Source: Arenicella chitinivorans
GTDB lineage: Bacteria > Pseudomonadota > Gammaproteobacteria > Arenicellales > Arenicellaceae
Length of the DNA stretch: 64,000 nucleotides
Direction: 5' to 3'
NCBI RefSeq assembly: GCF_014651515.1
Contig: NZ_BMXA01000001.1
Span: forward strand, 930,001-994,000
Part shown: piece by piece, positions 1 to 64,000 of the stretch
Numbering within the stretch: position 1 is the first letter of the stretch
How the letters are laid out: the number at the start of each line of letters is the position of its first letter
Program-made: the position numbers and the translations under genes
Notes under the pieces: model-generated
Database searches by the model: none
What the model saw: only the letters and a program-made list of their open reading frames with translations
Told to the model about the DNA's origin: nothing

Positions 1-1
1 T

Positions 2-1645
2 TACCTGGAAGAGGTCACTAATTTTGTCGATGAAACCTCCAGCGTTCTGCAATTCAATCGCAACCTCTTGCAAACCACCCTGCAGAATATTACGCACGGT
101 ATTTCGGTGGTGGATGCGGACCTTAATCTCGTCATCTGGAATGATCGTTATCTGCGATTATTCGAATACCCGGACGACCTGATTTATGTTGGCAAACCGC
201 TACGCGATGTGCTGCGGTATAACGCTGAACGTGGTGATTTTGGTAGCAAAGATCATGCAAGCGAGATCTCTAAGCGGTTACGGTATCTGCAAAAGCGGGC
301 GTCGTACTCAATGGTTCGTAACCGACCGAATGGACGCATTATTAAGTCCACTGGTGAGCCGATGCCTGGTGGCGGGTTCGTTACAACCTATGAGGACATT
401 ACCGACAGCGTGCGTGCTTCCGAGTTGTTACGGCAGGCGAATGAGGAATTGGAGGATCGCGTACAGGAACGCACGCGTGAGTTAGAAGTGTTAACCGAGG
501 AGTTGCGTCGCAATACCCGAAGCAAAACCCATTTCTTAGCGGCCGCCAGCCATGATCTACTGCAGCCCATTAATGCGGCCCGACTCTTCACACACAGTAT
601 TGCCGAGCGTCGAAATGAGCCAGAGGCGGTCGAGAAGCTGGCCCAGAGTTTGGATCAGTCTCTGGTTACAGCAAACGAATTATTGCGCGCGCTGCTGGAC
701 ATTTCCAAGCTGGATTCCGGTGGTATCCAGCCGGAACCGACTGAATTTTGTCTGCAGCATTTTGTTGCTAATTTGTTGGATGAATTGCAGCCGAGCGCCA
801 ACGATAAAGGCGTCAACTTGAGCCATGAGGTCGCCAAGGTGACGGTGCGTACCGACAAACAGTTGTTGTTCTCGGTATTGCAGAACCTGGTGGCCAACGC
901 GTTACGTTACACGCGTGCGGGCGGCTCTGTGGTGGTCAAAACCGACCTGCGAGAAGGCGGTCGCGTGGCATTGAGCGTGTGCGACACCGGCGTTGGTATT
1001 GCTGAAGAACATCTAGGTAACATTTTCACCGAGTTCTATCAGATCAAATCTGGCAATAAACAGAACGCGCGCGGGTTAGGGCTTGGGTTGTCGATCGTCA
1101 AGCGGATCAGCCGGCTGCTGGAATTAAACGTGTCGGTTAACTCCAAGGCCGGCGAAGGCAGCGTATTCACGGTCGAGCTGGACGTGCGTGAGTCCGTCGC
1201 ACTGGCGCCAACAATGACGTCGGATGTGATTTTGACCGACGTCGAGCGGCTGGAAGGTGCCCGTATCTTATGTCTGGACAATGACCAAAGTGTTCTAGAG
1301 GCGATGCGCACCTTGCTCGAAGGTTGGGGTTGCGTGGTCGAGTCCGTGAGTACCTATAAGCAAGGGCTGCGATTGATCAGTTCACAGCCGTTTGACGTGC
1401 TGTTGGCAGACTATCGATTGGATTATTCAGAGACCGGATTGGACTTTCTCTGCATGGCGACTGCATTGGAAGATACGCAGCCGGCGGAAGGTGTGCTGGT
1501 CACTGCTGAACAAGACAAATCTCTGAGTTCTAAGGCACAGGGGCTTGGGTTTTACTATCTTGCGAAACCGATTGAACCAGAAAGCTTGCGCAATTTACTG
1601 ATCCAGATTCTGGGTGGTGGCGCGCGTGAACAAGAAGCGGGGTAG
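2..1645 (+). CDS. crbS: Hybrid sensor histidine kinase, CrbS-like, 5' end cut by window
   Basis: The reading frame is open from the first bases of the window, so this is the C-terminal part of a larger protein. In order it shows a PAS-like sensor region (HGISVVDADLNLVIWND), a coiled coil, a HisKA domain with the phospho-accepting His in SHDLLQPINAA (about residue 184 of the visible part), an ATPase domain with N box LQNLVANALRYT and G boxes DTGVGI and GLGLGLSIV, and a receiver domain with the acceptor Asp in LLADYRLD (about residue 470) and Lys in YLAKP. CrbS-type kinases carry an SLC5 transporter domain at the N-terminus, which would lie outside this window. Identity as CrbS is inferred from the domain order and from the neighbouring LuxR-type regulator, DUF4212/SSS permease and acs, the known CrbSR targets. 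A generic PAS hybrid kinase is the alternative. Confidence 0.85.
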   Translation, partial: YLEEVTNFVDETSSVLQFNRNLLQTTLQNITHGISVVDADLNLVIWNDRYLRLFEYPDDLIYVGKPLRDVLRYNAERGDFGSKDHASEISKRLRYLQKRASYSMVRNRPNGRIIKSTGEPMPGGGFVTTYEDITDSVRASELLRQANEELEDRVQERTRELEVLTEELRRNTRSKTHFLAAASHDLLQPINAARLFTHSIAERRNEPEAVEKLAQSLDQSLVTANELLRALLDISKLDSGGIQPEPTEFCLQHFVANLLDELQPSANDKGVNLSHEVAKVTVRTDKQLLFSVLQNLVANALRYTRAGGSVVVKTDLREGGRVALSVCDTGVGIAEEHLGNIFTEFYQIKSGNKQNARGLGLGLSIVKRISRLLELNVSVNSKAGEGSVFTVELDVRESVALAPTMTSDVILTDVERLEGARILCLDNDQSVLEAMRTLLEGWGCVVESVSTYKQGLRLISSQPFDVLLADYRLDYSETGLDFLCMATALEDTQPAEGVLVTAEQDKSLSSKAQGLGFYYLAKPIEPESLRNLLIQILGGGAREQEAG

Positions 1646-1678
1646 TGGTATCCCTTGCGTTAAACAGACGGAGCACAA

Positions 1679-2671
1679 ATGAACGAAACTTTTAATGTTG
1701 TCATAGCACGAGCGGCGGAAAACGGGACAACCGTTACGCTTGAAAAAATGTCAGTGGCCGACTTGCCTGAGTACGACGTCCAGATCGAGATTGCGTATTC
1801 GTCACTCAACTACAAAGACGCACTTGCGGTCACGGCCAGTGCGCCGATCTGCCGACGGCTGCCGATGGTCTGTGGTATTGATTTGGCTGGCAAAGTTGTC
1901 GAGTCTAACTCAGCCGACTGGCAGGTTGGCGACCGGGTGTTAGTGAACGGATTTGGTCTCTCAGAAACAGAGTGGGGCGGCTATACCCAACGTCAGGCTG
2001 TAAAACCGGAATGGTTGGTGCGCACACCGGATGCCATCAGTGAGCAACAGGCCATGGCTATCGGCACCGCAGGTTACACTGCGATGTTGAGTGTATTAGC
2101 CTTGCAAGATCATGGCGTGACGCCTGTATCCGGACCGGTCTTGGTAACGGGTGCCTCGGGTGGCGTCGGGTCTGTCGCCATTATGTTGTTGGCAAAACTT
2201 GGGTATGAGGTGACCGCGGTGTCTGGGCGCGAGTCAATGCACGACTATCTGCGTCAACTGGGTGCCAGTGCACTGCTGCCTCGGGATGCGCTGAGTGCTC
2301 GGTCACGACCGCTGGAAAAAGAGCAATGGGCGGCGGCGATTGATTCCGTTGGTGGTCAAACTCTGGCGACTGTCCTTGCGCAAACCAAACGTGATGGCAT
2401 TGTCGCGGCGTGTGGGCTGGCAGGTGGCAGTGATTTGCCAGCCACGGTTATGCCATTTATTCTGCGGGGCGTTACCTTGCGAGGCATTGATTCCGTCATG
2501 GCAAGCCAAGCGCATCGCCAGCGGGCCTGGAAGGCACTCGCGTCGACACTCGACTTTGACCAGCTGAAACTGGCAACCAGTGTCAAACCAATGAGCGAGA
2601 TCCACAGTCTGGCGGCGGATTTGCTTGCTGGTCAACTGCGTGGACGCGTGGTCATTGATGTCAATGCTTGA
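1679..2671 (+). CDS. acuI: Acrylyl-CoA reductase (NADPH), AcuI/YhdH family
   Basis: A 330-residue medium-chain dehydrogenase/reductase of the zinc-free quinone oxidoreductase type. The N-terminal catalytic domain has the family motif SSLNYKDALAVT, and the Rossmann half has VTGASGGVGSVA followed by VSGRES, which suits NADPH binding. YhdH/AcuI proteins reduce acrylyl-CoA to propionyl-CoA, removing a toxic electrophile formed from DMSP/acrylate or 3-hydroxypropionate. The length is normal for the family, and GGAG stands about 8 bases before the ATG. The gene lies between the kinase gene and the converging response-regulator gene, which suggests a link to short-chain acyl-CoA metabolism. That link is inferred from position only. 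Confidence 0.87.
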   Translation: MNETFNVVIARAAENGTTVTLEKMSVADLPEYDVQIEIAYSSLNYKDALAVTASAPICRRLPMVCGIDLAGKVVESNSADWQVGDRVLVNGFGLSETEWGGYTQRQAVKPEWLVRTPDAISEQQAMAIGTAGYTAMLSVLALQDHGVTPVSGPVLVTGASGGVGSVAIMLLAKLGYEVTAVSGRESMHDYLRQLGASALLPRDALSARSRPLEKEQWAAAIDSVGGQTLATVLAQTKRDGIVAACGLAGGSDLPATVMPFILRGVTLRGIDSVMASQAHRQRAWKALASTLDFDQLKLATSVKPMSEIHSLAADLLAGQLRGRVVIDVNA

Positions 2672-2679
2672 TCCGCTGT

Positions 2680-3327
2680 TTAACGCAGGCTTGGGTATTT
2701 GGCTTGGTGTTGTTGCGCAAACAACACCGCTTGCGTGCGGTTATTGATTCCAAGCTTCTTGAACACACTGGTGATATGCGCTTTGACGGTCGCTTCTGAA
2801 ATTGCTAGGTCGTACGCGATTTGCTTGTTCAATTTGCCTTTTCCGACCTCGATCAACACCTTTAACTGAGACGGTGTCAGGCTGCTGATGCGTGACACTG
2901 CATCGGCCTCTGGGTCCGGGGTCTCTACCTGCAAATCAATGTTTGCTGGCAAGTAGGTCTCTCCATTGAGAACAGCTTGAATGGCATGTTTGATTTCATT
3001 CGGGCCAGACGACTTAATGATATAGCCCGTTGCACCATGTCCGATGCAAGTACGGATGACCTCGGCTTCCTCGTGCGCAGACACCACCACAATCGGTAAA
3101 TCCGGGTGCATTTTCTTAAGCAATGCAAGATCAGTGAGGCCATTGGAATCAGGCATATTCAGGTCGACAAATGCGAGATCGAATGCGGATTTCGACAGCG
3201 CTTGCTGCGCTTCTGAATAATCGGTGGCTTGTTGTAGAGAACAGTCTGGAAGCGTCATCGAGATGATGCTAGCCAGTGCTTCGCGAAAAAGCGGATGATC
3301 GTCGGCTATTAAGACTTGGTACGGCAT
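2680..3327 (-). CDS. crbR: LuxR-family response regulator, CrbR-like
   Basis: A 215-residue two-domain regulator. The receiver domain has the acidic pair in IADDHPLFREAL, the phosphorylated Asp55 in FVDLNMPDSNG and Lys105 in IIKSS. The C-terminal LuxR/FixJ helix-turn-helix (residues 150-205) contains SSLTPSQLKVL and ISEATVKAHITSVFKKLG. The ATG at 3327 gives the usual regulator N-terminus; a longer TTG start at 3399 would run into the promoter of the divergent permease operon and is less likely. In Vibrio and Pseudomonas, CrbR/ErdR activates acs and the acetate permease under control of CrbS. The gene converges on acuI and is divergent from the DUF4212-SSS operon, which it probably controls. 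The binding site was not identified. Confidence 0.82.
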   Translation of the reverse strand: MPYQVLIADDHPLFREALASIISMTLPDCSLQQATDYSEAQQALSKSAFDLAFVDLNMPDSNGLTDLALLKKMHPDLPIVVVSAHEEAEVIRTCIGHGATGYIIKSSGPNEIKHAIQAVLNGETYLPANIDLQVETPDPEADAVSRISSLTPSQLKVLIEVGKGKLNKQIAYDLAISEATVKAHITSVFKKLGINNRTQAVLFAQQHQAKYPSLR

Positions 3328-3453
3328 AACGTTACTATAGCGAGGCGCATAAGCTTCTGGCAAGTGGCCTACTACTATTGTCGAATACTCGGTATTCAAC
3401 AGGCGGCGTACACTCCTAAGTCCTACAATAATATAGTGATGGAGAAAATAGCC

Positions 3454-3708
3454 ATGAAAGACAAAGCTGAGGCTTATTGGAAAGCCAATGTGAGTTTGAT
3501 CTTGAAGCTGCTAGCAATTTGGTTCGTGGTGCCGTTTCTGGGTGGTATCGTCTTCGTAGATACGCTTAATCAATTCAGTCTTGGCGGCTATCCGCTTGGG
3601 TTCTGGATCGCTCAGCAGGGCTCAATTTATATGTTCGTTGTACTCATCTTTTATTATGCAAAGAAGATGAGTGACCTAGACGACGAATTTGCGGTTGGAG
3701 GTGAGTAG
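3454..3708 (+). CDS. DUF4212 small membrane protein, partner of acetate-type symporter
   Basis: An 84-residue protein with two predicted membrane helices (about residues 15-35 and 55-75) and a charged tail (KKMSDLDDEF). The sequence from AYWKANVSLILKLLAIWFVV onward is typical of DUF4212, a family almost always encoded just before a VC_2705-type solute:sodium symporter. ATG at 3454 is chosen because GGAG lies 9 bases upstream; an in-frame ATG at 3439 has no ribosome site. The stop is 2 bases before the symporter start, so the two are co-translated. A role as an accessory subunit of the transporter is inferred from conserved pairing. Confidence 0.85.
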   Translation: MKDKAEAYWKANVSLILKLLAIWFVVPFLGGIVFVDTLNQFSLGGYPLGFWIAQQGSIYMFVVLIFYYAKKMSDLDDEFAVGGE

Positions 3709-3710
3709 TC

Positions 3711-5447
3711 ATGGCATTACAAACCTTAACTTACATCGTTGTTGGGTTAACCTTCGCGCTCTATATTGGTATTGCCTTTTGGGCTAGAGCCGGTTCCACC
3801 AAAGATTTCTACGTTGCCGGCGGTGGTGTACATCCCATTTCTAACGGCATGGCCACGGCGGCGGATTGGATGTCTGCGGCGTCGTTTATTTCGATGGCCG
3901 GTCTAATCGGTTTCTCCTATCAGGGTTACGGCGGCTCCGTGTTTCTGCTGGGTTGGACAGGTGGGTACGTGTTGCTGGCCATGTGCCTCGCACCTTACTT
4001 ACGTAAATTCGGTAAGTTTACCGTGCCGGAATTTATTGGCGATCGATACTACTCCAAAGCAGCACGTATTGTGGCTGTTATTTGTTTGATTATCGCGTCG
4101 GTGACGTACGTAATTGGCCAAATGAAGGGTATTGGTGTGGCATTCAGTCGCTTCCTTGAAACCACATATGAAACTGGTTTAACCACCGGCATGGTGATCG
4201 TATTCATCTACGCTGTTTTAGGCGGCATGAAAGGGATTACCTATACTCAGATCGCACAATATGTGGTACTGATTTTCGCCTACACCATTCCAGCGATCTT
4301 TATTTCTCTGTCATTGACGGGTAACCCTATCCCACAACTGGGTTTGGGCAGCACTCTGTTGTCCGATGGCACGTACGTGCTGGATAAGCTGAACCAAGTG
4401 GTGACCGAACTCGGGTTTGCAGAATACACGACTTCGACCAGGGGAAGTACGCTGAATATGTTTGTGTACACCATGTCGCTGATGATCGGTACGGCGGGTC
4501 TGCCACACGTGATTATTCGATTCTTCACCGTACCCAGTGTCAAAGACGCACGTAAATCTGCCGGTTGGGCACTGGTGTTCATCGCCATCTTGTACACCAC
4601 AGCACCAGCGGTTGCCGGTATGGCGCGTTTAAATCTGATGAGCACCATTGAGCCAACGCCTGGTAACTATCTGGCCTATGACGAGCGGCCGCAATGGTTC
4701 AAGAATTGGGAAAAAACCGGTTTGCTTGAGTATCAAGATAAGAACGGCGATGGCCTGATTCAATACAGCGCAGATAAAGCCGTGAATGAAATGGTTAAAG
4801 TTGATAACGACATTCTGGTGTTGGCGAACCCGGAAATTGCAGGTCTGCCTAACTGGGTTATCGCTTTGGTAGCAGCAGGTGGTTTGGCCGCGGCCTTATC
4901 CACAGCGGCAGGTTTACTGCTGGCGATTTCATCCGCGATCTCACATGACTTGCTCAAGGGTGTATTTCGACCTGATATCTCAGAGAAAGGCGAATTGAAT
5001 GCATCTCGGGTCGCCATGGCCTTTACGGTATTGCTGGCCGGGTATCTAGGATTTAACCCGCCGGATTTCGCAGCTGGGACCGTGGCGCTGGCATTTGGGC
5101 TGGCCGCGTCGTCTATCTTCCCGGCGCTAATGCTTGGTATTTTCTACAAACGCATGAATACCGCAGGCGCAATCGCAGGTATGTTGTCAGGTATTGGGGT
5201 AACGTTGTTCTACGTGTTCCAGCATAAAGGCTTCATGTTTGTGCAAAGTACCGCGTTCTTGGGTGATATGAGCCCGAACTGGTTCCTCGGCATTGAGCCA
5301 AATGCATTTGGTGCAGTTGGTGCGCTGGTTAACCTGATCGTGGCCGTGACCGTCTGCAAACTAACCGCAGAACCACCACAAGAAATCCAAGAGTTGGTTG
5401 ACTATGTACGGTCGCCACACGGTGAAGGCACAGCAGTGTCCCACTAA
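3711..5447 (+). CDS. Sodium:solute symporter, VC_2705/ActP-like cation-acetate symporter
   Basis: A 578-residue SSS (SLC5) permease with about 13 hydrophobic segments. The early segments hold family motifs such as STKDFYVAGGGV, NGMATAADWMSAASFISMAG and VPEFIGDRYY. Acetate or another short carboxylate as substrate follows from location beside acs and a CrbSR-type system. An extracytoplasmic insertion around residues 310-365 carries DKNGDGLIQY (residues 343-352), which fits an EF-hand-like calcium loop, unusual within a membrane permease. The gene follows DUF4212 after 2 bases and ends just before two hairpins at 5454-5532. Confidence 0.88.
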   Translation: MALQTLTYIVVGLTFALYIGIAFWARAGSTKDFYVAGGGVHPISNGMATAADWMSAASFISMAGLIGFSYQGYGGSVFLLGWTGGYVLLAMCLAPYLRKFGKFTVPEFIGDRYYSKAARIVAVICLIIASVTYVIGQMKGIGVAFSRFLETTYETGLTTGMVIVFIYAVLGGMKGITYTQIAQYVVLIFAYTIPAIFISLSLTGNPIPQLGLGSTLLSDGTYVLDKLNQVVTELGFAEYTTSTRGSTLNMFVYTMSLMIGTAGLPHVIIRFFTVPSVKDARKSAGWALVFIAILYTTAPAVAGMARLNLMSTIEPTPGNYLAYDERPQWFKNWEKTGLLEYQDKNGDGLIQYSADKAVNEMVKVDNDILVLANPEIAGLPNWVIALVAAGGLAAALSTAAGLLLAISSAISHDLLKGVFRPDISEKGELNASRVAMAFTVLLAGYLGFNPPDFAAGTVALAFGLAASSIFPALMLGIFYKRMNTAGAIAGMLSGIGVTLFYVFQHKGFMFVQSTAFLGDMSPNWFLGIEPNAFGAVGALVNLIVAVTVCKLTAEPPQEIQELVDYVRSPHGEGTAVSH

Positions 5448-5453
5448 GCCAGT

Positions 5454-5487
5454 ATGACTCGATGCAGGGGGCTGCACGTCGAGTCAT
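5454..5487 (+). repeat. Inverted repeat downstream of the symporter gene
   Basis: Arms ATGACTCGA (5454-5462) and TCGAGTCAT (5479-5487) are perfectly complementary, with an inner TGCA/TGCA pairing around a G-rich loop. It lies directly after the permease stop codon and before the strong terminator. It may protect the 3' end of the permease message or assist termination; function is inferred. Confidence 0.6.
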
Positions 5488-5497
5488 GCTTTGTTTG

Positions 5498-5532
5498 ACT
5501 TATCCTCCTTTAGCAAGGAGGATAAGTTTTTT
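5498..5532 (+). terminator. Rho-independent terminator of the DUF4212-symporter operon
   Basis: A perfect 13-bp stem (ACTTATCCTCCTT / AAGGAGGATAAGT) with a TAGC loop is followed by a run of T up to 5532. It separates the permease operon from the small protein gene and acs, so acs is expected to have its own promoter or to rely on read-through. Confidence 0.88.
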
Positions 5533-5549
5533 ACTCAGACCAACTATTT

Positions 5550-6047
5550 ATGAATTTTTTCAAAAATAAACACGTCATCACTGCCATGATTGTGACGCCT
5601 GTTTTGGCAATAGGCAGTTACTATCTGGTTGATTTACTGGTCCGCGAACAACCGCACGCAGCGGTCGAGGGCCAGGCTTATCCTTTGATAGCGAATTCAA
5701 ATTGCCGTTACACCAGTGGCCGCTGCGACCTGGCGAATTCCGATTTCAAATCCAGTCTGACGCTGGTGTCTGCGGACTCGGGTCGGCAGTTGCAACTGAC
5801 ATCCAGTCATCCGCTGCAACAGGCTCAAGCTGGTTTTGTAATGGCGAGTGGCGAACAAGTGACGCCGGTCAAATTTACCCAACTCGACGCGACATCAACC
5901 CTGTGGGGAATGCCGCTCACAATTGATGTGGCGCCTGAAACGGTGGTCCGAGTCGCCTTGCGCGCAAACGATGCGCATTACTTTGCCGAGACCAGCATGG
6001 GATTCGGTGAATACCAAACCACCTTTAACAAAGATTTTCGAAAATAA
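5550..6047 (+). CDS. Hypothetical membrane-anchored periplasmic protein upstream of acs
   Basis: A 165-residue protein with one N-terminal membrane segment (about residues 8-28, AMIVTPVLAIGSYYLVDLLV) and a periplasmic domain of about 130 residues. The domain contains two close cysteines (NCRYTSGRCDL) and a beta-rich pattern. I do not recognise a named family. It starts shortly after the terminator and ends 15 bases before acs, so co-transcription with acs is likely. A role in acetate metabolism is suggested only by position. Confidence 0.72.
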   Translation: MNFFKNKHVITAMIVTPVLAIGSYYLVDLLVREQPHAAVEGQAYPLIANSNCRYTSGRCDLANSDFKSSLTLVSADSGRQLQLTSSHPLQQAQAGFVMASGEQVTPVKFTQLDATSTLWGMPLTIDVAPETVVRVALRANDAHYFAETSMGFGEYQTTFNKDFRK

Positions 6048-6062
6048 CGAGTACACGAAATT

Positions 6063-7991
6063 ATGAGCGAAGCTAAGATTTACCCAGTTTTCGACGCCAT
6101 AAAAGCGACTACGCATGTCACCAAGGAACAGTACCAGGCGATGTACGATCGCTCACTCAATGATGCCGATGCATTTTGGGCAGAGCAGGCCGAAGAACAT
6201 TTAGACTGGTACCAACCATGGGATACCGTCAGCAAGTATGATTTTCACACGGCAGACATTAAGTGGTTCGCCGGTGGAAAATTGAACGTTGCCTACAATT
6301 GTATTGACCGCCATTTACCCGCGCGCGCTGAGCAAACCGCCATTATTTGGGAGGGCGACGACCCTAATGCTAGCCAGCACATCACGTATCAGACCTTGCA
6401 CGACAAAGTCTGCCAGTTGGCGAATGCCATGCGGTCACTGGGCATCGTGAAGGGCGACCGTGTGTGCCTGTACATGCCGATGGTTCCGGAAGCGGTATAC
6501 GCCATGTTAGCTTGCGCCCGCATCGGCGCTATTCATTCGGTGGTGTTCGGTGGCTTTTCTCCTGATGCACTGCGCGGTCGCATCAATGACTCTGAGTGTA
6601 AACTCGTGATCACGGCGGACGAAGGTCTGCGTGGCGCCAAACCGATTCCGTTGAAGAAAAACGTGGATAAAGCCTGCGAGGGCACGCCCTCTGTAGAGAA
6701 GATATTGGTCTGCCAAGTTACTGGAAACAAGGTTGGTTGGCAGGATGACCGCGATGTTTGGTATCACGACTTGGTGGACTTCCAAGAGACTTCCTGTGAA
6801 CCAGAGCAGATGGACGCAGAAGACCCCTTATTTATTCTTTACACCTCAGGATCGACCGGTACCCCCAAGGGTGTGATGCACACGACTGGCGGCTATCTGC
6901 TCACCGCCACCATGACTTTCAAATACATCTTTGATTACCAGGAAGGCGAGGTGTACTGGTGTACGGCGGATGTTGGCTGGATTACCGGCCATACTTATCT
7001 GACCTACGGCCCATTGAGTAACGGCGCAACGACGGTGGTTTTTGAAGGCGTACCAACCTACCCAGACGCCAGTCGGTTCTGGCAAGTGGTCGACAAACAC
7101 AAGGTTAATATTTTCTACACGGCACCGACCGCCCTGCGTGCGCTGATGGGTGCCGGTGATGAATATCTTGAAACCACGTCGCGCGCCAGTCTACGGATTC
7201 TGGGTACGGTCGGCGAGCCGATCAACCCGGAAGCGTGGGAATGGTATTTCCATAAGGTCGGCAATGAACAGTGTCCGATCGTGGATACTTGGTGGCAGAC
7301 TGAAACCGGTGGTGCCATGATTGTGCCTTTGCCAGGCGCGACACCAGCGAAACCCGGTTCAGCTTCATTGCCATTCTTTGGTGTTGAACTGGCCTTGCTG
7401 GATGACGAAGGCAACGTGCTGCAAGGTGAAGCATCGGGTAACTTGGCGATTCCACGTTCCTGGCCGGGACAAATGCGTGGTGTGTACAACAACCCCAAGC
7501 GTTTCCACGAAGCCTATTTTGCCATGTACCCGGGCTATTACTTCACCGGCGACGGCTGTCGTCGCGACGCGGACGGTTATTACTGGATCACGGGCCGCGT
7601 GGATGACGTGATCAACGTATCCGGTCATCGTATGGGTACGGCCGAAGTGGAAAGTGCATTGGTGTTGCACGAAGCCGTGGCAGAAGCTGCGGTGGTTGGC
7701 TATCCACATGACATCAAAGGGCAGGGTATTTATGCCTATGTCACATTGATGGCAGGCGAGGATTATTCGGATGCACTTAAAGCCGAGTTGATCAAACATG
7801 TACGTAAAGAGATCGGCCCGGTTGCGACGCCCGATGTCATTCATTGGGCACCAGGGTTACCGAAGACACGCTCAGGCAAAATTATGCGGCGTATCCTGCG
7901 TAAGATTGCCGAGGACGATTATGGTTCACTCGGTGACACCAGCACCTTGGCTGACCCGAGCGTGGTCGACGACCTCATTAGTCGTCGGTAA
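6063..7991 (+). CDS. acs: Acetyl-CoA synthetase
   Basis: A 642-residue AMP-forming acetate:CoA ligase (acetate + ATP + CoA to acetyl-CoA + AMP + PPi), cytoplasmic and full length. Visible family motifs are the phosphate loop [48 protein letters not shown] for adenylate binding and hinge, and the C-terminal [14 protein letters not shown], whose Lys (about residue 606) is the usual site of inhibitory acetylation by Pat-type enzymes. It is the central enzyme of this locus: the symporter brings acetate in, Acs activates it, and the CrbS/CrbR-like pair likely controls expression. Confidence 0.97.
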
Positions 7992-8094
7992 CCACTTTCT
8001 GGGCGCGATGGCCAGTTAGACAATCTGCTTTGTATCGCAGCGGGATTGCTGCGATACTACGGGCTTGTTTTGTTCATTGGTCCGAATTTGCGGT

Positions 8095-8436
8095 ATGTCT
8101 CTTCCTCCCTGTCCGAAATGCCAATCCTCGTATGTTTACTCCGATCGATCCTTATTGATTTGCCCTGAATGCGCACATGAATGGGACGCTGACGCTGAGT
8201 CAGCCGCGCTCGAAGTACGGTGTGCAAATGGTAATCTGTTGCAGGATGGCGACAGCGTTGCAGTGATCAAAGATCTCAAAATAAAGGGCAGTTCTGGCGT
8301 CATTAAAATGGGGACTAAAGCCAAGAATATTCGGGTGCTGGACCCCGAGTATGTCGTTGACGGTCATGATATTGACTGTAAACTCGATGGCTTTGGGGCG
8401 ATGAAACTAAAATCATCGGTCGTAAAAAAACTATAA
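8095..8436 (+). CDS. yjdM: YjdM/PhnA family zinc-ribbon protein
   Basis: A 113-residue protein starting [17 protein letters not shown]. It has an N-terminal zinc ribbon of two CxxC pairs (CPKC and CPEC) and the conserved C-terminal PhnA domain ([36 protein letters not shown]). Family members were once linked to phosphonate use, but the function is not established. The start at 8095 matches the conserved family N-terminus; the frame extends ten codons upstream without support. It is followed by a DUF1993 gene on the same strand. Confidence 0.9.
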
Positions 8437-8476
8437 ACAAAAGCCATTTCACCATCGAAGCAGGAGAGAAGAAACC

Positions 8477-8995
8477 ATGACGACGTTTTATGATTTAAGT
8501 ATTGGGTCGTACAAACAAGCCATTGACGGCATGATCACCGTGATGAACAAAGGCGCAGAATTCGCGGCAGAAAATAACTTGGACCCAGACAATTTTGTGA
8601 AAGCCAGGTTGCATGAAAACATGTTGCCGTTATTGTTTCAGGTAAACTGTGTCGAGGTTCATACGCTGGGCGCGCTAAGCGGTATCGAGAGTGGCGTGTT
8701 TACACCGCCCAGCACCACGGAGCAGCGTGATTACAGTGGCTTGCAAGCCATGCTGATTCAAACCAAGTCCGAACTGGAAACGCTGGACCCGAGTCATGTG
8801 GAGAACCTGAGTGGAAAGTCCATGATTTTTAAATTCAAAGACTATGAGTTACCGTTCACGGCAGAGAACTTTGTTATGTCGTTCTCGCTCCCGAACTTGT
8901 ATTTTCATACCACAACTGCGTACGATATTTTACGTCACAACGGCGTACCACTGGGTAAAGCCGACTTCTTGGGACGTATGAGAATCGGTGTGTGA
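8477..8995 (+). CDS. DUF1993 family protein
   Basis: A 172-residue soluble protein, start ATG preceded by AGGAGAG. The pattern (FYDLSIGSYKQAIDGMITVM, ARLHENMLPLLFQV, NLYFHTTTAYDILRHNGVPL) is that of DUF1993, a helical family related in fold to DinB four-helix bundles. The conserved His residues (ARLHENM, FHTTTAYDILRHNG) could bind a metal. No biochemical role is established. It stands alone between yjdM and an SDR/SMP-30 pair. Confidence 0.82.
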   Translation: MTTFYDLSIGSYKQAIDGMITVMNKGAEFAAENNLDPDNFVKARLHENMLPLLFQVNCVEVHTLGALSGIESGVFTPPSTTEQRDYSGLQAMLIQTKSELETLDPSHVENLSGKSMIFKFKDYELPFTAENFVMSFSLPNLYFHTTTAYDILRHNGVPLGKADFLGRMRIGV

Positions 8996-9059
8996 GCGCT
9001 CGCAATGCTGACAGAATTAAAAGAACATTATATAAACTAGAAGAAGATGAGGAGTTTTG

Positions 9060-9824
9060 ATGTCCACTAACTTATTTGATCTGAGCGGAAAAGTTGCCCT
9101 TGTTACCGGAGCAAGCCGCGGAATTGGCGAAGCCATCGCCGAATTGTTTGCTGAACAAGGCGCGCATGTAATCGTATCGAGTCGGCGTGCGGAATCCTGT
9201 GAAGAAGTCGTCGCCAAGATTAAAACGGCTGGCGGGTCGGCCGAGGCTATGGCGTGTCATGTCGGCGACATGGATGATATTAAGTCGACTTTTGAATCGA
9301 TCAAATCAACACATGGCAAGTTGGATATCCTGGTGAACAATGCAGCGGCGAATCCATTTTTTGGGCATATTTTGGATACCGACTTAGGGGCATTTAATAA
9401 GACGGTTGAAGTGAACATTCGCGGCTACTTCTTTATGTCAGTGGAGGCCGGAAAAATGATGCGCGATGCCGGTGGTGGCTGCATTATCAATACCGCGTCG
9501 ATAAACGGGTTGCAGCCTGGGCCTCAGCAGGGCATCTATTCCATATCGAAGGCCGCGGTGATCAATATGACTAAAGCCTTTGCCAAAGAATGTGCACCAC
9601 ACAATATTCGTGTTAATGCGTTACTGCCCGGGCTGACCAAAACTAAGTTTGCAGGCGCGCTATTCGAAAATGAGAAAATTCATAAAATGGCACTCGCGAC
9701 GATTCCAATGGGGCGTCATGCCGAGCCCAGTGAAATGGCCGGAACAGTACTTTACCTAGCCTCGGATGCCAGTAGTTATACAACGGGTGAGTGCATTGTT
9801 GTGGATGGCGGATTCACCATCTAA
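9060..9824 (+). CDS. Short-chain dehydrogenase/reductase (classical SDR)
   Basis: A 254-residue classical SDR with cofactor loop TGASRGIGEA (residues 17-26), NNAAA, and a catalytic Ser147, Tyr160, Lys164 (YSISK). SSRR after the second strand favours NADP(H). The C-terminal VDGGFTI is standard. The substrate cannot be read from the sequence. ATG at 9060 follows GAGGAG. Its stop shares a base with the start of the SMP-30-like gene (TAATG), so the two are translationally coupled and may act on the same alcohol/lactone pathway. Confidence 0.9.
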   Translation: MSTNLFDLSGKVALVTGASRGIGEAIAELFAEQGAHVIVSSRRAESCEEVVAKIKTAGGSAEAMACHVGDMDDIKSTFESIKSTHGKLDILVNNAAANPFFGHILDTDLGAFNKTVEVNIRGYFFMSVEAGKMMRDAGGGCIINTASINGLQPGPQQGIYSISKAAVINMTKAFAKECAPHNIRVNALLPGLTKTKFAGALFENEKIHKMALATIPMGRHAEPSEMAGTVLYLASDASSYTTGECIVVDGGFTI

Positions 9825-10921
9825 TGATGCCCTGGATTCGCATCGCCGGGTTGATGTTGCTGTTTTGCAGCATGTACCTTGTTTTGTGGCCGGTACCGGT
9901 CGAGCCCAAGGCCTGGAAGGCACCGGTGTCTCCCGGCTATACCGGTGAGTTTAGTGCTAACGACCTACTGGATAAGCCCACCAAGCTGAACTTGCCTGAG
10001 CTGCATGGACCGGAAGCGGCGGCGTTCGACCGAGATGGTCGATTGTATGTCACCACGCACGAGGGTTGGCTGCTCCGATCGAATCAGACTGATGATGCCC
10101 TAGAACCATGGTTGGATTTAGGTGGCCGCCCATTAGGCTTGGATATTGATGCAGACAATACCGTTTGGGTTGCCAATGCGTATCTAGGTTTGCAAAAAGT
10201 AACCCAACAGGGCGAGATTAACGTGGTCGCCGATCAGGCGGACGGCATTCCGATTCGCTATGCCGACGACGTTGCGGTGTCACCCGATGGCAAAGTCTAC
10301 TTTACCGACGCGTCCACGCGTTTCGGTGCCGAGGAGCATTACGGCACGTTGGAAGCGAGTCTGCTGGATATCATGGAGCACAGCGACAACGGTCGAGTTC
10401 TGGTTTATAACGCTGAAACTGGCGCGACCACTACCCTCCTAGATGGACTTACGTTTGCCAATGGCGTGGCGCTTGGACCTGAAGGTGCGTATTTGCTGGT
10501 CGTCGAGACGGGTGAGTACCGTGTGCATAAATACTGGCTGAGTGGTGCGCGGCAAGGGCAAACCGACGTGATCATTGATAATATTCCGGGGTTCCCAGAC
10601 AATATTCATGCTGGTCGCGATGGGCGTTTCTGGATTGGGTTGACTGCGCCTAGGTCTTCGATTTTAGACCGATTGGCCGGTAAGCCGGGTTTACGCAAAA
10701 TGGTCCAACGCCTGCCTGCGTTTATGCGGCCTCAGGTTGGTCTATACGGCATGGTAATTGGGATCGATGGCAATGGGAAGGTGGTTGCGAATCTTCATTC
10801 ACCAAGTGGCAAAGTCTACACCACCACCGGCGCGCTTGAATCGGAAACACATTTGTATGTAACCAGTCTTACTGCGCCGTTTTTAGCCAAGTACGCCAAA
10901 TTGGATCTGGGCGGTCTGTAA
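9824..10921 (+). CDS. SMP-30/gluconolactonase/strictosidine-synthase-like beta-propeller, membrane-anchored
   Basis: A 365-residue protein with an N-terminal hydrophobic segment (about residues 5-25), then a six-bladed propeller. Typical motifs are GPEAAAFDRDGRLYVTTHEG, GLDIDADNTVWVANAYLG, ADDVAVSPDGKVYFTDAS and FANGVALGPEGAYLLVVETG. Relatives are calcium-dependent lactonases or strictosidine synthase-like hydrolases; this one resembles the APMAP-like branch. The ATG at 9824 overlaps the SDR stop; a longer frame inside the SDR gene is a shadow. The substrate is unknown. Confidence 0.87.
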   Translation: MMPWIRIAGLMLLFCSMYLVLWPVPVEPKAWKAPVSPGYTGEFSANDLLDKPTKLNLPELHGPEAAAFDRDGRLYVTTHEGWLLRSNQTDDALEPWLDLGGRPLGLDIDADNTVWVANAYLGLQKVTQQGEINVVADQADGIPIRYADDVAVSPDGKVYFTDASTRFGAEEHYGTLEASLLDIMEHSDNGRVLVYNAETGATTTLLDGLTFANGVALGPEGAYLLVVETGEYRVHKYWLSGARQGQTDVIIDNIPGFPDNIHAGRDGRFWIGLTAPRSSILDRLAGKPGLRKMVQRLPAFMRPQVGLYGMVIGIDGNGKVVANLHSPSGKVYTTTGALESETHLYVTSLTAPFLAKYAKLDLGGL

Positions 10922-11016
10922 AACCTAGCAGCGCTGGCCAGATTAAAAAAGCGCAATAAAATCAGTCATTAACCGTTAATGATGGCTGCGCAACTCCTCC
11001 GACTGTCCGCGTGATA

Positions 11017-11061
11017 GCCCGCTTAGCCAGATTAACTTCAATTCGATTCAGCTAAACGGGC
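11017..11061. repeat. Inverted repeat in the gap after the SMP-30-like gene
   Basis: Arms GCCCGCTTAGC and GCTAAACGGGC pair over 11 positions with one G-T wobble around a loop of about 23 bases. A shorter palindrome, CATTAAC/GTTAATG, lies near 10968-10983. No T-run follows, so this is not a typical terminator. Nothing else was recognised between 10922 and 11189. Confidence 0.4.
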
Positions 11062-11189
11062 CTTAATAATTGACGAATGTCTCGTTACAGAAAGGTCAGG
11101 CAAGCTCACGTCCCAAATTCGCGACGTACACTCGTTCTCACTGTCGTTCTTGGCAGTCGACCCTACTAACTAAGTAATGCGAGGTAAGT

Positions 11190-11474
11190 ATGAACACCAC
11201 AATCCCACTGAAACGCCATCTAGCCACAGCAGCGCTGGCCGCCATAACACTTATTGGAGCCCATGCTGCTTCCGCAGGTGCGCCGAATACCGAAGATCGA
11301 CGCTATGTCGATCCACGTACAGGCGAGGTAAAGCACGCCGCCAAGTTGTTATCTGAGATGACCGATGCAGAGCGTTCGGCATTAAGTAACGAGGAATATA
11401 AAGTGCTGAAAGACTTGGAAGAAAACCTCAAACGTCAAAACGAAGTTGATATTGACGCCGTTGGGGATGAGTGA
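11190..11474 (+). CDS. Small exported protein of unknown function
   Basis: A 94-residue protein with an apparent signal peptide (LATAALAAITLIGAHAASAG, cleavage near residue 30). The short, charged mature part includes DPRTGEVKHAAKLLSEMTDAERSALSNEEY. The mature segment is largely helical and acidic. I do not recognise a family. The ATG follows GCGAGGTAAGT. Two hairpins follow at 11500-11582. Confidence 0.65.
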   Translation: MNTTIPLKRHLATAALAAITLIGAHAASAGAPNTEDRRYVDPRTGEVKHAAKLLSEMTDAERSALSNEEYKVLKDLEENLKRQNEVDIDAVGDE

Positions 11475-11499
11475 CAAAAAAGGTCAATGCCCTAGTAGG

Positions 11500-11582
11500 C
11501 CGGTTGGCCCGATTATAGGGTAGGTGGTCAACCGGAGATTGTCGCACCAGCGCACGCTTGACCCGCGTGTTTCTGGTGCGAC
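11500..11582. repeat. Two consecutive hairpins between a small exported protein gene and the AbiEi-like gene
   Basis: The first hairpin pairs CCGGTTG (11500-11506) with CAACCGG (11529-11535). The second has a perfect 10-bp outer stem, GTCGCACCAG (11541-11550) with CTGGTGCGAC (11573-11582), and an inner CACGC/GCGTG stem around TTGACCC. Neither is followed by a T-run. They could be a structured leader, an operator or a REP-like element; the sequence does not decide. Confidence 0.55.
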
Positions 11583-11647
11583 TTTCGCTATCCAGAGATG
11601 GACATTATTTAACTAAGTTGATGTTCGAGTCCTGTTATATCTACGCC

Positions 11648-12661
11648 ATGAACACGCGTACTATCACCGTCAAGGCACTCAATCAATTGCAATTTCATAC
11701 TGGCTTGGTTGCACAGGTCAGTCAAACCGATGCGTCTGTTGGCGGTGCCTTAATTCAATTCGATAATTCCAATGCTCGCTTGCTAGCTGAACTGCGCGAA
11801 TGGGCGACCTCAGGTGGAACTCGAAATCTGATTCAGGAATTGAGCCAGGAGACTCGCTCCGGTTACGATAAGTTGTTGATTTGTGATTATATTTCCGATG
11901 AGGAAGGCGCACGGTTACGTGCCGCAAATGTTAACTATCTAGACAACGTCGGTAACGCCTATCTTGATATTCCACCGATCTATGTGCTGATTCAAGGTAA
12001 GAAGCCTAAAGAGCGATTCGATGCCGATCGAGGCAGTAAACTCTTTACTGAAACCGGACTCAAAGTCATTCTTGCGCTACTGGCCGATGGCAATCTCTTG
12101 AATGCCAGTTATCGTAGTATTGCAGACCATGCCAGTGTGTCCATGGGGACCATTGGTTGGGTTCTGCGCGAATTGAAAAACCAGGGATTTATCCGGTCGC
12201 ATGGTAATCAGTATCGTTGGCTGGATCGCGAATTGTTGCTGAGAAAATGGGTCGATGCGTTTCCTGACCTAAAACAGAAACATCTGTTGGGCAGTTATTA
12301 TTGTCGGCACGCTGATTGGTGGAAGTCGATTGATTTGGGGCGCTATGAGGCAGTGTTGGGCGGTGAATTAGCGTTAGCTGGCGCGTTCCCTGGTTTTCAG
12401 CCGGCCAGTGGCGAAATATACGTGGGTAGATTTAAGCGTGACAAACTTGTGCGTGAACTCAAGCTGAGTGACGTTGCCAGTGCCAAGTCGGCGCAGTGCG
12501 TCCGAGTGGATGTATACAGTCGTTTCTGGGGCCAGATGAGCGACACGAATTTGTTTAGCCAGTATGCGCACCCATTAATCAATTACGCCAGCTTGATGGA
12601 AACCTGGGATCCGGACGTGCGTAAACTGGCAACCGAGTTAGTGAGCGACTATCTGACTTGA
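11648..12661 (+). CDS. AbiEi-like transcriptional regulator (type IV antitoxin family), no toxin neighbour
   Basis: A 337-residue protein. The N-terminal half includes YDKLLICDYISDEEGARLRAANVNYLDN. A winged helix-turn-helix follows (ETGLKVILALLADGNLLNASYRSIADHASVSMGTIGWVLRELKNQGFI), then a C-terminal domain with LLGSYYCRHADWW and AVLGGELALAG. This arrangement fits the AbiEi_2 family of DNA-binding antitoxins. Normally an AbiEii nucleotidyltransferase toxin is encoded next to it, but here the next gene is thioredoxin. ATG at 11648 suits the conserved start; the frame extends to 11558 through the hairpin region. It may be a domesticated regulator. Confidence 0.75.
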   Translation: MNTRTITVKALNQLQFHTGLVAQVSQTDASVGGALIQFDNSNARLLAELREWATSGGTRNLIQELSQETRSGYDKLLICDYISDEEGARLRAANVNYLDNVGNAYLDIPPIYVLIQGKKPKERFDADRGSKLFTETGLKVILALLADGNLLNASYRSIADHASVSMGTIGWVLRELKNQGFIRSHGNQYRWLDRELLLRKWVDAFPDLKQKHLLGSYYCRHADWWKSIDLGRYEAVLGGELALAGAFPGFQPASGEIYVGRFKRDKLVRELKLSDVASAKSAQCVRVDVYSRFWGQMSDTNLFSQYAHPLINYASLMETWDPDVRKLATELVSDYLT

Positions 12662-12714
12662 TTCGCTCAGTATTTTCGCTAGGCTAAGACTATTTCCACG
12701 AAGCGAGGTTGTGT

Positions 12715-13164
12715 ATGAGTACATTGACTGTAAGTTGCCCGCAATGTTTATCCAGCAACCGAATTCCACAGGCGCGCTTGGCCGATGGTCCAAAATGCGG
12801 CAAGTGCAAAACTCGCTTGTTTATTGGTCGCCCCATGACTCTGACCGCTGCTAATGCCGCAACCGTGTTAAAGCACAATCAATTGCCGCTGCTAGTGGAC
12901 TGCTGGGCACCCTGGTGTGCGCCGTGTCGCAGTTTTGCCAGCGTGTTTGAGCAGGCGGCTGGTCAATATGAGCCGAATCTGCGGTTAGCAAAATTAGACA
13001 CAGAAGCCCATCCGAGTCTGGCAACGCGCTGGCAAATTCGTTCTATTCCAACCTTGATACTGTTTCGTGACGGGCGGGAAGCGGCACGCGTGAGTGGTGC
13101 GCTGTCATCGACGCAATTGCAGCAATGGTTGGCGCAACAGGGCGTTAGGGCGGCAAACCGCTAG
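12715..13164 (+). CDS. trxC: Thioredoxin 2 (TrxC-like) with CAPC active site
   Basis: A 149-residue protein made of an N-terminal zinc ribbon (C8xxC11 in SCPQC, C28xxC31 in KCGKC) and a thioredoxin domain with active site WAPWCAPCRSF (Cys68, Cys71) and cis-Pro in RSIPTLILF. This layout is that of thioredoxin 2, a cytosolic disulfide reductase induced by oxidative stress. The usual CGPC is replaced by CAPC, which should alter redox potential or partner choice. ATG at 12715 follows GAGGT. It is monocistronic and converges on the M14 gene. Confidence 0.9.
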   Translation: MSTLTVSCPQCLSSNRIPQARLADGPKCGKCKTRLFIGRPMTLTAANAATVLKHNQLPLLVDCWAPWCAPCRSFASVFEQAAGQYEPNLRLAKLDTEAHPSLATRWQIRSIPTLILFRDGREAARVSGALSSTQLQQWLAQQGVRAANR

Positions 13165-13198
13165 GTGACGCCGCCAATCTCGCTTCAATCAAACCCGT

Positions 13199-14332
13199 TT
13201 ACAGCGTTGATAACACCGCACTGATCGGAAACAACACGTCTGAGCCGAGTTGTGCGCTGCGTTCAGGCGACCATCCGGTCAATTCATTGGGCAAATCGGC
13301 ATTGTCCTTAAACGGCATTTCAATGGTGAACGACAAGGTCTTAAACTGTTCGCCTAACCAATTCGCTGCGATACGCATATCCGCCTTGCCAGGTTCATCT
13401 TTAGGGTAGCCGTGTGTATCCTGAAAGTCTGGTGATATGGCCATATAGCTTGTTTTAAAGGTCTCTTCCAAGGCTGCGTGACGTGCATCGTATCCAGGGT
13501 TGCCTTCGCATCCGGCGACGAAGTTATAGGGTAATTCTTCATCGCCATGAATATCCAGAAACAGGTCGCCGCCTTCTTTCAGCATTCGCTCTCGGACCCA
13601 GAACACTTCTGGGCTTGTTGCCGTGGATGGCGTCGACCATTCGCGGTTTAAGTTAGCACCAGCTGCGTTGGTTCGCAGGTTACCGCGTGCCGCGCCGTCC
13701 GGGTTCATGTTGGGAACCACAAAAAACGCCGTGGTTTTTAATAGTTTGCTCGCCAGCGGATTGTCTTCATCCAGCAAGGTATGCAGAAAACCCTCGACAA
13801 ACCATTCGGCCATGGTCTCACCAGGATGTTGGCGTGCGATCATCCAAACTTTGTGTGTCGGTTCGGCGGTCGCGGAAATTTTGAGCATACTCATGGCGCG
13901 GCCATCGACCGTTAGCCCCAATGTTTCATTGGTAACACGTGTGTCGCCCTGTGCCCAGGCCAGTAAGTCCAGGTGACGGTCGTGGCTGTAGGGTGCAAAG
14001 TAAGCAAAGTAAACACTGTTTTGTTGCAGTTCATAATCAAAGCTCAGAACGCCGTTCTCGTAGCGGCAAGGTGAGCGGAACCAGGATTGCCGGTCCCATG
14101 AGGTGCAGACGTTGTAATCCGGCCAGCCCCCTTTGTATGAGGATTCTCCGGCATTCGTGATGTGGATCGTGCCCGTTTGCCCAACCGTCCCTTCCAAACG
14201 GAAGTGAAACCATTGTAAAAAATCTGCCGCATTGTCTTTTTTGAGAGCTAGCTGCACATTGCTTGGGTCGGCGCTGTCGAGTACGTCAATGCTGCCTGCG
14301 TCAAACTGAGTGGAAATCTGTATAGAACTCAT
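13199..14332 (-). CDS. M14 family cytosolic-type carboxypeptidase (CCP/AGTPBP1-like)
   Basis: A 377-residue protein. The N-terminal beta domain (FLQWFHFRLEG, SYKGGWPDYNVCTSWDRQSW) is characteristic of the M14D cytosolic carboxypeptidase branch. The peptidase domain has zinc ligands His169/Glu172 (ARQHPGET) and His262 (DIHGDEE), NMNPDGAARGN, NLNREW and the catalytic Glu338 in FTIEMPFK. No signal peptide is seen. Bacterial members are thought to trim C-terminal residues such as glutamates from proteins or peptides; the substrate here is unknown. It is convergent with trxC. Confidence 0.9.
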   Translation of the reverse strand: MSSIQISTQFDAGSIDVLDSADPSNVQLALKKDNAADFLQWFHFRLEGTVGQTGTIHITNAGESSYKGGWPDYNVCTSWDRQSWFRSPCRYENGVLSFDYELQQNSVYFAYFAPYSHDRHLDLLAWAQGDTRVTNETLGLTVDGRAMSMLKISATAEPTHKVWMIARQHPGETMAEWFVEGFLHTLLDEDNPLASKLLKTTAFFVVPNMNPDGAARGNLRTNAAGANLNREWSTPSTATSPEVFWVRERMLKEGGDLFLDIHGDEELPYNFVAGCEGNPGYDARHAALEETFKTSYMAISPDFQDTHGYPKDEPGKADMRIAANWLGEQFKTLSFTIEMPFKDNADLPNELTGWSPERSAQLGSDVLFPISAVLSTL

Positions 14333-14485
14333 AATTAAATCGGTGATGGAAGTGGCGTAGTTCAGAGCGGCTAGTGTATTCGTTTCTCATTGGATTTGCG
14401 AAAATTCTTGCCTAAGTCTACGTTGGTTTTGGTTCGGCGCCGGAGTACACTGACGGGATAACAAAAATTATCCGGAGGATGGCAT

Positions 14486-14896
14486 ATGAGTTTATTAGCA
14501 GTGAATTGGGTTGCTGTTTTGGCAGCGGCGGTCATGGGATTTGTGGTTGGTGGTATCTGGTACGGGCCGATCATGGGTAAGAAATGGATGGGCGCGGTGG
14601 GCCTGAGCGAAGCGCAAATTCGCAGTGGCAATATGGCGGCGATATATGGCGGAGCCCTGGCGTTCAGCTTGCTCGCCTCTTGGACTTTGGCGCATACGTT
14701 TGCCAGTTATGCAGTTAACTTATCCTTTTCAGTCAAAGTATTGACTGCGGTGGGCATCGCAGCCGGGTTTATTCTGCCAGCCATCGGCACGAATTACTTG
14801 TTTTCGCAAAAGAGTAAAACCCTATTTTTTATTGATGCTGGCTACTGGTTACTCTTTTACGCGGCTATGGGAGCAGTGCACGCCGCCTTAACTTAA
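14486..14896 (+). CDS. DUF1761 membrane protein
   Basis: A 136-residue protein with four predicted membrane helices. The family motif VVGGIWYGPIMGKKWM is in the first helix-loop, and the final helix contains FIDAGYWLLFYAAMGAVHA. DUF1761 proteins are of unknown function. The ATG at 14486 is preceded by CCGGAGGATGGCAT, giving a good ribosome site. The alkyltransferase-like gene follows after 20 bases. Confidence 0.87.
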   Translation: MSLLAVNWVAVLAAAVMGFVVGGIWYGPIMGKKWMGAVGLSEAQIRSGNMAAIYGGALAFSLLASWTLAHTFASYAVNLSFSVKVLTAVGIAAGFILPAIGTNYLFSQKSKTLFFIDAGYWLLFYAAMGAVHAALT

Positions 14897-14916
14897 TCGA
14901 CCAGTCTGAGGTCGCC

Positions 14917-15240
14917 GTGTCGGGCTACTATGCCCAGGTTTATGAGGTGGTTCGTGCGGTGCCGTCCGGCAGGGTGGTGACCTATGGACAGGTGGCGCAG
15001 CTGATCGGGCGTCCTAGGCACGCACGGCAGATCGGCTACGCACTATCCGCTTTGCCCGCTGGGCACGATGTGCCTTGGCATCGTGTTGTCAATGCCAAAG
15101 GCGAAGTCAGTCGCAGGGCCGTAGTGGATTACGAAGCGTATCAACGCATGCTCCTCGAGGACGAGGGCATTGAATTCGATTGTGCCGGCAGAATTGAATT
15201 ACAACGTTATCAATGGCTGCCGCCAGTTGACTGCCTGTAA
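14917..15240 (+). CDS. Alkyltransferase-like protein (ATL), MGMT family without catalytic Cys
   Basis: A 107-residue protein of the Ada/Ogt DNA-binding fold: VPSGRVVTYGQVAQLIGRPRHARQIGYAL is the helix-turn-helix part. The active-site motif PCHR of methyltransferases is here PWHR (Trp54). This replacement defines ATL/YbaZ proteins, which bind O6-alkylguanine and pass it to nucleotide excision repair instead of removing the alkyl group. The start is GTG at 14917, giving the conserved short N-terminus. Confidence 0.9.
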   Translation: MSGYYAQVYEVVRAVPSGRVVTYGQVAQLIGRPRHARQIGYALSALPAGHDVPWHRVVNAKGEVSRRAVVDYEAYQRMLLEDEGIEFDCAGRIELQRYQWLPPVDCL

Positions 15241-15402
15241 ATTGAATGCGCATGCAGTGTATTCGCAAAAACACCAAACTTTACGCGACCAATTCGTGAA
15301 TACCGGCATCTTAGATAGGATCGTCAGCAATTTGGCGAGGATGCAGCCTTGTCAATCGTCTGAATTATTGAACACGTTTAACCACCACACTTGAGAAATT
15401 TC

Positions 15403-17493
15403 ATGAGACAAATAATCACCGGTGCCCTGTGTGCGCCCTTATTGTTGCTGGGTGCCTGCAGCGAATCCAATCCTACCCCGTCAGAAGCGATTTCTGCCAT
15501 GTCTGAAACCGTCGATTCTACTGCTGTTGAGACATCGACACTGACTTCTGGTATCAGCCTTGAGAACCTAGATCAAACTGTGCGGCCACAGGACAATTTT
15601 TATCGGTACGTCAATGGAACTTGGCTTAAGAATAACGAGATACCCGCCGATAAAACGTCTATCGGTTCGTTCTATGATCTACGTGATCAAGCCGACGAAG
15701 ACGTTAAAAAACTGATTTCGGAACTGGCGGAAACGCCAGCGCTCGAAGCGGGCAGTGATGAGCAGAAAGTTGCGGATCTTTATCGTTCGTTTATGGACAG
15801 TGCAGCCATTGAAGCTGTCGAAATAGATCCGCTAAAACCAATTTTTGCAAAAATCGACAGTATCCAAACGAAACAGGGTCTGGCGACCTTTTTCGGTGAG
15901 TACGGGTATTTGGGTATAAAGAACCCATTGATAACGTATGTGTCAATCGACGCGAAAGAGTCTTCTCGGTATGCGGCCCATATCTGGCAAAGCGGTTTAG
16001 GGTTACCCGATCAAGACTACTACGTCAATGACGCCGAACGGTTTGTAAAGCTGCGCGCCGGATACCTTACCCATATTGCGAATATGTTTGCTTTAGCTGG
16101 TTTTGACAACGGTGATCAGGCCGCCAAAACCATTATGGATTTGGAGACCCAACTGGCGAAACATCACTGGACCCGGGTGGAAAGCCGAAACAGTGAAAAG
16201 CGTTACAACAAGATCGCTACCGCGGATCTAGCCAACTTGACGGATGCTTTTGACTGGCAGGCATTCCTGACCGCTAAACGCATCGCTGATCAACAAGATA
16301 TCATCATCAATCAACCAAGTTTCATTCAAGGTTTTGGCGAGGTCTTTGCGGCGACTTCAGTGGAAGATTGGAAAACCTATCTAAAATTCCATACGCTTAG
16401 CGCGTTCGCCAGCTACTTACCGTCCGAGATTGATGCTGAAGACTTCGACTTCTTCTCACGGCAGTTGCAAGGACGACAGGAGCAACGTCCACGTTGGAAG
16501 CGCGGCGTGGCGGTCGTGAATAGCAACTTGGGCGAAGTCATTGGCAAGCTATACGTGAGCAAGCACTTTAAACCGGAAGCTAAAGCGCGTATGACGGAGT
16601 TAGTGGAGAATCTGCGCACGGCCTACGGCCACAGTATTGATCAATTGGAGTGGATGACTGACGATACCAAGAAAGCTGCGCATGTGAAATTGGCCGCCTT
16701 CACACCTAAAATTGGTTACCCAGATCGCTGGGAAGATTACTCGGCTTTGACAATTGTGGCCGATGACCTGGTTGGTAATATCATGCGTGCGCGCAAGGTC
16801 AGTGAACAAAAAGAACTTGATAAACTGAGCGGACCGATTCGCAAATGGGAGTGGGGTATGACGCCGCAAACGGTGAATGCCTATTACAGCCCAACTCGTA
16901 ATGAGATTGTGTTTCCAGCGGCAATCCTACAACCACCATTTTTCAATATGTCAGCCGATGATGCGGCCAATTACGGTGGAATCGGTGCTGTCATCGGTCA
17001 CGAGATGGGGCATGGTTTTGACGATCAAGGGAGCAAATACGATGCTGATGGCAACCTGCGAAACTGGTGGACGGAGACCGACCTCGAAGAATTTGGTAAG
17101 CGTGGCGCAAACTTAATTGAGCAATACGCCGGGTATGAGGTCTTTGAAGGCGTTAATGTTAATGGCGAACTGACCTTGGGTGAAAATATTGGTGATTTAT
17201 CCGGTGTGACCATTGCCTATAAAGCCTATAAAGCGTCTTTGAACGGTGAAGAAGCTCCGGTAATCGATGGGTTAACGGGTGATCAACGATTCTTTATGGG
17301 TTTTGCGCAAATTTGGCGCTCCAAGATCGTCGAAGAGTCGATGCGCAACCGTATTGTGACGGACCCGCATTCGCCTGGTGAGTTTCGTGCGCTTGGTTCT
17401 TTGTCGAACATGGATGAGTTCTACGCCGCCTTTGATGTGAAGAAGGGCGATGCAATGTATCTGCCGCCGGAAAAGCGTGTCAAAATCTGGTAA
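15403..17493 (+). CDS. M13 family metallopeptidase, lipoprotein (neprilysin/PepO-like)
   Basis: A 696-residue zinc endopeptidase. The signal peptide ends in lipobox LLGAC (Cys19), so it is an anchored lipoprotein, probably periplasmic or outer membrane. The peptidase core has HEMGH (His533 and His537) in GHEMGHGFDDQG and the third ligand motif GENIGDLSG; the earlier VNAYYSPTRNEIVFPAAIL is also diagnostic. The family cleaves oligopeptides. ATG at 15403 is preferred; a TTG at 15391 adds four residues. It is followed by a strong terminator. Confidence 0.93.
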   Translation: MRQIITGALCAPLLLLGACSESNPTPSEAISAMSETVDSTAVETSTLTSGISLENLDQTVRPQDNFYRYVNGTWLKNNEIPADKTSIGSFYDLRDQADEDVKKLISELAETPALEAGSDEQKVADLYRSFMDSAAIEAVEIDPLKPIFAKIDSIQTKQGLATFFGEYGYLGIKNPLITYVSIDAKESSRYAAHIWQSGLGLPDQDYYVNDAERFVKLRAGYLTHIANMFALAGFDNGDQAAKTIMDLETQLAKHHWTRVESRNSEKRYNKIATADLANLTDAFDWQAFLTAKRIADQQDIIINQPSFIQGFGEVFAATSVEDWKTYLKFHTLSAFASYLPSEIDAEDFDFFSRQLQGRQEQRPRWKRGVAVVNSNLGEVIGKLYVSKHFKPEAKARMTELVENLRTAYGHSIDQLEWMTDDTKKAAHVKLAAFTPKIGYPDRWEDYSALTIVADDLVGNIMRARKVSEQKELDKLSGPIRKWEWGMTPQTVNAYYSPTRNEIVFPAAILQPPFFNMSADDAANYGGIGAVIGHEMGHGFDDQGSKYDADGNLRNWWTETDLEEFGKRGANLIEQYAGYEVFEGVNVNGELTLGENIGDLSGVTIAYKAYKASLNGEEAPVIDGLTGDQRFFMGFAQIWRSKIVEESMRNRIVTDPHSPGEFRALGSLSNMDEFYAAFDVKKGDAMYLPPEKRVKIW

Positions 17494-17510
17494 TTGTTAC
17501 CCAGATAGAT

Positions 17511-17541
17511 AAAAAAGCCACCCAGATCGGGTGGCTTTTTT
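17511..17541 (+). terminator. Rho-independent terminator after the M13 peptidase gene
   Basis: Stem AAAGCCACCC / GGGTGGCTTT with loop AGATC, flanked by A-run and T-run, so it can act in both directions. It ends the M13 peptidase transcript. Confidence 0.9.
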
Positions 17542-17653
17542 GTTACTGTTCGACGGTGTTGTTTGATTTACACTGGCCGTGACTGTCATGTCATTGCAAT
17601 GCATTTGGGTTAGGTTACTTTTAGGCACTTTGTGTAGTGCGGAATGACCGTGG

Positions 17654-17677
17654 TTTACTACCTATTTGCCTAGTAAA
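17654..17677. promoter_or_regulatory. Palindromic operator candidate upstream of alkaline phosphatase
   Basis: Perfect inverted repeat TTTACTA (17654-17660) and TAGTAAA (17671-17677) with a 10-base spacer, just before a possible -10 element TATGCT (17683-17688). A single CTGTCAT lies at about 17584, which matches only one half of a Pho box. The dyad is what is seen; the regulator is unknown. Confidence 0.4.
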
Positions 17678-17747
17678 TCGGCTATGCTCTTAGCGCATTA
17701 GAACGCGTTTGACTTTAACGCTTAATCTTTACGTTTTATTTAACACC

Positions 17748-18887
17748 ATGATGATCAAAAAATTCTTTACCTTTTCTCTGGCTTTGTCGCTTTCCGCCTG
17801 CGGATCGGACTCCGCTAAACAATCGCAACTCCCTTCGGATGTCGCGCCAGGTACCACTCAAAACATCATCCTGATGGTCGGCGATGGCATGGGATTAACT
17901 CAAATATCAGCCGCCATCGAAGAGCATAGCCGTAAGCTCGAGATGGAGCGTTTTCAGGTGGTTGGTCTGAGTAAGACACGCAGTGCCAAAGAGCAAATTA
18001 CTGATTCAGCGGCGGGTGCTACCGCTTTCTCGACCGGCGTTAAAACGTACAATGGTGCTATTGGTGTCGACCAGCACGGACGTGCACGTGAAACGATCCT
18101 GGAATTACTGGGAAATAAGGGCTATGCCACCGGCTTGATTGCAACCTCGGTCATCACACACGCAACGCCAGCAAGCTTTTACGCGCATGAAGACAGCCGT
18201 CAGAACTACTACCAAATTGCTGCGGATATGAAGAAAGCGCCGTTAGATTTGTTTATCGGAGGTGGTCGTAAGCACTTTGAGAATCGGACTGATCCGAATA
18301 ACGGAAAAACAGATGATCGGAACCTGATCGAGGAAATGCAAACTTCAGGCTTCAGTTTCGTGAATAGTTTGGCCGAGTTACGCAAAGCCAAAGGCAAGGT
18401 TGGGTATTTTCTCGCTGACGGTCATCCCGATCCGATTTTGAAGGGGCGCGGCGATATTCTTCCGCGTTCGATTCCAACCGCAATTTCACATTTACGTTCA
18501 CGCACCGAGCGAGGCTTCTTTTTAATGGTAGAAGGTTCGCAAATAGACTGGGGCGGTCATGAGAATAAGATTGATTACGTGATCTCGGAACTGATTGACT
18601 TTGACGAAGCGGTCGGTAAGGCCTTGGATTACGCCGAAGCAAATGGAAACACGTTGGTAATCGTAACCGCGGACCATGAAACTGGTGGTTTGACGCTGGC
18701 TGGCGAACCCGGTGAAGACGGTAAAACATCCTACACGAAAGCTGGGCGTCAATTTGCCAGTCACGGCCATACGTCGGCAATGGTACCGGTATTCGCTTAC
18801 GGCCCTGGGTCGGAGTTGTTTGCAGGTGTGTACGACAACAACGAAATTCACGCAAAAATGATGCAAGCTTTGGCGTTAGACAAATAA
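17748..18887 (+). CDS. Alkaline phosphatase, PhoA family, predicted lipoprotein
   Basis: A 379-residue phosphomonoesterase. The signal ends in lipobox LSACG (Cys18). Catalytic features are metal-binding Asp46 in MVGDGMGLTQ, nucleophile Ser87 in TDSAAGATAFSTG, EGSQIDWGGHEN and the metal ligands in TADHETGGLTL and HGHTSAMVPVFAYGPG. It releases phosphate from organic esters outside the cytoplasm. ATG at 17748 begins MMIKKFF; the frame extends further upstream without support. A palindrome lies 70 bases upstream. Confidence 0.94.
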   Translation: MMIKKFFTFSLALSLSACGSDSAKQSQLPSDVAPGTTQNIILMVGDGMGLTQISAAIEEHSRKLEMERFQVVGLSKTRSAKEQITDSAAGATAFSTGVKTYNGAIGVDQHGRARETILELLGNKGYATGLIATSVITHATPASFYAHEDSRQNYYQIAADMKKAPLDLFIGGGRKHFENRTDPNNGKTDDRNLIEEMQTSGFSFVNSLAELRKAKGKVGYFLADGHPDPILKGRGDILPRSIPTAISHLRSRTERGFFLMVEGSQIDWGGHENKIDYVISELIDFDEAVGKALDYAEANGNTLVIVTADHETGGLTLAGEPGEDGKTSYTKAGRQFASHGHTSAMVPVFAYGPGSELFAGVYDNNEIHAKMMQALALDK

Positions 18888-18929
18888 AGCTTTGCCTGAC
18901 GCGCGGCCGAGATTCGCATCTGACGCCGT

Positions 18930-19154
18930 TTACTGCTGTTCCTCGTCAACGTGTTCAATAAAAGAGATCGAGTTGACAGGGAGCCAGCGTGAACGTTTTT
19001 CTTTGGTGATTAAAATAAACAGTTGATCGTCATCAAAGCCACGAAAACGCCAATTGCTCAAAGGGTGCTCTTCGCCGCGAAGCTTAATCGTGACCATGCT
19101 GTGGTTAGGTACTAAGAACGCTTTTACTGAGGAATGGTGGAGTTCAAAAGCCAT
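18930..19154 (-). CDS. Hypothetical small protein
   Basis: About 74 residues if started at ATG 19154 (MAFELHHSSVKAFLVPNHSM). It is soluble and beta-rich, with NWRFRGFDDDQLFILITKEK and a Glu/Gln tail. No family is recognised. A TTG start at 19205 would add 17 residues, but a TATACT-like -10 lies just upstream of that point, so the ATG with a short leader is preferred. It is flanked by phoA (convergent) and a SnoaL-like gene (divergent). Confidence 0.55.
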   Translation of the reverse strand: MAFELHHSSVKAFLVPNHSMVTIKLRGEEHPLSNWRFRGFDDDQLFILITKEKRSRWLPVNSISFIEHVDEEQQ

Positions 19155-19275
19155 GAGTTGATTTATGCGGAGTTCGGGTGCGAAAAGTTTGAAACGTGAT
19201 TCCAATGCTTGCAGTATAGGTTACGCGATGTTTTCAAAGCGTAGGCTTCCACCGATTTAATCAGGAGACGGGTGC

Positions 19276-19728
19276 ATGAACACGATATTGCGAATTGTTG
19301 TTTTTAGTTTGTTATTGGCGGTTCTGCCACGTATGAGCAACGCCGCGGAGGCTTGTGGTCGCTCGTTCTCCGATGTGGTCGAACGGCATTTGGCGGCTGT
19401 CAAAACACGCGATTTGGTGACATACATGCAAACCCTTGCGCCGCGTGATGATCAGCTTATGATCTTGCCCAACGGCGCACGATTACGGTCAACGTCTGCT
19501 ATTGAGTCGATGCACCGGGAGTGGTTTGCGGATTCCACATGGCAGTTTAATACCAGAGAGGTTCGCCGCGATGTGCGTGATCACTGGGGAATCGTAGTGT
19601 ATGAGGTGTCGGTTGATCGGCCTAATAAACCGGGTGATCCATTTTTGTTGAGTATGCTGTTCGCGCCTGAATCCGATGGTTGCTGGTATCTCCAGCATGA
19701 TCAAAATACCTTGTTACCAACTGAATAG
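19276..19728 (+). CDS. Exported SnoaL-like (NTF2-fold) protein
   Basis: A 150-residue protein with a signal peptide (VVFSLLLAVLPRMSNAAEA, cleavage about residue 23). The domain pattern fits NTF2/SnoaL/DUF4440 folds: FSDVVERHLAAVKTRDLVTYMQTL, AIESMHREWFADSTWQF and a final strand ending in WYLQHDQNT. Such small periplasmic proteins often bind ligands; function is unknown. The ATG follows AGGAGACGG. Confidence 0.65.
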   Translation: MNTILRIVVFSLLLAVLPRMSNAAEACGRSFSDVVERHLAAVKTRDLVTYMQTLAPRDDQLMILPNGARLRSTSAIESMHREWFADSTWQFNTREVRRDVRDHWGIVVYEVSVDRPNKPGDPFLLSMLFAPESDGCWYLQHDQNTLLPTE

Positions 19729-19770
19729 CGTGCCGAGTTCCCATTTATTTATCCAACGTTTTCCGAGACC

Positions 19771-20856
19771 ATGATGCCAATTTTTCGACGTGAAACCCGA
19801 GTCTGGTTTTTTCTCGCTGTTAGCCTGAGTACGGTGCTGGCGGTGTACTTTTTATCACCGATGCTGGCGCCGTTTATTTTTGGGGCGCTGTTGGCGTATC
19901 TCGGTGACCCTTTGGTGGATCAGCTTGAGCGTTTAAAATTGTCACGCAGTGCGGCCGTGAGTCTGGTGTTTTTGGCTATTTTTGTGGTGATTGGGCTGCT
20001 GGTATTGTTGCTGGTGCCCATGTTACATAATCAGCTAGATGCCTTGACCCAACGTGCGCCGGAGTATGGCGAATGGCTGGATGACACGGCGACACAAATT
20101 GCGTCTTACTTTGGCGTGGATGCAGATGCGATTAACTTTAAAGATGTGGCCAAAACCTATTTACCAGAGGCGGGTAGCGCAACCAAGGGGTTATTGGAGG
20201 CGGTGTTTAAATCCGGCAGTGCACTCCTCAGTGGCGTGGTGTTCGTGACATTGACGCCGGTGATCACGTTCTACTTGATGCGCGATTGGGATTTGCTGGT
20301 AGCTCGATTGTATGAGTTGATCCCGCACGCGTTGAAGGCCAAAGTTAAAGAACTGGCAACTGAGTCGGACTCAATGGTCAGCGCCTTCTTGCGTGGTCAA
20401 TTCTTAGTCATGACTGGCTTGGGAACGATCTATGCGTTTGGCTTGTCAATTATTGGTTTGCAATTCTCTCTCCTGGTTGGCTTGGTGGCCGGGATTATGA
20501 GTTTTATCCCCTACCTGGGGACCGCCGTCGGCGTGATTTTGGCTGGCGTTCTGTTTGTCGCCCAGTACCAAGACTGGGTTGCGCTCTGGAAAGTTGCGTT
20601 GGTATTCGGTATCGGGCAACTAATTGAAGGCTATCTGCTGACGCCCTGGCTGGTTGGCGATCGCATAGGTTTGCATCCAGTCGCCGTGATATTTGCGGTA
20701 TTAGCCGGGGGGCATCTGTTCGGGTTCGTCGGCGTATTGCTCGCGCTACCTGTTTCTGCGGTATTGGCCGTGTTAATTCGTCACGCGGTTGGTCATTACA
20801 AGGAAAGTGAATTGTTCAATGATGGCAACGAGCAAAGCGTAAACCCCGACGCCTGA
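19771..20856 (+). CDS. AI-2E family transporter (PerM/YhhT-like permease)
   Basis: A 361-residue membrane protein with about 8 helices and the family's central extracytoplasmic region (ALTQRAPEYGEWLDDTATQIASY). Conserved motifs are LAPFIFGALLAYLGDPLVDQLERL near the start, SFIPYLGTAVGV and a C-terminal GVLLALPVSAVLAVLIRH. Members are proposed exporters of small molecules or Na+(Li+)/H+ antiporters, so the substrate cannot be assigned. The last 15 residues are charged. Confidence 0.9.
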   Translation: MMPIFRRETRVWFFLAVSLSTVLAVYFLSPMLAPFIFGALLAYLGDPLVDQLERLKLSRSAAVSLVFLAIFVVIGLLVLLLVPMLHNQLDALTQRAPEYGEWLDDTATQIASYFGVDADAINFKDVAKTYLPEAGSATKGLLEAVFKSGSALLSGVVFVTLTPVITFYLMRDWDLLVARLYELIPHALKAKVKELATESDSMVSAFLRGQFLVMTGLGTIYAFGLSIIGLQFSLLVGLVAGIMSFIPYLGTAVGVILAGVLFVAQYQDWVALWKVALVFGIGQLIEGYLLTPWLVGDRIGLHPVAVIFAVLAGGHLFGFVGVLLALPVSAVLAVLIRHAVGHYKESELFNDGNEQSVNPDA

Positions 20857-20909
20857 ACAAATTGAATCAGTCTGAAACACGAAATCGTATGCAAAAAGCT
20901 TGCTTGTGA

Positions 20910-20926
20910 GATATCAAAATGATATC
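20910..20926. promoter_or_regulatory. Palindrome inside the promoter region of the SPFH-RHH pair
   Basis: GATATCA-AAA-TGATATC is a perfect 7-bp inverted repeat with a 3-base spacer, lying 53 bases before the SPFH start. A possible -35 (TTGTGA) abuts its left side and AT-rich -10-like sequence its right. Its size suits a dimeric ribbon-helix-helix protein, and such a protein is the second gene of the pair, so autoregulation is a reasonable inference. Confidence 0.5.
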
Positions 20927-20979
20927 AATAGTATATTGTATTTAATGACCAACTGTTGGGCTACGTGAGGATGACTGAA

Positions 20980-21864
20980 ATGATTAAACAAAAGCGAGCA
21001 TGGACTTTAAACGGATACCTTGCGATTTTGATATTGGCGGTACTCCAAGCAGGTACAATTTGGTTGGTGTTTTCGACATTGAAAACCGCAGTTGTCAGCG
21101 GGTCAGCACCCGACTTTGTACTGTTGTTGAGTGGCATCGTGGCGGCAGTGGTATTTGCGGTTTGCTGGTTTGGTCTGTTTATGGTGGCACCCAACGAAGG
21201 CAAAATTATGCAACTGTTCGGCAGTTACGCGGGAACGGATAATCATACCGGCCTGCGCTGGTCAAACCCATTGCATCGGCGCACGCCGGTCTCGATCAAG
21301 GTGCGCAACTTCGAGAGCAGTAAGATGAAAGTCAACGATGCTGTCGGTAGTCCGATTGAGATCGCTGCGGTGGTTGTGTGGCGTGTAGTCGATTCCGCGG
21401 AGGCGTTTTTTGAAGTTGATGATTTTGAGAGTTTTGTTACGATTCAAAGCGAGTCAGCTTTGCGCAACTTAGCCAACCAGTATCCCTATGAAAGTAATGA
21501 TGCATCATTGTCACTGCGCAGTGATCCGATTGAGGTTGCCGAGAAACTGAAAGAGGAAATCCAGGAGCGGCTCAATAAGGCCGGTGTGGAGGTGATTGAA
21601 GCGCGAATTTCACACCTTGCTTACTCTACTGAAATAGCGCAGGCGATGCTTCGAAAACAACAGGCTGGCGCTGTCTTGGCTGCGCGCCGAATCATCGTGC
21701 AAGGGGCGGTTGAGATGGTGACCGATGCCGTGGACTCACTTGCTCGAGACCACAACTTTGAATTGGATGATGAACGTAAAGCGAGTATGGTGAGCAACTT
21801 GTTAGTGGTAATTTGCAGTGAACAGCAAGCTCAACCGGTAGTAAACAGCGGTTCGCTGTATTAA
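20980..21864 (+). CDS. SPFH/band-7 domain membrane protein
   Basis: A 294-residue protein with two N-terminal membrane helices (about residues 12-32 and 45-68), then an SPFH domain beginning FMVAPNEGKIMQLFGSYAGT and including IKVRNFESSKMKVNDAVGSPIEIAAVVVWRV. A helical tail follows with EAARISHLAYS-like pattern and MLRKQQAGAVLAARR. SPFH proteins form oligomeric scaffolds in membrane microdomains. The ATG at 20980 is 9 bases after GAGG; ATG 20971 is too close to it. It is followed 14 bases later by an RHH protein. Confidence 0.88.
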   Translation: MIKQKRAWTLNGYLAILILAVLQAGTIWLVFSTLKTAVVSGSAPDFVLLLSGIVAAVVFAVCWFGLFMVAPNEGKIMQLFGSYAGTDNHTGLRWSNPLHRRTPVSIKVRNFESSKMKVNDAVGSPIEIAAVVVWRVVDSAEAFFEVDDFESFVTIQSESALRNLANQYPYESNDASLSLRSDPIEVAEKLKEEIQERLNKAGVEVIEARISHLAYSTEIAQAMLRKQQAGAVLAARRIIVQGAVEMVTDAVDSLARDHNFELDDERKASMVSNLLVVICSEQQAQPVVNSGSLY

Positions 21865-21878
21865 CTTGAAGCTTGATC

Positions 21879-22085
21879 GTGGCAAAAAAAGCGTACCCAT
21901 TACGAATTAACCCGCAGGTACTGGCGGCGCTCCAACGTTGGGCCGACGACGATTTGCGCAGTGTTAATCAGCAGATCGAGTACCTGTTACGCGACGCCTT
22001 GCTTAAGGCTGGGCGGATAAAACTTGTGCAGCGAACCGTGACTGAAGTCGAGCAAATGCAGGTCGATACCGACGAGTCAGACTGA
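21879..22085 (+). CDS. Ribbon-helix-helix (Arc-like) protein downstream of SPFH gene
   Basis: A 68-residue protein: [21 protein letters not shown] fits the ribbon and first helix, and [18 protein letters not shown] the second, as in Arc/MetJ-type regulators. The acidic tail ends VDTDESD. The start is GTG at 21879. Pairing of SPFH genes with a small RHH gene recurs in gammaproteobacteria (from memory). It may repress its own operon through the GATATCA palindrome at 20910; that is inference. Confidence 0.75.
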
Positions 22086-22271
22086 CTGCAACGGCAGTTG
22101 TGCCTGGTGTCTACATCTGGGCCATCCTTTATGTCAAAATTGTAATTGAAATATCGTCAAATCTGCTTATAAAAAGCAAAGTCAGTCATCAGTTTTACAA
22201 CGACGAACGCCATGCTGCGAAGAGAGTGTCGCACGCGGTGTCACTTTATCTATAGGAATGGTTACACGATC

Positions 22272-23228
22272 GTGTTGAAAGAATTTGCACAGTTACGGGA
22301 CTGGCTCAATGGCCAGATTTTGGGGCAGCCAGGATTGGTTGAGCGCTTATTGATCGCGCTACTCGCGGACGGCCATCTTTTGGTCGAGGGCGCGCCAGGA
22401 TTGGCTAAGACTAAGGCGATCCAAAGTCTGTCGGAAGGTATCGAAGGTGAGTTTCACCGCATTCAGTTCACGCCTGATTTATTGCCATCGGACATCACCG
22501 GCACGGAGATATATCGACCGGAAACGCAGAGCTTCAGTTTTCAACGAGGCCCGATTTTTCACAATTTGGTGCTGGCCGACGAGGTTAATCGAGCACCAGC
22601 CAAGGTCCAATCGGCGTTATTGGAAGCAATGGCGGAGCGTCAAGTCAGCGTTGGTCGAGAAACCTTTCAATTGCCGCCGTTGTTTTTAGTGATGGCGACT
22701 CAGAATCCGATCGAGCAGGAAGGGACATATCCTTTGCCGGAAGCACAATTGGACCGATTTTTGATGCACGTCCGCATTGGTTATCCCGACGTGAATGCTG
22801 AGAAATCCATCTTGGCCTTGTCGCGTGGTGAAGCATTGGCCGGTGGCTCGGCCAAACCCGCGAGCCAGATTTCGCAGCAATGTATTTTTGACGCACGTCA
22901 GGCGGTAATGCAATTGCACACGGCCGAGTCGGTAGACGAATACCTAGTTCAGCTCGTACTCGCGACGCGAACACCGCAGAAGTACGGCGATGATTTGGCC
23001 GGTTGGATTGAATTCGGGGCTAGCCCGCGCGCCACGATCGCGTTAGATCGCTGTGCGCGTGCGCATGCGTACCTAAACGGACGGGATTTCGTGTCGCCAG
23101 ATGATATCCAAGCGGTGCTGCATGATTGTCTACGTCATCGCTTGATTTTGCGATACGAGGCCGAAGCCGATGGTATCTCCACTGATCAGGTTATCACAGA
23201 GTTAATGAACCGTGTTCCCGTGGCTTAA
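22272..23228 (+). CDS. MoxR-family AAA+ ATPase (first gene of Bat operon)
   Basis: A 318-residue ATPase with Walker A EGAPGLAKTKA (residues 39-49), Walker B LVLADEVNRAP, sensor ATQNPIEQEGTYPLPEAQLDRF and a C-terminal lid (FGASPRATIALDRCARAHAYL). MoxR proteins are chaperones acting with the vWA proteins encoded next to them. The GTG at 22272 gives the normal family N-terminus (LKEFAQLRDWLNGQILGQ); an ATG at 22212 would add 20 atypical basic residues. It heads a six-gene run to 29405. Confidence 0.9.
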   Translation: MLKEFAQLRDWLNGQILGQPGLVERLLIALLADGHLLVEGAPGLAKTKAIQSLSEGIEGEFHRIQFTPDLLPSDITGTEIYRPETQSFSFQRGPIFHNLVLADEVNRAPAKVQSALLEAMAERQVSVGRETFQLPPLFLVMATQNPIEQEGTYPLPEAQLDRFLMHVRIGYPDVNAEKSILALSRGEALAGGSAKPASQISQQCIFDARQAVMQLHTAESVDEYLVQLVLATRTPQKYGDDLAGWIEFGASPRATIALDRCARAHAYLNGRDFVSPDDIQAVLHDCLRHRLILRYEAEADGISTDQVITELMNRVPVA

Positions 23229-23262
23229 TTCTCCACTCGATACACCACACGATTGATCACCT

Positions 23263-24234
23263 ATGTTGGCATCGAAAAGCCCCCAATCTGCGACTTCAGA
23301 CGAATTTATGCATGCTGGTGTGATTGTCGATCCCGCACGGTTAGTGTGTTCGCGTCATTGGGCGCAGCAGCTGAATCTGGCTGCGAGTTCCGCCGCTCGT
23401 AGTATGTTGCTCGGTGCGACGCGATCTCGGTTTCGAGGGCGGGGCATGGAGTTTGAAGAGGTTCGCCATTACCAAGCCGGGGACGATATTCGCAGCATTG
23501 ATTGGAAAGTCTCAGCGCGCACGGGTGAAACGTTTACTAAGCTATTTTGTGAAGACAGGGAGCGTCCTTGTCATATTATTCTCGATCAACGGGCGAGCAT
23601 GTTTTTCGGCTCGGAGACACAGTTTAAGTCGGTACTGGCGACGGAGTTGGCAGTGGCATTGGCGTGGGCTGCTCTCAACGGGGGCGATCGCGTCGGAGGT
23701 CAGGTGCTTGGCCAAGGTCGGGAACTGGATTGCCGCGCCAAGCGGCACAAATCGGCGGTCCTGCAATTCTTACACCACAGTGTGGCGATGAATCACGCGT
23801 TGTTAACTCCCACACCCAGAATGGAGTCCGGCGCAGCGCCTGCTTCGGTACTCAGTTTAGCGCAGTCATTAACCGAGTGTCGCCGTATAACACGGCCTGG
23901 CACGGCTGTTTTTATTGTGAGTGATTTCAATGGTTTAGGTGCGGAATTTGAGCAAGCGCTCAGCACGCTAGCACGACACACAGACGTAACGTTGATACAG
24001 GTTTATGACCCGTTTGAATTGAGTCTGCCCGTTGACGGTGATCTGCGCATCAGTGATGGACAGCACCACACTCGTATACGTTGGACTGCGGGCCTGCAGC
24101 GACAGTATCAACGGCTGGTCAGTGAACGAGAAGATGCACTGCATACAGCGGCTAAGCGAGCGCGAGCGCGATTACTGACCGCGTCCACCGCCATCAAAGC
24201 CCGCAGCATCTTGGGCTCCGTATACCGGGATTGA
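23263..24234 (+). CDS. DUF58 domain protein (Bat operon)
   Basis: A 323-residue soluble protein. The diagnostic DUF58 motif is RHYQAGDDIRSIDWKVSART (residues about 66-85), followed by a vWA-like fold with LDQRASMFFGSETQFKSVLA and FIVSDFNGLG. DUF58 proteins occur between moxR and vWA genes and are believed to be part of the same chaperone-type complex; activity is unproven. It is followed closely by DUF4381. Confidence 0.88.
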   Translation: MLASKSPQSATSDEFMHAGVIVDPARLVCSRHWAQQLNLAASSAARSMLLGATRSRFRGRGMEFEEVRHYQAGDDIRSIDWKVSARTGETFTKLFCEDRERPCHIILDQRASMFFGSETQFKSVLATELAVALAWAALNGGDRVGGQVLGQGRELDCRAKRHKSAVLQFLHHSVAMNHALLTPTPRMESGAAPASVLSLAQSLTECRRITRPGTAVFIVSDFNGLGAEFEQALSTLARHTDVTLIQVYDPFELSLPVDGDLRISDGQHHTRIRWTAGLQRQYQRLVSEREDALHTAAKRARARLLTASTAIKARSILGSVYRD

Positions 24235-24242
24235 GGGGTTTG

Positions 24243-24770
24243 ATGACTGATACTGCGCCGCAATTACTCGAGCAACTTCGCGACGTCCACATGCCGGAGC
24301 CGGTGAGTTGGTGGCCGTTAGCGCCGGGTTATTGGTTGTTGCTTGGTCTTATTGTCGCCATGCTGCTGGCGCTGGTGTTTTGGTGGCAGCGGAGACCTCA
24401 AGGCCGTGATCCGAGGATGAAGCAGCTTGCCATTAATGAACTCGACCGAATCTATGCACGCTGGCAACAACATCAAGATACCACTCAATATTTGCGCGCG
24501 GTGAATAGCACACTAAAGCGATTTCTATTAGGGCAGGCGCTCTCGTCCGTCGCAAAATTAACCGGTGAGTCGTGGTTGGCGGCGTTGGACCAGATTAGTC
24601 CCTTGGATTCATGGTCCGAATCCACTCGCCACGCGCTGGCCTTCGGCTTGTATCAGTCACCATCCGACCGGGTTGATGTCGACCCGCTGCATCAGGAGGT
24701 TGTGAACTGGTTTGCTAAGCTTTCAGTAGATTCTAATCGGCATGAGCTCCGTGAGGCGCGGGATGCTTAG
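24243..24770 (+). CDS. DUF4381 membrane protein (Bat operon)
   Basis: A 175-residue protein with one membrane helix (about residues 27-46, APGYWLLLGLIVAMLLALVF) preceded by LLEQLRDVHMPEPVSWWPLA and followed by a helical cytoplasmic domain (DRIYARWQQHQDTTQYLRAVN). This is the DUF4381 pattern found only in MoxR/Bat operons. The ATG at 24243 follows GAGGGG. The stop overlaps the next gene by 8 bases. Confidence 0.85.
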   Translation: MTDTAPQLLEQLRDVHMPEPVSWWPLAPGYWLLLGLIVAMLLALVFWWQRRPQGRDPRMKQLAINELDRIYARWQQHQDTTQYLRAVNSTLKRFLLGQALSSVAKLTGESWLAALDQISPLDSWSESTRHALAFGLYQSPSDRVDVDPLHQEVVNWFAKLSVDSNRHELREARDA

Positions 24771-25773
24771 CTGGATTTGGCCCTGGGCATTTGTGTTACT
24801 GCCCCTGCCGCTGTTGATGCGCGTTGCGCTTCCTCCAAGCGATAGTGCGGCCGGCGCGCTTCGCGTACCATTCTATGGACTGGTCGGCTCGCTCACTGCA
24901 CCGACAGGGCAACCGAGGCCTGTGGTGCGTGGTGCGCTGCTCTGGTTGCTCTGGAGCGCGCTTGTGGTGGCAGTCGCGCGACCGGTACTTTACGGTGAGC
25001 CAATCCAATTAGCGCAGGATCGACGCGACTTGATGCTGGCGGTGGATATTTCGGAATCGATGCGCGAAGCCGATATGTTGTTTGATCAACAATATGTGCA
25101 ACGCATTGACGCGGTAAAGTACGTGGTAGGGGACTTTGTCCAACAACGCGTCGGTGATCGACTAGGCTTGATTCTGTTTGGTGAGCAGGCCTATTTACAA
25201 ACGCCATTGACCCATGATCGGAATACCGTGGCCCAGCAATTGTACGAGGCGCAGCCCGGGTTTGCGGGCGGCGCGACGGCGATCGGTGACGCCATTGGCT
25301 TGGCGGTTAAGCGCCTACGGGACCGTCCGGCCGAGAGCCGGGTGTTGATCTTGCTAACTGACGGCGCAAATACCGCTGGGACAGATCCCATGGCGGGGGC
25401 AGCGGTGGCGAGAGAAGCGGGTATTCGCATTCATACCATCGGCGTAGGCGCAGAGATGCGGCTGGTACGCGGTGCATTCGGTGGTCAGCGGATGGTGCCG
25501 GTTGGCAATGAGTTGGATGAAGACACGCTGACTGCCATCGCACAACAAACTGGCGGCAGTTTTTTTCGTGCTCGCAATCCAGCGGAACTGAATACGATTT
25601 ACGAAAAATTGGATGCGCTGGAACCAATCCCTGAAGAACAGACGTTTCGACCGCAAATCAGTTTGACGCACTGGATTTTGCTAGTGGCACTGGTGTTGTC
25701 TGCATTGTTGTTTATTAGCTATCAATGGCCATTCCGAGGTGTGTTACGCGAGGTAGTCGGCGATGCTGAGTGA
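24763..25773 (+). CDS. vWA domain membrane protein, BatA-like
   Basis: A 336-residue protein with N-terminal membrane segments, a von Willebrand A domain with MIDAS DxSxS (Asp95, Ser97, Ser99 in AVDISESMREADM), the second MIDAS Thr region (FAGGATAIGDAIG) and LLTDGANTAG, and a C-terminal membrane helix (HWILLVALVLSALLFIS). BatA proteins belong to the aerotolerance operon and work with MoxR in the envelope. ATG 24763 is preferred over 24742 because GAGG precedes it. It overlaps both neighbours. Confidence 0.9.
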   Translation: MLSWIWPWAFVLLPLPLLMRVALPPSDSAAGALRVPFYGLVGSLTAPTGQPRPVVRGALLWLLWSALVVAVARPVLYGEPIQLAQDRRDLMLAVDISESMREADMLFDQQYVQRIDAVKYVVGDFVQQRVGDRLGLILFGEQAYLQTPLTHDRNTVAQQLYEAQPGFAGGATAIGDAIGLAVKRLRDRPAESRVLILLTDGANTAGTDPMAGAAVAREAGIRIHTIGVGAEMRLVRGAFGGQRMVPVGNELDEDTLTAIAQQTGGSFFRARNPAELNTIYEKLDALEPIPEEQTFRPQISLTHWILLVALVLSALLFISYQWPFRGVLREVVGDAE

Positions 25774-27670
25774 TTTTCATTTTATCCGTCCAGAATGGTT
25801 GATGCTGAGTTTGCCGGTAATTATGGCTTACTGGTATGCAGGTCGACGCTCGCAACAAAGTCGTTGGCAACGGTATTTGCCGCCGATGGTGGTTAAGGCG
25901 CTGATGGTTACTGAAGCGAGCGTGTTGCCGGTGTGGTTTTCGCGTGCAGCTGGGTTTACCGGAGTACTGTTGGTGCTAGCTGCGGCGGGGCCAACGTTCA
26001 GTAAGCAAGCGGTGCCAACAATCGAGAATACGCAAGCCACCGTACTAATTCTTGATCTGTCGCCCTCCATGCTGGCGGAAGATCTGCTACCCAATCGTCT
26101 GGCGCGTGCGAGATTTAAAATCATTGATTTTTTACGCGCCCGAGTGGACGGGCAAACCGCCTTGGTGGCCTACGCCGGTGAGGCACACACGGTCAGCCCA
26201 CTCACCGACGACCCGGCGACAATACAAGCGTTGTTACCCGCATTGGAGCCGAGCTTAATGCCGGTATCAGGTAGCAATGTGGAGGCAGCGGTCCAGCTTG
26301 CGGTTCGTCTTTTGAAAGATGCTGGTCGCGTTGACGGCGACCTAGTGCTAATCACGGATGGCGTGGCCGAGTCTGCTGCAAAAACCATTCGCGATACCCT
26401 CGGTTCTCGATTCAGCTTATCGATACTCGGTGTAAGTGGTTCAGCGCCCGCACCGATACCACGCCCACAAGGTGGGTTTGTACAGGGCGCGAATGGCGAA
26501 ATCGTTTTGACTTCGATCGATGCCGGCTTCCTGCGGCAGCTGGCTAAGCAACATGGTGGTCAATTTCAGCGCATCACGGCTGACGACAAAGACATTAATA
26601 GCTTGGTGCGCGCCAGCTTGGCTGAACAACCGGACGCCGAAGCCACTGAGCGGGCTGTAGAATGGCATCAGTGGCAGGATCTTGGTCATTGGTTGGTGTT
26701 ATTGATTTTGCCGATCGTCTTATACTGTTTTCGACGCGGTTTGATTTACCTGTTGCCACTGATCCTGTGGATACAACCGGGAACCGTGCGTGCGGAGAAT
26801 GCCATTAGTTGGTGGAAAAATGCCGATCAGCGTGCTGCAGACGCGTATACGCGTTCCGATTACGCGATGGCGGCTGATATGTTCCAACGCTCAGACTGGG
26901 CTGCGATCGCTGAATACCGCGCCGGGAATTATGACAAAGCGGCTGAGCAGTTTGCCGGGTTGGCGTCTCAATTGGGAGTAGAGGCAATTTATAACCAGGC
27001 AAATGCACTGGCACTTAACGGCGACTATACGGCGGCATTGGAGGCCTACCAACGTGTGCTTGAAGCCGATCCTGAGCACGATGACGCGAAACATAATAAG
27101 CAAGTGATTGAGGAGCTGCTCGACCAACAAAGTCAGGACCAACAAAGTCAGGACCAACAAAGTCAGGACCAGCAAAGTCAGGACCAACAGAGTCAAGACC
27201 AACAGAGTCAAGACCAACAGAATCAAGACCAACAGAGTCAAGACCAACAGAGTCAAGACCAACAGAGTCAAGACCAACAGAGTCAAGACCAACAGAGTCA
27301 AGACCAACAGAGTCAAGACCAACAGAGTCAAGACCAACAGAGTCAAGACCAACAAGCCCAGGACCAACAAGCCCAGGACCAACAAGCCCAGGACCAACAA
27401 GCCCAGGACCAACAAGCCCAGGACCAACAAGCCCAGGACCAACAAGCCCAGGACCAACAAGCCCAGGACCAACAAGCCCAGGACCAATCAGTCGACTTAT
27501 CGAAACAGCCCACGGTGGAAAACCCGCTGAGCGAAAACAGTGAGCAATGGTTGCGCAGTATTCAGGACGACCCAAGTGGACTGCTGCGCCGCAAATTTCA
27601 ATACCAATCTCAATTACGTGCGCGCCAGCAACCGGATCGCCAACCAAAGAATAATGAACAGCGCTATTAA
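25763..27670 (+). CDS. vWA-TPR protein (BatB/BatC fusion type) with long DQQSQ/DQQAQ repeat
   Basis: A 635-residue protein. Membrane segments flank a vWA domain with MIDAS Asp98-Ser100-Ser102 (LDLSPSMLAEDLL) and LITDGVAESA; a second membrane region lies about residues 311-345. TPR-like units follow (DAYTRSDYAMAADMFQRSDW, IYNQANALALNGDYTAALEAY), then residues 454-573, which consist of 24 copies of DQQ[S/N/A]Q. The tail is charged. Vwa-TPR fusions with a Gln-rich linker are usual here, but this one is exceptionally long and regular. The start ATG overlaps the previous stop, and the end overlaps batD by 17 bases. Confidence 0.9.
   Translation: MLSDFHFIRPEWLMLSLPVIMAYWYAGRRSQQSRWQRYLPPMVVKALMVTEASVLPVWFSRAAGFTGVLLVLAAAGPTFSKQAVPTIENTQATVLILDLSPSMLAEDLLPNRLARARFKIIDFLRARVDGQTALVAYAGEAHTVSPLTDDPATIQALLPALEPSLMPVSGSNVEAAVQLAVRLLKDAGRVDGDLVLITDGVAESAAKTIRDTLGSRFSLSILGVSGSAPAPIPRPQGGFVQGANGEIVLTSIDAGFLRQLAKQHGGQFQRITADDKDINSLVRASLAEQPDAEATERAVEWHQWQDLGHWLVLLILPIVLYCFRRGLIYLLPLILWIQPGTVRAENAISWWKNADQRAADAYTRSDYAMAADMFQRSDWAAIAEYRAGNYDKAAEQFAGLASQLGVEAIYNQANALALNGDYTAALEAYQRVLEADPEHDDAKHNKQVIEELLDQQSQDQQSQDQQSQDQQSQDQQSQDQQSQDQQNQDQQSQDQQSQDQQSQDQQSQDQQSQDQQSQDQQSQDQQSQDQQAQDQQAQDQQAQDQQAQDQQAQDQQAQDQQAQDQQAQDQQAQDQSVDLSKQPTVENPLSENSEQWLRSIQDDPSGLLRRKFQYQSQLRARQQPDRQPKNNEQRY
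27122..27481 (+). repeat. 24 x 15-bp in-frame tandem repeat in the vWA-TPR gene
   Basis: The unit GACCAACAAAGTCAG encodes DQQSQ. There are three internally uniform blocks: units 1-4 (mostly CAA-AGT-CAG), units 5-15 (CAG-AGT-CAA, with one Asn variant at unit 7) and units 16-24 (CAA-GCC-CAG, Ala). The near-perfect DNA identity within each block shows recent expansion by slippage or unequal recombination. Because the unit is a multiple of three, copy-number change leaves the frame intact. Confidence 0.97.
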
Positions 27671-29405
27671 GTTACCCCACTTGACACGTCTTCTAATGCT
27701 ATGCACATTCGCCAGCTTTAGTGCATGGCCGCTTATTGGTGCGGCACAGTCTTTAGTTAGCACCGTGGATCGCAATGAACTAACCATCAACCAAACATTG
27801 CGTTTAACGGTCACTTACGACAACCAGGCTAATACCTCTGCGCTGGATACGGCAAAGCTGAGATCGGATTTTGACGTACTTGGCATCAGTCCTCAGACCA
27901 GTTCATCGACCACCATGGTGAATGGCGTTACGCAGAGTAGTGTGACAACGCGCTGGTCTATCGTGCTTGCACCGAAACGTGAGGGGCAGCTTACGATTCC
28001 CTCGTTCACGATTGGTACGGCAAAGAGTCAGCCAATCAGTATCAATGTTGTGAGCGCGGCGGCGAGCCAAGGTTCCGACGCAGTCACGCAGCCACTTGCT
28101 GTCAGCGTGTCGGTCGAACCCGAGCAAGTGTATGAAGAACAACAGGTCATTCTGACGGTGCAATTGGTAATCAGCCAGCGTCTCAATGATTTGGGTGGTT
28201 CACAGTTGGCAATCGAGGGCGGTGAGATCGTGCCGCTAGGCCAGCAAACGTTTCAGCAGCTCGATAACGGTATTGCGACACAGGTGGTTGAGCTGCGGTA
28301 CGCAATCTTTCCTGAAAAGGCCGGTGTTATCACCATTCCTGAACTCAAATACACCGGGCGTATGGGCGGCCGACGAAGTTTGTTTGACGCGTTCGGCATG
28401 AACGGCGAGCAGGTCATTGCGCGCAGCAAACCGGTCTCTATTGACGTGTTGCCACGTGTTGATAGACCCTCTGCGCAATGGTTGCCAGCCAAATCTGTGG
28501 TCTTGACAGAAGCGTGGTCAGGGTCGCTGGATGACTGGCAGGTCGGGCAGCCGTTGACTCGGACTGTGATGGTCAAGGCTGAGCAGCAACGCAGCGCCAG
28601 AGTGTCACCGTTGTCGCCCATGCCAAATGATGACGGATTCAAAGTTTATCAGGATCAGCCGCAACTGGATGACGAGACGTCGGATGAGGGGGTAACCGCC
28701 ACGCGAACCGAGTCAGCAGCGTTGGTGCCGTCACAGGCTGGTGAATTGATACTGCCCGAAGTCCGTCTGCCGTGGTTCAACACCACATCTGGTGTTTGGG
28801 AAGTAGCCGTTCTGCCGGCTAAATCGGTCAGGATTAAGTCTGGAACGCAGTCGGACGGTGAGTCTGCAAACGCAACTGGCGCTCAGACTGCTGATCCGAT
28901 TGAGGCTGAGCACGCACCATCCCAAGCCGGCTCGGCTGGTGTCTGGCCGCTTATCTCTGGCGTGCTGGCACTGATTGTCGCAGGCTTGATGTACAGGCTA
29001 ATTCAGTTGCAGCGAAAGGTGAGCGCACTACAACAGCACGAGGCCGGAAGTCCGTTGTCGCCACCACAAGCGGTGCACCTCTCAGAAGCTCAGGCTTGGA
29101 GTGCGTTACAGCAGCACCTCAGGCAACCCATTACTGCCACTACCCGCGAGGTATTACAGACCTGGTTGCGCAGCGCGCTTAAAGCGCCGGCCAGAGATAG
29201 TCTTGAGATGCTGGTGCAGCGCAGCGGTGATACCAACTTACAGTCTTTGGTCGAGGGAATCGATCGCGTGCTATTTCGCGATCAGGGCGAGGTCAACGCC
29301 GTTGACTTTGCCGACACCGTCTCCAAAGTGCGCACCGCACTGGTGTCTAAATCGCAGTGTCAAACGCAACGAGCTGGTGGCTTGCCACCGTTGTATCCTG
29401 AATAG
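27654..29405 (+). CDS. BatD-like protein, exported and membrane-anchored
   Basis: A 583-residue protein with a signal peptide (LLMLCTFASFSAWPLIGAAQS) and beta-sandwich repeats typical of BatD (SLVSTVDRNELTINQTLRLTV, RWSIVLAPKREGQLTIPSFTIG). A C-terminal membrane helix (GVWPLISGVLALIVAGLMY) precedes a cytoplasmic helical domain. BatD completes the aerotolerance operon and likely contacts the vWA proteins in the periplasm. The ATG at 27654 lies inside the previous gene, so translation is coupled. Confidence 0.88.
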   Translation: MNSAIKLPHLTRLLMLCTFASFSAWPLIGAAQSLVSTVDRNELTINQTLRLTVTYDNQANTSALDTAKLRSDFDVLGISPQTSSSTTMVNGVTQSSVTTRWSIVLAPKREGQLTIPSFTIGTAKSQPISINVVSAAASQGSDAVTQPLAVSVSVEPEQVYEEQQVILTVQLVISQRLNDLGGSQLAIEGGEIVPLGQQTFQQLDNGIATQVVELRYAIFPEKAGVITIPELKYTGRMGGRRSLFDAFGMNGEQVIARSKPVSIDVLPRVDRPSAQWLPAKSVVLTEAWSGSLDDWQVGQPLTRTVMVKAEQQRSARVSPLSPMPNDDGFKVYQDQPQLDDETSDEGVTATRTESAALVPSQAGELILPEVRLPWFNTTSGVWEVAVLPAKSVRIKSGTQSDGESANATGAQTADPIEAEHAPSQAGSAGVWPLISGVLALIVAGLMYRLIQLQRKVSALQQHEAGSPLSPPQAVHLSEAQAWSALQQHLRQPITATTREVLQTWLRSALKAPARDSLEMLVQRSGDTNLQSLVEGIDRVLFRDQGEVNAVDFADTVSKVRTALVSKSQCQTQRAGGLPPLYPE

Positions 29406-29438
29406 ATGCGTCGCGAAGGCGACTCGCGAGAGAGCGAA

Positions 29439-30932
29439 ATGATGAACACCACACGTATCAGTATTGGATTGGCCTTACTTGTTTCGCTGGTGATTTGGGG
29501 GTTGCGGCCTGACCCAACTGGCACGCACTACGGTTTGTGGTCGTTGTTACCCAGTGTGGTGACTATTGGCATTTGTTTTTTAACGCGCAACGTGTTGTTG
29601 GCCCTACTACTCGGGGTCGCGACGGGCGGCTTGGTGAGCGGACAACTCAATATTATTGATGCATTTCTGGTGCCAAGCCTCGGTAGCGAGAAGTACGCGC
29701 AGATTCTGCTGGTTTACCTTTGGGCTTTAGGAGGCTTGCTGGGTTTGTGGAATCGCAACGGTGGCGCTCGCCACTTTGCCGAGACGTTGGCCACGCGGCT
29801 GGTTAAGTCGCGCATTTCGGCTAAGGTGTTTGCCTGGAGCATGGGCGTGTTTTTTCATCAAGGCGGTACAATCAGTACCGTGCTGGCTGGGACCACGGTT
29901 AAACCGGTGGCCGACAAGCACGGCGTAGCGCATGAAGAGCTGGCTTATATTGTCGATTCTACGGCGTCTCCAGTCGCCACCTTGATTCCGTTTAATGTTT
30001 GGCCAGTGTACGTGGCCGGCCTGATTACCATTGCGCCTTTATCCACAATTGTGCCCAACGAAGAAGTGGCGATTGGTCTGTTCTTAGCCGCAATCCCATT
30101 CAATTTTTACGCCATGTTTGCCGTTTCGATGACCTTCTTATTCGCCATCGACCGTCTGCCATTATTCGGCACACCAATGAAAAGCGTGGTGCAGCGAATC
30201 CAGGTTAGTGGTGAACTGGACGCGCCGAACGCGAACCCCATGGCTGCCAAAGAATTGACGGCGTCGCAGGTACCGCAGGGTTATCAACCCTCCGTGTTGG
30301 ATTTTCTGGTACCGATTGGCGTGCTGTTGGGGTTTTGTATAATTCCTATTGTGCTGGGCAAGTCACCCTTGGTGTTCGAGGGCTTCGGCATGGCTGTGAT
30401 GGCGGCGTGTTTGACCAGTGTGTTGCGGGGCATGTCGATTCAGACGGCATTTGAGGCGATGGTGACCGGCATCAAAGGCGTGACGATTGGTGCGCTGGTA
30501 TTGGGCTTGGCGGTGACTTTGGCTGACGTATCCGAATCGTTGGGGACTGCCGAATTCGTGATAGATATCGCAGCCGGTGTGCTCAGTGGTATGCCGTATA
30601 TTCTTCCCAGTGTGTTGCTACTGATTTGCATGATCGTGGCGTTTTCCATCGGCTCGTCTTGGGGAACTTACGCCGTGGTGTTCCCGATTGCGTTGCCTTT
30701 GGCTTGGGCTGTTGCCCCCGAGATGACCTACTTGCTGCTGTGTTTTGGCGCGATATTGGGTGGTGCGGTCTTCGGAGACCAGTGTTCGCCGGTATCGGAT
30801 ACCACGATACTGTCGGCGCTGGCGTGTGGCTCCGATTTGATGGATCACGTTAATACGCAGTTACCACTCGCATTGATTGCGGCCACACTCGCTGGCATTA
30901 CGTATCTGGTGGTTAGTTTGCTCGTGTTGTGA
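29439..30932 (+). CDS. NhaC-family Na+/H+ antiporter
   Basis: A 497-residue membrane protein with about 11-12 helices. Motifs include GVFFHQGGTISTVLAGTTVKP, AYIVDSTASPVATLIPFNVW, and near the C-terminus FSIGSSWGTYAVVFPIALPL and GAVFGDQCSPVSDTTILSAL, which are hallmarks of the NhaC group. It exchanges sodium (or a related solute) for protons, as expected in a marine bacterium. An ATG directly after the batD stop (29406) is possible, but 29439 has a better purine-rich upstream region and a hydrophobic start. Confidence 0.88.
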   Translation: MMNTTRISIGLALLVSLVIWGLRPDPTGTHYGLWSLLPSVVTIGICFLTRNVLLALLLGVATGGLVSGQLNIIDAFLVPSLGSEKYAQILLVYLWALGGLLGLWNRNGGARHFAETLATRLVKSRISAKVFAWSMGVFFHQGGTISTVLAGTTVKPVADKHGVAHEELAYIVDSTASPVATLIPFNVWPVYVAGLITIAPLSTIVPNEEVAIGLFLAAIPFNFYAMFAVSMTFLFAIDRLPLFGTPMKSVVQRIQVSGELDAPNANPMAAKELTASQVPQGYQPSVLDFLVPIGVLLGFCIIPIVLGKSPLVFEGFGMAVMAACLTSVLRGMSIQTAFEAMVTGIKGVTIGALVLGLAVTLADVSESLGTAEFVIDIAAGVLSGMPYILPSVLLLICMIVAFSIGSSWGTYAVVFPIALPLAWAVAPEMTYLLLCFGAILGGAVFGDQCSPVSDTTILSALACGSDLMDHVNTQLPLALIAATLAGITYLVVSLLVL

Positions 30933-31048
30933 TTTCCGATTGTGCGCGTGCTTCTAAAACCGCCTGTCTGGCACGTGATCGCGGATTGGGTTATGGTGCC
31001 CAGTGTCACTGTTAGACGCCGCCCCATATCAATTCTCAATTCCGGTAA

Positions 31049-33487
31049 ATGACCATGCAAAGACCTGTGTTTCATTTTGTGTTGCTCGCGCTGATTTCAC
31101 TGGCGTGCTTGTCCATCAATCCACTCAGCGCGGCCACCACCTCGCTCAAATCCGATCAACTGCAACCCGGTTTTTTTGGACTGCTATTGGATCGATCAAG
31201 CGGTAAGCTGTATTTGCAGGTGAGCAACCTAGATGCCGAGTTTATTTATCAAACCAGCCTGCCAAATGGCCTTGGCTCGAATGATGTCGGTCTGGATCGA
31301 GGGCAGTTAAGCGACACGCGATTGGTTAAATTTGAACGCTTCGGCAACAAGCTGTTGTTGCGACAGCTCCCAACGCGTTACCGAGCACATACGAATAACA
31401 TGATGGAAGTGGCGTCGATTGAAGAGGCATTCGCGTCATCCGTCCTGTGGGGGTTCGAGATCGTGGAGCAGGGCACCAATTCCGTGTTGGTGGATGCCAC
31501 TGAGTTCGCTTTACAAGACATTCACGGCGTTGGTCGGATTTTGCAACAGCAACAACAGGGCAAAGGCTATAAAGTTGACCCCGCGCGCTCTGCGGTGGAC
31601 CCAAGCCGAACTGCAAGTTTTCCGGATAACACCGAAATTCAGTCACTGATTACGCTCGTTGGCTCCGAACCGGGTCAGTATGTTCGAGACACGGTGCCTG
31701 AGCCCACCGCTATTAGCCTCAAAATGCGCCATAGCTTCGTACGACTCCCTGACGATGGGTATCAGCCGCGAGCCTATTTACCCAAGAGTGGGTATTGGAC
31801 GACGCAGTTTATGGACTATGCGCAGCCGATCAACGAACCCATTACACAGCGCTACATAGGCCGACACCGCTTGCAGAAGGTGAATCCCGGGCCAGGTAAA
31901 AGTCCGGTGCGTGAACCGATTGTCTATTACCTTGATCCAGGCGTACCAGAGCCAGTTCGTTCTGCGTTGCTTGATGGTGCTCGCTGGTGGCAAGCCGCGT
32001 TCGACGAGCTAGGCTTTGAGAATGGCTACCAGGTCAAAATGTTGCCTGCCGACGCGGACCCCATGGACGTACGCTATAACGTGATTCAATGGGTGCACCG
32101 TGCGACGCGGGGTTGGTCATATGGTTCTAGCGTGGCCGATCCGCGCACTGGTGAGATCATCAAAGGGCATGTTACGCTGGGCTCACTCAGGGTTCGGCAG
32201 GACTACTTACTGGCGCAGGGCATGATGGCTCCATTTGCAGAGTCAGAAGATGATAGCGCGTTGATGGCGTTGGCGCTGGCCCGCATCCGTCAATTATCGG
32301 CACACGAAGTCGGGCATACACTCGGCCTATTGCACAATTTTGCTGCCAGCACCTATGGGCGTGAGTCGGTCATGGATTATCCACACCCAGTGTTTGAACT
32401 GGATGGTGATCGTGTGGTGGCGCCGAACGCTTATGGTGTCGGCATCGGAGAATGGGACAAAGCTGCGATTGCTTACGGGTATCAGGAGTTCGCTGCTGAC
32501 TCGGGCGCGTTGATGCGCGGTGAGGCGGAAGTCAACGCTCTGGAAGCGCTGTTGGTGGCAACTGATAATCGCGGTCTTGTTTACATTAATGATCAAGATG
32601 CTCGCAGCCCAGGTAGCCCGCATGTTCGGGCCAGTCTGTGGGACAACGGTGCCGATCCGGTTGCCGAACTAGCACGGATGTATCAGGTGCGCAGGCAGGC
32701 ACTCTTACGCTTTGGTGCGGCGAATCTCAAAGTGGGCAGCCCGTGGTCTGACCTCGAGGAAATTCTGGTGCCGGTGTTCTACTCGCATCGATATCAACTC
32801 ACTGCGGCTGCCAAGGCGATCGGTGGATGGGATTACGACTACGCACGCAAGGGCGACCCTGGCGCAATTGATCAACCAAAGTTAGTGGCGGTCGATGCCA
32901 CGCAGCAACGGTTGGCCATGCAAACCATTCTTGAATCGTTGACGCCGTCGTTTTTGACCTTGCCTGCATCCGTACGCGGATTGATGGTGCCGAAGGCGGC
33001 GGAATATGCGCGCAGCCGCGAGTCCATAAGCGGTCAAACCGGTGTCAGTTTTGATTTTGTTGCATTAGCCTCTAAAAGCGCACAACACAGTCTGGCCATG
33101 CTACTACACCCGGAACGCTTGATGCGATTGCAACAACAACATGCTATTAACCCAAGCATGCCATCCGTCTCCGAACTTGGGCAGGAAATCCACCGACGTG
33201 TTATCAATCTGTCGACAAGCGGCTTAGATGCAACCGTGCATGAATCCGTGGTTGATCTGGTGTACACAAATTACCTGAATTTATTGCACAGTGCTGACGT
33301 TCCTGTCACGTTGAAATCGGCATTAATTTCCATAATTGATAATGAAATCAAATATTTAAAGGCTAAATTAAAACGAAATAATGATCCAGTTTTGCGTTAC
33401 CAACTGGCTCGTCTTGAAGCTGCGGACCCGGCTTCTACACGTCCATCGTTGGCGGTGCCAACGATGCCGCCCGGGTCGCCGATTTAA
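31049..33487 (+). CDS. Secreted zinc-dependent metalloprotease (DUF5117/DUF4953 type)
   Basis: An 812-residue protein with a signal peptide (FVLLALISLACLSINPLSAA). The N-terminal DUF5117-like region contains GFFGLLLDRSSGKLYLQVSN. The metzincin-type zinc site HEVGHTLGLLH has His419, His423 and His429, and is followed by a Met-turn candidate SVMDYPHP. The C-terminal helical DUF4953 part includes YYSHRYQLTAAAKAIGGWDY-like residues. Members are large exported proteases of unknown substrate, common in marine gammaproteobacteria and Bacteroidota. A bidirectional hairpin follows. Confidence 0.9.
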   Translation: MTMQRPVFHFVLLALISLACLSINPLSAATTSLKSDQLQPGFFGLLLDRSSGKLYLQVSNLDAEFIYQTSLPNGLGSNDVGLDRGQLSDTRLVKFERFGNKLLLRQLPTRYRAHTNNMMEVASIEEAFASSVLWGFEIVEQGTNSVLVDATEFALQDIHGVGRILQQQQQGKGYKVDPARSAVDPSRTASFPDNTEIQSLITLVGSEPGQYVRDTVPEPTAISLKMRHSFVRLPDDGYQPRAYLPKSGYWTTQFMDYAQPINEPITQRYIGRHRLQKVNPGPGKSPVREPIVYYLDPGVPEPVRSALLDGARWWQAAFDELGFENGYQVKMLPADADPMDVRYNVIQWVHRATRGWSYGSSVADPRTGEIIKGHVTLGSLRVRQDYLLAQGMMAPFAESEDDSALMALALARIRQLSAHEVGHTLGLLHNFAASTYGRESVMDYPHPVFELDGDRVVAPNAYGVGIGEWDKAAIAYGYQEFAADSGALMRGEAEVNALEALLVATDNRGLVYINDQDARSPGSPHVRASLWDNGADPVAELARMYQVRRQALLRFGAANLKVGSPWSDLEEILVPVFYSHRYQLTAAAKAIGGWDYDYARKGDPGAIDQPKLVAVDATQQRLAMQTILESLTPSFLTLPASVRGLMVPKAAEYARSRESISGQTGVSFDFVALASKSAQHSLAMLLHPERLMRLQQQHAINPSMPSVSELGQEIHRRVINLSTSGLDATVHESVVDLVYTNYLNLLHSADVPVTLKSALISIIDNEIKYLKAKLKRNNDPVLRYQLARLEAADPASTRPSLAVPTMPPGSPI

Positions 33488-33493
33488 TGGTTT

Positions 33494-33528
33494 AGACACT
33501 CTGAGGGTCGCGAGCGCTCAGAGTGTCT
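33494..33528. terminator. Hairpin between converging genes
   Basis: AGACACTCTGAG (33494-33505) pairs perfectly with CTCAGAGTGTCT (33517-33528) around an 11-base loop. It sits between the converging metalloprotease and molybdenum hydroxylase genes and probably ends both transcripts, although a T-run is missing. Confidence 0.6.
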
Positions 33529-33535
33529 GAGGACG

Positions 33536-35815
33536 CTAAACTTGTAAGGTCTTTTTTACTGGTAAGTCGCGTATACGTGTGCCAGACGCATGGAAAATCG
33601 CATTCACGATACTCGGGCAAATAGGCGGTAATCCCGGTTCGCCAACGCCGCCAGGGGCTTTGTCTGAAGGTAGAATGTGCACATGTAGCGGTGGCGTTTT
33701 GTTGATTCTGGTGACTGGGTAATCGTAAAAATTATTCTGTACGATTTTTCCATCTTTGACGGTGATCTCGCTTTCCAGCGTCATCGATAACGCCATGATC
33801 ATTGCGCCTTCCATCTGAGAGACGACGCGATCAGGGGTTACCACCAGTCCACAATCAATTGCCGTGTGCATTTCTAAAACTGTGACTTTGCCGTCGCGTA
33901 CTTCTACTTTGGTGGCGGCCGCAGCGTACGAGTTGAAACTCGCCGCGAGGCTGATACCCCAGCCCTGACCGCTTGGTAGCGTTTGATCCGCCTTACTTTT
34001 GCTGACCACTTCGTTGAGTACGGCCTTAAACCGAGCAATGTCCAGCAAGTGATCAGCGCTCTCGTTTCCGTAATGCGTGTAGTCTTTAAAACCTTCGAGA
34101 CGCGGATCGAACAGTCGATCCTTGCCGAGCAGTTTTAGCCACATACTGTGAGTGCTGACGCCAGCCTTGGTGGCCAGTTCATCGACAAAACAACCGAGCC
34201 CGAACGCATTATTAATGTTGCCAACTGCACGCAGCCAACCAATGCGCACATGCGTATCCACACCGGGGTTTTCGAATTGCATGTGCGGTATGTCAAATGG
34301 TACATCTGCAAAACCTAAGGACAGTGATGTCGCATCTAAGTGCTGGGCGCTGTCGTCGAAAATCCAGGCGATCGGCGGCGAAGCCACACGCTGCAGCCAA
34401 TGTTCACAGCCGCCATCTGTGGTTAATTCCGCTTTAAAATAATTGGCCGCGATGGCGTGGTAGAAGCCATGTTTGACATCGTCTTCACGACTCCAGATAA
34501 CTTTTACCGGTTTGCCAGAGGCCTTCGCCAGCTCGACAGCTTCCAGGGTGAAGTCGTTTTTACCTTTGCGCCCAAAAGCGCCGCCCATCAGTGTGTTGTG
34601 GAGCGTAACTTTGTCTGCGTCTTTGGTCGGATCGAGCCCCAATTCTTCTAACACCAACCCTTTGCCCCACTGCGGGGTTTGGGTGCCACTCCACACCGTG
34701 CAGCTGCCGTCTTGGTTAATCATTGCCGTTGCGGCAGGCGTTTCCATCGACATGTGGTGGTGGTAAGGAAAGGTGTAGCACGCTTCGACTGTGCGTTGTG
34801 GATCAAACTCGTGCTGGTAAAGGTTCTTGCCTTCCGAGCGCACGGCTTTGCCTTGATTCTTGACTTTGTCGATCAACAATTGTTTGTAGGTTTCGGAGTC
34901 GTGCGCCCCGTTGTCGCCATCCTCCCAGCTTATCTTAAGCCGTTTACGACCTTCGATTGCTGCCCATGTATTGGTCGCTAACACAGCGACACCGGAAACC
35001 GGATTGACATTGACGGGAAAACGACGCTGTTTCAGTTGAATCACGTCCACGACACCGCGCACACTCTTAGCATCGCTAGCATCCAGTGTTTTGACTTTTC
35101 CTCCGACGACGGGAGGTCGCTCGATACTGGCAATCAGCATGCCAGGAAGTTGTAAATCCTGGGCATACGTGGCCTGACCCGTCACAATTTTTCGCAAGCC
35201 TTGTAAGGGCACATCTTTGCCCACAATTTTGAACTCGGAGGTCGACTTTAGAACCAGTTTGTCTGCTTTTGGGATTGGACGTTTCGTCGCGTCAGCGGCT
35301 AATTCACCAAAGCCGAATGTGGCGCCGTTCATCATGTTGTGTACCTGATGATTGTTGGCCTTTACGTTCGCCACATCAACCTGCCAACGGTCCGCAGCGG
35401 CTTGTTCCAGCATGACACGCGCAACGGCGCCCATCTGGCGGATCTGGGTGATAAAGCGACGGATCGAGGCAGAACCGCCGGTACTTTGGTTGCCGTAAGC
35501 TGGGTCCGCTTTGCCCAGCACGGCATTCACTTGATCCCAGCTCGCTTCCAGTTCGTCAGCAATCAGTTGAGGTACGCTGGTCAAAATGCCTTGCCCCATT
35601 TCCGCACGATGACAGATGATGTCGACTTTACCAGATTGATCAATACTGACAAAGGCACCAAGCTGATGGTGTGCTGACTCGGGTGGCGTAGCGACCGCAT
35701 CCCCATTGGCGGCGAATATTGGTGCGCTTGGCGTGGTGGACAGCATCAATACGCCACCGGCACGCCCGGTTAAGCTCAGAAATTCACGACGACTCAATTT
35801 ATTGAAATGACTCAT
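33536..35815 (-). CDS. Molybdopterin-binding large subunit of aldehyde/xanthine-type oxidoreductase (IorB-like)
   Basis: A 759-residue protein with a Tat signal ([14 protein letters not shown]), so it is exported folded. Molybdenum-cofactor motifs include [43 protein letters not shown], and the C-terminal [20 protein letters not shown] with the presumed catalytic Glu. This resembles isoquinoline 1-oxidoreductase beta and periplasmic aldehyde dehydrogenases. It overlaps the upstream 2Fe-2S subunit gene by 4 bases. No cytochrome or FAD subunit is present, so electrons leave by an unknown partner. The substrate is unknown. Confidence 0.9.
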
Positions 35816-36294
35816 GATTTCACCGCCTTATCGTGTTCGCGCATGGTCTTGCCAGCATCCTTGATGGCTTTGCGAATCCGTGGATACGTGCCACAGCGAC
35901 AAATGTTACCCTGCATGGCGGTGTTGATGTCGTCGTCATTTGGGTTTGGATTGTTTTTTAACAGCGCGACCGCACTCATCATTTGACCGCTTTGACAGTA
36001 ACCACATTGCGGCACCTTGTGCTCGATCCAAGCCGACTGTACGGGATGCAGTACGCCGTCGGTGGCTAAGCCCTCGATGGTTGTTAGATGCTTGTTGGTC
36101 GCAGCGGATACGGGTGTGACGCAGGCGCGGATGGGTTGGCCGTCAAGGTGTATGGTGCACGCACCGCATAAGCCCATGCCGCACCCAAACTTGGTGCCGG
36201 TGAGCTGAGCAATATCACGTATCGCGTACAAGAGTGGCATAGCTGGGTCTGCGTCGAGCGTTAATTCCTGTCCATTTAGGGTAAGCGTTACCAT
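35812..36294 (-). CDS. (2Fe-2S) small subunit of the molybdenum hydroxylase (IorA-like)
   Basis: A 160-residue ferredoxin-like subunit. The N-terminal [2Fe-2S] cluster is held by Cys38, Cys43, Cys46 and Cys58 ([15 protein letters not shown]), and the helical C-terminal domain binds the second cluster with Cys97, Cys100, Cys132 and Cys134 ([19 protein letters not shown]). It passes electrons from the molybdenum site of the following gene product. No signal of its own is seen, so it is expected to be carried out with the Tat-bearing partner. GGAG precedes the ATG. Confidence 0.94.
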
Positions 36295-36523
36295 AGGTAG
36301 TGATCTCCGGTGGTGGCGTTATTTTGGGAGCGTAATTCAGTTTAAAAGATGCGCTTGGTATGATAGAGCGTCGCAAAATTAGTGTAGACCTCTTTAAGCT
36401 TAGTCTACGCTGCATGGCATTGGCAACGACCGTGACGAGACAATTGCTTTCAAAGTGACCTAACACTCGCCTTGCATGCGGATTACTTGTATCCTAATGC
36501 TGCAATTTCAGGTATCTCGTTCA

Positions 36524-37546
36524 ATGTCTACTCTCGATTCTAAACAACCTGCTGCGTTGGCAGGTAATCAACCTACGGTTTCCAGTACCGCGCTGGATGA
36601 TCTGAACCCGGCTGTGGCGGAACCATCTGCGTGGCTTCGGTCTGCGCTAACTGTGCCGCGAGAAGAGGGGTATGTGCAACTTAGTGGCTGCCAGATTCAT
36701 TATTTTCGTTGGGGAGATACGAGTAAACCGGGGATCATTATGATTCATGGTTTTCTAGCGCACGCACGCTGCTTTGCCTTCATTGCACCGTATCTAACAG
36801 ACTATCACGTAGTAGCATTTGATATGTCTGGCATGGGCGACTCCGGGACACGATCGGAATACCCAATCGACCAGCGGGTTGATGAGCTGATCGGTGTCGC
36901 TGAGCGCACCGGTTTGTTTGAACATGATCAAAAACCGGTCATTGTGGCACATTCATACGGCGGACAGGTTGGTGTTGAAACCATGCACCGGCATGCAGCG
37001 CGGTTCGATGGTCTGATTATTTGTGATCTGATGGTCATGCGCCCGGAAGTCTTGGCAGCTAATGCCGCACGCTTTCGGCCACCCGGTAATCAGCAATCGA
37101 ATAAGCCGAATAAGGTGTACGCAAGCTACGAGGAAGCGAAAGCGCGTTTTGTGCTGGCACCGCCTCAGCCTGTAGGTCATGCTGAGCTGCTCGATTTTAT
37201 GGCCTATCATTCTTTGCGCAAGGTCAACGGAGGCTGGTCCTGGAAATTTGATCCGAGCGTGTTTCGTCGTGAAGCCGGGTTTGAAAAGCGTTGGGCTGAA
37301 ACCGGTCATCGGATTGTCACTGCACCTGGTCGTAAAGCGGTGGTCTATGGTCGCGAGAGCATGCTGTTCAATGATGACTCGGCAAACTATTTGCGTGAGT
37401 TGATTGCTGAGCTCCGTGCTACGCCGTTTCCGATCGTTGATATTCCACATGCACATCACCATCTGATGTTGGACCAGCCTGTGGCGCTGGTAGCGAGTTT
37501 GAAGTCGATTCTGTCACTATGGCAGTCTGCGCCTGCCACGGGCTGA
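36524..37546 (+). CDS. Alpha/beta hydrolase
   Basis: A 340-residue alpha/beta hydrolase. Oxyanion-hole motif MIHGFLAHARCF, nucleophile elbow AHSYGGQ with catalytic Ser, acid candidate near VVYGRESMLF, and catalytic His in PHAHHHLMLDQ. The substrate (ester, epoxide or other) is unknown. The start is taken as ATG 36524 (MSTLDSKQ); in-frame ATGs further upstream lack a ribosome site. The first 55 residues are low-complexity and precede the hydrolase fold. The stop is 6 bases from the converging HAD gene. Confidence 0.85.
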   Translation: MSTLDSKQPAALAGNQPTVSSTALDDLNPAVAEPSAWLRSALTVPREEGYVQLSGCQIHYFRWGDTSKPGIIMIHGFLAHARCFAFIAPYLTDYHVVAFDMSGMGDSGTRSEYPIDQRVDELIGVAERTGLFEHDQKPVIVAHSYGGQVGVETMHRHAARFDGLIICDLMVMRPEVLAANAARFRPPGNQQSNKPNKVYASYEEAKARFVLAPPQPVGHAELLDFMAYHSLRKVNGGWSWKFDPSVFRREAGFEKRWAETGHRIVTAPGRKAVVYGRESMLFNDDSANYLRELIAELRATPFPIVDIPHAHHHLMLDQPVALVASLKSILSLWQSAPATG

Positions 37547-37552
37547 GCGAAG

Positions 37553-38206
37553 TCAGCGTGCGCGTGTTGTTGCTAGAGTAAGCGCATCAGCCAAGGTGTC
37601 ACAACGGGCGTCCGCCCGCGAGAGATCCTGATGAATGGAGTAGTGATTAGGGATCGCAATACAATACAACCCCGCAGCTTTGGCCGCCGCCACACCAGTA
37701 TGCGTGTCTTCAAACGCAACCGCACGGTGCGGGCGTATCTGTAAGCGTTCACAGGCTAGCAAGTACACATCTGGTGCAGGTTTGCCGTGTTTCACGTCAC
37801 TGCGCGTTGCGATTGCATCGAACAAAGGAGTCAGCGCATGGGCCTTGACGCTACGCATCACATCTCGAGTGTCAGCTCCGGTAGCAATTGCCATCTTGTG
37901 ACCTTGCTTGCGCGCCAATTTGAGGGTTTCTAACACGGTTGGCAGCAGCGGACTTGGAGTGCGTGAGGCGAACTCGGCAAACGCCGTGTTTTTACGTTCG
38001 CAAAGTGAATCAATGTCGATGTCTAAATTATGCCGTGTTATGAGTGCGGCCGCATTTTGCGGTGTTGGCACACCGTTATGCTCACGGATGTACTCCGTTT
38101 CGCAAAAAGAAACACCAAACGACGCGAGTATTTGCCGCCATACTTCAAAGTGGTGGCGCTCACTGTCAACTAGGGTACCGTCATGGTCAAAAATAAGTGC
38201 CTGCAT
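37553..38206 (-). CDS. HAD-superfamily hydrolase (phosphatase/phosphoglucomutase-like)
   Basis: A 217-residue HAD subfamily IA protein. Motif I is FDHDGTLVDSERHHFEVW (nucleophile Asp and the acid Asp), motif II lies in MAIATGADTRDV, motif III Lys is in HGKPAPDVY, and motif IV is AFEDTHTGVAAAKAAG. The alpha-helical cap matches phosphoglycolate phosphatase and beta-phosphoglucomutase relatives; the substrate cannot be chosen. It lies 33 bases after the DUF2520-like gene on the same strand. Confidence 0.88.
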   Translation of the reverse strand: MQALIFDHDGTLVDSERHHFEVWRQILASFGVSFCETEYIREHNGVPTPQNAAALITRHNLDIDIDSLCERKNTAFAEFASRTPSPLLPTVLETLKLARKQGHKMAIATGADTRDVMRSVKAHALTPLFDAIATRSDVKHGKPAPDVYLLACERLQIRPHRAVAFEDTHTGVAAAKAAGLYCIAIPNHYSIHQDLSRADARCDTLADALTLATTRAR

Positions 38207-38239
38207 AATGAAAACGACTAAATCAGATAGCGGTTCGGC

Positions 38240-39145
38240 TTATTTCTTGATGTCGACGTCATTCAACACGGTATGCAGCTTAAGAATCGTACTTTTATCT
38301 AGCCGGTTATGCTGTGTGGCATGCGCGAGTACGTGTTTGCCAAGATTGGCATACAGGGTAGGAAGATTCGAGGAAACGTGTTCCAATGCGGTTAGGTGGT
38401 TCGCAACGGTGTTGGTGTCACCGCCCATGATTGGGCCGCCTAGCGTGCTGTCGAAACCCCGTTGCAGTATGCTCTCGAGCGTGCCTTTTACCAACGGTTG
38501 TATTGAGCGCCAGTAAAGCTTTCCGTCAACGCCTGTGGACGAAGCGATTCGCATCGACGCTTCCAATAACACCGTTAGATAATCGCTGGCGATAACGGAT
38601 GCGGCGTGGTACTTGGGCTTGGATTCACGAGAAATCGTCATCGGGACAAAGCCGATCAATTTAAACATTGCATCGGTGATTTTAAGCGCTGCACGATCAC
38701 CTTCGCCGTAGAGATAGCTACGGTGCAAACGATTATTGAGAATCCGCTGCGATGCTTCCAGATCATAAAACTTATTGACCGGGTATAAGGAGCAGACGTG
38801 TACGCCCGATTTCTTGTGTGCGCTCTCCAGTGCGGTACTGTCCAATACCTTTGAAAAGTGCGCAATCACCGCGCCTTTTTTGAGGTTGATCGCCAGAATT
38901 TTACAGGTCGACTCGATTTCAGCTTCGGGTACCGCCAATAGCACCAAGTCGGCGCTCACTACGGCGTTAAGCATGGGCTGTACGTCCGTGCGAATATTCA
39001 GTTTTTTCGCCTTCTCGGCAATCAGTGTGGTGTTCGGGCCAGTTAGAAATACGGTGGCTTTCTGCTTCTGAAAGCTTTGCGCAATAGCGAGACCGAAGTC
39101 TTCTGCGCCAACAACGGCAATGTTCTTCCCGGCGAGTGATTCCAT
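38240..39145 (-). CDS. Rossmann-like + DUF2520 domain protein
   Basis: A 301-residue protein with an N-terminal NAD(P)-binding fold (NIAVVGAEDFGLAIAQSFQKQ, DLVLLAVPEAEIESTCKIL) and a C-terminal helical DUF2520 domain (ASVIASDYLTVLLEASMRIA, LVKGTLESI). It resembles ketopantoate/6-phosphogluconate type dehydrogenases but the glycine loop is GAEDFG rather than GxGxxG. Function is unknown. It is transcribed toward the HAD gene and starts opposite a 404-base gap. Confidence 0.82.
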   Translation of the reverse strand: MESLAGKNIAVVGAEDFGLAIAQSFQKQKATVFLTGPNTTLIAEKAKKLNIRTDVQPMLNAVVSADLVLLAVPEAEIESTCKILAINLKKGAVIAHFSKVLDSTALESAHKKSGVHVCSLYPVNKFYDLEASQRILNNRLHRSYLYGEGDRAALKITDAMFKLIGFVPMTISRESKPKYHAASVIASDYLTVLLEASMRIASSTGVDGKLYWRSIQPLVKGTLESILQRGFDSTLGGPIMGGDTNTVANHLTALEHVSSNLPTLYANLGKHVLAHATQHNRLDKSTILKLHTVLNDVDIKK

Positions 39146-39549
39146 TATAGTAAGGTTGTGTTCGTTTAGCTTCCTGATCTAGGGGATGCGCTAGTTAGAT
39201 CAAGTAAACTGTGTGAAATGGACTGTAAGTGTCTGATATCATGTTGAAATTGTCAACATATACCTTAGTCTTAGATTTTATTGGTTAATGTCGGACGGGC
39301 TTGATGTGTATAGCGCCACGTTTTTCAGGCCTAACATACCCATTAATAGTTTGTCGCACAATTGTGTCAAGCGGATGACTGGTGCGAGATAGAGTAGTAG
39401 AATTTTTCGTGTACTCGGGCTGTTTTTTTGACGCATTCACCTATCTTTCCAGCTAAACCGGTATAGAATAGCGCCATCCGAGAAGCCGTCGCACAACGAG
39501 TGTGCTGTTGGCTTGCGTCGTTGAACTTTTTATTGGTTGTGAAAATTAC
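39146..39549. other. 404-base intergenic region between divergent genes
   Basis: Holds a small dyad TGTTGA-AATTG-TCAACA (about 39243-39259) and a -10-like TAGAAT (about 39464) upstream of the plus-strand gene. Reading frames here are short with no family signal. I see no RNA gene. It probably carries promoters for the two divergent genes. Confidence 0.5.
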
Positions 39550-39999
39550 ATGTTGTTGATTAAGAAGGTTGCCGTAGCTGCATTGCTTGGCTCGTTGCTG
39601 CTGCCATTGGGTCAAACCTGGGCAAATGATTCAGTCTCTCTACGCAAACTGGTGTTAGTCGCCGGAATTCGATACTGGCAAGCAGTAGCGACTTGCGATG
39701 GCTCTGAAGATGAATACAAATTACGTCGTCGCGAGGGGAAAGACAATTGGTGTGCGATGGAGTTCGATGAGATCTGTGACCCAGACAAAACTACGACTGC
39801 AAAGAAGATCTGTGCCCACGTTCGAGGTGATGAGGCGCTCGCGGATAACACTGCTGAGGATGCGGAAAAGAACGAAGCTCGTACAGCTTTGATTAATGAG
39901 CAGATTGATATTGAACGTAAGCTGATCGTGTTGCGCCAACGTGGCCTTGAGTTGCAAAAACGCGAACTCGAACTCAAACGCGAGCAAGTTCAGTATTAA
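39550..39999 (+). CDS. Hypothetical exported protein with C-terminal coiled coil
   Basis: A 149-residue protein. The signal peptide is LLIKKVAVAALLGSLLLPLG...WAND, cleavage near residue 26. The mature part has four Cys residues (ATCDGSEDEY, NWCAMEFDEICDP, KICAHVRG) that could form two disulfides. It ends in a charged coiled coil (INEQIDIERKLIVLRQRGLE, LQKRELELKREQVQY). No family is recognised. ATG at 39550 fits the signal; upstream in-frame residues are unlikely to be translated. Confidence 0.65.
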   Translation: MLLIKKVAVAALLGSLLLPLGQTWANDSVSLRKLVLVAGIRYWQAVATCDGSEDEYKLRRREGKDNWCAMEFDEICDPDKTTTAKKICAHVRGDEALADNTAEDAEKNEARTALINEQIDIERKLIVLRQRGLELQKRELELKREQVQY

Positions 40000-40421
40000 T
40001 TCTGACAGGCATCACGGGTATGGTGCCCTTGATTGCAGTCGGTGGGGTTGGTACAGAATACTGCCCATTGGTTGACGCCGTACCTTACGCGAGCTTAGGC
40101 GAACCAGTAATGCGCTGTTAGGCAGATTTACAGAATGGCACTCGTTGCGTTGTTTTACTCGTATTAGTGGTGGATGTCCTCTCAGTGTTCGCCAGGCGAG
40201 GTCGTGACTTCGTGCTTTAATACAGAGTTGTTGAATACAGAGCTGTTGCTCCCCGGTTGTTTACGCGGCCTCAACTCTGGCGCCATGCACATGAGCACAC
40301 GGGAATGGTTTGCTGTTTACGGTGTATTCGATTGGGCGTTATTGGTGTGTCATTGCCAATCCACTCAATCGGTTGTTACAGTGTATGGTCTGACACAGTC
40401 TTTTTAGCCTAGGAGAGAGCT
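40000..40421. other. 422-base intergenic region with a short tandem duplication
   Basis: Contains AATACAGAGTTGTTG (40219-40233) repeated as AATACAGAGCTGTTG (40234-40248), a 15-base tandem duplication with one difference. A 77-codon open frame (40174-40407) spans it but has no family signal. AGGAGAG at the right end is the ribosome site of the M19 gene. No RNA gene or terminator was recognised. Confidence 0.5.
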
Positions 40422-41645
40422 ATGTTTTTCGATACACGTCGAGTTCACGTCGTTGGTGTGGTTATGGTATCCATATTCGCGGCAGCCGCGCCCGTGAATG
40501 CAGAGTTACTCGCAAGCACGCCAACGTCCACGCGTGCTGAAACACTAGCGACTTCGTCGATTATCGTAGATGGACACATCGATGTGCCGCATCGGGTGTT
40601 TGATCAATGGGTTGACGTCACTGAATCCACGGACGGTGGTGATTTCGATTATCCGCGTGCCAAACTCGGCGGGTTGAACGCACCGTTTATGTCCATTTAT
40701 GTACCCGCGGCACTTGACGGTACGGCTGAGTCGACCGCGCGAGCTCATACGCTAATTGATCATGTTGAAGCGATCGTCGGTCGCGCGCCCGAAAAGTTCG
40801 CAATCGCGCGATCACCAGCCGAGGTAGAGGCGCATTTCAAGCAAGGAAAGGTGTCGCTGCCGCTCGGTATGGAAAATGGAGCACCGATTAACGGTGACCT
40901 TAATAACCTTGAAATATTTTATCAGCGTGGTATCCGTTATATTACGCTGACGCACTCCAAGAGCAACGCCATTTCCGACTCATCCTACGATGACAATAGG
41001 CAATGGGATGGCCTGAGTCCGTTTGGTGAGGAGTTGGTCGTCGCGATGAATCAACGTGGTGTGATGGTGGATATTTCACACGTCTCTGACACGGCATTCT
41101 ACGATACGTTACGCATCAGCACCGCGCCGGTTATCGCATCGCATTCCTCACTACGTAAATTTACCCCAGGTTTCGAACGTAATATGGATGACGCCATGCT
41201 CCTAGCTTTAGCGAAAAATGGCGGCATAATTATGATCAACTTTGGGTCTACCTTTGTTGATGCCGACGCGCGAAAATGGTCGGATATTCGTAAAGACGAG
41301 ATTGAGGCGATGGAGCGCAAGCATGGCGCGGCCAGTGACGTGGTGCAACACTTTATCGACACCTACCGAGACCGAAACCCTTTTCCATACGCCACAAGCG
41401 CCGATGTGGTTGCGCATATCGATTATGCCGTAAAACTAATCGGCGTGGATCACGTCGGCCTTGGCTCAGACTACGACGGCGTCGGCGATTCTCTGCCGAC
41501 TGGACTCAAAGATGTTGCTACCTATCCGGTGCTAATTCAGGGATTAATCGACAAGGGCTACTCAGATCAGGACATTCGAAAAATTCTAGGGCTGAATCTA
41601 CTGCGTGTGTGGCGTGAAGTCGAAAAAGTTGCGGCTGAAAGCTGA
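40422..41645 (+). CDS. M19 family dipeptidase, exported
   Basis: A 407-residue renal-dipeptidase-type metallopeptidase with a signal peptide (VVMVSIFAAAAPVNAE). The dizinc site is seen as His52 and Asp54 in VDGHIDVP, the bridging Glu151 in GMENG, His220 in DISHVSD, His241 in ASHSS, and Asp350 in GLGSDYDGV. It hydrolyses dipeptides, often with D-amino acids, in the periplasm. AGGAGAG precedes the ATG by 5 bases. It converges on an SDR gene. Confidence 0.93.
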   Translation: MFFDTRRVHVVGVVMVSIFAAAAPVNAELLASTPTSTRAETLATSSIIVDGHIDVPHRVFDQWVDVTESTDGGDFDYPRAKLGGLNAPFMSIYVPAALDGTAESTARAHTLIDHVEAIVGRAPEKFAIARSPAEVEAHFKQGKVSLPLGMENGAPINGDLNNLEIFYQRGIRYITLTHSKSNAISDSSYDDNRQWDGLSPFGEELVVAMNQRGVMVDISHVSDTAFYDTLRISTAPVIASHSSLRKFTPGFERNMDDAMLLALAKNGGIIMINFGSTFVDADARKWSDIRKDEIEAMERKHGAASDVVQHFIDTYRDRNPFPYATSADVVAHIDYAVKLIGVDHVGLGSDYDGVGDSLPTGLKDVATYPVLIQGLIDKGYSDQDIRKILGLNLLRVWREVEKVAAES

Positions 41646-41668
41646 CGTTTGGCTCCAAATCAAGGGCG

Positions 41669-42334
41669 TCACCAAGGGAGGATTTCGCCGTTGGCGTGCC
41701 AGAATGTGCCAGAATTATCGAGATCGAGGCTGTCAAGTCGTTGCACAATGTTAGCTGCCGCTTGATCCGGCGTAACATCACCGTAGCCACCAATCATGTC
41801 GGTGCCAACCAGGCCCGGGTGAATTATGCCCACGGCAATTCCGCGCGATTTAAGGTCTTGTGCCAAGGACACTGCAGCAATATTTAAGGCCGCTTTGGAC
41901 ATGCGGTACCCGTAGCGCCCCCCACTCGTATTGTCGGCGATGGAGCCCATGCGACTGGTGATCATGGCAATTTTGGCATGTTCGTTAAAGTTATTGAGTA
42001 GGCGTTCGGTAATTCTTAGTGGCCCCAGCGTATTAACTGCGAATTGCGCTTCGATCGTGTCAAAATTAAGTTGCCCGAGTGCTTCATCGCGTAGGATTCC
42101 GGCGTTGTTAATGAGCAGGTCAATCTTTGTGCTAGCGAGCGTAGTGGTCAATTTGTGGAGTGATTCTGGGTTGGTAACGTCAATCCCAGACACTACGGTA
42201 GCGCCAGAGTCGGCCAGTTCTGTTGACGGTTGACGGCATGCAGCAATGACGTTCCAGCCATTTTTAAGATAATGTTTTGTTAAAGACAGTCCGATTCCGC
42301 GGTTGGTTCCGGTGATTAAGGCGGTGTGTTGCAT
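41669..42334 (-). CDS. SDR family oxidoreductase (CsgA/C-factor-like)
   Basis: A 221-residue SDR. Cofactor loop TGTNRGIGLSL, NNAGIL, catalytic Ser/Tyr/Lys in ITSRMGS and GYRMSKAALN. The sequence around NTLGPLRITERLL and HPGLVGTDMIGG resembles the short C-factor-like branch. ATG 42334 is chosen since GGAG lies 7 bases upstream (TGCTGGAGACCAGT). The substrate is unknown. It lies between dipeptidase and cysteine synthase genes without obvious pathway link. Confidence 0.88.
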   Translation of the reverse strand: MQHTALITGTNRGIGLSLTKHYLKNGWNVIAACRQPSTELADSGATVVSGIDVTNPESLHKLTTTLASTKIDLLINNAGILRDEALGQLNFDTIEAQFAVNTLGPLRITERLLNNFNEHAKIAMITSRMGSIADNTSGGRYGYRMSKAALNIAAVSLAQDLKSRGIAVGIIHPGLVGTDMIGGYGDVTPDQAAANIVQRLDSLDLDNSGTFWHANGEILPW

Positions 42335-42469
42335 ACTGGTCTCCAGCAGGTTTTTGCGGGATGATAGCATGCAGCTTTGCTGGCCTGTGTGTATTCATAT
42401 GCGCAGGGTCTGAACTCGTAAATTCATTTCTGCTATGCTGGCAAAAAATGCCAATCACCTGTGACCACC

Positions 42470-43519
42470 ATGACCAAACTCTATAACAATATTCTGGAAA
42501 CCGTGGGCAATACGCCGATTGTCAAGATCAACAAGATGGCACCTGCCCACGTTAATTTGTATGCCAAGATCGAAGCGTTTAACCCGATGGGATCAGTGAA
42601 AGACCGACTGGCCTTAAATGTGATTGAACAGGCTGAGAAGTCCGGTGCCTTGAAGCCTGGACAAACTATTGTTGAGGCCACCAGTGGAAACACCGGTATT
42701 GGACTCGCCATGGTGTGTGCTCAAAAGGGCTATCCGCTGGTGATCACCATGGTGGAGTCGTTTAGTGTGGAGCGTCGGCGACTTATGCGCTTTTTGGGCG
42801 CCAAAGTGGTTTTAACCCCAGCCGCACTGCGTGGCAACGGCATGGTGGCCAAAGCCAAAGAATTGGCCGATGCGCATGGCTGGTTTATGACTCGGCAGTT
42901 TGAAAATGAAGACAATGCAGCAATGCATTCACGTACCACTGCGCCAGAAATTCTGTCTGCGTTTAGTGATCGCTCGCTGGATTACTGGGTCACCGGTTAC
43001 GGCACCGGTGGCACACTGAAGGGCGTCGCGCGTGTGCTTCGGGTCGAGTCACCAAATACAAAAATTGTGGTTTCGGAACCGGAGCAAGCCAGTTTGATTC
43101 GGTCTGGCGCAATACAAAAAAACAACAATGATGGATCGCCAGCTGAAACACACCCGAACTGGGAACCACACCCAATACAGGGTTGGACACCGGATTTTAT
43201 TCCCAAACTCACCGCTGACGCGATCAATGACCATTACATAGATGACGTTCTCACGGTTACAGGGACTGATGCAATAACGTGTTCGAAGCAGCTCGCGCAG
43301 AAGGAGGGGGTCTTCGTTGGAATCAGCGCAGGCGCCACCATGGCGACCGCGTTAGCGGTGTGCAAAACAGCACCGGAAGGGTCAAACATTCTCTGCATGC
43401 TGCCGGATACCGGAGAGCGGTATCTGAGCACACCGTTGTTTGGTGATATTGACGCACAGATGAATGATGATGAACGCGCGGTGTCTTTGTCTACGCCAAG
43501 TGCGCAGTTTTCCGATTAG
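42470..43519 (+). CDS. PLP-dependent cysteine synthase (CysK/CysM family)
   Basis: A 349-residue protein. The PLP Lys44 is in NPMGSVKDRLA; the phosphate/substrate loop is EATSGNTGIGLAM; GTGGTLKGVARVLR and EGVFVGISAGATMATAL complete the fold. It makes cysteine from O-acetylserine (or phosphoserine) and sulfide in the cytoplasm. The insertion around residues 203-235 and the C-terminal tail make it slightly longer than typical CysK. ATG 42470 is used; GTG at 42461 would add three residues. Whether it is the A or B type cannot be fixed here. Confidence 0.9.
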   Translation: MTKLYNNILETVGNTPIVKINKMAPAHVNLYAKIEAFNPMGSVKDRLALNVIEQAEKSGALKPGQTIVEATSGNTGIGLAMVCAQKGYPLVITMVESFSVERRRLMRFLGAKVVLTPAALRGNGMVAKAKELADAHGWFMTRQFENEDNAAMHSRTTAPEILSAFSDRSLDYWVTGYGTGGTLKGVARVLRVESPNTKIVVSEPEQASLIRSGAIQKNNNDGSPAETHPNWEPHPIQGWTPDFIPKLTADAINDHYIDDVLTVTGTDAITCSKQLAQKEGVFVGISAGATMATALAVCKTAPEGSNILCMLPDTGERYLSTPLFGDIDAQMNDDERAVSLSTPSAQFSD

Positions 43520-43661
43520 TTGATTGCTTGTTCGTGTTTTTGAATCTTTTTTCGCTTAAACAGCATCTTATCTGGTATCGGTGATGCTATCGAGGCACTC
43601 GTACGTGCGTTCCATGAGTTTCAGGGCGCGAATAAAAATACCATTATTAAGAGGAATACTT

Positions 43662-45641
43662 GTGAAAAAACATTCACTTAGAGGTGTGGCGATGGCCGCA
43701 ATCGTGGCTTGGATGCCATTGACTTCGACGACCCATGCCGCTAACAGCTTTGATCGCGAACCGACAGAGATTAGTCGTCATTGTGAGCAATATATGGCCG
43801 AATTTAATGGTCAAATCGACGCCCTAGTCAACGATAAAGCTAAAGCGAGCTACGACTCAGTTTTTGTTGCGTTCGACAATCATATGACTCAGTTCGTGGA
43901 TCAGTTGTTGCACGATTACCTCATGCAGAATGCCCATACCGATGCTGCCATTCGTGATGCCAGTACGGCATGTGCGCTGAAGGGCTTCTCTGTGTTAAAT
44001 GCCCTGAGTGCAAACCGTGCTTTGTACGAACGTATGTCTGCCGTACCTACCGAGGGCTTAGCCGCCGATAAAACGTATACGGTGAACTATTGGAAATCAG
44101 AGTTTGAAAGCTCCGGTATTGGTAAGGACGAGAAAACACGTGCTGCCATTAAAGCAAAAAACGACGAGATCAGCGCACTGGGCAATACCTTTGGCCAAAA
44201 CATTAATAACGCTGTGAATAAAATTCAGGTCAAAGCTGAGCGCCTAGCGGGGTTGCCACAAGACTATTTCGACAGTCATCCAGCTGATGACAAAGGTATG
44301 GTGACCATTAGCACAGCTTATTCTGATACGCGACCGATCTCGAAATATGCGCATGACCGAAGCCTACGTAAAGAGGTCGCTATGATGAGCCGTAACCGGG
44401 CCGTACAGGAGAACACGCCCGTACTGACAGAGTTGTTGGAGAGACGATATGAACTGGCGCAGCTATTAGGACACCAAAACTACGCTGAAACCAACATGCT
44501 CGGCACGATGGTGGCGAAACCTACAAAGGTAGCGGAATTTACCGCTAAGTTAAGTGCTGCCATCGCAGAACCGGTGGTGAAAGAGAAGGCGCAATTGCTG
44601 GCTCAAATGCAGAAGCTAGATCCGGCAGCGAAGGAAGTTAGGAGCTGGGATGCGTCGTATTTGTCGAATATTATTCGCGAGCAGGATTACAAACTGGATG
44701 CCAAAGAAGTTCGTCAGTACTTCGATTACGACAAGGTGCGAGATGGAATTATCGCGTTGTCTGAAGATCTTTTCACACTCAAAATTGAACCCAGTGATGC
44801 AGCGACTTGGCATGAGAGTGTGGAGGCCTACGATGTGTTTGAATCTGATAAATTAATCGGCACATTTTTTCTTGACTCCCATCCCCGCGATGGCAAATTT
44901 ACCCATGCGGCGCAATTCGGTATCCAATTGGGCAAAAAAGGTGAAACACTACCTGAAGCTGCATTGCTGATGAATTTTCCTAAAGGGCTAATGGAGCACG
45001 GCCAAGTGGAGACGTTTCTGCATGAATACGGTCATCTGTTGCACTTCATTTTTGCTGGTCAAAATGACATTGGGTACAGTCGATTCCAAAGCGAGTCGGA
45101 CTTTGGTGAAGCACCTTCGATGATGCTGGAAGAATGGGTCTGGGACTACGATACCTTGAAGCGCTTTGCCACCAATGAAGAAGGTGAGGTAATCCCCAAG
45201 GCCTTAGTCGAGAAGATGAATCAGGCGCGTTATTTCGGGCAGGCGCTTGGCGTCGCTACGCAGCTGACTTACACGGCTTTATCATTCGATTTGTACAACC
45301 GTAATCCAGAAGGGATTGATTTGGTAGCCTTCGAAAAAGACATTTTCGAACGTTATTCACCCTATGGCTACGACGACGGCACGCATATGTTCGCTGCATT
45401 TGGTCACCTCAATGGTTATGGTGCCAAATACTACACCTACCAATGGTCTAGCTCGATAGCTGAGGAGTTACTTTCGCGCTTCAAAGAAGAAGGGCTTAGA
45501 GACCCGAAAACGGCACAGGACTATCGTAATCTGGTCTTGGCCAAAACCGGTACCAAGTCGGCAGCCGAGCTGGTCAGAGATTTTCTAGGTCGCGACTTTT
45601 CGGTTGAGGCTTACGCTAAAAAGTTAAGTCAAGGTGGCTAA
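43662..45641 (+). CDS. M3 family oligopeptidase, exported
   Basis: A 659-residue zinc oligopeptidase with signal peptide (LRGVAMAAIVAWMPLTSTTHAA). Zinc motif HEYGHLLHF starts at His454 and the third ligand region is EAPSMMLEEWVWD. C-terminal YFGQALGVATQLTYTALSFD and RYSPYGYDDGTHMFAAFGHL are typical of thimet oligopeptidase/Dcp relatives. Most bacterial M3 enzymes are cytosolic; this exported form belongs with the several secreted peptidases in the window. The GTG at 43662 is preferred because GAGGA lies 7 bases upstream and it begins the signal peptide. Confidence 0.9.
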   Translation: MKKHSLRGVAMAAIVAWMPLTSTTHAANSFDREPTEISRHCEQYMAEFNGQIDALVNDKAKASYDSVFVAFDNHMTQFVDQLLHDYLMQNAHTDAAIRDASTACALKGFSVLNALSANRALYERMSAVPTEGLAADKTYTVNYWKSEFESSGIGKDEKTRAAIKAKNDEISALGNTFGQNINNAVNKIQVKAERLAGLPQDYFDSHPADDKGMVTISTAYSDTRPISKYAHDRSLRKEVAMMSRNRAVQENTPVLTELLERRYELAQLLGHQNYAETNMLGTMVAKPTKVAEFTAKLSAAIAEPVVKEKAQLLAQMQKLDPAAKEVRSWDASYLSNIIREQDYKLDAKEVRQYFDYDKVRDGIIALSEDLFTLKIEPSDAATWHESVEAYDVFESDKLIGTFFLDSHPRDGKFTHAAQFGIQLGKKGETLPEAALLMNFPKGLMEHGQVETFLHEYGHLLHFIFAGQNDIGYSRFQSESDFGEAPSMMLEEWVWDYDTLKRFATNEEGEVIPKALVEKMNQARYFGQALGVATQLTYTALSFDLYNRNPEGIDLVAFEKDIFERYSPYGYDDGTHMFAAFGHLNGYGAKYYTYQWSSSIAEELLSRFKEEGLRDPKTAQDYRNLVLAKTGTKSAAELVRDFLGRDFSVEAYAKKLSQGG

Positions 45642-45658
45642 CAAGCGCCCTTAACCGT

Positions 45659-45692
45659 GAAAACGCCTACTCAGGTGCTGAGTAGGCGTTTT
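45659..45692. terminator. Bidirectional terminator between M3 peptidase and cytochrome genes
   Basis: Stem AAAACGCCTACTCA / TGAGTAGGCGTTTT with loop GGTGC between converging genes. A and T flanks make it usable from either side. Confidence 0.88.
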
Positions 45693-45714
45693 CGATCATC
45701 ACTTTATCAGTCGC

Positions 45715-48700
45715 TTACTGTTTGTCATCACGTGACGGTTTGTCGGTGCCTTCCGGCGTGAGATTTGGGTGGTCGAGGATATGCTGTTCCTTATAGGCTT
45801 CGGTCTCTTGGTAGAGTTCTTTGATGGTTGGCACGTAGTACGACTGCGGCTTCGTGCTTAATCGTTTTAATCGTGCCCAGTCGCGTTTCGTAGGCGCTCG
45901 ACTTTGGAATTCACCACTCAGTTCCGCTTTGCGTAGTTGTGCCGGACTGAGCGCACCACGCTTGGTTGGTGTGGCGAACAATTGCGAGGCGTTTGATCCG
46001 GTAATCGACAACACGTGACCTGCGGTTGCACGACCTTCAACGCGTTGTTTGATCGGTTTACCAGTGCCAAAGCGGCTGCCACGGTGTTCTAGGGTCAAGC
46101 GCGCAGTCAGCGGCACATGGACTAAATCACCAGCTTGCAGTGTTTCCCCAGGTTCCAACTTGCGCCATTTTAGATCTCGCCCAGTAAATGGACCGATCGG
46201 TTTGCGTTGCAGTTTGGTCAAGTCTCGACTACTCAGTCGACTGCCAATCGGTTTCCGTTCCAACGGTTTTGTGGGGTCGTACTTAAACTGTTTAGCTGGC
46301 ATGAGATCGGTCGATTTGACCTTGGGTTTATTTTTTTCTATGGCCGCCAGTTCACGGGTCGATTTAGGGTCTGGTAATTCGGGGCGCAACAGCATTACAC
46401 CACGTGTTTCGGCGACCTTGGCACCGTCCCCCCAGAGCACGTGTACACCGTTTTCACGAATATCGCCGCGTCGGCGACCACACTGATTAACGTCTGCCAT
46501 ATCCCGAGGGTCACAGGTGGCAACCAGGCGTCGACAGCTGGCCGCTGAAGGATCTTCGACGCATTGCTCCACGCTGGGCTTTTTGACGAAGCCGCATAGG
46601 CCATCCGGGCACAGCGTCGCACTACGGAGTGCGTATCGCAGATCGAAATCTGCTTGTTTTAGCTTAGTCTTGGGCAGCGCGGCGCGATCTTTCTTCATGG
46701 TAGACTCATCGCTGGCAGACATGGAGGAACCAAACCGAGTTTCGCCTATCGGTGTAAACAAGCCTGGTTCGCGAGGGTAGAACACAAAATCTTCTGGTAG
46801 GGGCAGGTAAAGCAACTGCGCACGCCGAACAGTACGATCTTCGCATGCCAGGTAGGTTCCCATATTCCACAAGGTTGACCGCCAGTAACCACACGCTTGT
46901 GGATAGCCACATTCTTCGCCATCTAGGCAGACCGTCAGACGCGGCGCATCCGGCATATTGTTATCGGAATAGCCCCCTGGTGTTATGTTGGCCAATAGAA
47001 ATTGGGGCGTTTTAACCAGTGATCCACAGCTTTCACGAAGCTTGGCATCCAACTGAGTGGCGTCTAGATCCGTCGCCGAAGAATTGAGTGTGAGTGTCGA
47101 TCCGGTTCCTGCAGTGAACAGTGCCACGATCGCAGAGGCTTCGCTCACTGCGTTCGGCATGGCACTCAATTCCTGTGGCAACACCGCCTCAATGGTGGTG
47201 TCCTGCAGAAGCCGGTCTTTGAGAATTGAATACGCATCCCCAATGGTGACTGGCGTATCCGGGTTGTCAGAATTAAACTGCGCAATCGCGTCGACTAACA
47301 GATCGATGTAATCGTCCGAGCCAACGGCTTTTCCGGCTTTGTTACACAAACCAAGTTCGGCTTCCAGTGCCAGTAGCGATTGGAAGTTAACGTCGTCAAA
47401 TCCGGCAATGGTTGGTGAGCGGTACTGGCCGAGCTGTTCATCCACATTGGTCGGGTAGGTGGCGTCTCTAAATCGACGTGGTTGTTCCCAACCGAGTGCG
47501 TCTGCGATACTTCTGAGCAGCGTATTTACCCGATATCGATTCACTTGCTCGCCTTTACCATTGTGCGCCTCCGAGGCGTGTGGACTTGGTACATCGACTG
47601 GGTTTGCCACGATCCAAGGATCAAGAAGCGGTTCGAGCGGGTAGGCAGAGTCCAACTGTGACAGGCTTGGTGCGCGGCGCGCGAACCAGTCGGACGAAAG
47701 AATTTTGCTCAGCACTGATTTCAACGACCAATCTTCGGGAAGCAAGGTGTATTCGGTCAGATTCCACAACATATCGCGTTGCGCTTTATTGCGCGGAAAA
47801 CCGTGATCTATGGTCAAGCGATAACCCATGACTGAATCCCAGATTCCGTCGACGGCATTCGCTGCAGTCAGAAAAGCAAAAGCTTCGTCCGGCGCAACGT
47901 CCGGAATCGGGCTGGTGTTACAGTTGGCAATATCAACGCCCGCTGCGCCGGCGTTAATCCAGTCTTCGATCGTTGTTTCATCGGTCGCCGATAGACCACC
48001 GCCAGGTGGCATTTGATATCCAACAGTGCTTGAGCTGACACGACCCCACAATTCGGAATCGCCGGTATTGTTCGCCACCACGCGTGTTGCCTCAACCGAG
48101 CTGCCAGCCTGGGAGGCAACCCCAACGAGTTCGCCGTGCGGGTCGGTCGATAAGTCCAGCCCCCCTGATGGTGAGGCGCCGGAGTGGCAGCCAGTGCAAT
48201 TTGCGGCAAACACATCGACGGCTTCGCAGTAGGTCTCTTCATCCGGTGGTAACACGACGCTGGTTGCAGTAAAACGTTCGTAGCCATCCTGTAAATCGGT
48301 AACCCCTTGATCCAAGCTGCGTTCAAGTTCCCATAACGACACATCTGCATCAATGGCGCCATCTAAGCTACCGAATGCGACACTGCTGCCGCCGCCGGTG
48401 ACTGATTGGAATCCGCTATAAATCAATGTGCCGTTGTTGGCTGCTCCTGCTTGGTCTGTGTCGGTAGCGCAAGCCAGGTTCATGCCCCAGGGCAGGATGC
48501 CAACACCACTGCCGGCAGGCTGACGAACAGCTCCGCGCATAACCGGTGTTAGGTTGTCGAATGCGCCAACCGAATCATAGTAGTTATTGAACAACGCTTT
48601 TTCAGGATGGCCACTAATATTGTATAAGCGTTGCCACACAATGTTGCCGCTGCCATCAATCAGGTTCGAGGTTGAAAAGGTTGGGTTGTGGCAGCGCAAG

Positions 48701-49332
48701 CAGGTGGTGTCTCGATTTAGATACACCGTTGACAAGCGCTCCGCTAATTGCGCGTTGCGACCACCGCTACCATCGCGGCGCATCGCCAATGGAAACAGGT
48801 AGGCTTTGTAGATGACAGAAAGGTCGTCGATTAGGATCGCCGAGCGCAACAGGTCAGTCATGTTCCAACCGGTCGGTGCGCCGGCATCCGTTGGGCTATG
48901 GTCCCGAACCCATTCGGCAAATTGCGGGTCAGGGTTGTCAGTGGTTGGCGGGCCCCAGCAAATTTGATCCTGCGCCGCGTTGACGCCATCATTCAAGGCA
49001 TGTCGCTGCACTTTGAGTATGTCCATCATGGCATCAGTCCAGTGATCGACATAAGCAGGATCTTGCATCAGCATTTCGACTGCCGCATCGCGCCCGAGCA
49101 GTTCTGCGATGTCGGCCACAACTTCGACTTCATCGACCCCGGTTGCACGGCGACCAAGGATGGTCGGGATCGCTTCGCGGGCAAAGCTGGCGTGACTCTC
49201 ATCGTCTTCCGGGGCTGAAGGGAAGCACGCAACCAGCGATGTAAATAAGCCCACGGTGAGTGACCAGCGAACGATCGTTAAAAAACTAACTCGAGTGCTG
49301 GATTGATTCTGTTTTCGTAGTAAAAATTCCAT
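45715..49332 (-). CDS. Large dihaem c-type cytochrome lipoprotein, partner of DUF1501 protein
   Basis: A 1205-residue exported protein. The signal segment ends with SLVACFPS (lipobox Cys36). Two haem c sites are CLRCH (211-215) and CTGCH (379-383), the latter inside a compact cytochrome domain typical of PSCyt-type proteins (GGLDLSTDPHGELVG, YQMPPGG). Middle parts resemble DUF1549/DUF1553-like regions (LLRSIADALGWEQPRRF). The C-terminal third is Cys-rich (ECGYPQACGYW, LCPDGLCGF), then strongly basic (KPIGSRLSSRDLTKLQRKPI) with repeated KPIG motifs. Function is unknown. It ends 2 bases after the DUF1501 gene begins its frame, as one operon. Confidence 0.8.
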   Translation of the reverse strand: MEFLLRKQNQSSTRVSFLTIVRWSLTVGLFTSLVACFPSAPEDDESHASFAREAIPTILGRRATGVDEVEVVADIAELLGRDAAVEMLMQDPAYVDHWTDAMMDILKVQRHALNDGVNAAQDQICWGPPTTDNPDPQFAEWVRDHSPTDAGAPTGWNMTDLLRSAILIDDLSVIYKAYLFPLAMRRDGSGGRNAQLAERLSTVYLNRDTTCLRCHNPTFSTSNLIDGSGNIVWQRLYNISGHPEKALFNNYYDSVGAFDNLTPVMRGAVRQPAGSGVGILPWGMNLACATDTDQAGAANNGTLIYSGFQSVTGGGSSVAFGSLDGAIDADVSLWELERSLDQGVTDLQDGYERFTATSVVLPPDEETYCEAVDVFAANCTGCHSGASPSGGLDLSTDPHGELVGVASQAGSSVEATRVVANNTGDSELWGRVSSSTVGYQMPPGGGLSATDETTIEDWINAGAAGVDIANCNTSPIPDVAPDEAFAFLTAANAVDGIWDSVMGYRLTIDHGFPRNKAQRDMLWNLTEYTLLPEDWSLKSVLSKILSSDWFARRAPSLSQLDSAYPLEPLLDPWIVANPVDVPSPHASEAHNGKGEQVNRYRVNTLLRSIADALGWEQPRRFRDATYPTNVDEQLGQYRSPTIAGFDDVNFQSLLALEAELGLCNKAGKAVGSDDYIDLLVDAIAQFNSDNPDTPVTIGDAYSILKDRLLQDTTIEAVLPQELSAMPNAVSEASAIVALFTAGTGSTLTLNSSATDLDATQLDAKLRESCGSLVKTPQFLLANITPGGYSDNNMPDAPRLTVCLDGEECGYPQACGYWRSTLWNMGTYLACEDRTVRRAQLLYLPLPEDFVFYPREPGLFTPIGETRFGSSMSASDESTMKKDRAALPKTKLKQADFDLRYALRSATLCPDGLCGFVKKPSVEQCVEDPSAASCRRLVATCDPRDMADVNQCGRRRGDIRENGVHVLWGDGAKVAETRGVMLLRPELPDPKSTRELAAIEKNKPKVKSTDLMPAKQFKYDPTKPLERKPIGSRLSSRDLTKLQRKPIGPFTGRDLKWRKLEPGETLQAGDLVHVPLTARLTLEHRGSRFGTGKPIKQRVEGRATAGHVLSITGSNASQLFATPTKRGALSPAQLRKAELSGEFQSRAPTKRDWARLKRLSTKPQSYYVPTIKELYQETEAYKEQHILDHPNLTPEGTDKPSRDDKQ

Positions 49333-49333
49333 C

Positions 49334-50950
49334 TTAAACCCCCAATATCCAATCTTTCATTCTCAATCTCAAATCCTGTTCGGTGGCGACACCGTCTTGC
49401 AAGGCGGGACTGAAATCACTAAACCGAAAATTATCTGGTGCGAACGGATCAACACCAGCGGCAAGCAGTAAAGCGCCTCGAAAATCAGCAAATGAGTATT
49501 GGTGCGCTGCATCCGTGATTGCTGTAGTGGCGTCGATACTGCCGCGAATGGTCGGTGACGATTCAGGTATCGGACCACCGAATAAGTAGCAGCAATGACC
49601 TCGTACCCAGTGATCGCGACCGGCATTGCCGTTGATCCAAGGCGTGCGACCGAATTCGGTGGTGATGGCGATCATGGTGTTATCGAGGTTCAGAGTGCCA
49701 GACGGGTTGTTTACGGGATGATGAATTACATTCGCTAAATGATGCATCACGTTGTAAATATTGGTGTTTACCTCCAATAAATGATTGTTTCCGTGTGTGT
49801 CGTAGCTTCCACCAAGCCCAGAATCTACACAGCATACATACCGTGCAGGGCCGTCTTCGAGTAATGACGCGGCCGTTTCCAACATGGTTTTGATCGCTGG
49901 GGTATTGGATTCAAAAGTGCCGCCAATATCTGGGCAGGCGACGACTTCGTTGTTGTCAATCTGCAAAATACCGCCGGCGAACAACGACTGAAGAGCTGGA
50001 GCGTCACCGAGTAATTGCGCAGCGTTCCAGTAGCTGTTGAAGCCCGATGAGCGAACGGGGTCGCCGCTGCCTCGATAGCGCATGCGGTCTCGATACTCGT
50101 AGCGCAGAGCGCTTAGCAAATCATCTGACTCCGCTGAGATACCGGTTCTGGATAAGCTGTCATGAAAGCTATCATTACTCGAAAGTTGTATTACCAATGG
50201 TCTGGATGAGCCTGGGTGCGCGCCGGTGGCAGCAGCGTAATTTGCCGCTAGCGACCCTGAGCGGTGGAGCACATACGAGACTGGTAGATTTTGCGCAGGA
50301 TTATTGATCATTGCGCGACGCTGGATCGCCGCACCGGTACCAGCCAGTCGGGGATTACCGAGGCGTAACCCAGTCATACAGAATGGACGGGCTGCTTCAT
50401 GCGGCGCTAAATCATGGAATTGTGTGACCATGCGTGCGCGATTAAATATATCCGGTCGTCTGAAAATGGGCTTTGTTGGTGCGCCCCAATAGATATTGCC
50501 GCCACCCGATTGTGCCGCAAACAAGGTGGCATCCGTCGATGACACAGGGCTGTCTGGTGCTTCGCAGGGAAATTCCCCGCTTCGGCTATTCCAGGTCAGT
50601 GTGCTTAAATCCAAGGTTGTGGTAACACCAGCTGGCGCAAATGGCGCGCTGTCTGGCGCCCCCATATCATAGTCACTGTAGTTTGGTGTTGCACCATTGC
50701 CTGGTAGCCAGAACGCTTCCCACTGAGAGGCGCCACCGGTTAAGTGTATTTCGAGAATTTTGTATCCCTCGTGCGACTCACAGCTCCAACCGTCAACGGT
50801 TGTGTGAAGTGCACCCCAGTCGGTGCCTCCGCATTCGGCAGCCGCTGCTATACGTGGCTTGGTCAGTGAGGCGAGTCCTGCGCCGACCAGTATCGATTGT
50901 GCTGCCAATGCGCCGGAGGTCTGTAAAAATTTTCGTCTGTTAGAATTCAT
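49334..50950 (-). CDS. DUF1501 family Tat-exported protein
   Basis: A 538-residue protein with a Tat signal (NRRKFLQTSGALAAQS). Metal-site-like motifs of the alkaline-phosphatase-fold DUF1501 family are seen: LEIHLTGGASQWE, GSYDTHGNNH, TTEFGRTPWINGNAGRDHW. ATG 50950 follows GGGGAG; a longer frame upstream has no start support. DUF1501 proteins are co-encoded with cytochromes of the DUF1549/1553/1585 type in planctomycetes and many marine bacteria; here the pair is separated by one base. The function is unknown. Export of both proteins suggests an oxidative periplasmic reaction. Confidence 0.85.
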   Translation of the reverse strand: MNSNRRKFLQTSGALAAQSILVGAGLASLTKPRIAAAAECGGTDWGALHTTVDGWSCESHEGYKILEIHLTGGASQWEAFWLPGNGATPNYSDYDMGAPDSAPFAPAGVTTTLDLSTLTWNSRSGEFPCEAPDSPVSSTDATLFAAQSGGGNIYWGAPTKPIFRRPDIFNRARMVTQFHDLAPHEAARPFCMTGLRLGNPRLAGTGAAIQRRAMINNPAQNLPVSYVLHRSGSLAANYAAATGAHPGSSRPLVIQLSSNDSFHDSLSRTGISAESDDLLSALRYEYRDRMRYRGSGDPVRSSGFNSYWNAAQLLGDAPALQSLFAGGILQIDNNEVVACPDIGGTFESNTPAIKTMLETAASLLEDGPARYVCCVDSGLGGSYDTHGNNHLLEVNTNIYNVMHHLANVIHHPVNNPSGTLNLDNTMIAITTEFGRTPWINGNAGRDHWVRGHCCYLFGGPIPESSPTIRGSIDATTAITDAAHQYSFADFRGALLLAAGVDPFAPDNFRFSDFSPALQDGVATEQDLRLRMKDWILGV

Positions 50951-51240
50951 CCATTTTCTCCCCGATTGATCAAAGTGCGAGCGAAAAGGTCGCTCGATAT
51001 CCAGCGAAACTGGGGAGTCACACCGTAATATGCCGGCCCTGGCGTTCGTTGAATCACTCCTTGATACGTCATTCACATCCAGTCTCGTATTGAGATAGTG
51101 GTCATTTGACAAATAATCTCTCAGTGGCTCGTGAGAATTTCTTTAGTTCGGATGTGAATAGGGGGCATGGCGAGTTCATCACAAGCTGTGTATAGTTGGC
51201 TTTTTTTAGCGTACAAAACAACCATTGAGTTGGAGGAATA

Positions 51241-51633
51241 ATGTTCAACCACGTAATGATAGGCAGCAACGATGTCGAGCGCTCGAAGCGTTTTTACGAC
51301 GCGGTACTGGGGTTCTTGGGTGCACCCGAAGGCATTCGGAATGTGGCCGCCACTGGGCATGTTCGATATTTTTATGTTCACAATGGCAATACCTTTGGCA
51401 TCACCGAACCAATTGATGACCAAGCAGCGACTTGCGCTAACGGGGCAACGATTGGGTTTAAATGCAGTTCACCGGAGCAAGTGAAAGAGTTCCACGATGT
51501 CGCGGTGGCGAATGGCGGAACCTCGATAGAGGGTAAGCCAGGTCTACGTGAAAGCGCACAGGGTGCAATGCACTTGTCGTACGTGCGGGACCCAGATGGT
51601 CACAAGCTATGTGCTTTGTATCGCGTGAAGTAA
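51241..51633 (+). CDS. VOC family (glyoxalase/bleomycin-resistance fold) protein
   Basis: A 130-residue protein of the vicinal oxygen chelate superfamily: MFNHVMIGSNDVERSKRFYDAV at the start (metal His4), and SYVRDPDGHKLCALYRVK at the end, which are conserved glyoxalase-like motifs. The substrate is unknown. The ATG follows GGAGG. It is divergent from the DUF1501 operon and convergent with tRNA-Leu. Confidence 0.9.
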   Translation: MFNHVMIGSNDVERSKRFYDAVLGFLGAPEGIRNVAATGHVRYFYVHNGNTFGITEPIDDQAATCANGATIGFKCSSPEQVKEFHDVAVANGGTSIEGKPGLRESAQGAMHLSYVRDPDGHKLCALYRVK

Positions 51634-51660
51634 GTGCTTTTTTCGGTTAGGCAGGCACAA

Positions 51661-51690
51661 AAAAGCCCCAATTAAGGGGCTTTATTTTTG
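51661..51690. terminator. Terminator between VOC gene and tRNA-Leu
   Basis: Stem AAAGCCCC (51662-51669) / GGGGCTTT (51676-51683) with loop AATTAA, A-run before and ATTTTT after. It can end both the VOC transcript and the minus-strand tRNA transcript. Confidence 0.85.
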
Positions 51691-51695
51691 GCTGA

Positions 51696-51782
51696 TGGTA
51701 CCGAGGGTCGGAATCGAACCGACACTCCCGTGAAGGAACCGGATTTTGAATCCGGCGCGTCTACCAGTTCCGCCACCCCGGC
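51696..51782 (-). tRNA. tRNA-Leu (CAA anticodon)
   Basis: An 87-base gene. On the minus strand it begins GCCGGGGTGGCGGAACTGG and ends TCGGTACCA, with encoded CCA. The anticodon arm is CCGGATT-CAA-AATCCGG, giving anticodon CAA, which reads UUG. A long variable arm (class II) and T arm GTTCGATTCC fit leucine. The acceptor stem pairs with G-T wobbles at the ends. Confidence 0.95.
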
Positions 51783-51942
51783 GTAACATCAGCGAGCGGG
51801 GATTATATATGTGTGTCGGTCGCGTTTTCAATGATTTTCGGCATAAATTTTTGTCCGTTAACCATCAGGCCTGAGATGTGCGATTCACGCCATTGTTTTG
51901 TTAATATCAACGCATTCTGATCTGAACTGGTCAGGCAAAAAA

Positions 51943-51967
51943 AACGCCGCTCTTAGAGGGCGGCGTT
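51943..51967 (-). terminator. Hairpin with T-run on the minus strand
   Basis: AACGCCGC (51943-51950) pairs with GCGGCGTT (51960-51967). Read on the minus strand it is followed by a run of eight T, as in a rho-independent terminator. No minus-strand gene is evident to its right, so its client is unknown. Confidence 0.5.
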
Positions 51968-51992
51968 AAATTAACAAAAAGAAGAGAGAGTT

Positions 51993-52070
51993 ATGAAAAT
52001 AAATACTCATTTACATTTCATGATTCAAAGTATAGGCGTTTGTCTAAGTGTAGAATCCGCTGGTAACTAA
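51993..52070 (+). CDS. Possible 25-residue peptide
   Basis: ATG preceded by GAAGAGAGAGTT, then 25 codons ending TAA (MKINTHLHFMIQSIG followed by VCLSVESAGN). The ribosome site is fair and it lies just after the hairpin. There is no family and no length to judge coding bias. It could be a leader peptide, a gene remnant or chance. Confidence 0.25.
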   Translation: MKINTHLHFMIQSIGVCLSVESAGN

Positions 52071-52245
52071 CAGTTAACTTAAAGCTCGTAAAAAGCGTGA
52101 TGTGTGTGTTTTCTACAACAAATGTGGTGTGATAAATACCTAAAAATTGAATTTAATTATTAAAAACAGTTAGTTAGAGAAACTTTGTAGAGTGAGACTA
52201 GCATGCTGATATGGTCTTGTGAACCGAATATTCGTTAAAAATTGC

Positions 52246-53097
52246 ATGAATCTGTCCGTTATTATTCCTACGTATAATCGCGCTGAAACGCTTGAGCGCG
52301 CAGTGGCGTCGGTGCTGGCGCAAGATTATCTTACGCGCGATTCCGAGGTTGAAATCATTGTGGTAGATGACGGATCCGATGATGGCACCGCCGAGTTCGT
52401 ACGGTCTCGATTTCCTTGCGTACAATTACTACAACAGCCCAATCGTGGCGTGAGTGCGGCACGTAACCGGGGGCTAGACATTGCCTGCGGCGAGTGGATC
52501 GCGCTACTCGATTCCGATGACGAGTGGCTGCCACATAAACTGAGCACACAAATGAACGTGCTCGCAGACACCGGCTTGAGCGTCTGTCATACCGAAGAAA
52601 TTTGGATTCGACATGGTCGGCGGATTAATCAAATGAACAAGCATCAGAAGCAGGGTGGATGGATATTTGAGCAGTGTTTGCCGTTGTGCGCGATGTCGCC
52701 GTCGTCAATCGTTATTCATCGAAGTGTATTCGAGACGGTGGGGCGATTCGATGAGAATCTACCCGCCTGTGAAGACTACGACTTGTGGTTGCGCGTCGCT
52801 GCCGGATTCGAGGTGGCGTATGTTGCGCAACCCTGTATTCGAAAATATGGAGGACATGAGGACCAATTATCACGGCAGTACTGGGGAATGGATCGCTTCC
52901 GCGTGATAGCATTGGAAAATTGCCTAAACCATCCTGAGATTGGTCCGAGCCTCACGGTCGAACAACGTCAGAAGACGCTGAAAACGTTAGTGAAAAAATT
53001 GAATATACTTTGTAATGGCGCGCGCAAACGCAATAATTTTGAGTTAGTCGAGGACTGCGAGTCCAAACTGGCGCGCTGGTGTCCAGAGCTGATATGA
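52246..53097 (+). CDS. Family 2 glycosyltransferase
   Basis: A 283-residue GT-A enzyme. NLSVIIPTYNRAETLERAV begins the nucleotide-binding fold; VDDGSDDGTAEFV, GVSAARNRGLD and LLDSDDEWLP (metal-binding DxD region) are standard; CEDYDLWLRVA holds the acceptor-side acidic residues. It transfers a sugar from a nucleotide donor; donor and acceptor are unknown. ATG 52246 is used; GTG at 52219 would add nine residues and neither has a clear ribosome site. The stop overlaps the phosphorylase start (ATGA), so it heads a coupled operon. Confidence 0.88.
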   Translation: MNLSVIIPTYNRAETLERAVASVLAQDYLTRDSEVEIIVVDDGSDDGTAEFVRSRFPCVQLLQQPNRGVSAARNRGLDIACGEWIALLDSDDEWLPHKLSTQMNVLADTGLSVCHTEEIWIRHGRRINQMNKHQKQGGWIFEQCLPLCAMSPSSIVIHRSVFETVGRFDENLPACEDYDLWLRVAAGFEVAYVAQPCIRKYGGHEDQLSRQYWGMDRFRVIALENCLNHPEIGPSLTVEQRQKTLKTLVKKLNILCNGARKRNNFELVEDCESKLARWCPELI

Positions 53098-53912
53098 GAT
53101 TCACACCGTTGATTACGATGTTGTTCGCACTGAGTTGCGAGGCACGGCCTTGGATAGACGCCCTTAAGCTCAACAAAGTACCGGTGCGTCCATACGACCT
53201 TTACACGAAGGATAATATTGAGGTGGTTATAACCGGTATCGGCAGTGAGTCGATGGCCACCGCGATTGGTTGGGTAGCGGGGCGCAACCCAGGTCCGAGA
53301 GTGTGGCTCAATGTTGGTACAGCAGGTCACGCAACGCGAGAATTAGGTGAGCTTCTACTGGTGCATGGTTGTGCCGCGTCGGAGAAAGGCCGGGCTCACT
53401 ACCCGCCGCTGGTGGCGGCCTGGGATGGGGCGACTGATGCTGTATTGTGTGTCGATCATGTGTCGGATCACTATCCAGGTGGCGCGGCTGTGGACATGGA
53501 GTCGATGGCTTTTTTCAACGCCGCACTGCGTTTCAGCGACAGTGAGCTTGTGCAGTCGATCAAAGTGGTGTCTGACAATGAGCGTACTGGCGTTGAACAC
53601 TTGAATCCAAAACGTATCACTGAGCTAATGCAGCCGCACGTGACTGCGGTGATGCACTTCGCATATAACCTTTTGTCCCTGATGCCTAACGCGTTTTCAG
53701 TGCCACAGGTGCTGCATATCGAATCTTTGCGAGCGAGTCACAGTGTCAAGCAGCAAATCCAGCGAGCGCTGCATCAACTTACCGTCTTGGGTATGGCGTC
53801 GGATTGCATTTCTGAGGCTGTGCGAGAACAGGCCTCAGCACGTGATGTGTTGACGGCTTTGCAAAAAATGGTCGACGACAGAGTACCTACTCTGGAGGTC
53901 GCCGATGGTTGA
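53094..53912 (+). CDS. Nucleoside phosphorylase-like protein (PF01048 type)
   Basis: A 272-residue protein. The first 165 residues fit the PNP/MTAN fold: LFALSCEARPWIDAL, ITGIGSESMATAIGW, LNVGTAGHA (phosphate/nucleoside loop), AVDMESMAFFNAA (the conserved VDMES that contacts ribose) and KVVSDNERTG with the catalytic-type Asp. A helical C-terminal extension of about 90 residues is added. It would cleave a nucleoside or a modified nucleoside. It overlaps GT2 (4 bases) and the SPL gene (8 bases), suggesting a shared pathway. Substrate is unknown. Confidence 0.8.
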   Translation: MRFTPLITMLFALSCEARPWIDALKLNKVPVRPYDLYTKDNIEVVITGIGSESMATAIGWVAGRNPGPRVWLNVGTAGHATRELGELLLVHGCAASEKGRAHYPPLVAAWDGATDAVLCVDHVSDHYPGGAAVDMESMAFFNAALRFSDSELVQSIKVVSDNERTGVEHLNPKRITELMQPHVTAVMHFAYNLLSLMPNAFSVPQVLHIESLRASHSVKQQIQRALHQLTVLGMASDCISEAVREQASARDVLTALQKMVDDRVPTLEVADG

Positions 53913-54927
53913 TACGCTGTATATCGAACACGCAGTGCTGGATTTGGACACTACCGCGGCGGTTGTGTCTCGGTACCCTAAAGCGCGTCAGATTGTGATT
54001 GAACGGTATGGTGAGGTGTTCAATTCACACGCGCAAAATTTTCGCACACAGAAGCACAATCCATCGCTGATTCTGGCTGAAAAGAAAAATGCCAAGGTGA
54101 TGCCAGCGCCTGATCAATACGAAACAGGCGGCGGTGCGCATTATTATTTCTCGCATATGTTGAACTGCGTGTACGACTGTCGATACTGTTTTTTGCAGGG
54201 TATGTTGCGCTCAGCAAACTATCTTTTATTCGTTAACTATCAAGAATTTATCGATGAAATTAGAAGTGTGGCTGAACGTCATATTGATGATGAAAAGCCG
54301 GTTTGGTTTTTCTCTGGCTACGATTGCGACAGTCTGGCCTATGAACCGGTAACCCGCTTCGCAGAAACGTTTGTTCCTGCGTTTGCGGGTATCCCCAATG
54401 CGGTACTAGAGTTGCGTACCAAAAGTACGCAAGTGCGCAGCTTGTTAGCGCGCGAACCAATCGACAACGTCGTGGTGGCGTATAGTTTGAGCCCTGAACC
54501 CATCGCAGCCGAGCTGGAGCTGGGTGCGCCGCCGTTGGTAAAGCGGTTAGACGCGTTAAAGAAATTACAGGATCATGGTTGGCGGATCGGCATTCGTTTC
54601 GACCCAGTGATATGGCATGCGGATTATGCCGAAACCTATGCGCAGGCGATTCAATCCGTGTTCGCCGTACTTGACCCCGAGCAAATAGACAGCGTGACAT
54701 TAGGCGGTTTCCGTTTGCCTAAAGGATTTTACAAGACAATGCTGAAGTTGTATCCCGAGCATTGGCTGTTTAACGCTGGGCTCAGTGAGCAAGCCGGTTT
54801 AGTATCGTATAAACCCATATTGGAACGTCAGGTGCTCGATACGGTCGCAAACTTATGTCGCGCATTTATTGCCGCCGATAAATTATTTGTGTATTACGCC
54901 GATGAAGCACAACAAACTAAAGCCTGA
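53905..54927 (+). CDS. Spore photoproduct lyase-like radical SAM protein
   Basis: A 340-residue radical SAM enzyme. Cluster cysteines C88xxxC92xxC95 are in LNCVYDCRYCFLQGML, the SPL-family spacing. A further Cys141 in SGYDCDSLAYEPVT sits where spore photoproduct lyase keeps its hydrogen-donor cysteine, by my alignment from memory. VELRTKST-like and RFDPVI segments are present. Known SPL repairs the spore thymine dimer, but this organism shows no sign of sporulation, so its substrate may be another pyrimidine adduct or a nucleoside. It overlaps genes on both sides. Confidence 0.85.
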   Translation: MVDTLYIEHAVLDLDTTAAVVSRYPKARQIVIERYGEVFNSHAQNFRTQKHNPSLILAEKKNAKVMPAPDQYETGGGAHYYFSHMLNCVYDCRYCFLQGMLRSANYLLFVNYQEFIDEIRSVAERHIDDEKPVWFFSGYDCDSLAYEPVTRFAETFVPAFAGIPNAVLELRTKSTQVRSLLAREPIDNVVVAYSLSPEPIAAELELGAPPLVKRLDALKKLQDHGWRIGIRFDPVIWHADYAETYAQAIQSVFAVLDPEQIDSVTLGGFRLPKGFYKTMLKLYPEHWLFNAGLSEQAGLVSYKPILERQVLDTVANLCRAFIAADKLFVYYADEAQQTKA

Positions 54928-55615
54928 GCTACCCAAGCGAGCGCTTGTGACGGGTGCCAGCACCGGCATCGGTTTGGCTGTCGCGCAAGGTCTGCATAAA
55001 TCGGGTTACACAGTCGATGGTATTGCGCGTGGCAAACCAGCGCAGGTATCGGATTGGCTCACGATGCATCAGATTGATTTGTCGAAGATCAACACATTAC
55101 CGGACAAACTGCGTGCCTTAAGCCTAGATCACAGCGTCTTGGTGTTAAATGCTGGGTATGGGCGTTTTGGTGGCTTGGAGCAATTTTCGTACTCGCAGAT
55201 ACAACATCTACTGGATACCAACCTCACGAGTAACGTGTTTTTGATCAAGCACTTTTTACCGCATTTGAAACGAGCCGGTGGTGGTGATGTTGTGATCATC
55301 GGCAGCGAGTCCGCATTGCAAGGTGGTCCGGCCGGTGCCGTTTATTGTGCCAGTAAATTTGCGCTGCGTGGATTGGCGCAGAGTTTACGCGCTGATTGTG
55401 CTGGCAATAATATTCGTGTGATGTTGATTAATCCGGGTCCGGTTGCAACCGAATTTTTCGCAGAAACGAGTTTTGAACCGAAGTCCGGTGAGGTCTATTC
55501 ACTGACGGCAGAGCAGGTTGCAGAATCGGTGCTGCACGCGATCCAACAGCCACGTAATGTGGTGATCGAAGAAATCAACCTACAGCCAATGCACCGGAGT
55601 TTCCAGAAAAAATAG
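54902..55615 (+). CDS. SDR family oxidoreductase in the SPL cassette
   Basis: A 237-residue short-chain dehydrogenase. TGASTGIGLAVAQ loop, LNAGYGRFG, catalytic Ser in GSESALQGG, YCASKFALRGLAQSLR with Tyr and Lys, and INPGPVATEFF. ATG 54902 lies within the SPL gene end, so translation is coupled. As the last gene of the GT2-phosphorylase-SPL-SDR run, it may reduce or oxidise the same nucleoside- or sugar-derived compound. Substrate unknown. Confidence 0.88.
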   Translation: MKHNKLKPELPKRALVTGASTGIGLAVAQGLHKSGYTVDGIARGKPAQVSDWLTMHQIDLSKINTLPDKLRALSLDHSVLVLNAGYGRFGGLEQFSYSQIQHLLDTNLTSNVFLIKHFLPHLKRAGGGDVVIIGSESALQGGPAGAVYCASKFALRGLAQSLRADCAGNNIRVMLINPGPVATEFFAETSFEPKSGEVYSLTAEQVAESVLHAIQQPRNVVIEEINLQPMHRSFQKK

Positions 55616-55636
55616 ACTGTGGTAGTCTGATGCCTG

Positions 55637-56641
55637 CTATTCAAACGGGAATTTTAAACCGATCTGAGAGCGCACTGTGTCCATGATACGCATTACATCG
55701 CGACTGTGTTGCCAACGCATTAATGGGCTTTCCAGTAAGCCAGCGCGCAGGCACCGATTAACCTCGCGAATTTCATACTCGTAGCCGTTTACATCATGCG
55801 GCAGCTGGCACTCGGTTGGGTTATTTCTAGCTGTCGAGTGGTGGCCTTCACCCGGTTGGTAAAGTGTGGCGGATTCGGCCTGCCAGAACTGTGGAATGTG
55901 GATGCTGCCTTGGTCTCCTAATATCCAACAGTCCAGTGAGCTGGTGGCACGGGTGCCGCAATTAAGAGTTGCCACTATGCCATTGGGATAGTGCAGCACC
56001 ATTCCGGTTGCTTCGTCCACGCCGGATTCACCCAATTGGGCAGCTGCCACGACCTTGTCTGGAGCTTGGTCGGTGACGATTTGTGCCACAGTAATCGGGT
56101 AAATGCCAAGGTCCAGCAGCGCGCCGCCGGCTAGTTCAGGTGCGTATAAACGATGCGCAGCATCAAACGGCACATTAATCCCAAAGCTGGCTTGAATAGC
56201 TCCGACGTTACCGATCTTGCCTTCAGATACCCATTCCGATACCTGTTTGTAGATCGGCATAAAACGGGTCCAGACAGCTTCCATATAGAACACATTGTGC
56301 TGTTCTGCCGCGGCAAACACCGCTTCGGCTTGGCTGAGATTAACGGTCAAGGGCTTTTCACATAAAACGGCTTTGCCAGCTTGTAAGCAGTCGAGCGTTT
56401 GTTCTGCGTGGTAGCGATGTGGCGACGCGATATAAATCACGTCCAGCTCAGGGTCGGCTATCATCTGGGCATAATCTTCAGCATACGTGGTGGCGTTGTG
56501 AGTTTGCTGGAATGCTCGCGCGCGTGCCGGATCTCGACTTGCGACGGTGTGTAACGCAGCGCCCTCAACGTGAGCGAGCGCAGTAGCGAATTTGTGAGCG
56601 ATGTTGCCCGGAGCGAGAATGCCCCATTTAATAGTTTTCAC
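55637..56641 (-). CDS. Gfo/Idh/MocA family oxidoreductase
   Basis: A 334-residue NAD(P)-dependent dehydrogenase. IKWGILAPGNIAHKFATAL is the Rossmann start, DVIYIASPHRYHAEQTL and GKAVLCEKPLTVN (catalytic Lys of EKP) follow, and the C-terminal domain contains GGALLDLGIYPI. It resembles the dihydrodiol dehydrogenase/glucose-fructose-type branch acting on sugars or related polyols. It converges on the SPL-SDR operon and is read in the same direction as the DUF4442 gene upstream of it. Confidence 0.9.
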   Translation of the reverse strand: MKTIKWGILAPGNIAHKFATALAHVEGAALHTVASRDPARARAFQQTHNATTYAEDYAQMIADPELDVIYIASPHRYHAEQTLDCLQAGKAVLCEKPLTVNLSQAEAVFAAAEQHNVFYMEAVWTRFMPIYKQVSEWVSEGKIGNVGAIQASFGINVPFDAAHRLYAPELAGGALLDLGIYPITVAQIVTDQAPDKVVAAAQLGESGVDEATGMVLHYPNGIVATLNCGTRATSSLDCWILGDQGSIHIPQFWQAESATLYQPGEGHHSTARNNPTECQLPHDVNGYEYEIREVNRCLRAGLLESPLMRWQHSRDVMRIMDTVRSQIGLKFPFE

Positions 56642-56685
56642 GATCGTTTGCTGAGATTCGGTTGACTAACGGTTATAGATGGTCG

Positions 56686-57141
56686 CTATTTCTTTAAGCT
56701 GACGTAAAACGTAATGTCGGCGCTAAACACCAGGGTCTGCGCTTCGTCATAGACTTTGACGGGCACCACGATATCACCAGGCTGGATATTCTCGGCTTGT
56801 AGCTCGGTAATCCCACGGATGGTGCCGGTAGCTTTTGCATGGTACACAACCGTCATGCCGCGCGGTATCCAGCGCATGTTCCCGGGCACCAAGCTGTCCA
56901 GGGCCATGCCACCAGTCATTTCCGCCAAAGAACATAGCGCGCCAGCATTGATGGTGCCCAGGTGATTGCGCACACTGCGTCGGTCACGCATTTTGACTTC
57001 ACAATACCCCTTGCGCAGATTAACCACATAGGGGTGAATCTTGGCAAAAAACGGTGCGGAGAACCCGACTGCTTTACTGAATAAGTAGTTGCCAGCGGGG
57101 AGTCGACTGAGTTGTTGATATCGTTTGAGAATGGAAGACAT
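56686..57141 (-). CDS. DUF4442 (hotdog-fold thioesterase-like) protein
   Basis: A 151-residue protein. RRSVRNHLGTINAGALCSLAEMTGG is the hotdog thioesterase motif (Asn/His-Gly in HLGTINAGAL), followed by strands ending in FSADITFYVSLKK. DUF4442 proteins are related to PaaI-type acyl-CoA thioesterases. ATG 57141 is used; a TTG six codons upstream is less likely. It is divergent from the HprK-like gene. Confidence 0.85.
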   Translation of the reverse strand: MSSILKRYQQLSRLPAGNYLFSKAVGFSAPFFAKIHPYVVNLRKGYCEVKMRDRRSVRNHLGTINAGALCSLAEMTGGMALDSLVPGNMRWIPRGMTVVYHAKATGTIRGITELQAENIQPGDIVVPVKVYDEAQTLVFSADITFYVSLKK

Positions 57142-57221
57142 AACAAGGTGAGAACACAACCAAAAATTTGATTATTAGTCATGCTGTTCTCAAGCTCAAG
57201 TATATTCGCTATGATCGCGGC

Positions 57222-58139
57222 GTGATCATCGTAACCTCTATCTCGCCACGAACGCGGGCGCTGCAACCGACTGCCTATACGTTGGCAGGCCAAACAGTGG
57301 TGTTTGATCAGGCGGTCACAGCTTTGAGCGAGTATGCATCTCCGGCGTACGTGCCAAAGCAGTCTGAGTATCCGGCGCTACAGCCTGAGCTCGCTGCTAC
57401 CGTAGACGAAGTATATCGAGGTCCGGCGCCGATTGATGGTCGATTGCGTGAGGTCACCGTTTGGCAGACCGCCGTCGGCGTGCAGATTGATGTCGATGCG
57501 CAGCCTGTCTGTCAGCTCGACATCGACCAGGCAGCGATACATTTACTGTGTTCAGACGGTTTGGGTTCACGTGTTAATCTCGAGGTGATCACTGGACCGG
57601 CTCTGATTTTGTTGCTGCAACGGCGAAGTATTTATTGTTTGCATGCTGGTGCGGTGCACAGCAGGGCAGGCGTTATTGCTATGGTGGCAGAGTCAGGCGC
57701 GGGGAAATCTACCTTGAGTGCTCATGACGCAGAAGACTGGCGGCAGGTAAGCGATGATTTACTGCCGGTCAGACTGTCGGGGGACGGTGACTCCAGCGAA
57801 GTCAGTTTGTTACCGGACTACCCTCAGCTCAAATTGCCGAATGCGCGTGTGGCTTGGCTGCCTTCTCAAGCGTTTGCTTTAGACTATCTGGTTAGAATTA
57901 ATCCTCAACCCGCGGAGGTGTTCGAGTGTCGTCGTTTGCCGCTGCAAAGCGCAATGTTACAGTTAATTCGCCATACTGTGGCCGCCAAATTATTCGACGC
58001 GAGCAGTCTGGCGGCGCATGCTGAATTCGCCAAGCGGTTTTGTCAATGTGTGCCGGCTTTTGAGATTGCTTACCCCAGAGCGTTGGATCAGCTGCCTGAT
58101 CTTAGGCAGCAACTCGTGGACGCGTTGCTCACGACGTAA
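57222..58139 (+). CDS. HprK-related P-loop kinase, part of a PqqD-type triad
   Basis: About 305 residues from the GTG at 57222 (a TTG at 57168 would add 18). A weakly conserved N-terminal half precedes an HPr kinase-like core: CLHAGAVHSRAG, the P-loop AESGAGKST (residues 156-164) and VSDDLLPV with two Asp residues, as in HprK-related kinase A proteins. No HPr protein is encoded nearby. It converges on, and overlaps by 11 bases, a nucleotidyltransferase gene followed by PqqD. From memory, this trio recurs in proteobacteria as an HPr-rel-A-type system of unknown product. Confidence 0.75.
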   Translation: MIIVTSISPRTRALQPTAYTLAGQTVVFDQAVTALSEYASPAYVPKQSEYPALQPELAATVDEVYRGPAPIDGRLREVTVWQTAVGVQIDVDAQPVCQLDIDQAAIHLLCSDGLGSRVNLEVITGPALILLLQRRSIYCLHAGAVHSRAGVIAMVAESGAGKSTLSAHDAEDWRQVSDDLLPVRLSGDGDSSEVSLLPDYPQLKLPNARVAWLPSQAFALDYLVRINPQPAEVFECRRLPLQSAMLQLIRHTVAAKLFDASSLAAHAEFAKRFCQCVPAFEIAYPRALDQLPDLRQQLVDALLTT

Positions 58140-59247
58140 CGCGCTTCAATCCACGCCAGAGGCGTTTAAGATAGCCTAAGGTCGCCGACGAAGTTTGCAT
58201 TTGCGTGCGAACGTAAGATGGTGAGGGTAAAAACGTCTCGCGCAATAACCCCATTCTTTGCCGCAGACTTGGCATGCATCGCAGGTCAGTGAGAAAGTAA
58301 CGCCATTCAGGGAGGTCGCGCCGAGTAAATACAGCGCTAGGTTCCTCAGCAGCGCCAGAGAGCGAGTCGAGCACCGTGTTCGGTAGCTGGGTTCCTAATA
58401 ACCCGGCGCAGGCTTGCAGTGCGTCTAGCGTGACAGCGCAGAGTGATTTTTGGCGTGCCTTATTGATTAGAGTTTCCCAATCATATTGGTCGAGTGTGGC
58501 ACTCAATAAATGGATGTCATACAGCCAGGCAAGGCGTTCTTCCCGTGCGTGGTGCCCCAGTCTGTGCAGACAGGCGATCAGTAAACTGTCGACGTTGCTG
58601 GGTGCTGCCAAGTGCGCATCAATAGTCTGACGCTCCGGCCATAAATCTTCCACGGTATAAGCCTGGCTAAGGCATTGTCGATTGTTGATTCGCCAGTGCA
58701 GGTCGATGTGAATCTGACTCTGGCCAGGCAGCGACTTGCTGTAGAGTGATTGATACGAGACGTAACGACCTTCAATCGCAAAGTGCTTTGCAAAGCCTTG
58801 CTCGGTGAGAATTTGGTGCGCAAGCGCGCGTGCGTCGGGATTGATCAGACAATCCGCATCAGAGCGAGGGCGGTACCAGGGCTGTGGATACACCGTATGC
58901 GCTAGGGCTGTGCCTTTAAATAAAATGATGTTGCCCAAACCTGCGGCACGGCAGGCCGAAAAGAGGTTTCGCAATTCCTGTTGTTTAAGTGTTTCGGTCG
59001 CAGCTAGCATGGCACGCCGTTGCTGACAGGCGGTTGCCAAATCCACGCTCAATGTGCTCTTCGCATCTGCCAGTAGAGTGATGCCATGGTAATCGAGGCG
59101 TTCAAGTTTGGCTTGTGGCGAACGGCGTCGCCAGTCAGCGGCAAATTCCGCTGAGTGGTTCGATTTAATCGCGGAATAATCACAGATTAAGCTGGCCAGA
59201 TACTGCAGCTCAACTTGTGTATCTTGCTTGGTGCGCGAATTATCCAT
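58129..59247 (-). CDS. Nucleotidyltransferase family protein (NTP_transf_5 type)
   Basis: A 372-residue protein. LFKGTALAHTVYPQPWYRPRSDADCLI fits the Uncharacterised nucleotidyltransferase family: GT after KG, then a DxD (SDADCLI). A second metal residue may lie in IHIDLHWRI, followed by LHRLGHHAREERLAWLYDIHLL. Such proteins sit beside PqqD and HprK-like genes in RiPP-like loci. The start overlaps the PqqD stop by 8 bases, so both are co-translated. Target unknown: peptide, protein or small molecule. Confidence 0.82.
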   Translation of the reverse strand: MDNSRTKQDTQVELQYLASLICDYSAIKSNHSAEFAADWRRRSPQAKLERLDYHGITLLADAKSTLSVDLATACQQRRAMLAATETLKQQELRNLFSACRAAGLGNIILFKGTALAHTVYPQPWYRPRSDADCLINPDARALAHQILTEQGFAKHFAIEGRYVSYQSLYSKSLPGQSQIHIDLHWRINNRQCLSQAYTVEDLWPERQTIDAHLAAPSNVDSLLIACLHRLGHHAREERLAWLYDIHLLSATLDQYDWETLINKARQKSLCAVTLDALQACAGLLGTQLPNTVLDSLSGAAEEPSAVFTRRDLPEWRYFLTDLRCMPSLRQRMGLLRETFLPSPSYVRTQMQTSSATLGYLKRLWRGLKRVTS

Positions 59248-59515
59248 CGTCCTTGGAACGTTCTACAATCAGCGCATTGGCGAGCAGATCTGTGCGTAAC
59301 TCTGCCAAATCGGTCGACACGAGCGCGAGGGTTTGCTCATATTCATCGGCAATCTGGCGGACACTGTCCGCGTCGCTCGTTCCGCTGTTGAGGAGGGATA
59401 GGTAGCGTGCGCCAACGGCGTTGAGACCATAGTAGCTGCCCGATGAAACATCCAGTAGTACGGCCTCGTCATCAAGTTCGGTAAGTAAGATATTGTCGCC
59501 TAATCGGTAGTGCAT
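59240..59515 (-). CDS. PqqD family protein (RiPP recognition element)
   Basis: A 91-residue small winged-helix protein: LLTELDDEAVLLDVSSGSYYGLNAVG is the diagnostic PqqD pattern (strands then a GxYYxLN turn), and SDADSVRQIADEYEQTLALV forms the helices. PqqD domains bind the leader of a precursor peptide and hand it to a modifying enzyme. No radical SAM or cyclase partner is adjacent, and no precursor was found. ATG 59515 is preferred over a TTG at 59530. Confidence 0.85.
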   Translation of the reverse strand: MHYRLGDNILLTELDDEAVLLDVSSGSYYGLNAVGARYLSLLNSGTSDADSVRQIADEYEQTLALVSTDLAELRTDLLANALIVERSKDDG

Positions 59516-59588
59516 GGGAATAATTATCAAATTCAGTGAAAGCCAACGCGCTAAGGGCTTATTTTAAGGGGTTTTTACCGTGCTTGCT

Positions 59589-59617
59589 TTGCAGTTTTGC
59601 ATTGATTCCGATAGAAT
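59589..59617 (+). promoter_or_regulatory. Sigma-70 promoter of the rpsF operon
   Basis: TTGCAG (59589-59594), 17-base spacer, TAGAAT (59612-59617). It points toward rpsF with an expected start near 59624. Confidence 0.7.
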
Positions 59618-59623
59618 CGCGCT

Positions 59624-59787
59624 TCGCTGCAATCTGGGCAAACCCTTTTGTGGTGAGAAAACGAGGATATTTGCTGGCGACGTTGTTGTCTGTGATAGAA
59701 AAGATATCCACTCTCCTTGTTTCACTGGCTCAGGTTCAACTCGAGTTGAGCACATACCAGGAAACTTTTTAACCGTGAGGAGCTCAA
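59624..59787 (+). promoter_or_regulatory. Long 5' leader of rpsF, possible S6:S18 autoregulatory element
   Basis: About 160 bases from the predicted start to rpsF, with a palindrome CAACTCGAGTTG (about 59736-59747) and AACCGTGAGGAG just before the ATG. S6:S18 complexes repress their own operon by binding a leader hairpin with a CCG bulge in many bacteria. The length and the CCG near the ribosome site fit loosely; the structure was not folded. Confidence 0.35.
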
Positions 59788-60252
59788 ATGAGACATTACG
59801 AAATCGTGTATCTGGTTCATCCAGATCAAAGCGAGCAGGTCACCGCAATGGCCGATCGCTACAAAGGCGTTATTGAGCAGGGCGGTGGCACCGTTCATCG
59901 CTACGAAGACTGGGGTCGCCGCCAGTTAGCTTATCCGATCAACAAGATCCATAAAGCACACTACATTTTGATGAACGTTGAGGTTTCTCAAGAAACCCTA
60001 GCGGAAATCGAGAATCTTTTCCGTTTTAACGACGCAATCATCCGCAGCTTGGTGCTGAAGATGAAAGACGCAGAAACTGAACCATCTGTGATGATGAAAG
60101 AAGTTGAAGCTGAACGTCAACGTGACGAAGAGCGTGAGGCCGCGCGTGTTGCTGCCGCAGAGGAAGCTGCTGCAGAAGAAGCCGCTAAAGCGAAAGCAGA
60201 ATCAGACAAAGCGGAAGAAAGCGCTGAGTCGACAGAAACTGAGGAGGCATAA
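59788..60252 (+). CDS. rpsF: 30S ribosomal protein S6
   Basis: A 154-residue S6: [39 protein letters not shown] and [18 protein letters not shown] are standard. A long Glu/Ala-rich tail (about residues 110-154, including [20 protein letters not shown]) exceeds the usual length. In E. coli, S6 is a substrate of glutamate addition at its C-terminus. GAGGAG precedes the ATG. First gene of the S6-S18-L9 operon. Confidence 0.98.
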
Positions 60253-60254
60253 TC

Positions 60255-60512
60255 ATGAAACGCAATGCACCTAAGAAAAGACGTCAAGGTTTTCGTCAAA
60301 TGCGTCGTCGCTTTTGCCGCTTCACGGCAGAAGGCGTTACGCATATTGATTATAAAGATCTGGCTACCCTGAAGTCATTTGTTTCTGAGTCTGGAAAGAT
60401 CATTCCGAGTCGTAACACTGGCACGGCTGCACGCTTCCAGCGTCAGTTGGCAAGTGCGATCAAGAATGCGCGTTACCTGGCTCTTTTGCCATACACTGAC
60501 GGACATCGATAG
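60255..60512 (+). CDS. rpsR: 30S ribosomal protein S18
   Basis: An 85-residue S18. [39 protein letters not shown] and the final [14 protein letters not shown] are diagnostic. It pairs with S6 on the platform of the 30S subunit. It starts 2 bases after rpsF, and GAGG of the rpsF end serves as its ribosome site. Confidence 0.98.
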
Positions 60513-60521
60513 GAGGTTGTC

Positions 60522-60968
60522 ATGCAAGTAATCCTATTGGAAAAAATTGTTAATCTTGGCAACCTCGGTGACATGGTCACGGTGAAGCCTGGTTACGCGC
60601 GCAACTATCTGGTGCCACAAGGTTTGGCGACAGTGGCGACTGCTGAAAATATCAAACTGTTCGAAGAGCGCCGTCTGGAGCTTGAGAAAGCATCGGCTGA
60701 CAAGCTGCAAGCCGCTCAAGGTCGTGCCAAAGAACTGGAAGGTCAGTCGGTTGAAATCGCTGGTCGAGCGAGTGATGAAGGCAAGCTATTTGGTTCGGTT
60801 GGCGTAATTGAGATTGCGGACGCGTTCTCGGCTAAAGGCCTGGATTTGAACAAATCTGAAATTCAATTGCCAGAAGGTCCGATCAAAACGGTTGGTGAAT
60901 ATGAGGTTGCGGTTTCCGTACACCCTGAGGTTCACTTTGAAGTGACCGTTGTGGTTGTGCCTGAATAA
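60522..60968 (+). CDS. rplI: 50S ribosomal protein L9
   Basis: A 148-residue L9: MQVILLEKIVNLGNLGDMVT, VKPGYARNYLVPQGLA, the connecting helix and the C-terminal domain ending VSVHPEVHFEVTVVVVPE. It binds near the base of the L1 stalk. The ATG follows AGGAGG. A terminator follows. Confidence 0.98.
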   Translation: MQVILLEKIVNLGNLGDMVTVKPGYARNYLVPQGLATVATAENIKLFEERRLELEKASADKLQAAQGRAKELEGQSVEIAGRASDEGKLFGSVGVIEIADAFSAKGLDLNKSEIQLPEGPIKTVGEYEVAVSVHPEVHFEVTVVVVPE

Positions 60969-60991
60969 GCAGGGCTCACGCTTTCTGTTTT

Positions 60992-61023
60992 AAAAAATCC
61001 TCGCTACTGCGGGGATTTTTTTT
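60992..61023 (+). terminator. Terminator of the rpsF-rpsR-rplI operon
   Basis: ATCCTCGC / GCGGGGAT (one T-G pair) around TACT, with A-run before and eight T after. Confidence 0.85.
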
Positions 61024-61172
61024 GTTCATTAGGTTTGTTGGATTCCATCAATGTGGAATACATCTGAGAATTAAATTAGCGTAGGTCCAGCCACAAAATT
61101 GGCGCAGTGTGCTAAAGTCTTCTACCCCAAACGCAAGCCATTTCTACCGTTAACCGAACCGCATTTCTGATT

Positions 61173-62558
61173 ATGGCGAACACCACAAAAGAAGAAGATA
61201 TTTTGCGCTTGCCGCCGCAGGCAATCGAGGCTGAGCAATCGATCCTTGGATCAATGATGCTCGACAATCGTGTGATTGATGAAATCAGTTCCGAGCTGGA
61301 GGCCCGCGATTTTTACCGCAATGATCATCAGATTATCTTTAACGAGATCGTGCGCCTGGACGAGCGTGGTGAAGCTGCGGATGTGGTGACGGTATCGGAA
61401 TCATTGACGCATCTGGGTGAAATCGACCAAGTTGGTGGTTTGGCTTACCTTGGCTCTCTGGCGAAAAATACGCCGAATACTGGCAATGCCAAATCCTATG
61501 CCAAAATCGTACGCGAGCGTGCAATTTTGCGGCGTCTGATTGAAAGCGCTAATGACATTATTAAACGGGCTTACCAGCCGGACGGCCGGACACCCGAAGA
61601 AGTATTGGATTTTGCGGAATCCATTATCTTTGAAATTGCCAAGAACAATAATCAGGCAAAAGCCGGGTTTCAACGTATTGACGCACTGTTGACCCAAGCG
61701 GTCGATAAGATCGAAGAGCTGTTCAACACCAAGCAAACCGTGACCGGTGTGCCAACCGGGTTTGTGGATCTAGATAAAAAGACCAGCGGTCTACAAGGTG
61801 GCGACTTGGTGATTGTGGCAGGACGTCCGTCGATGGGGAAAACCTCATTTTCGATGAACTTAGTCGAATACGCGGCAATCAATCAGAATCTGCCGGTCGC
61901 TGTTTTTAGTATGGAGATGCCTGGTACCCAACTGGCAGCGCGATTGCTGGCGTCATTGAGCCGCGTGAACTCTGGCAAGCTGCGTACCGGTCAGCTGGAT
62001 ACCGAAGATTGGCCAAAGCTGACATCCGCAGTCGGTATTCTGCAAGACAAGTTTATTTACATTGATGACACGCCAGCGCTGTCGCCACTTGAGGTGCGCA
62101 CCCGTGCCCGACGGCTCGCAGCCGAACACGAACACGGTCTCGGCATGATCATGATCGATTACCTGCAGTTGATGCGCGGTAACGATACCGGCGGTGGTGA
62201 AAACCGTACCTTGGAAATCTCCAATATCACCCGGGCCCTCAAAGGTTTGGCGAAAGAGCTGGACTGTCCGATCATCGTGCTGTCTCAGCTAAATCGTAGT
62301 CTGGAGCAGCGGCCGAATAAACGGCCAGTGATGTCAGATCTGCGTGAATCTGGTGCGATCGAACAGGATGCTGACGTGATTATGTTTATTTACCGTCATG
62401 AGGTCTATGAGCCCGAAACTGATCAGAAAGGCTTGGCAGAAATCATCATCGGTAAACAGCGTAATGGCCCAATTGGTACCGTAAGACTTGCGTGGTTGGG
62501 TGAATTTACCCGATTTGAAAACTACGCGAATCCGAATTTTTCGGGCGACATGCACTAA
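61173..62558 (+). CDS. dnaB: Replicative DNA helicase DnaB
   Basis: A 461-residue helicase. N-terminal domain LPPQAIEAEQSILGSMMLDN, then the RecA-like motor with Walker A GRPSMGKTSFSMN, Walker B-region LGMIMIDYLQLM, VLSQLNRSLEQRPNKRP and the C-terminal RHEVYEP/IIIGKQRNGP. It unwinds DNA at the fork. No intein or insertion is seen. It lies downstream of rplI and upstream of alr, a common gammaproteobacterial order. Confidence 0.98.
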   Translation: MANTTKEEDILRLPPQAIEAEQSILGSMMLDNRVIDEISSELEARDFYRNDHQIIFNEIVRLDERGEAADVVTVSESLTHLGEIDQVGGLAYLGSLAKNTPNTGNAKSYAKIVRERAILRRLIESANDIIKRAYQPDGRTPEEVLDFAESIIFEIAKNNNQAKAGFQRIDALLTQAVDKIEELFNTKQTVTGVPTGFVDLDKKTSGLQGGDLVIVAGRPSMGKTSFSMNLVEYAAINQNLPVAVFSMEMPGTQLAARLLASLSRVNSGKLRTGQLDTEDWPKLTSAVGILQDKFIYIDDTPALSPLEVRTRARRLAAEHEHGLGMIMIDYLQLMRGNDTGGGENRTLEISNITRALKGLAKELDCPIIVLSQLNRSLEQRPNKRPVMSDLRESGAIEQDADVIMFIYRHEVYEPETDQKGLAEIIIGKQRNGPIGTVRLAWLGEFTRFENYANPNFSGDMH

Positions 62559-62567
62559 GCCGAGTTC

Positions 62568-63659
62568 GTGTCTGTGGTCCAACAACAGTTTCGTGCCACC
62601 CATGTGGTGATCGATTCCCGCGCTTATCAACATAATTTAGCAGTGGTTCGCTCACTGGTGCCGAATAAGCGGGTCATGGCGATCATCAAATCTGACGGCT
62701 ACGGGCATGGTATGCAACTCGCTGCGGATGCCTTAAACGACGCCGACGAGTTTGGGGTCACCTGCCAAGATGACGCAGAGCGCCTGCGCCGCCATGGTGT
62801 GAGCAAACCGTTGACACTGCTTTCTGGTCGTTATACTGCCCCGCAACTTAGCCAGTTTGGTGATCGACGATGGCGTCCGGTGGTGTACGACGACACCCAA
62901 CTCACGGCATTTGATAATTTGTCTGCAGGTGCAGCGATTGATGTCTGGATTAAAATTGATACCGGCATGGGGCGGTTGGGGTTTTATCCGCACGATCTGG
63001 CTGACGTTTACCAACGTCTGCGTTCCAATCCTCGGGTTGGATCCATTAGTCTAATGACGCACCTTGCCAATGCTGACTATCCGGAGCATCCGAGTAACCG
63101 ATACCAAATAGCGCGTTTTAAGGAGTCACTGTCGCAATTTGATTTCGCCGAGGCAAGTATTCTGAATTCAGCCGGCACACTAGGGTTCAGTGACTCAGCT
63201 TTTGATATTGTTCGAACTGGTTTGGTGTTGTACGGCATCGCGCCACAGGCCAGAGGCCACGCCACGGCGCTGCCTCTGAAACCTGTAATGCAGTTTCGCT
63301 CGCAATTGTTGTCTGTGCGCGCAATGTCAGCTGGTAGCCCAATAGGCTATGGGTCTACCTATACGTTAGAGTCTGATACGCGGGTTGGTATCATCGCTGC
63401 CGGTTACGGTGATGGGTATCCGCGACACGCACCGACTGGCACACCCGTATACGTTAACGGGTATACGGTGCCATTGATCGGACGCGTGTCGATGGATCTG
63501 ATTACCGTCGATCTCGGCACTGTTGATGCTCGAGTTGGGGATGCTGTGGTACTTTGGGGAGCGGAAAATCCAGTTGAACTGGTTGCGGAGAAGGCCGGTA
63601 CGATTGCTTACGAATTGACCTGTGGCATTACGCCGCGGGTTGAACGGTTAACTATCTGA
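62568..63659 (+). CDS. alr: Alanine racemase
   Basis: A 363-residue PLP enzyme interconverting L- and D-alanine for peptidoglycan. Catalytic Lys41 lies in AIIKSDGYGHG; the second catalytic base Tyr is in PIGYGSTYT; IKIDTGMGRLGF and GRVSMDLITVD are standard. The start is GTG at 62568; GTG at 62574 is also possible. 9 bases after dnaB. Confidence 0.96.
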   Translation: MSVVQQQFRATHVVIDSRAYQHNLAVVRSLVPNKRVMAIIKSDGYGHGMQLAADALNDADEFGVTCQDDAERLRRHGVSKPLTLLSGRYTAPQLSQFGDRRWRPVVYDDTQLTAFDNLSAGAAIDVWIKIDTGMGRLGFYPHDLADVYQRLRSNPRVGSISLMTHLANADYPEHPSNRYQIARFKESLSQFDFAEASILNSAGTLGFSDSAFDIVRTGLVLYGIAPQARGHATALPLKPVMQFRSQLLSVRAMSAGSPIGYGSTYTLESDTRVGIIAAGYGDGYPRHAPTGTPVYVNGYTVPLIGRVSMDLITVDLGTVDARVGDAVVLWGAENPVELVAEKAGTIAYELTCGITPRVERLTI

Positions 63660-63675
63660 AAAACGGAGTTGAGAG

Positions 63676-64000
63676 ATGGCAAAAGCGAAAACCGTCTATG
63701 CGTGTACTTCCTGCGGAGCCCAGTTCCCTAAATGGACCGGGCAATGCCAGGACTGCGGGGATTGGAATACCTTGCAGGAAGAGCTCGGTATAGCTAAGTC
63801 CATCCCGTCTAGTAGTAACCCAAAAGCCGCTCGATTCGAAGGGTTTGCACCTAAAGCAGACGTGCAGAAATTACCCAGTGTGAGTACCCAAAGTGCGCCG
63901 CGTTCAGGGACCGGCCTCAAAGAGTTGGATCGTGTCCTAGGTGGTGGTCTGGTGCCTGGTTCGATTATTCTTCTGGGCGGAGACCCGGGAATTGGTAAAT
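63676..64000 (+). CDS. radA: DNA repair protein RadA, 3' end cut by window
   Basis: The first 108 codons are visible. MAKAKTVYACTSCGAQFPKW and GQCQDCGDWNT form the N-terminal zinc finger (two CxxC pairs), and SGLKELDRVLGGGLVPGS-like residues lead into the Walker A GGDPGIGK at the window edge. RadA/Sms processes recombination intermediates. It follows alr after 16 bases and has a GGAG site. Confidence 0.95.
   Translation, partial: MAKAKTVYACTSCGAQFPKWTGQCQDCGDWNTLQEELGIAKSIPSSSNPKAARFEGFAPKADVQKLPSVSTQSAPRSGTGLKELDRVLGGGLVPGSIILLGGDPGIGK

Follow-up and report, generated by a model that had tools for sequence, protein, structure and literature searches.

A three-gene set in Arenicella chitinivorans, encoding a PqqD-family protein, an NTP_transf_5 protein and an HprK-like kinase, very probably represents the B1, N and K components of a lasso-peptide pathway, forming its shared, trans-acting part while the other pathway genes are scattered over the genome. 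The set lies within a 64,000-nucleotide stretch of DNA (the window), and the genome that the window comes from is designated G000, with C1, C2 and C7 among its contigs and the triad on C1. The case is built from sequence, and draws on genes, families, catalytic residues, precursors, co-occurrence, synteny and a contiguous counterpart in related bacteria.

The triad occupies positions 57222-59515 of the window. The PqqD-family gene, which is proposed to encode the leader-binding RRE (lasso-peptide B1), lies on the minus strand at 59240-59515, with an ATG start at 59515 and a PF05402 match of 37.6 bits (cut-off 23.4). It overlaps by 8 nt with the NTP_transf_5 gene (58129-59247, minus strand; PF14907, 117.3 bits, cut-off 31.2), a candidate for the PsmN-like tailoring enzyme N. 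The gene for the HprK-like protein, the putative tailoring kinase K, runs along the plus strand at 57222-58139 from a GTG start at 57222 (or TTG at 57168), and meets the NTP_transf_5 gene tail to tail in an 11-nt overlap. Reading of the open reading frames, the Pfam matches and the two overlaps thus confirmed the compact unit with overlapping ends that had been described in an earlier, sequence-only reading, but the kinase, being convergent to the other two genes, does not share one operon with them. By sequence, the NTP_transf_5 protein had no PDB relative at E <= 1, while the kinase profile matched mostly generic P-loops and reached HPr kinase itself only at E 0.07; single-sequence AlphaFold2 models of the two proteins were of poor confidence (mean pLDDT 37 and 35, respectively).

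Beyond the PqqD gene lies rpsF (59788-60252, plus strand), a landmark gene and not a pathway member, which in a second family of the order also adjoins a lasso cluster whose genes are contiguous; we take the genes on this side to be rpsF-rpsR-rplI-dnaB-alr-radA. Past the kinase are DUF4442, Gfo/Idh and SDR genes and, at 53905-54927, a member of the spore-photoproduct-lyase family of radical SAM genes (PF20903, 60 bits; general Radical_SAM model under cut-off), so the earlier statement that no radical SAM enzyme is nearby was mistaken. This gene stays on the kinase side across the genus, yet has no evident tie to the pathway, and was rejected as a candidate maturase. It belongs to a block of GT2, nucleosidase-like, SPL and SDR genes that adjoins the kinase across the genus. 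The accompanying statement that no precursor is nearby held: the precursor profile gave two matches genome-wide, neither within the window, and a 78-aa open reading frame at 59536-59772, considered as a precursor, showed no lasso match.

The window PqqD appears closest to lasso-peptide B1 proteins. Its best NCBIfam match was lasso_PqqD NF033530, at 43.8 bits (under the cut-off of 70), a second lasso-specific PqqD exception model reached 33 bits (cut-off 80), and against the PDB at E <= 0.1 only TbiB1 (2.9e-10) and TfuB1 (8.2e-6) were matched. Further parts of such a pathway were identified elsewhere in G000. A single PF13471 match over cut-off, at C2:177477, also passes lasso_biosyn_B2 NF033537 (60 bits, cut-off 33), and the gene for this lone B2 protease adjoins gspC. 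Three strong asparagine-synthetase proteins were present: the one at C1:507597 is a generic Asn synthetase (428.7 bits to asn_synth, cut-off 267.1), the one at C2:733783 is best matched by the lasso cyclase model, at 268 bits against a cut-off of 525, and the one at C1:38669 is weakly lasso-like (74.8 bits against the same cut-off of 525, with 76.8 bits to the generic Asn synthase model). The latter two each adjoin a small open reading frame with a lasso leader pattern, a location that favours their being cyclases, and on C2 the start of the precursor overlaps the stop of the putative cyclase. As scans with the leader pattern yield many chance matches, such matches were used only where backed by the profile, an NCBIfam model or a neighbouring cyclase. 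Both precursors exceed the lasso_leader_L3 cut-off of 19 (25.5 and 19.8 bits) and have the lasso form, with the leader motif, Thr at -2, Gly1 of the core and Asp/Glu at 7-9, and a precursor profile of 17 rows, two of them from the genus, finds exactly these two in G000.

The genes are therefore distributed over four loci in G000, with the triad at C1:987-989 kb, B2 at C2:177 kb and the precursor-cyclase pairs at C2:733-735 kb and C1:38-40 kb, so that the C1 pair shares the contig of the triad at a distance of ~0.95 Mb and the C2 pair does not. Lasso genes usually, if not by strict definition, form one cluster, which is not the case here. With cyclases, protease and precursors at other loci, the triad fits a lasso-peptide set. 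The genome-wide search for small peptides that the sequence-only reading had proposed thus returned two precursors in G000, each beside an Asn-synthetase-type protein, and its idea of a RiPP-type peptide-binding protein and tailoring enzymes with a substrate encoded elsewhere proved right; its likening of the triad to the HPr-rel-A type did not survive, and a lasso set does without a radical SAM maturase. Near the second precursor-cyclase pair, at 10707-18162 of locus L090 (C1 near 41-48 kb), lie two further genes, one for a protein of 962 aa that has a nidogen-like match and one for a peptidase C25 protein of 1215 aa; both are also kept in G006 (L143).

HPr-rel-A systems combine the same three families, PqqD, NTP_transf_5 and HprK-like. 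That the triad is such a cassette, with a substrate that has nothing to do with lasso peptides, would agree with this identity of families and with the weak match of the kinase to TIGR04352, but the match of the window kinase to that model (HprK_rel_A) is 21.5 bits against a cut-off of 200 and that of the window PqqD to PqqD_rel_X (TIGR04353) 16.9 bits against 35. In addition, the window kinase is convergent, the window PqqD matches lasso B1 structures, and lasso precursors and cyclases are present. A nearer match is offered by a second triad in G000, an NTP_transf_5 - PqqD - HprK-like set in co-directional order (L009 8291-10565, corresponding to C7:117.3-119.6 kb), which reaches 100.9 bits to TIGR04352 and 26.3 bits to PqqD_rel_X, both likewise under cut-off; its flanking genes are presumably mutY and trmB. 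We therefore consider an HPr-rel-A cassette very improbable for the window triad.

The presence of two PqqDs in G000 also raises the question of whether it is the C7 PqqD that serves the orphan precursor-cyclase pairs as B1, with the window triad having another job. The C7 protein is much less like a lasso B1, matching a PqqD-family chain in the PDB at E 0.003 and TfuB1 at E 0.043, and four congeners, G003 (95% complete), G009 (78%), G011 (87%) and G015 (99%), have a single PF05402 protein, a single NTP_transf_5 protein and a single precursor. Since that PqqD is of the window type, it is the only B1 candidate found in these genomes, and G015 has one match each for PqqD, NTP_transf_5, kinase, B2 and precursor. 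A partnership with the C7 PqqD in place of the window one thus seems quite unlikely, while the C7 triad could share work with the window triad.

The lasso assignment of the window triad is matched by its distribution. PqqD, NTP_transf_5 and kinase occur at the triad locus in all 18 genomes of the genus (G000 included), although only 40 residues of the G010 kinase are present before its 5,401-base contig ends, and the PqqD of G016 is likewise cut by a contig end. B2 was found in 17/18, being absent from G016 (81% complete), and a precursor in 16/18, each adjoining a PF00733 match (the putative cyclase); the 15 congener loci of the C2 type all share a PFK-like neighbour with the C2 locus of G000. 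No precursor and no second Asn synthetase were found in G013 (98% complete) and G001 (88%), though the triad and B2 are kept there; G001 had no PF00733 match at 1e-12 and G013 one, in the generic range. Both also have no PFK-like gene, so an assembly gap or the loss of a segment is possible. B2 adjoins gspC in 12 of the 18 genomes (G000, G001, G004, G005, G006, G009, G010, G011, G013, G014, G015 and G017), and B2 of G008 stands at a contig end, its other neighbours being the same; it is not beside gspC in G002 and G012, where it adjoins another PqqD, or in G003 and G007, where the context is different. By contig numbers, neither B2 nor a precursor is on the contig of the triad except for the G000 pair 0.95 Mb off, with the caveat that many congener genomes are drafts with several short contigs, such that another contig is not always proof of distance. 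Among the 16 congener triad loci fetched, kinase and NTP_transf_5 genes converge on one contig in 15, more than by chance. The sequence-only reading had regarded a triad broken in relatives as counting against it; such a break is seen in the linkage of one of these 16 loci (G014), where the kinase and NTP_transf_5 genes are on different contigs, with all three genes kept. An IS-mediated break in G014 was considered and rejected, the 144-aa open reading frames near the breakpoints being unrelated to each other.

Over 119 genomes including G000, a precursor and a kinase, each called at E <= 1e-3, occurred together in 30 genomes (every protein matching the window kinase was counted, so other kinase types are among them), a precursor only in one (G036), a kinase only in seven (G001, G013, G024, G034, G039, G080 and G084) and neither in 81 (Fisher 2e-20; outside the genus 3e-12); as related genomes are not independent, these statistics are descriptive.

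In another family of the order, the same genes form one cluster of roughly 17-25 kb at 7/7 loci (G032, G044, G053, G060, G066, G068 and G071). Its order is NTP_transf_5, gspC, B2, PqqD and a first kinase, then precursor a with cyclase a, a surface-type protein of 1600 aa, cyclase b with precursor b, a second kinase and finally a protein of 454-554 aa, followed by rpsF-rpsR-rplI-dnaB. A homology check recovered gspC, NTP_transf_5, B2, PqqD, kinases, cyclases and the rpsF-dnaB genes at all seven loci, with cyclase a of G032 coming from a separate reading outside this check and the G071 cluster spanning two contigs; gspC of the G053 cluster is a T2SSC match. At each of the seven the second-type kinase adjoins a lasso precursor near rpsF-dnaB. 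Here gspC lies towards one end of the cluster and rpsF marks the opposite one, so that the landmarks of the separate fragments in the genus are found in or beside a single cluster in this family. Two further genomes, G039 and G074, have NTP_transf_5, gspC, PqqD and B2 directly beside rpsF, with the precursor, cyclase and kinase of G074 on a different contig. The 1600-aa protein between the two cyclases carries SdrD_B repeats (L062 10473-15350 and relatives).

Since this contiguous cluster occupies the same site in the other family and the genes have diverged, with genus kinases 32-66% identical to that of the window, the triad might be read as a functionless, decaying remnant. Against such decay, the genes are kept in 18/18 genomes, even where rearrangement has split them (G014), and their catalytic residues are invariant in the genus sequences aligned. 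All 23 kinases aligned (15 from the genus) share His141, the Walker A residues including Lys162, and Asp178/Asp179, so that the catalytic set whose completeness had been questioned is, by inspection, whole; in NTP_transf_5, K111-G112, R126, D130 and D132 are invariant in 20 aligned proteins (17 from the genus). Comparison of G000 with G006 gave pN/pS of 0.24-0.29 for the three triad genes, with synonymous sites near saturation; the range was 0.23-0.31 when B2 and the cyclase (C) were included with them, synonymous changes being near saturation for several, and 0.11-0.13 for rpsF and the precursor. We consider a decaying remnant extremely unlikely.

The target of the kinase may differ from that of characterised lasso kinases. 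Reviews describe kinases of the PadeK/ThcoK type as having a His-Lys-Asp-Asp set and acting on the C-terminal Ser, and the nucleotidyltransferase PsmN as putting hexoses on the phosphate (PMC9266682, PMC8498205). All 16 C2-type precursors of the genus have Thr at -2, Gly1, Thr/Ser3, Glu8 and Ser9, and they end in Pro (13), Ala (1), Val (1) or Thr (1); thus, unlike the paeninodin-type peptides (PMC9266682, PMC8498205), the main genus precursors are without the C-terminal Ser (0/16) that those kinases modify. The two C1-type precursors (G000 and G006) both end in Thr and carry Asp8-Pro9. In the other family, the precursor adjoining the second kinase has Glu8-Ser9 in 7/7, whereas the six first-type precursors extracted have Asp8 throughout, Ser9 in 0/6 and a C-terminal Thr in 4/6; as some loci hold both precursor types and are listed in both groups, counts were made by core type. 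Exceptions are L060 (G021), with Asp9-Ser10, and L082 (G074), with Asp8-Ser9 and a C-terminal Ser. The occurrence of Glu8-Ser9 and Thr/Ser3 throughout, with no C-terminal Ser, suggests that the window-type kinase may act on a residue inside the core, although Ser9 could instead be conserved for folding. In a tree of 42 kinases, those of the window and the genus form one group (support 93/98, or 97/96 when G004 is left out). A split with 99/99 support sets this group apart from the first kinase type together with the kinases of Bacillus, of Opitutales and of the sulfotransferase loci; the second type is weakly supported as a group (89/35), and the tree does not place the genus kinases relative to it.

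From these features we infer how the proteins might act together, in what order and on which residue, as well as the sugar and the role of the product. PqqD (B1) would recognise precursors from the other loci by their conserved leader (Y..P.L...GDVRD.T.) and present them; the kinase would phosphorylate a core hydroxyl, and the NTP_transf_5 protein would decorate the phosphate group, most likely by adding a sugar in the manner of PsmN. Removal of the leader, with its Thr at -2, is predicted to fall to B2 from its distant locus, and the linking of Gly1 to Glu8 or Asp8 to the cyclase adjoining each precursor. Extending this, we tentatively propose, as a possibility with rather less than even chances, a genus-wide cluster-free lasso pathway, in which a B1-N-K hub by rpsF and B2 by gspC are shared in trans by separate precursor-cyclase pairs, and a kinase subtype phosphorylates the internal Ser9 (or Thr3) by the ring closure before N transfers a sugar. 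The invariant Glu8-Ser9 without a C-terminal Ser predicts a new phosphorylation site, and, should the hub act in trans, a single set of B1, B2 and kinase would serve precursors at other loci, an arrangement suited to engineering.

On the evidence of gene content and sequence, the scattered gene arrangement and unusual precursor ends are a variation on known lasso pathways. Paeninodin/pseudomycoidin-type clusters comprise the same families (A, C, K, B1, B2 and N), and the window kinase has their catalytic His-Lys-Asp-Asp (H141, K162, D178 and D179; PMC9266682); here, however, the genes lie at three or more separate loci and the kinase groups apart from the Bacillus one. In Bacillus sp. FJAT-14578 (L145), a contiguous C-K-B1-B2-N locus includes the same NTP_transf_5 family, with no precursor found there by the leader-pattern scan. 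In the RRE-Finder study, almost 8,000 proteins had the discrete lasso RRE model as top match and only ~4,000 had both peptidase and cyclase; the remainder were considered potential false positives, and ~300 of these adjoined radical SAM enzymes (PMC7470986). Like such discrete RREs, the window protein is a lasso-type B1 without nearby B2 or cyclase, but here the same genome encodes the partners at other loci, as do genomes across the genus (PMC7470986). Because surveys count lasso pathways by co-located genes, a split pathway with a shared hub would be missed or called a false positive, and, if the cluster-free reading is true, part of the roughly 4,000 partnerless lasso-type RREs would be hubs of split pathways (PMC7470986). 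The arrangement is kept across most of the genus, and cluster-only mining tools could miss such pathways. Among the titles and abstract openings listed in a search of open-access literature, none describes a split lasso locus, and one may be in print elsewhere.

Three further loci of the genus, L071, L072 and L074 (G005, G002 and G007, respectively), contain an Asn synthetase, an HprK-like kinase and a PqqD. Other genes at these loci presumably encode sulfotransferase, aspartyl hydroxylase and phage-tail-collar proteins, and L071 and L072 have in common a small protein of roughly 100 aa. Elsewhere in the window, the protein encoded at 25763-27670, which we take to be of the VWA/TPR type, has a long QDQQS/QDQQA repeat near its C-terminus.
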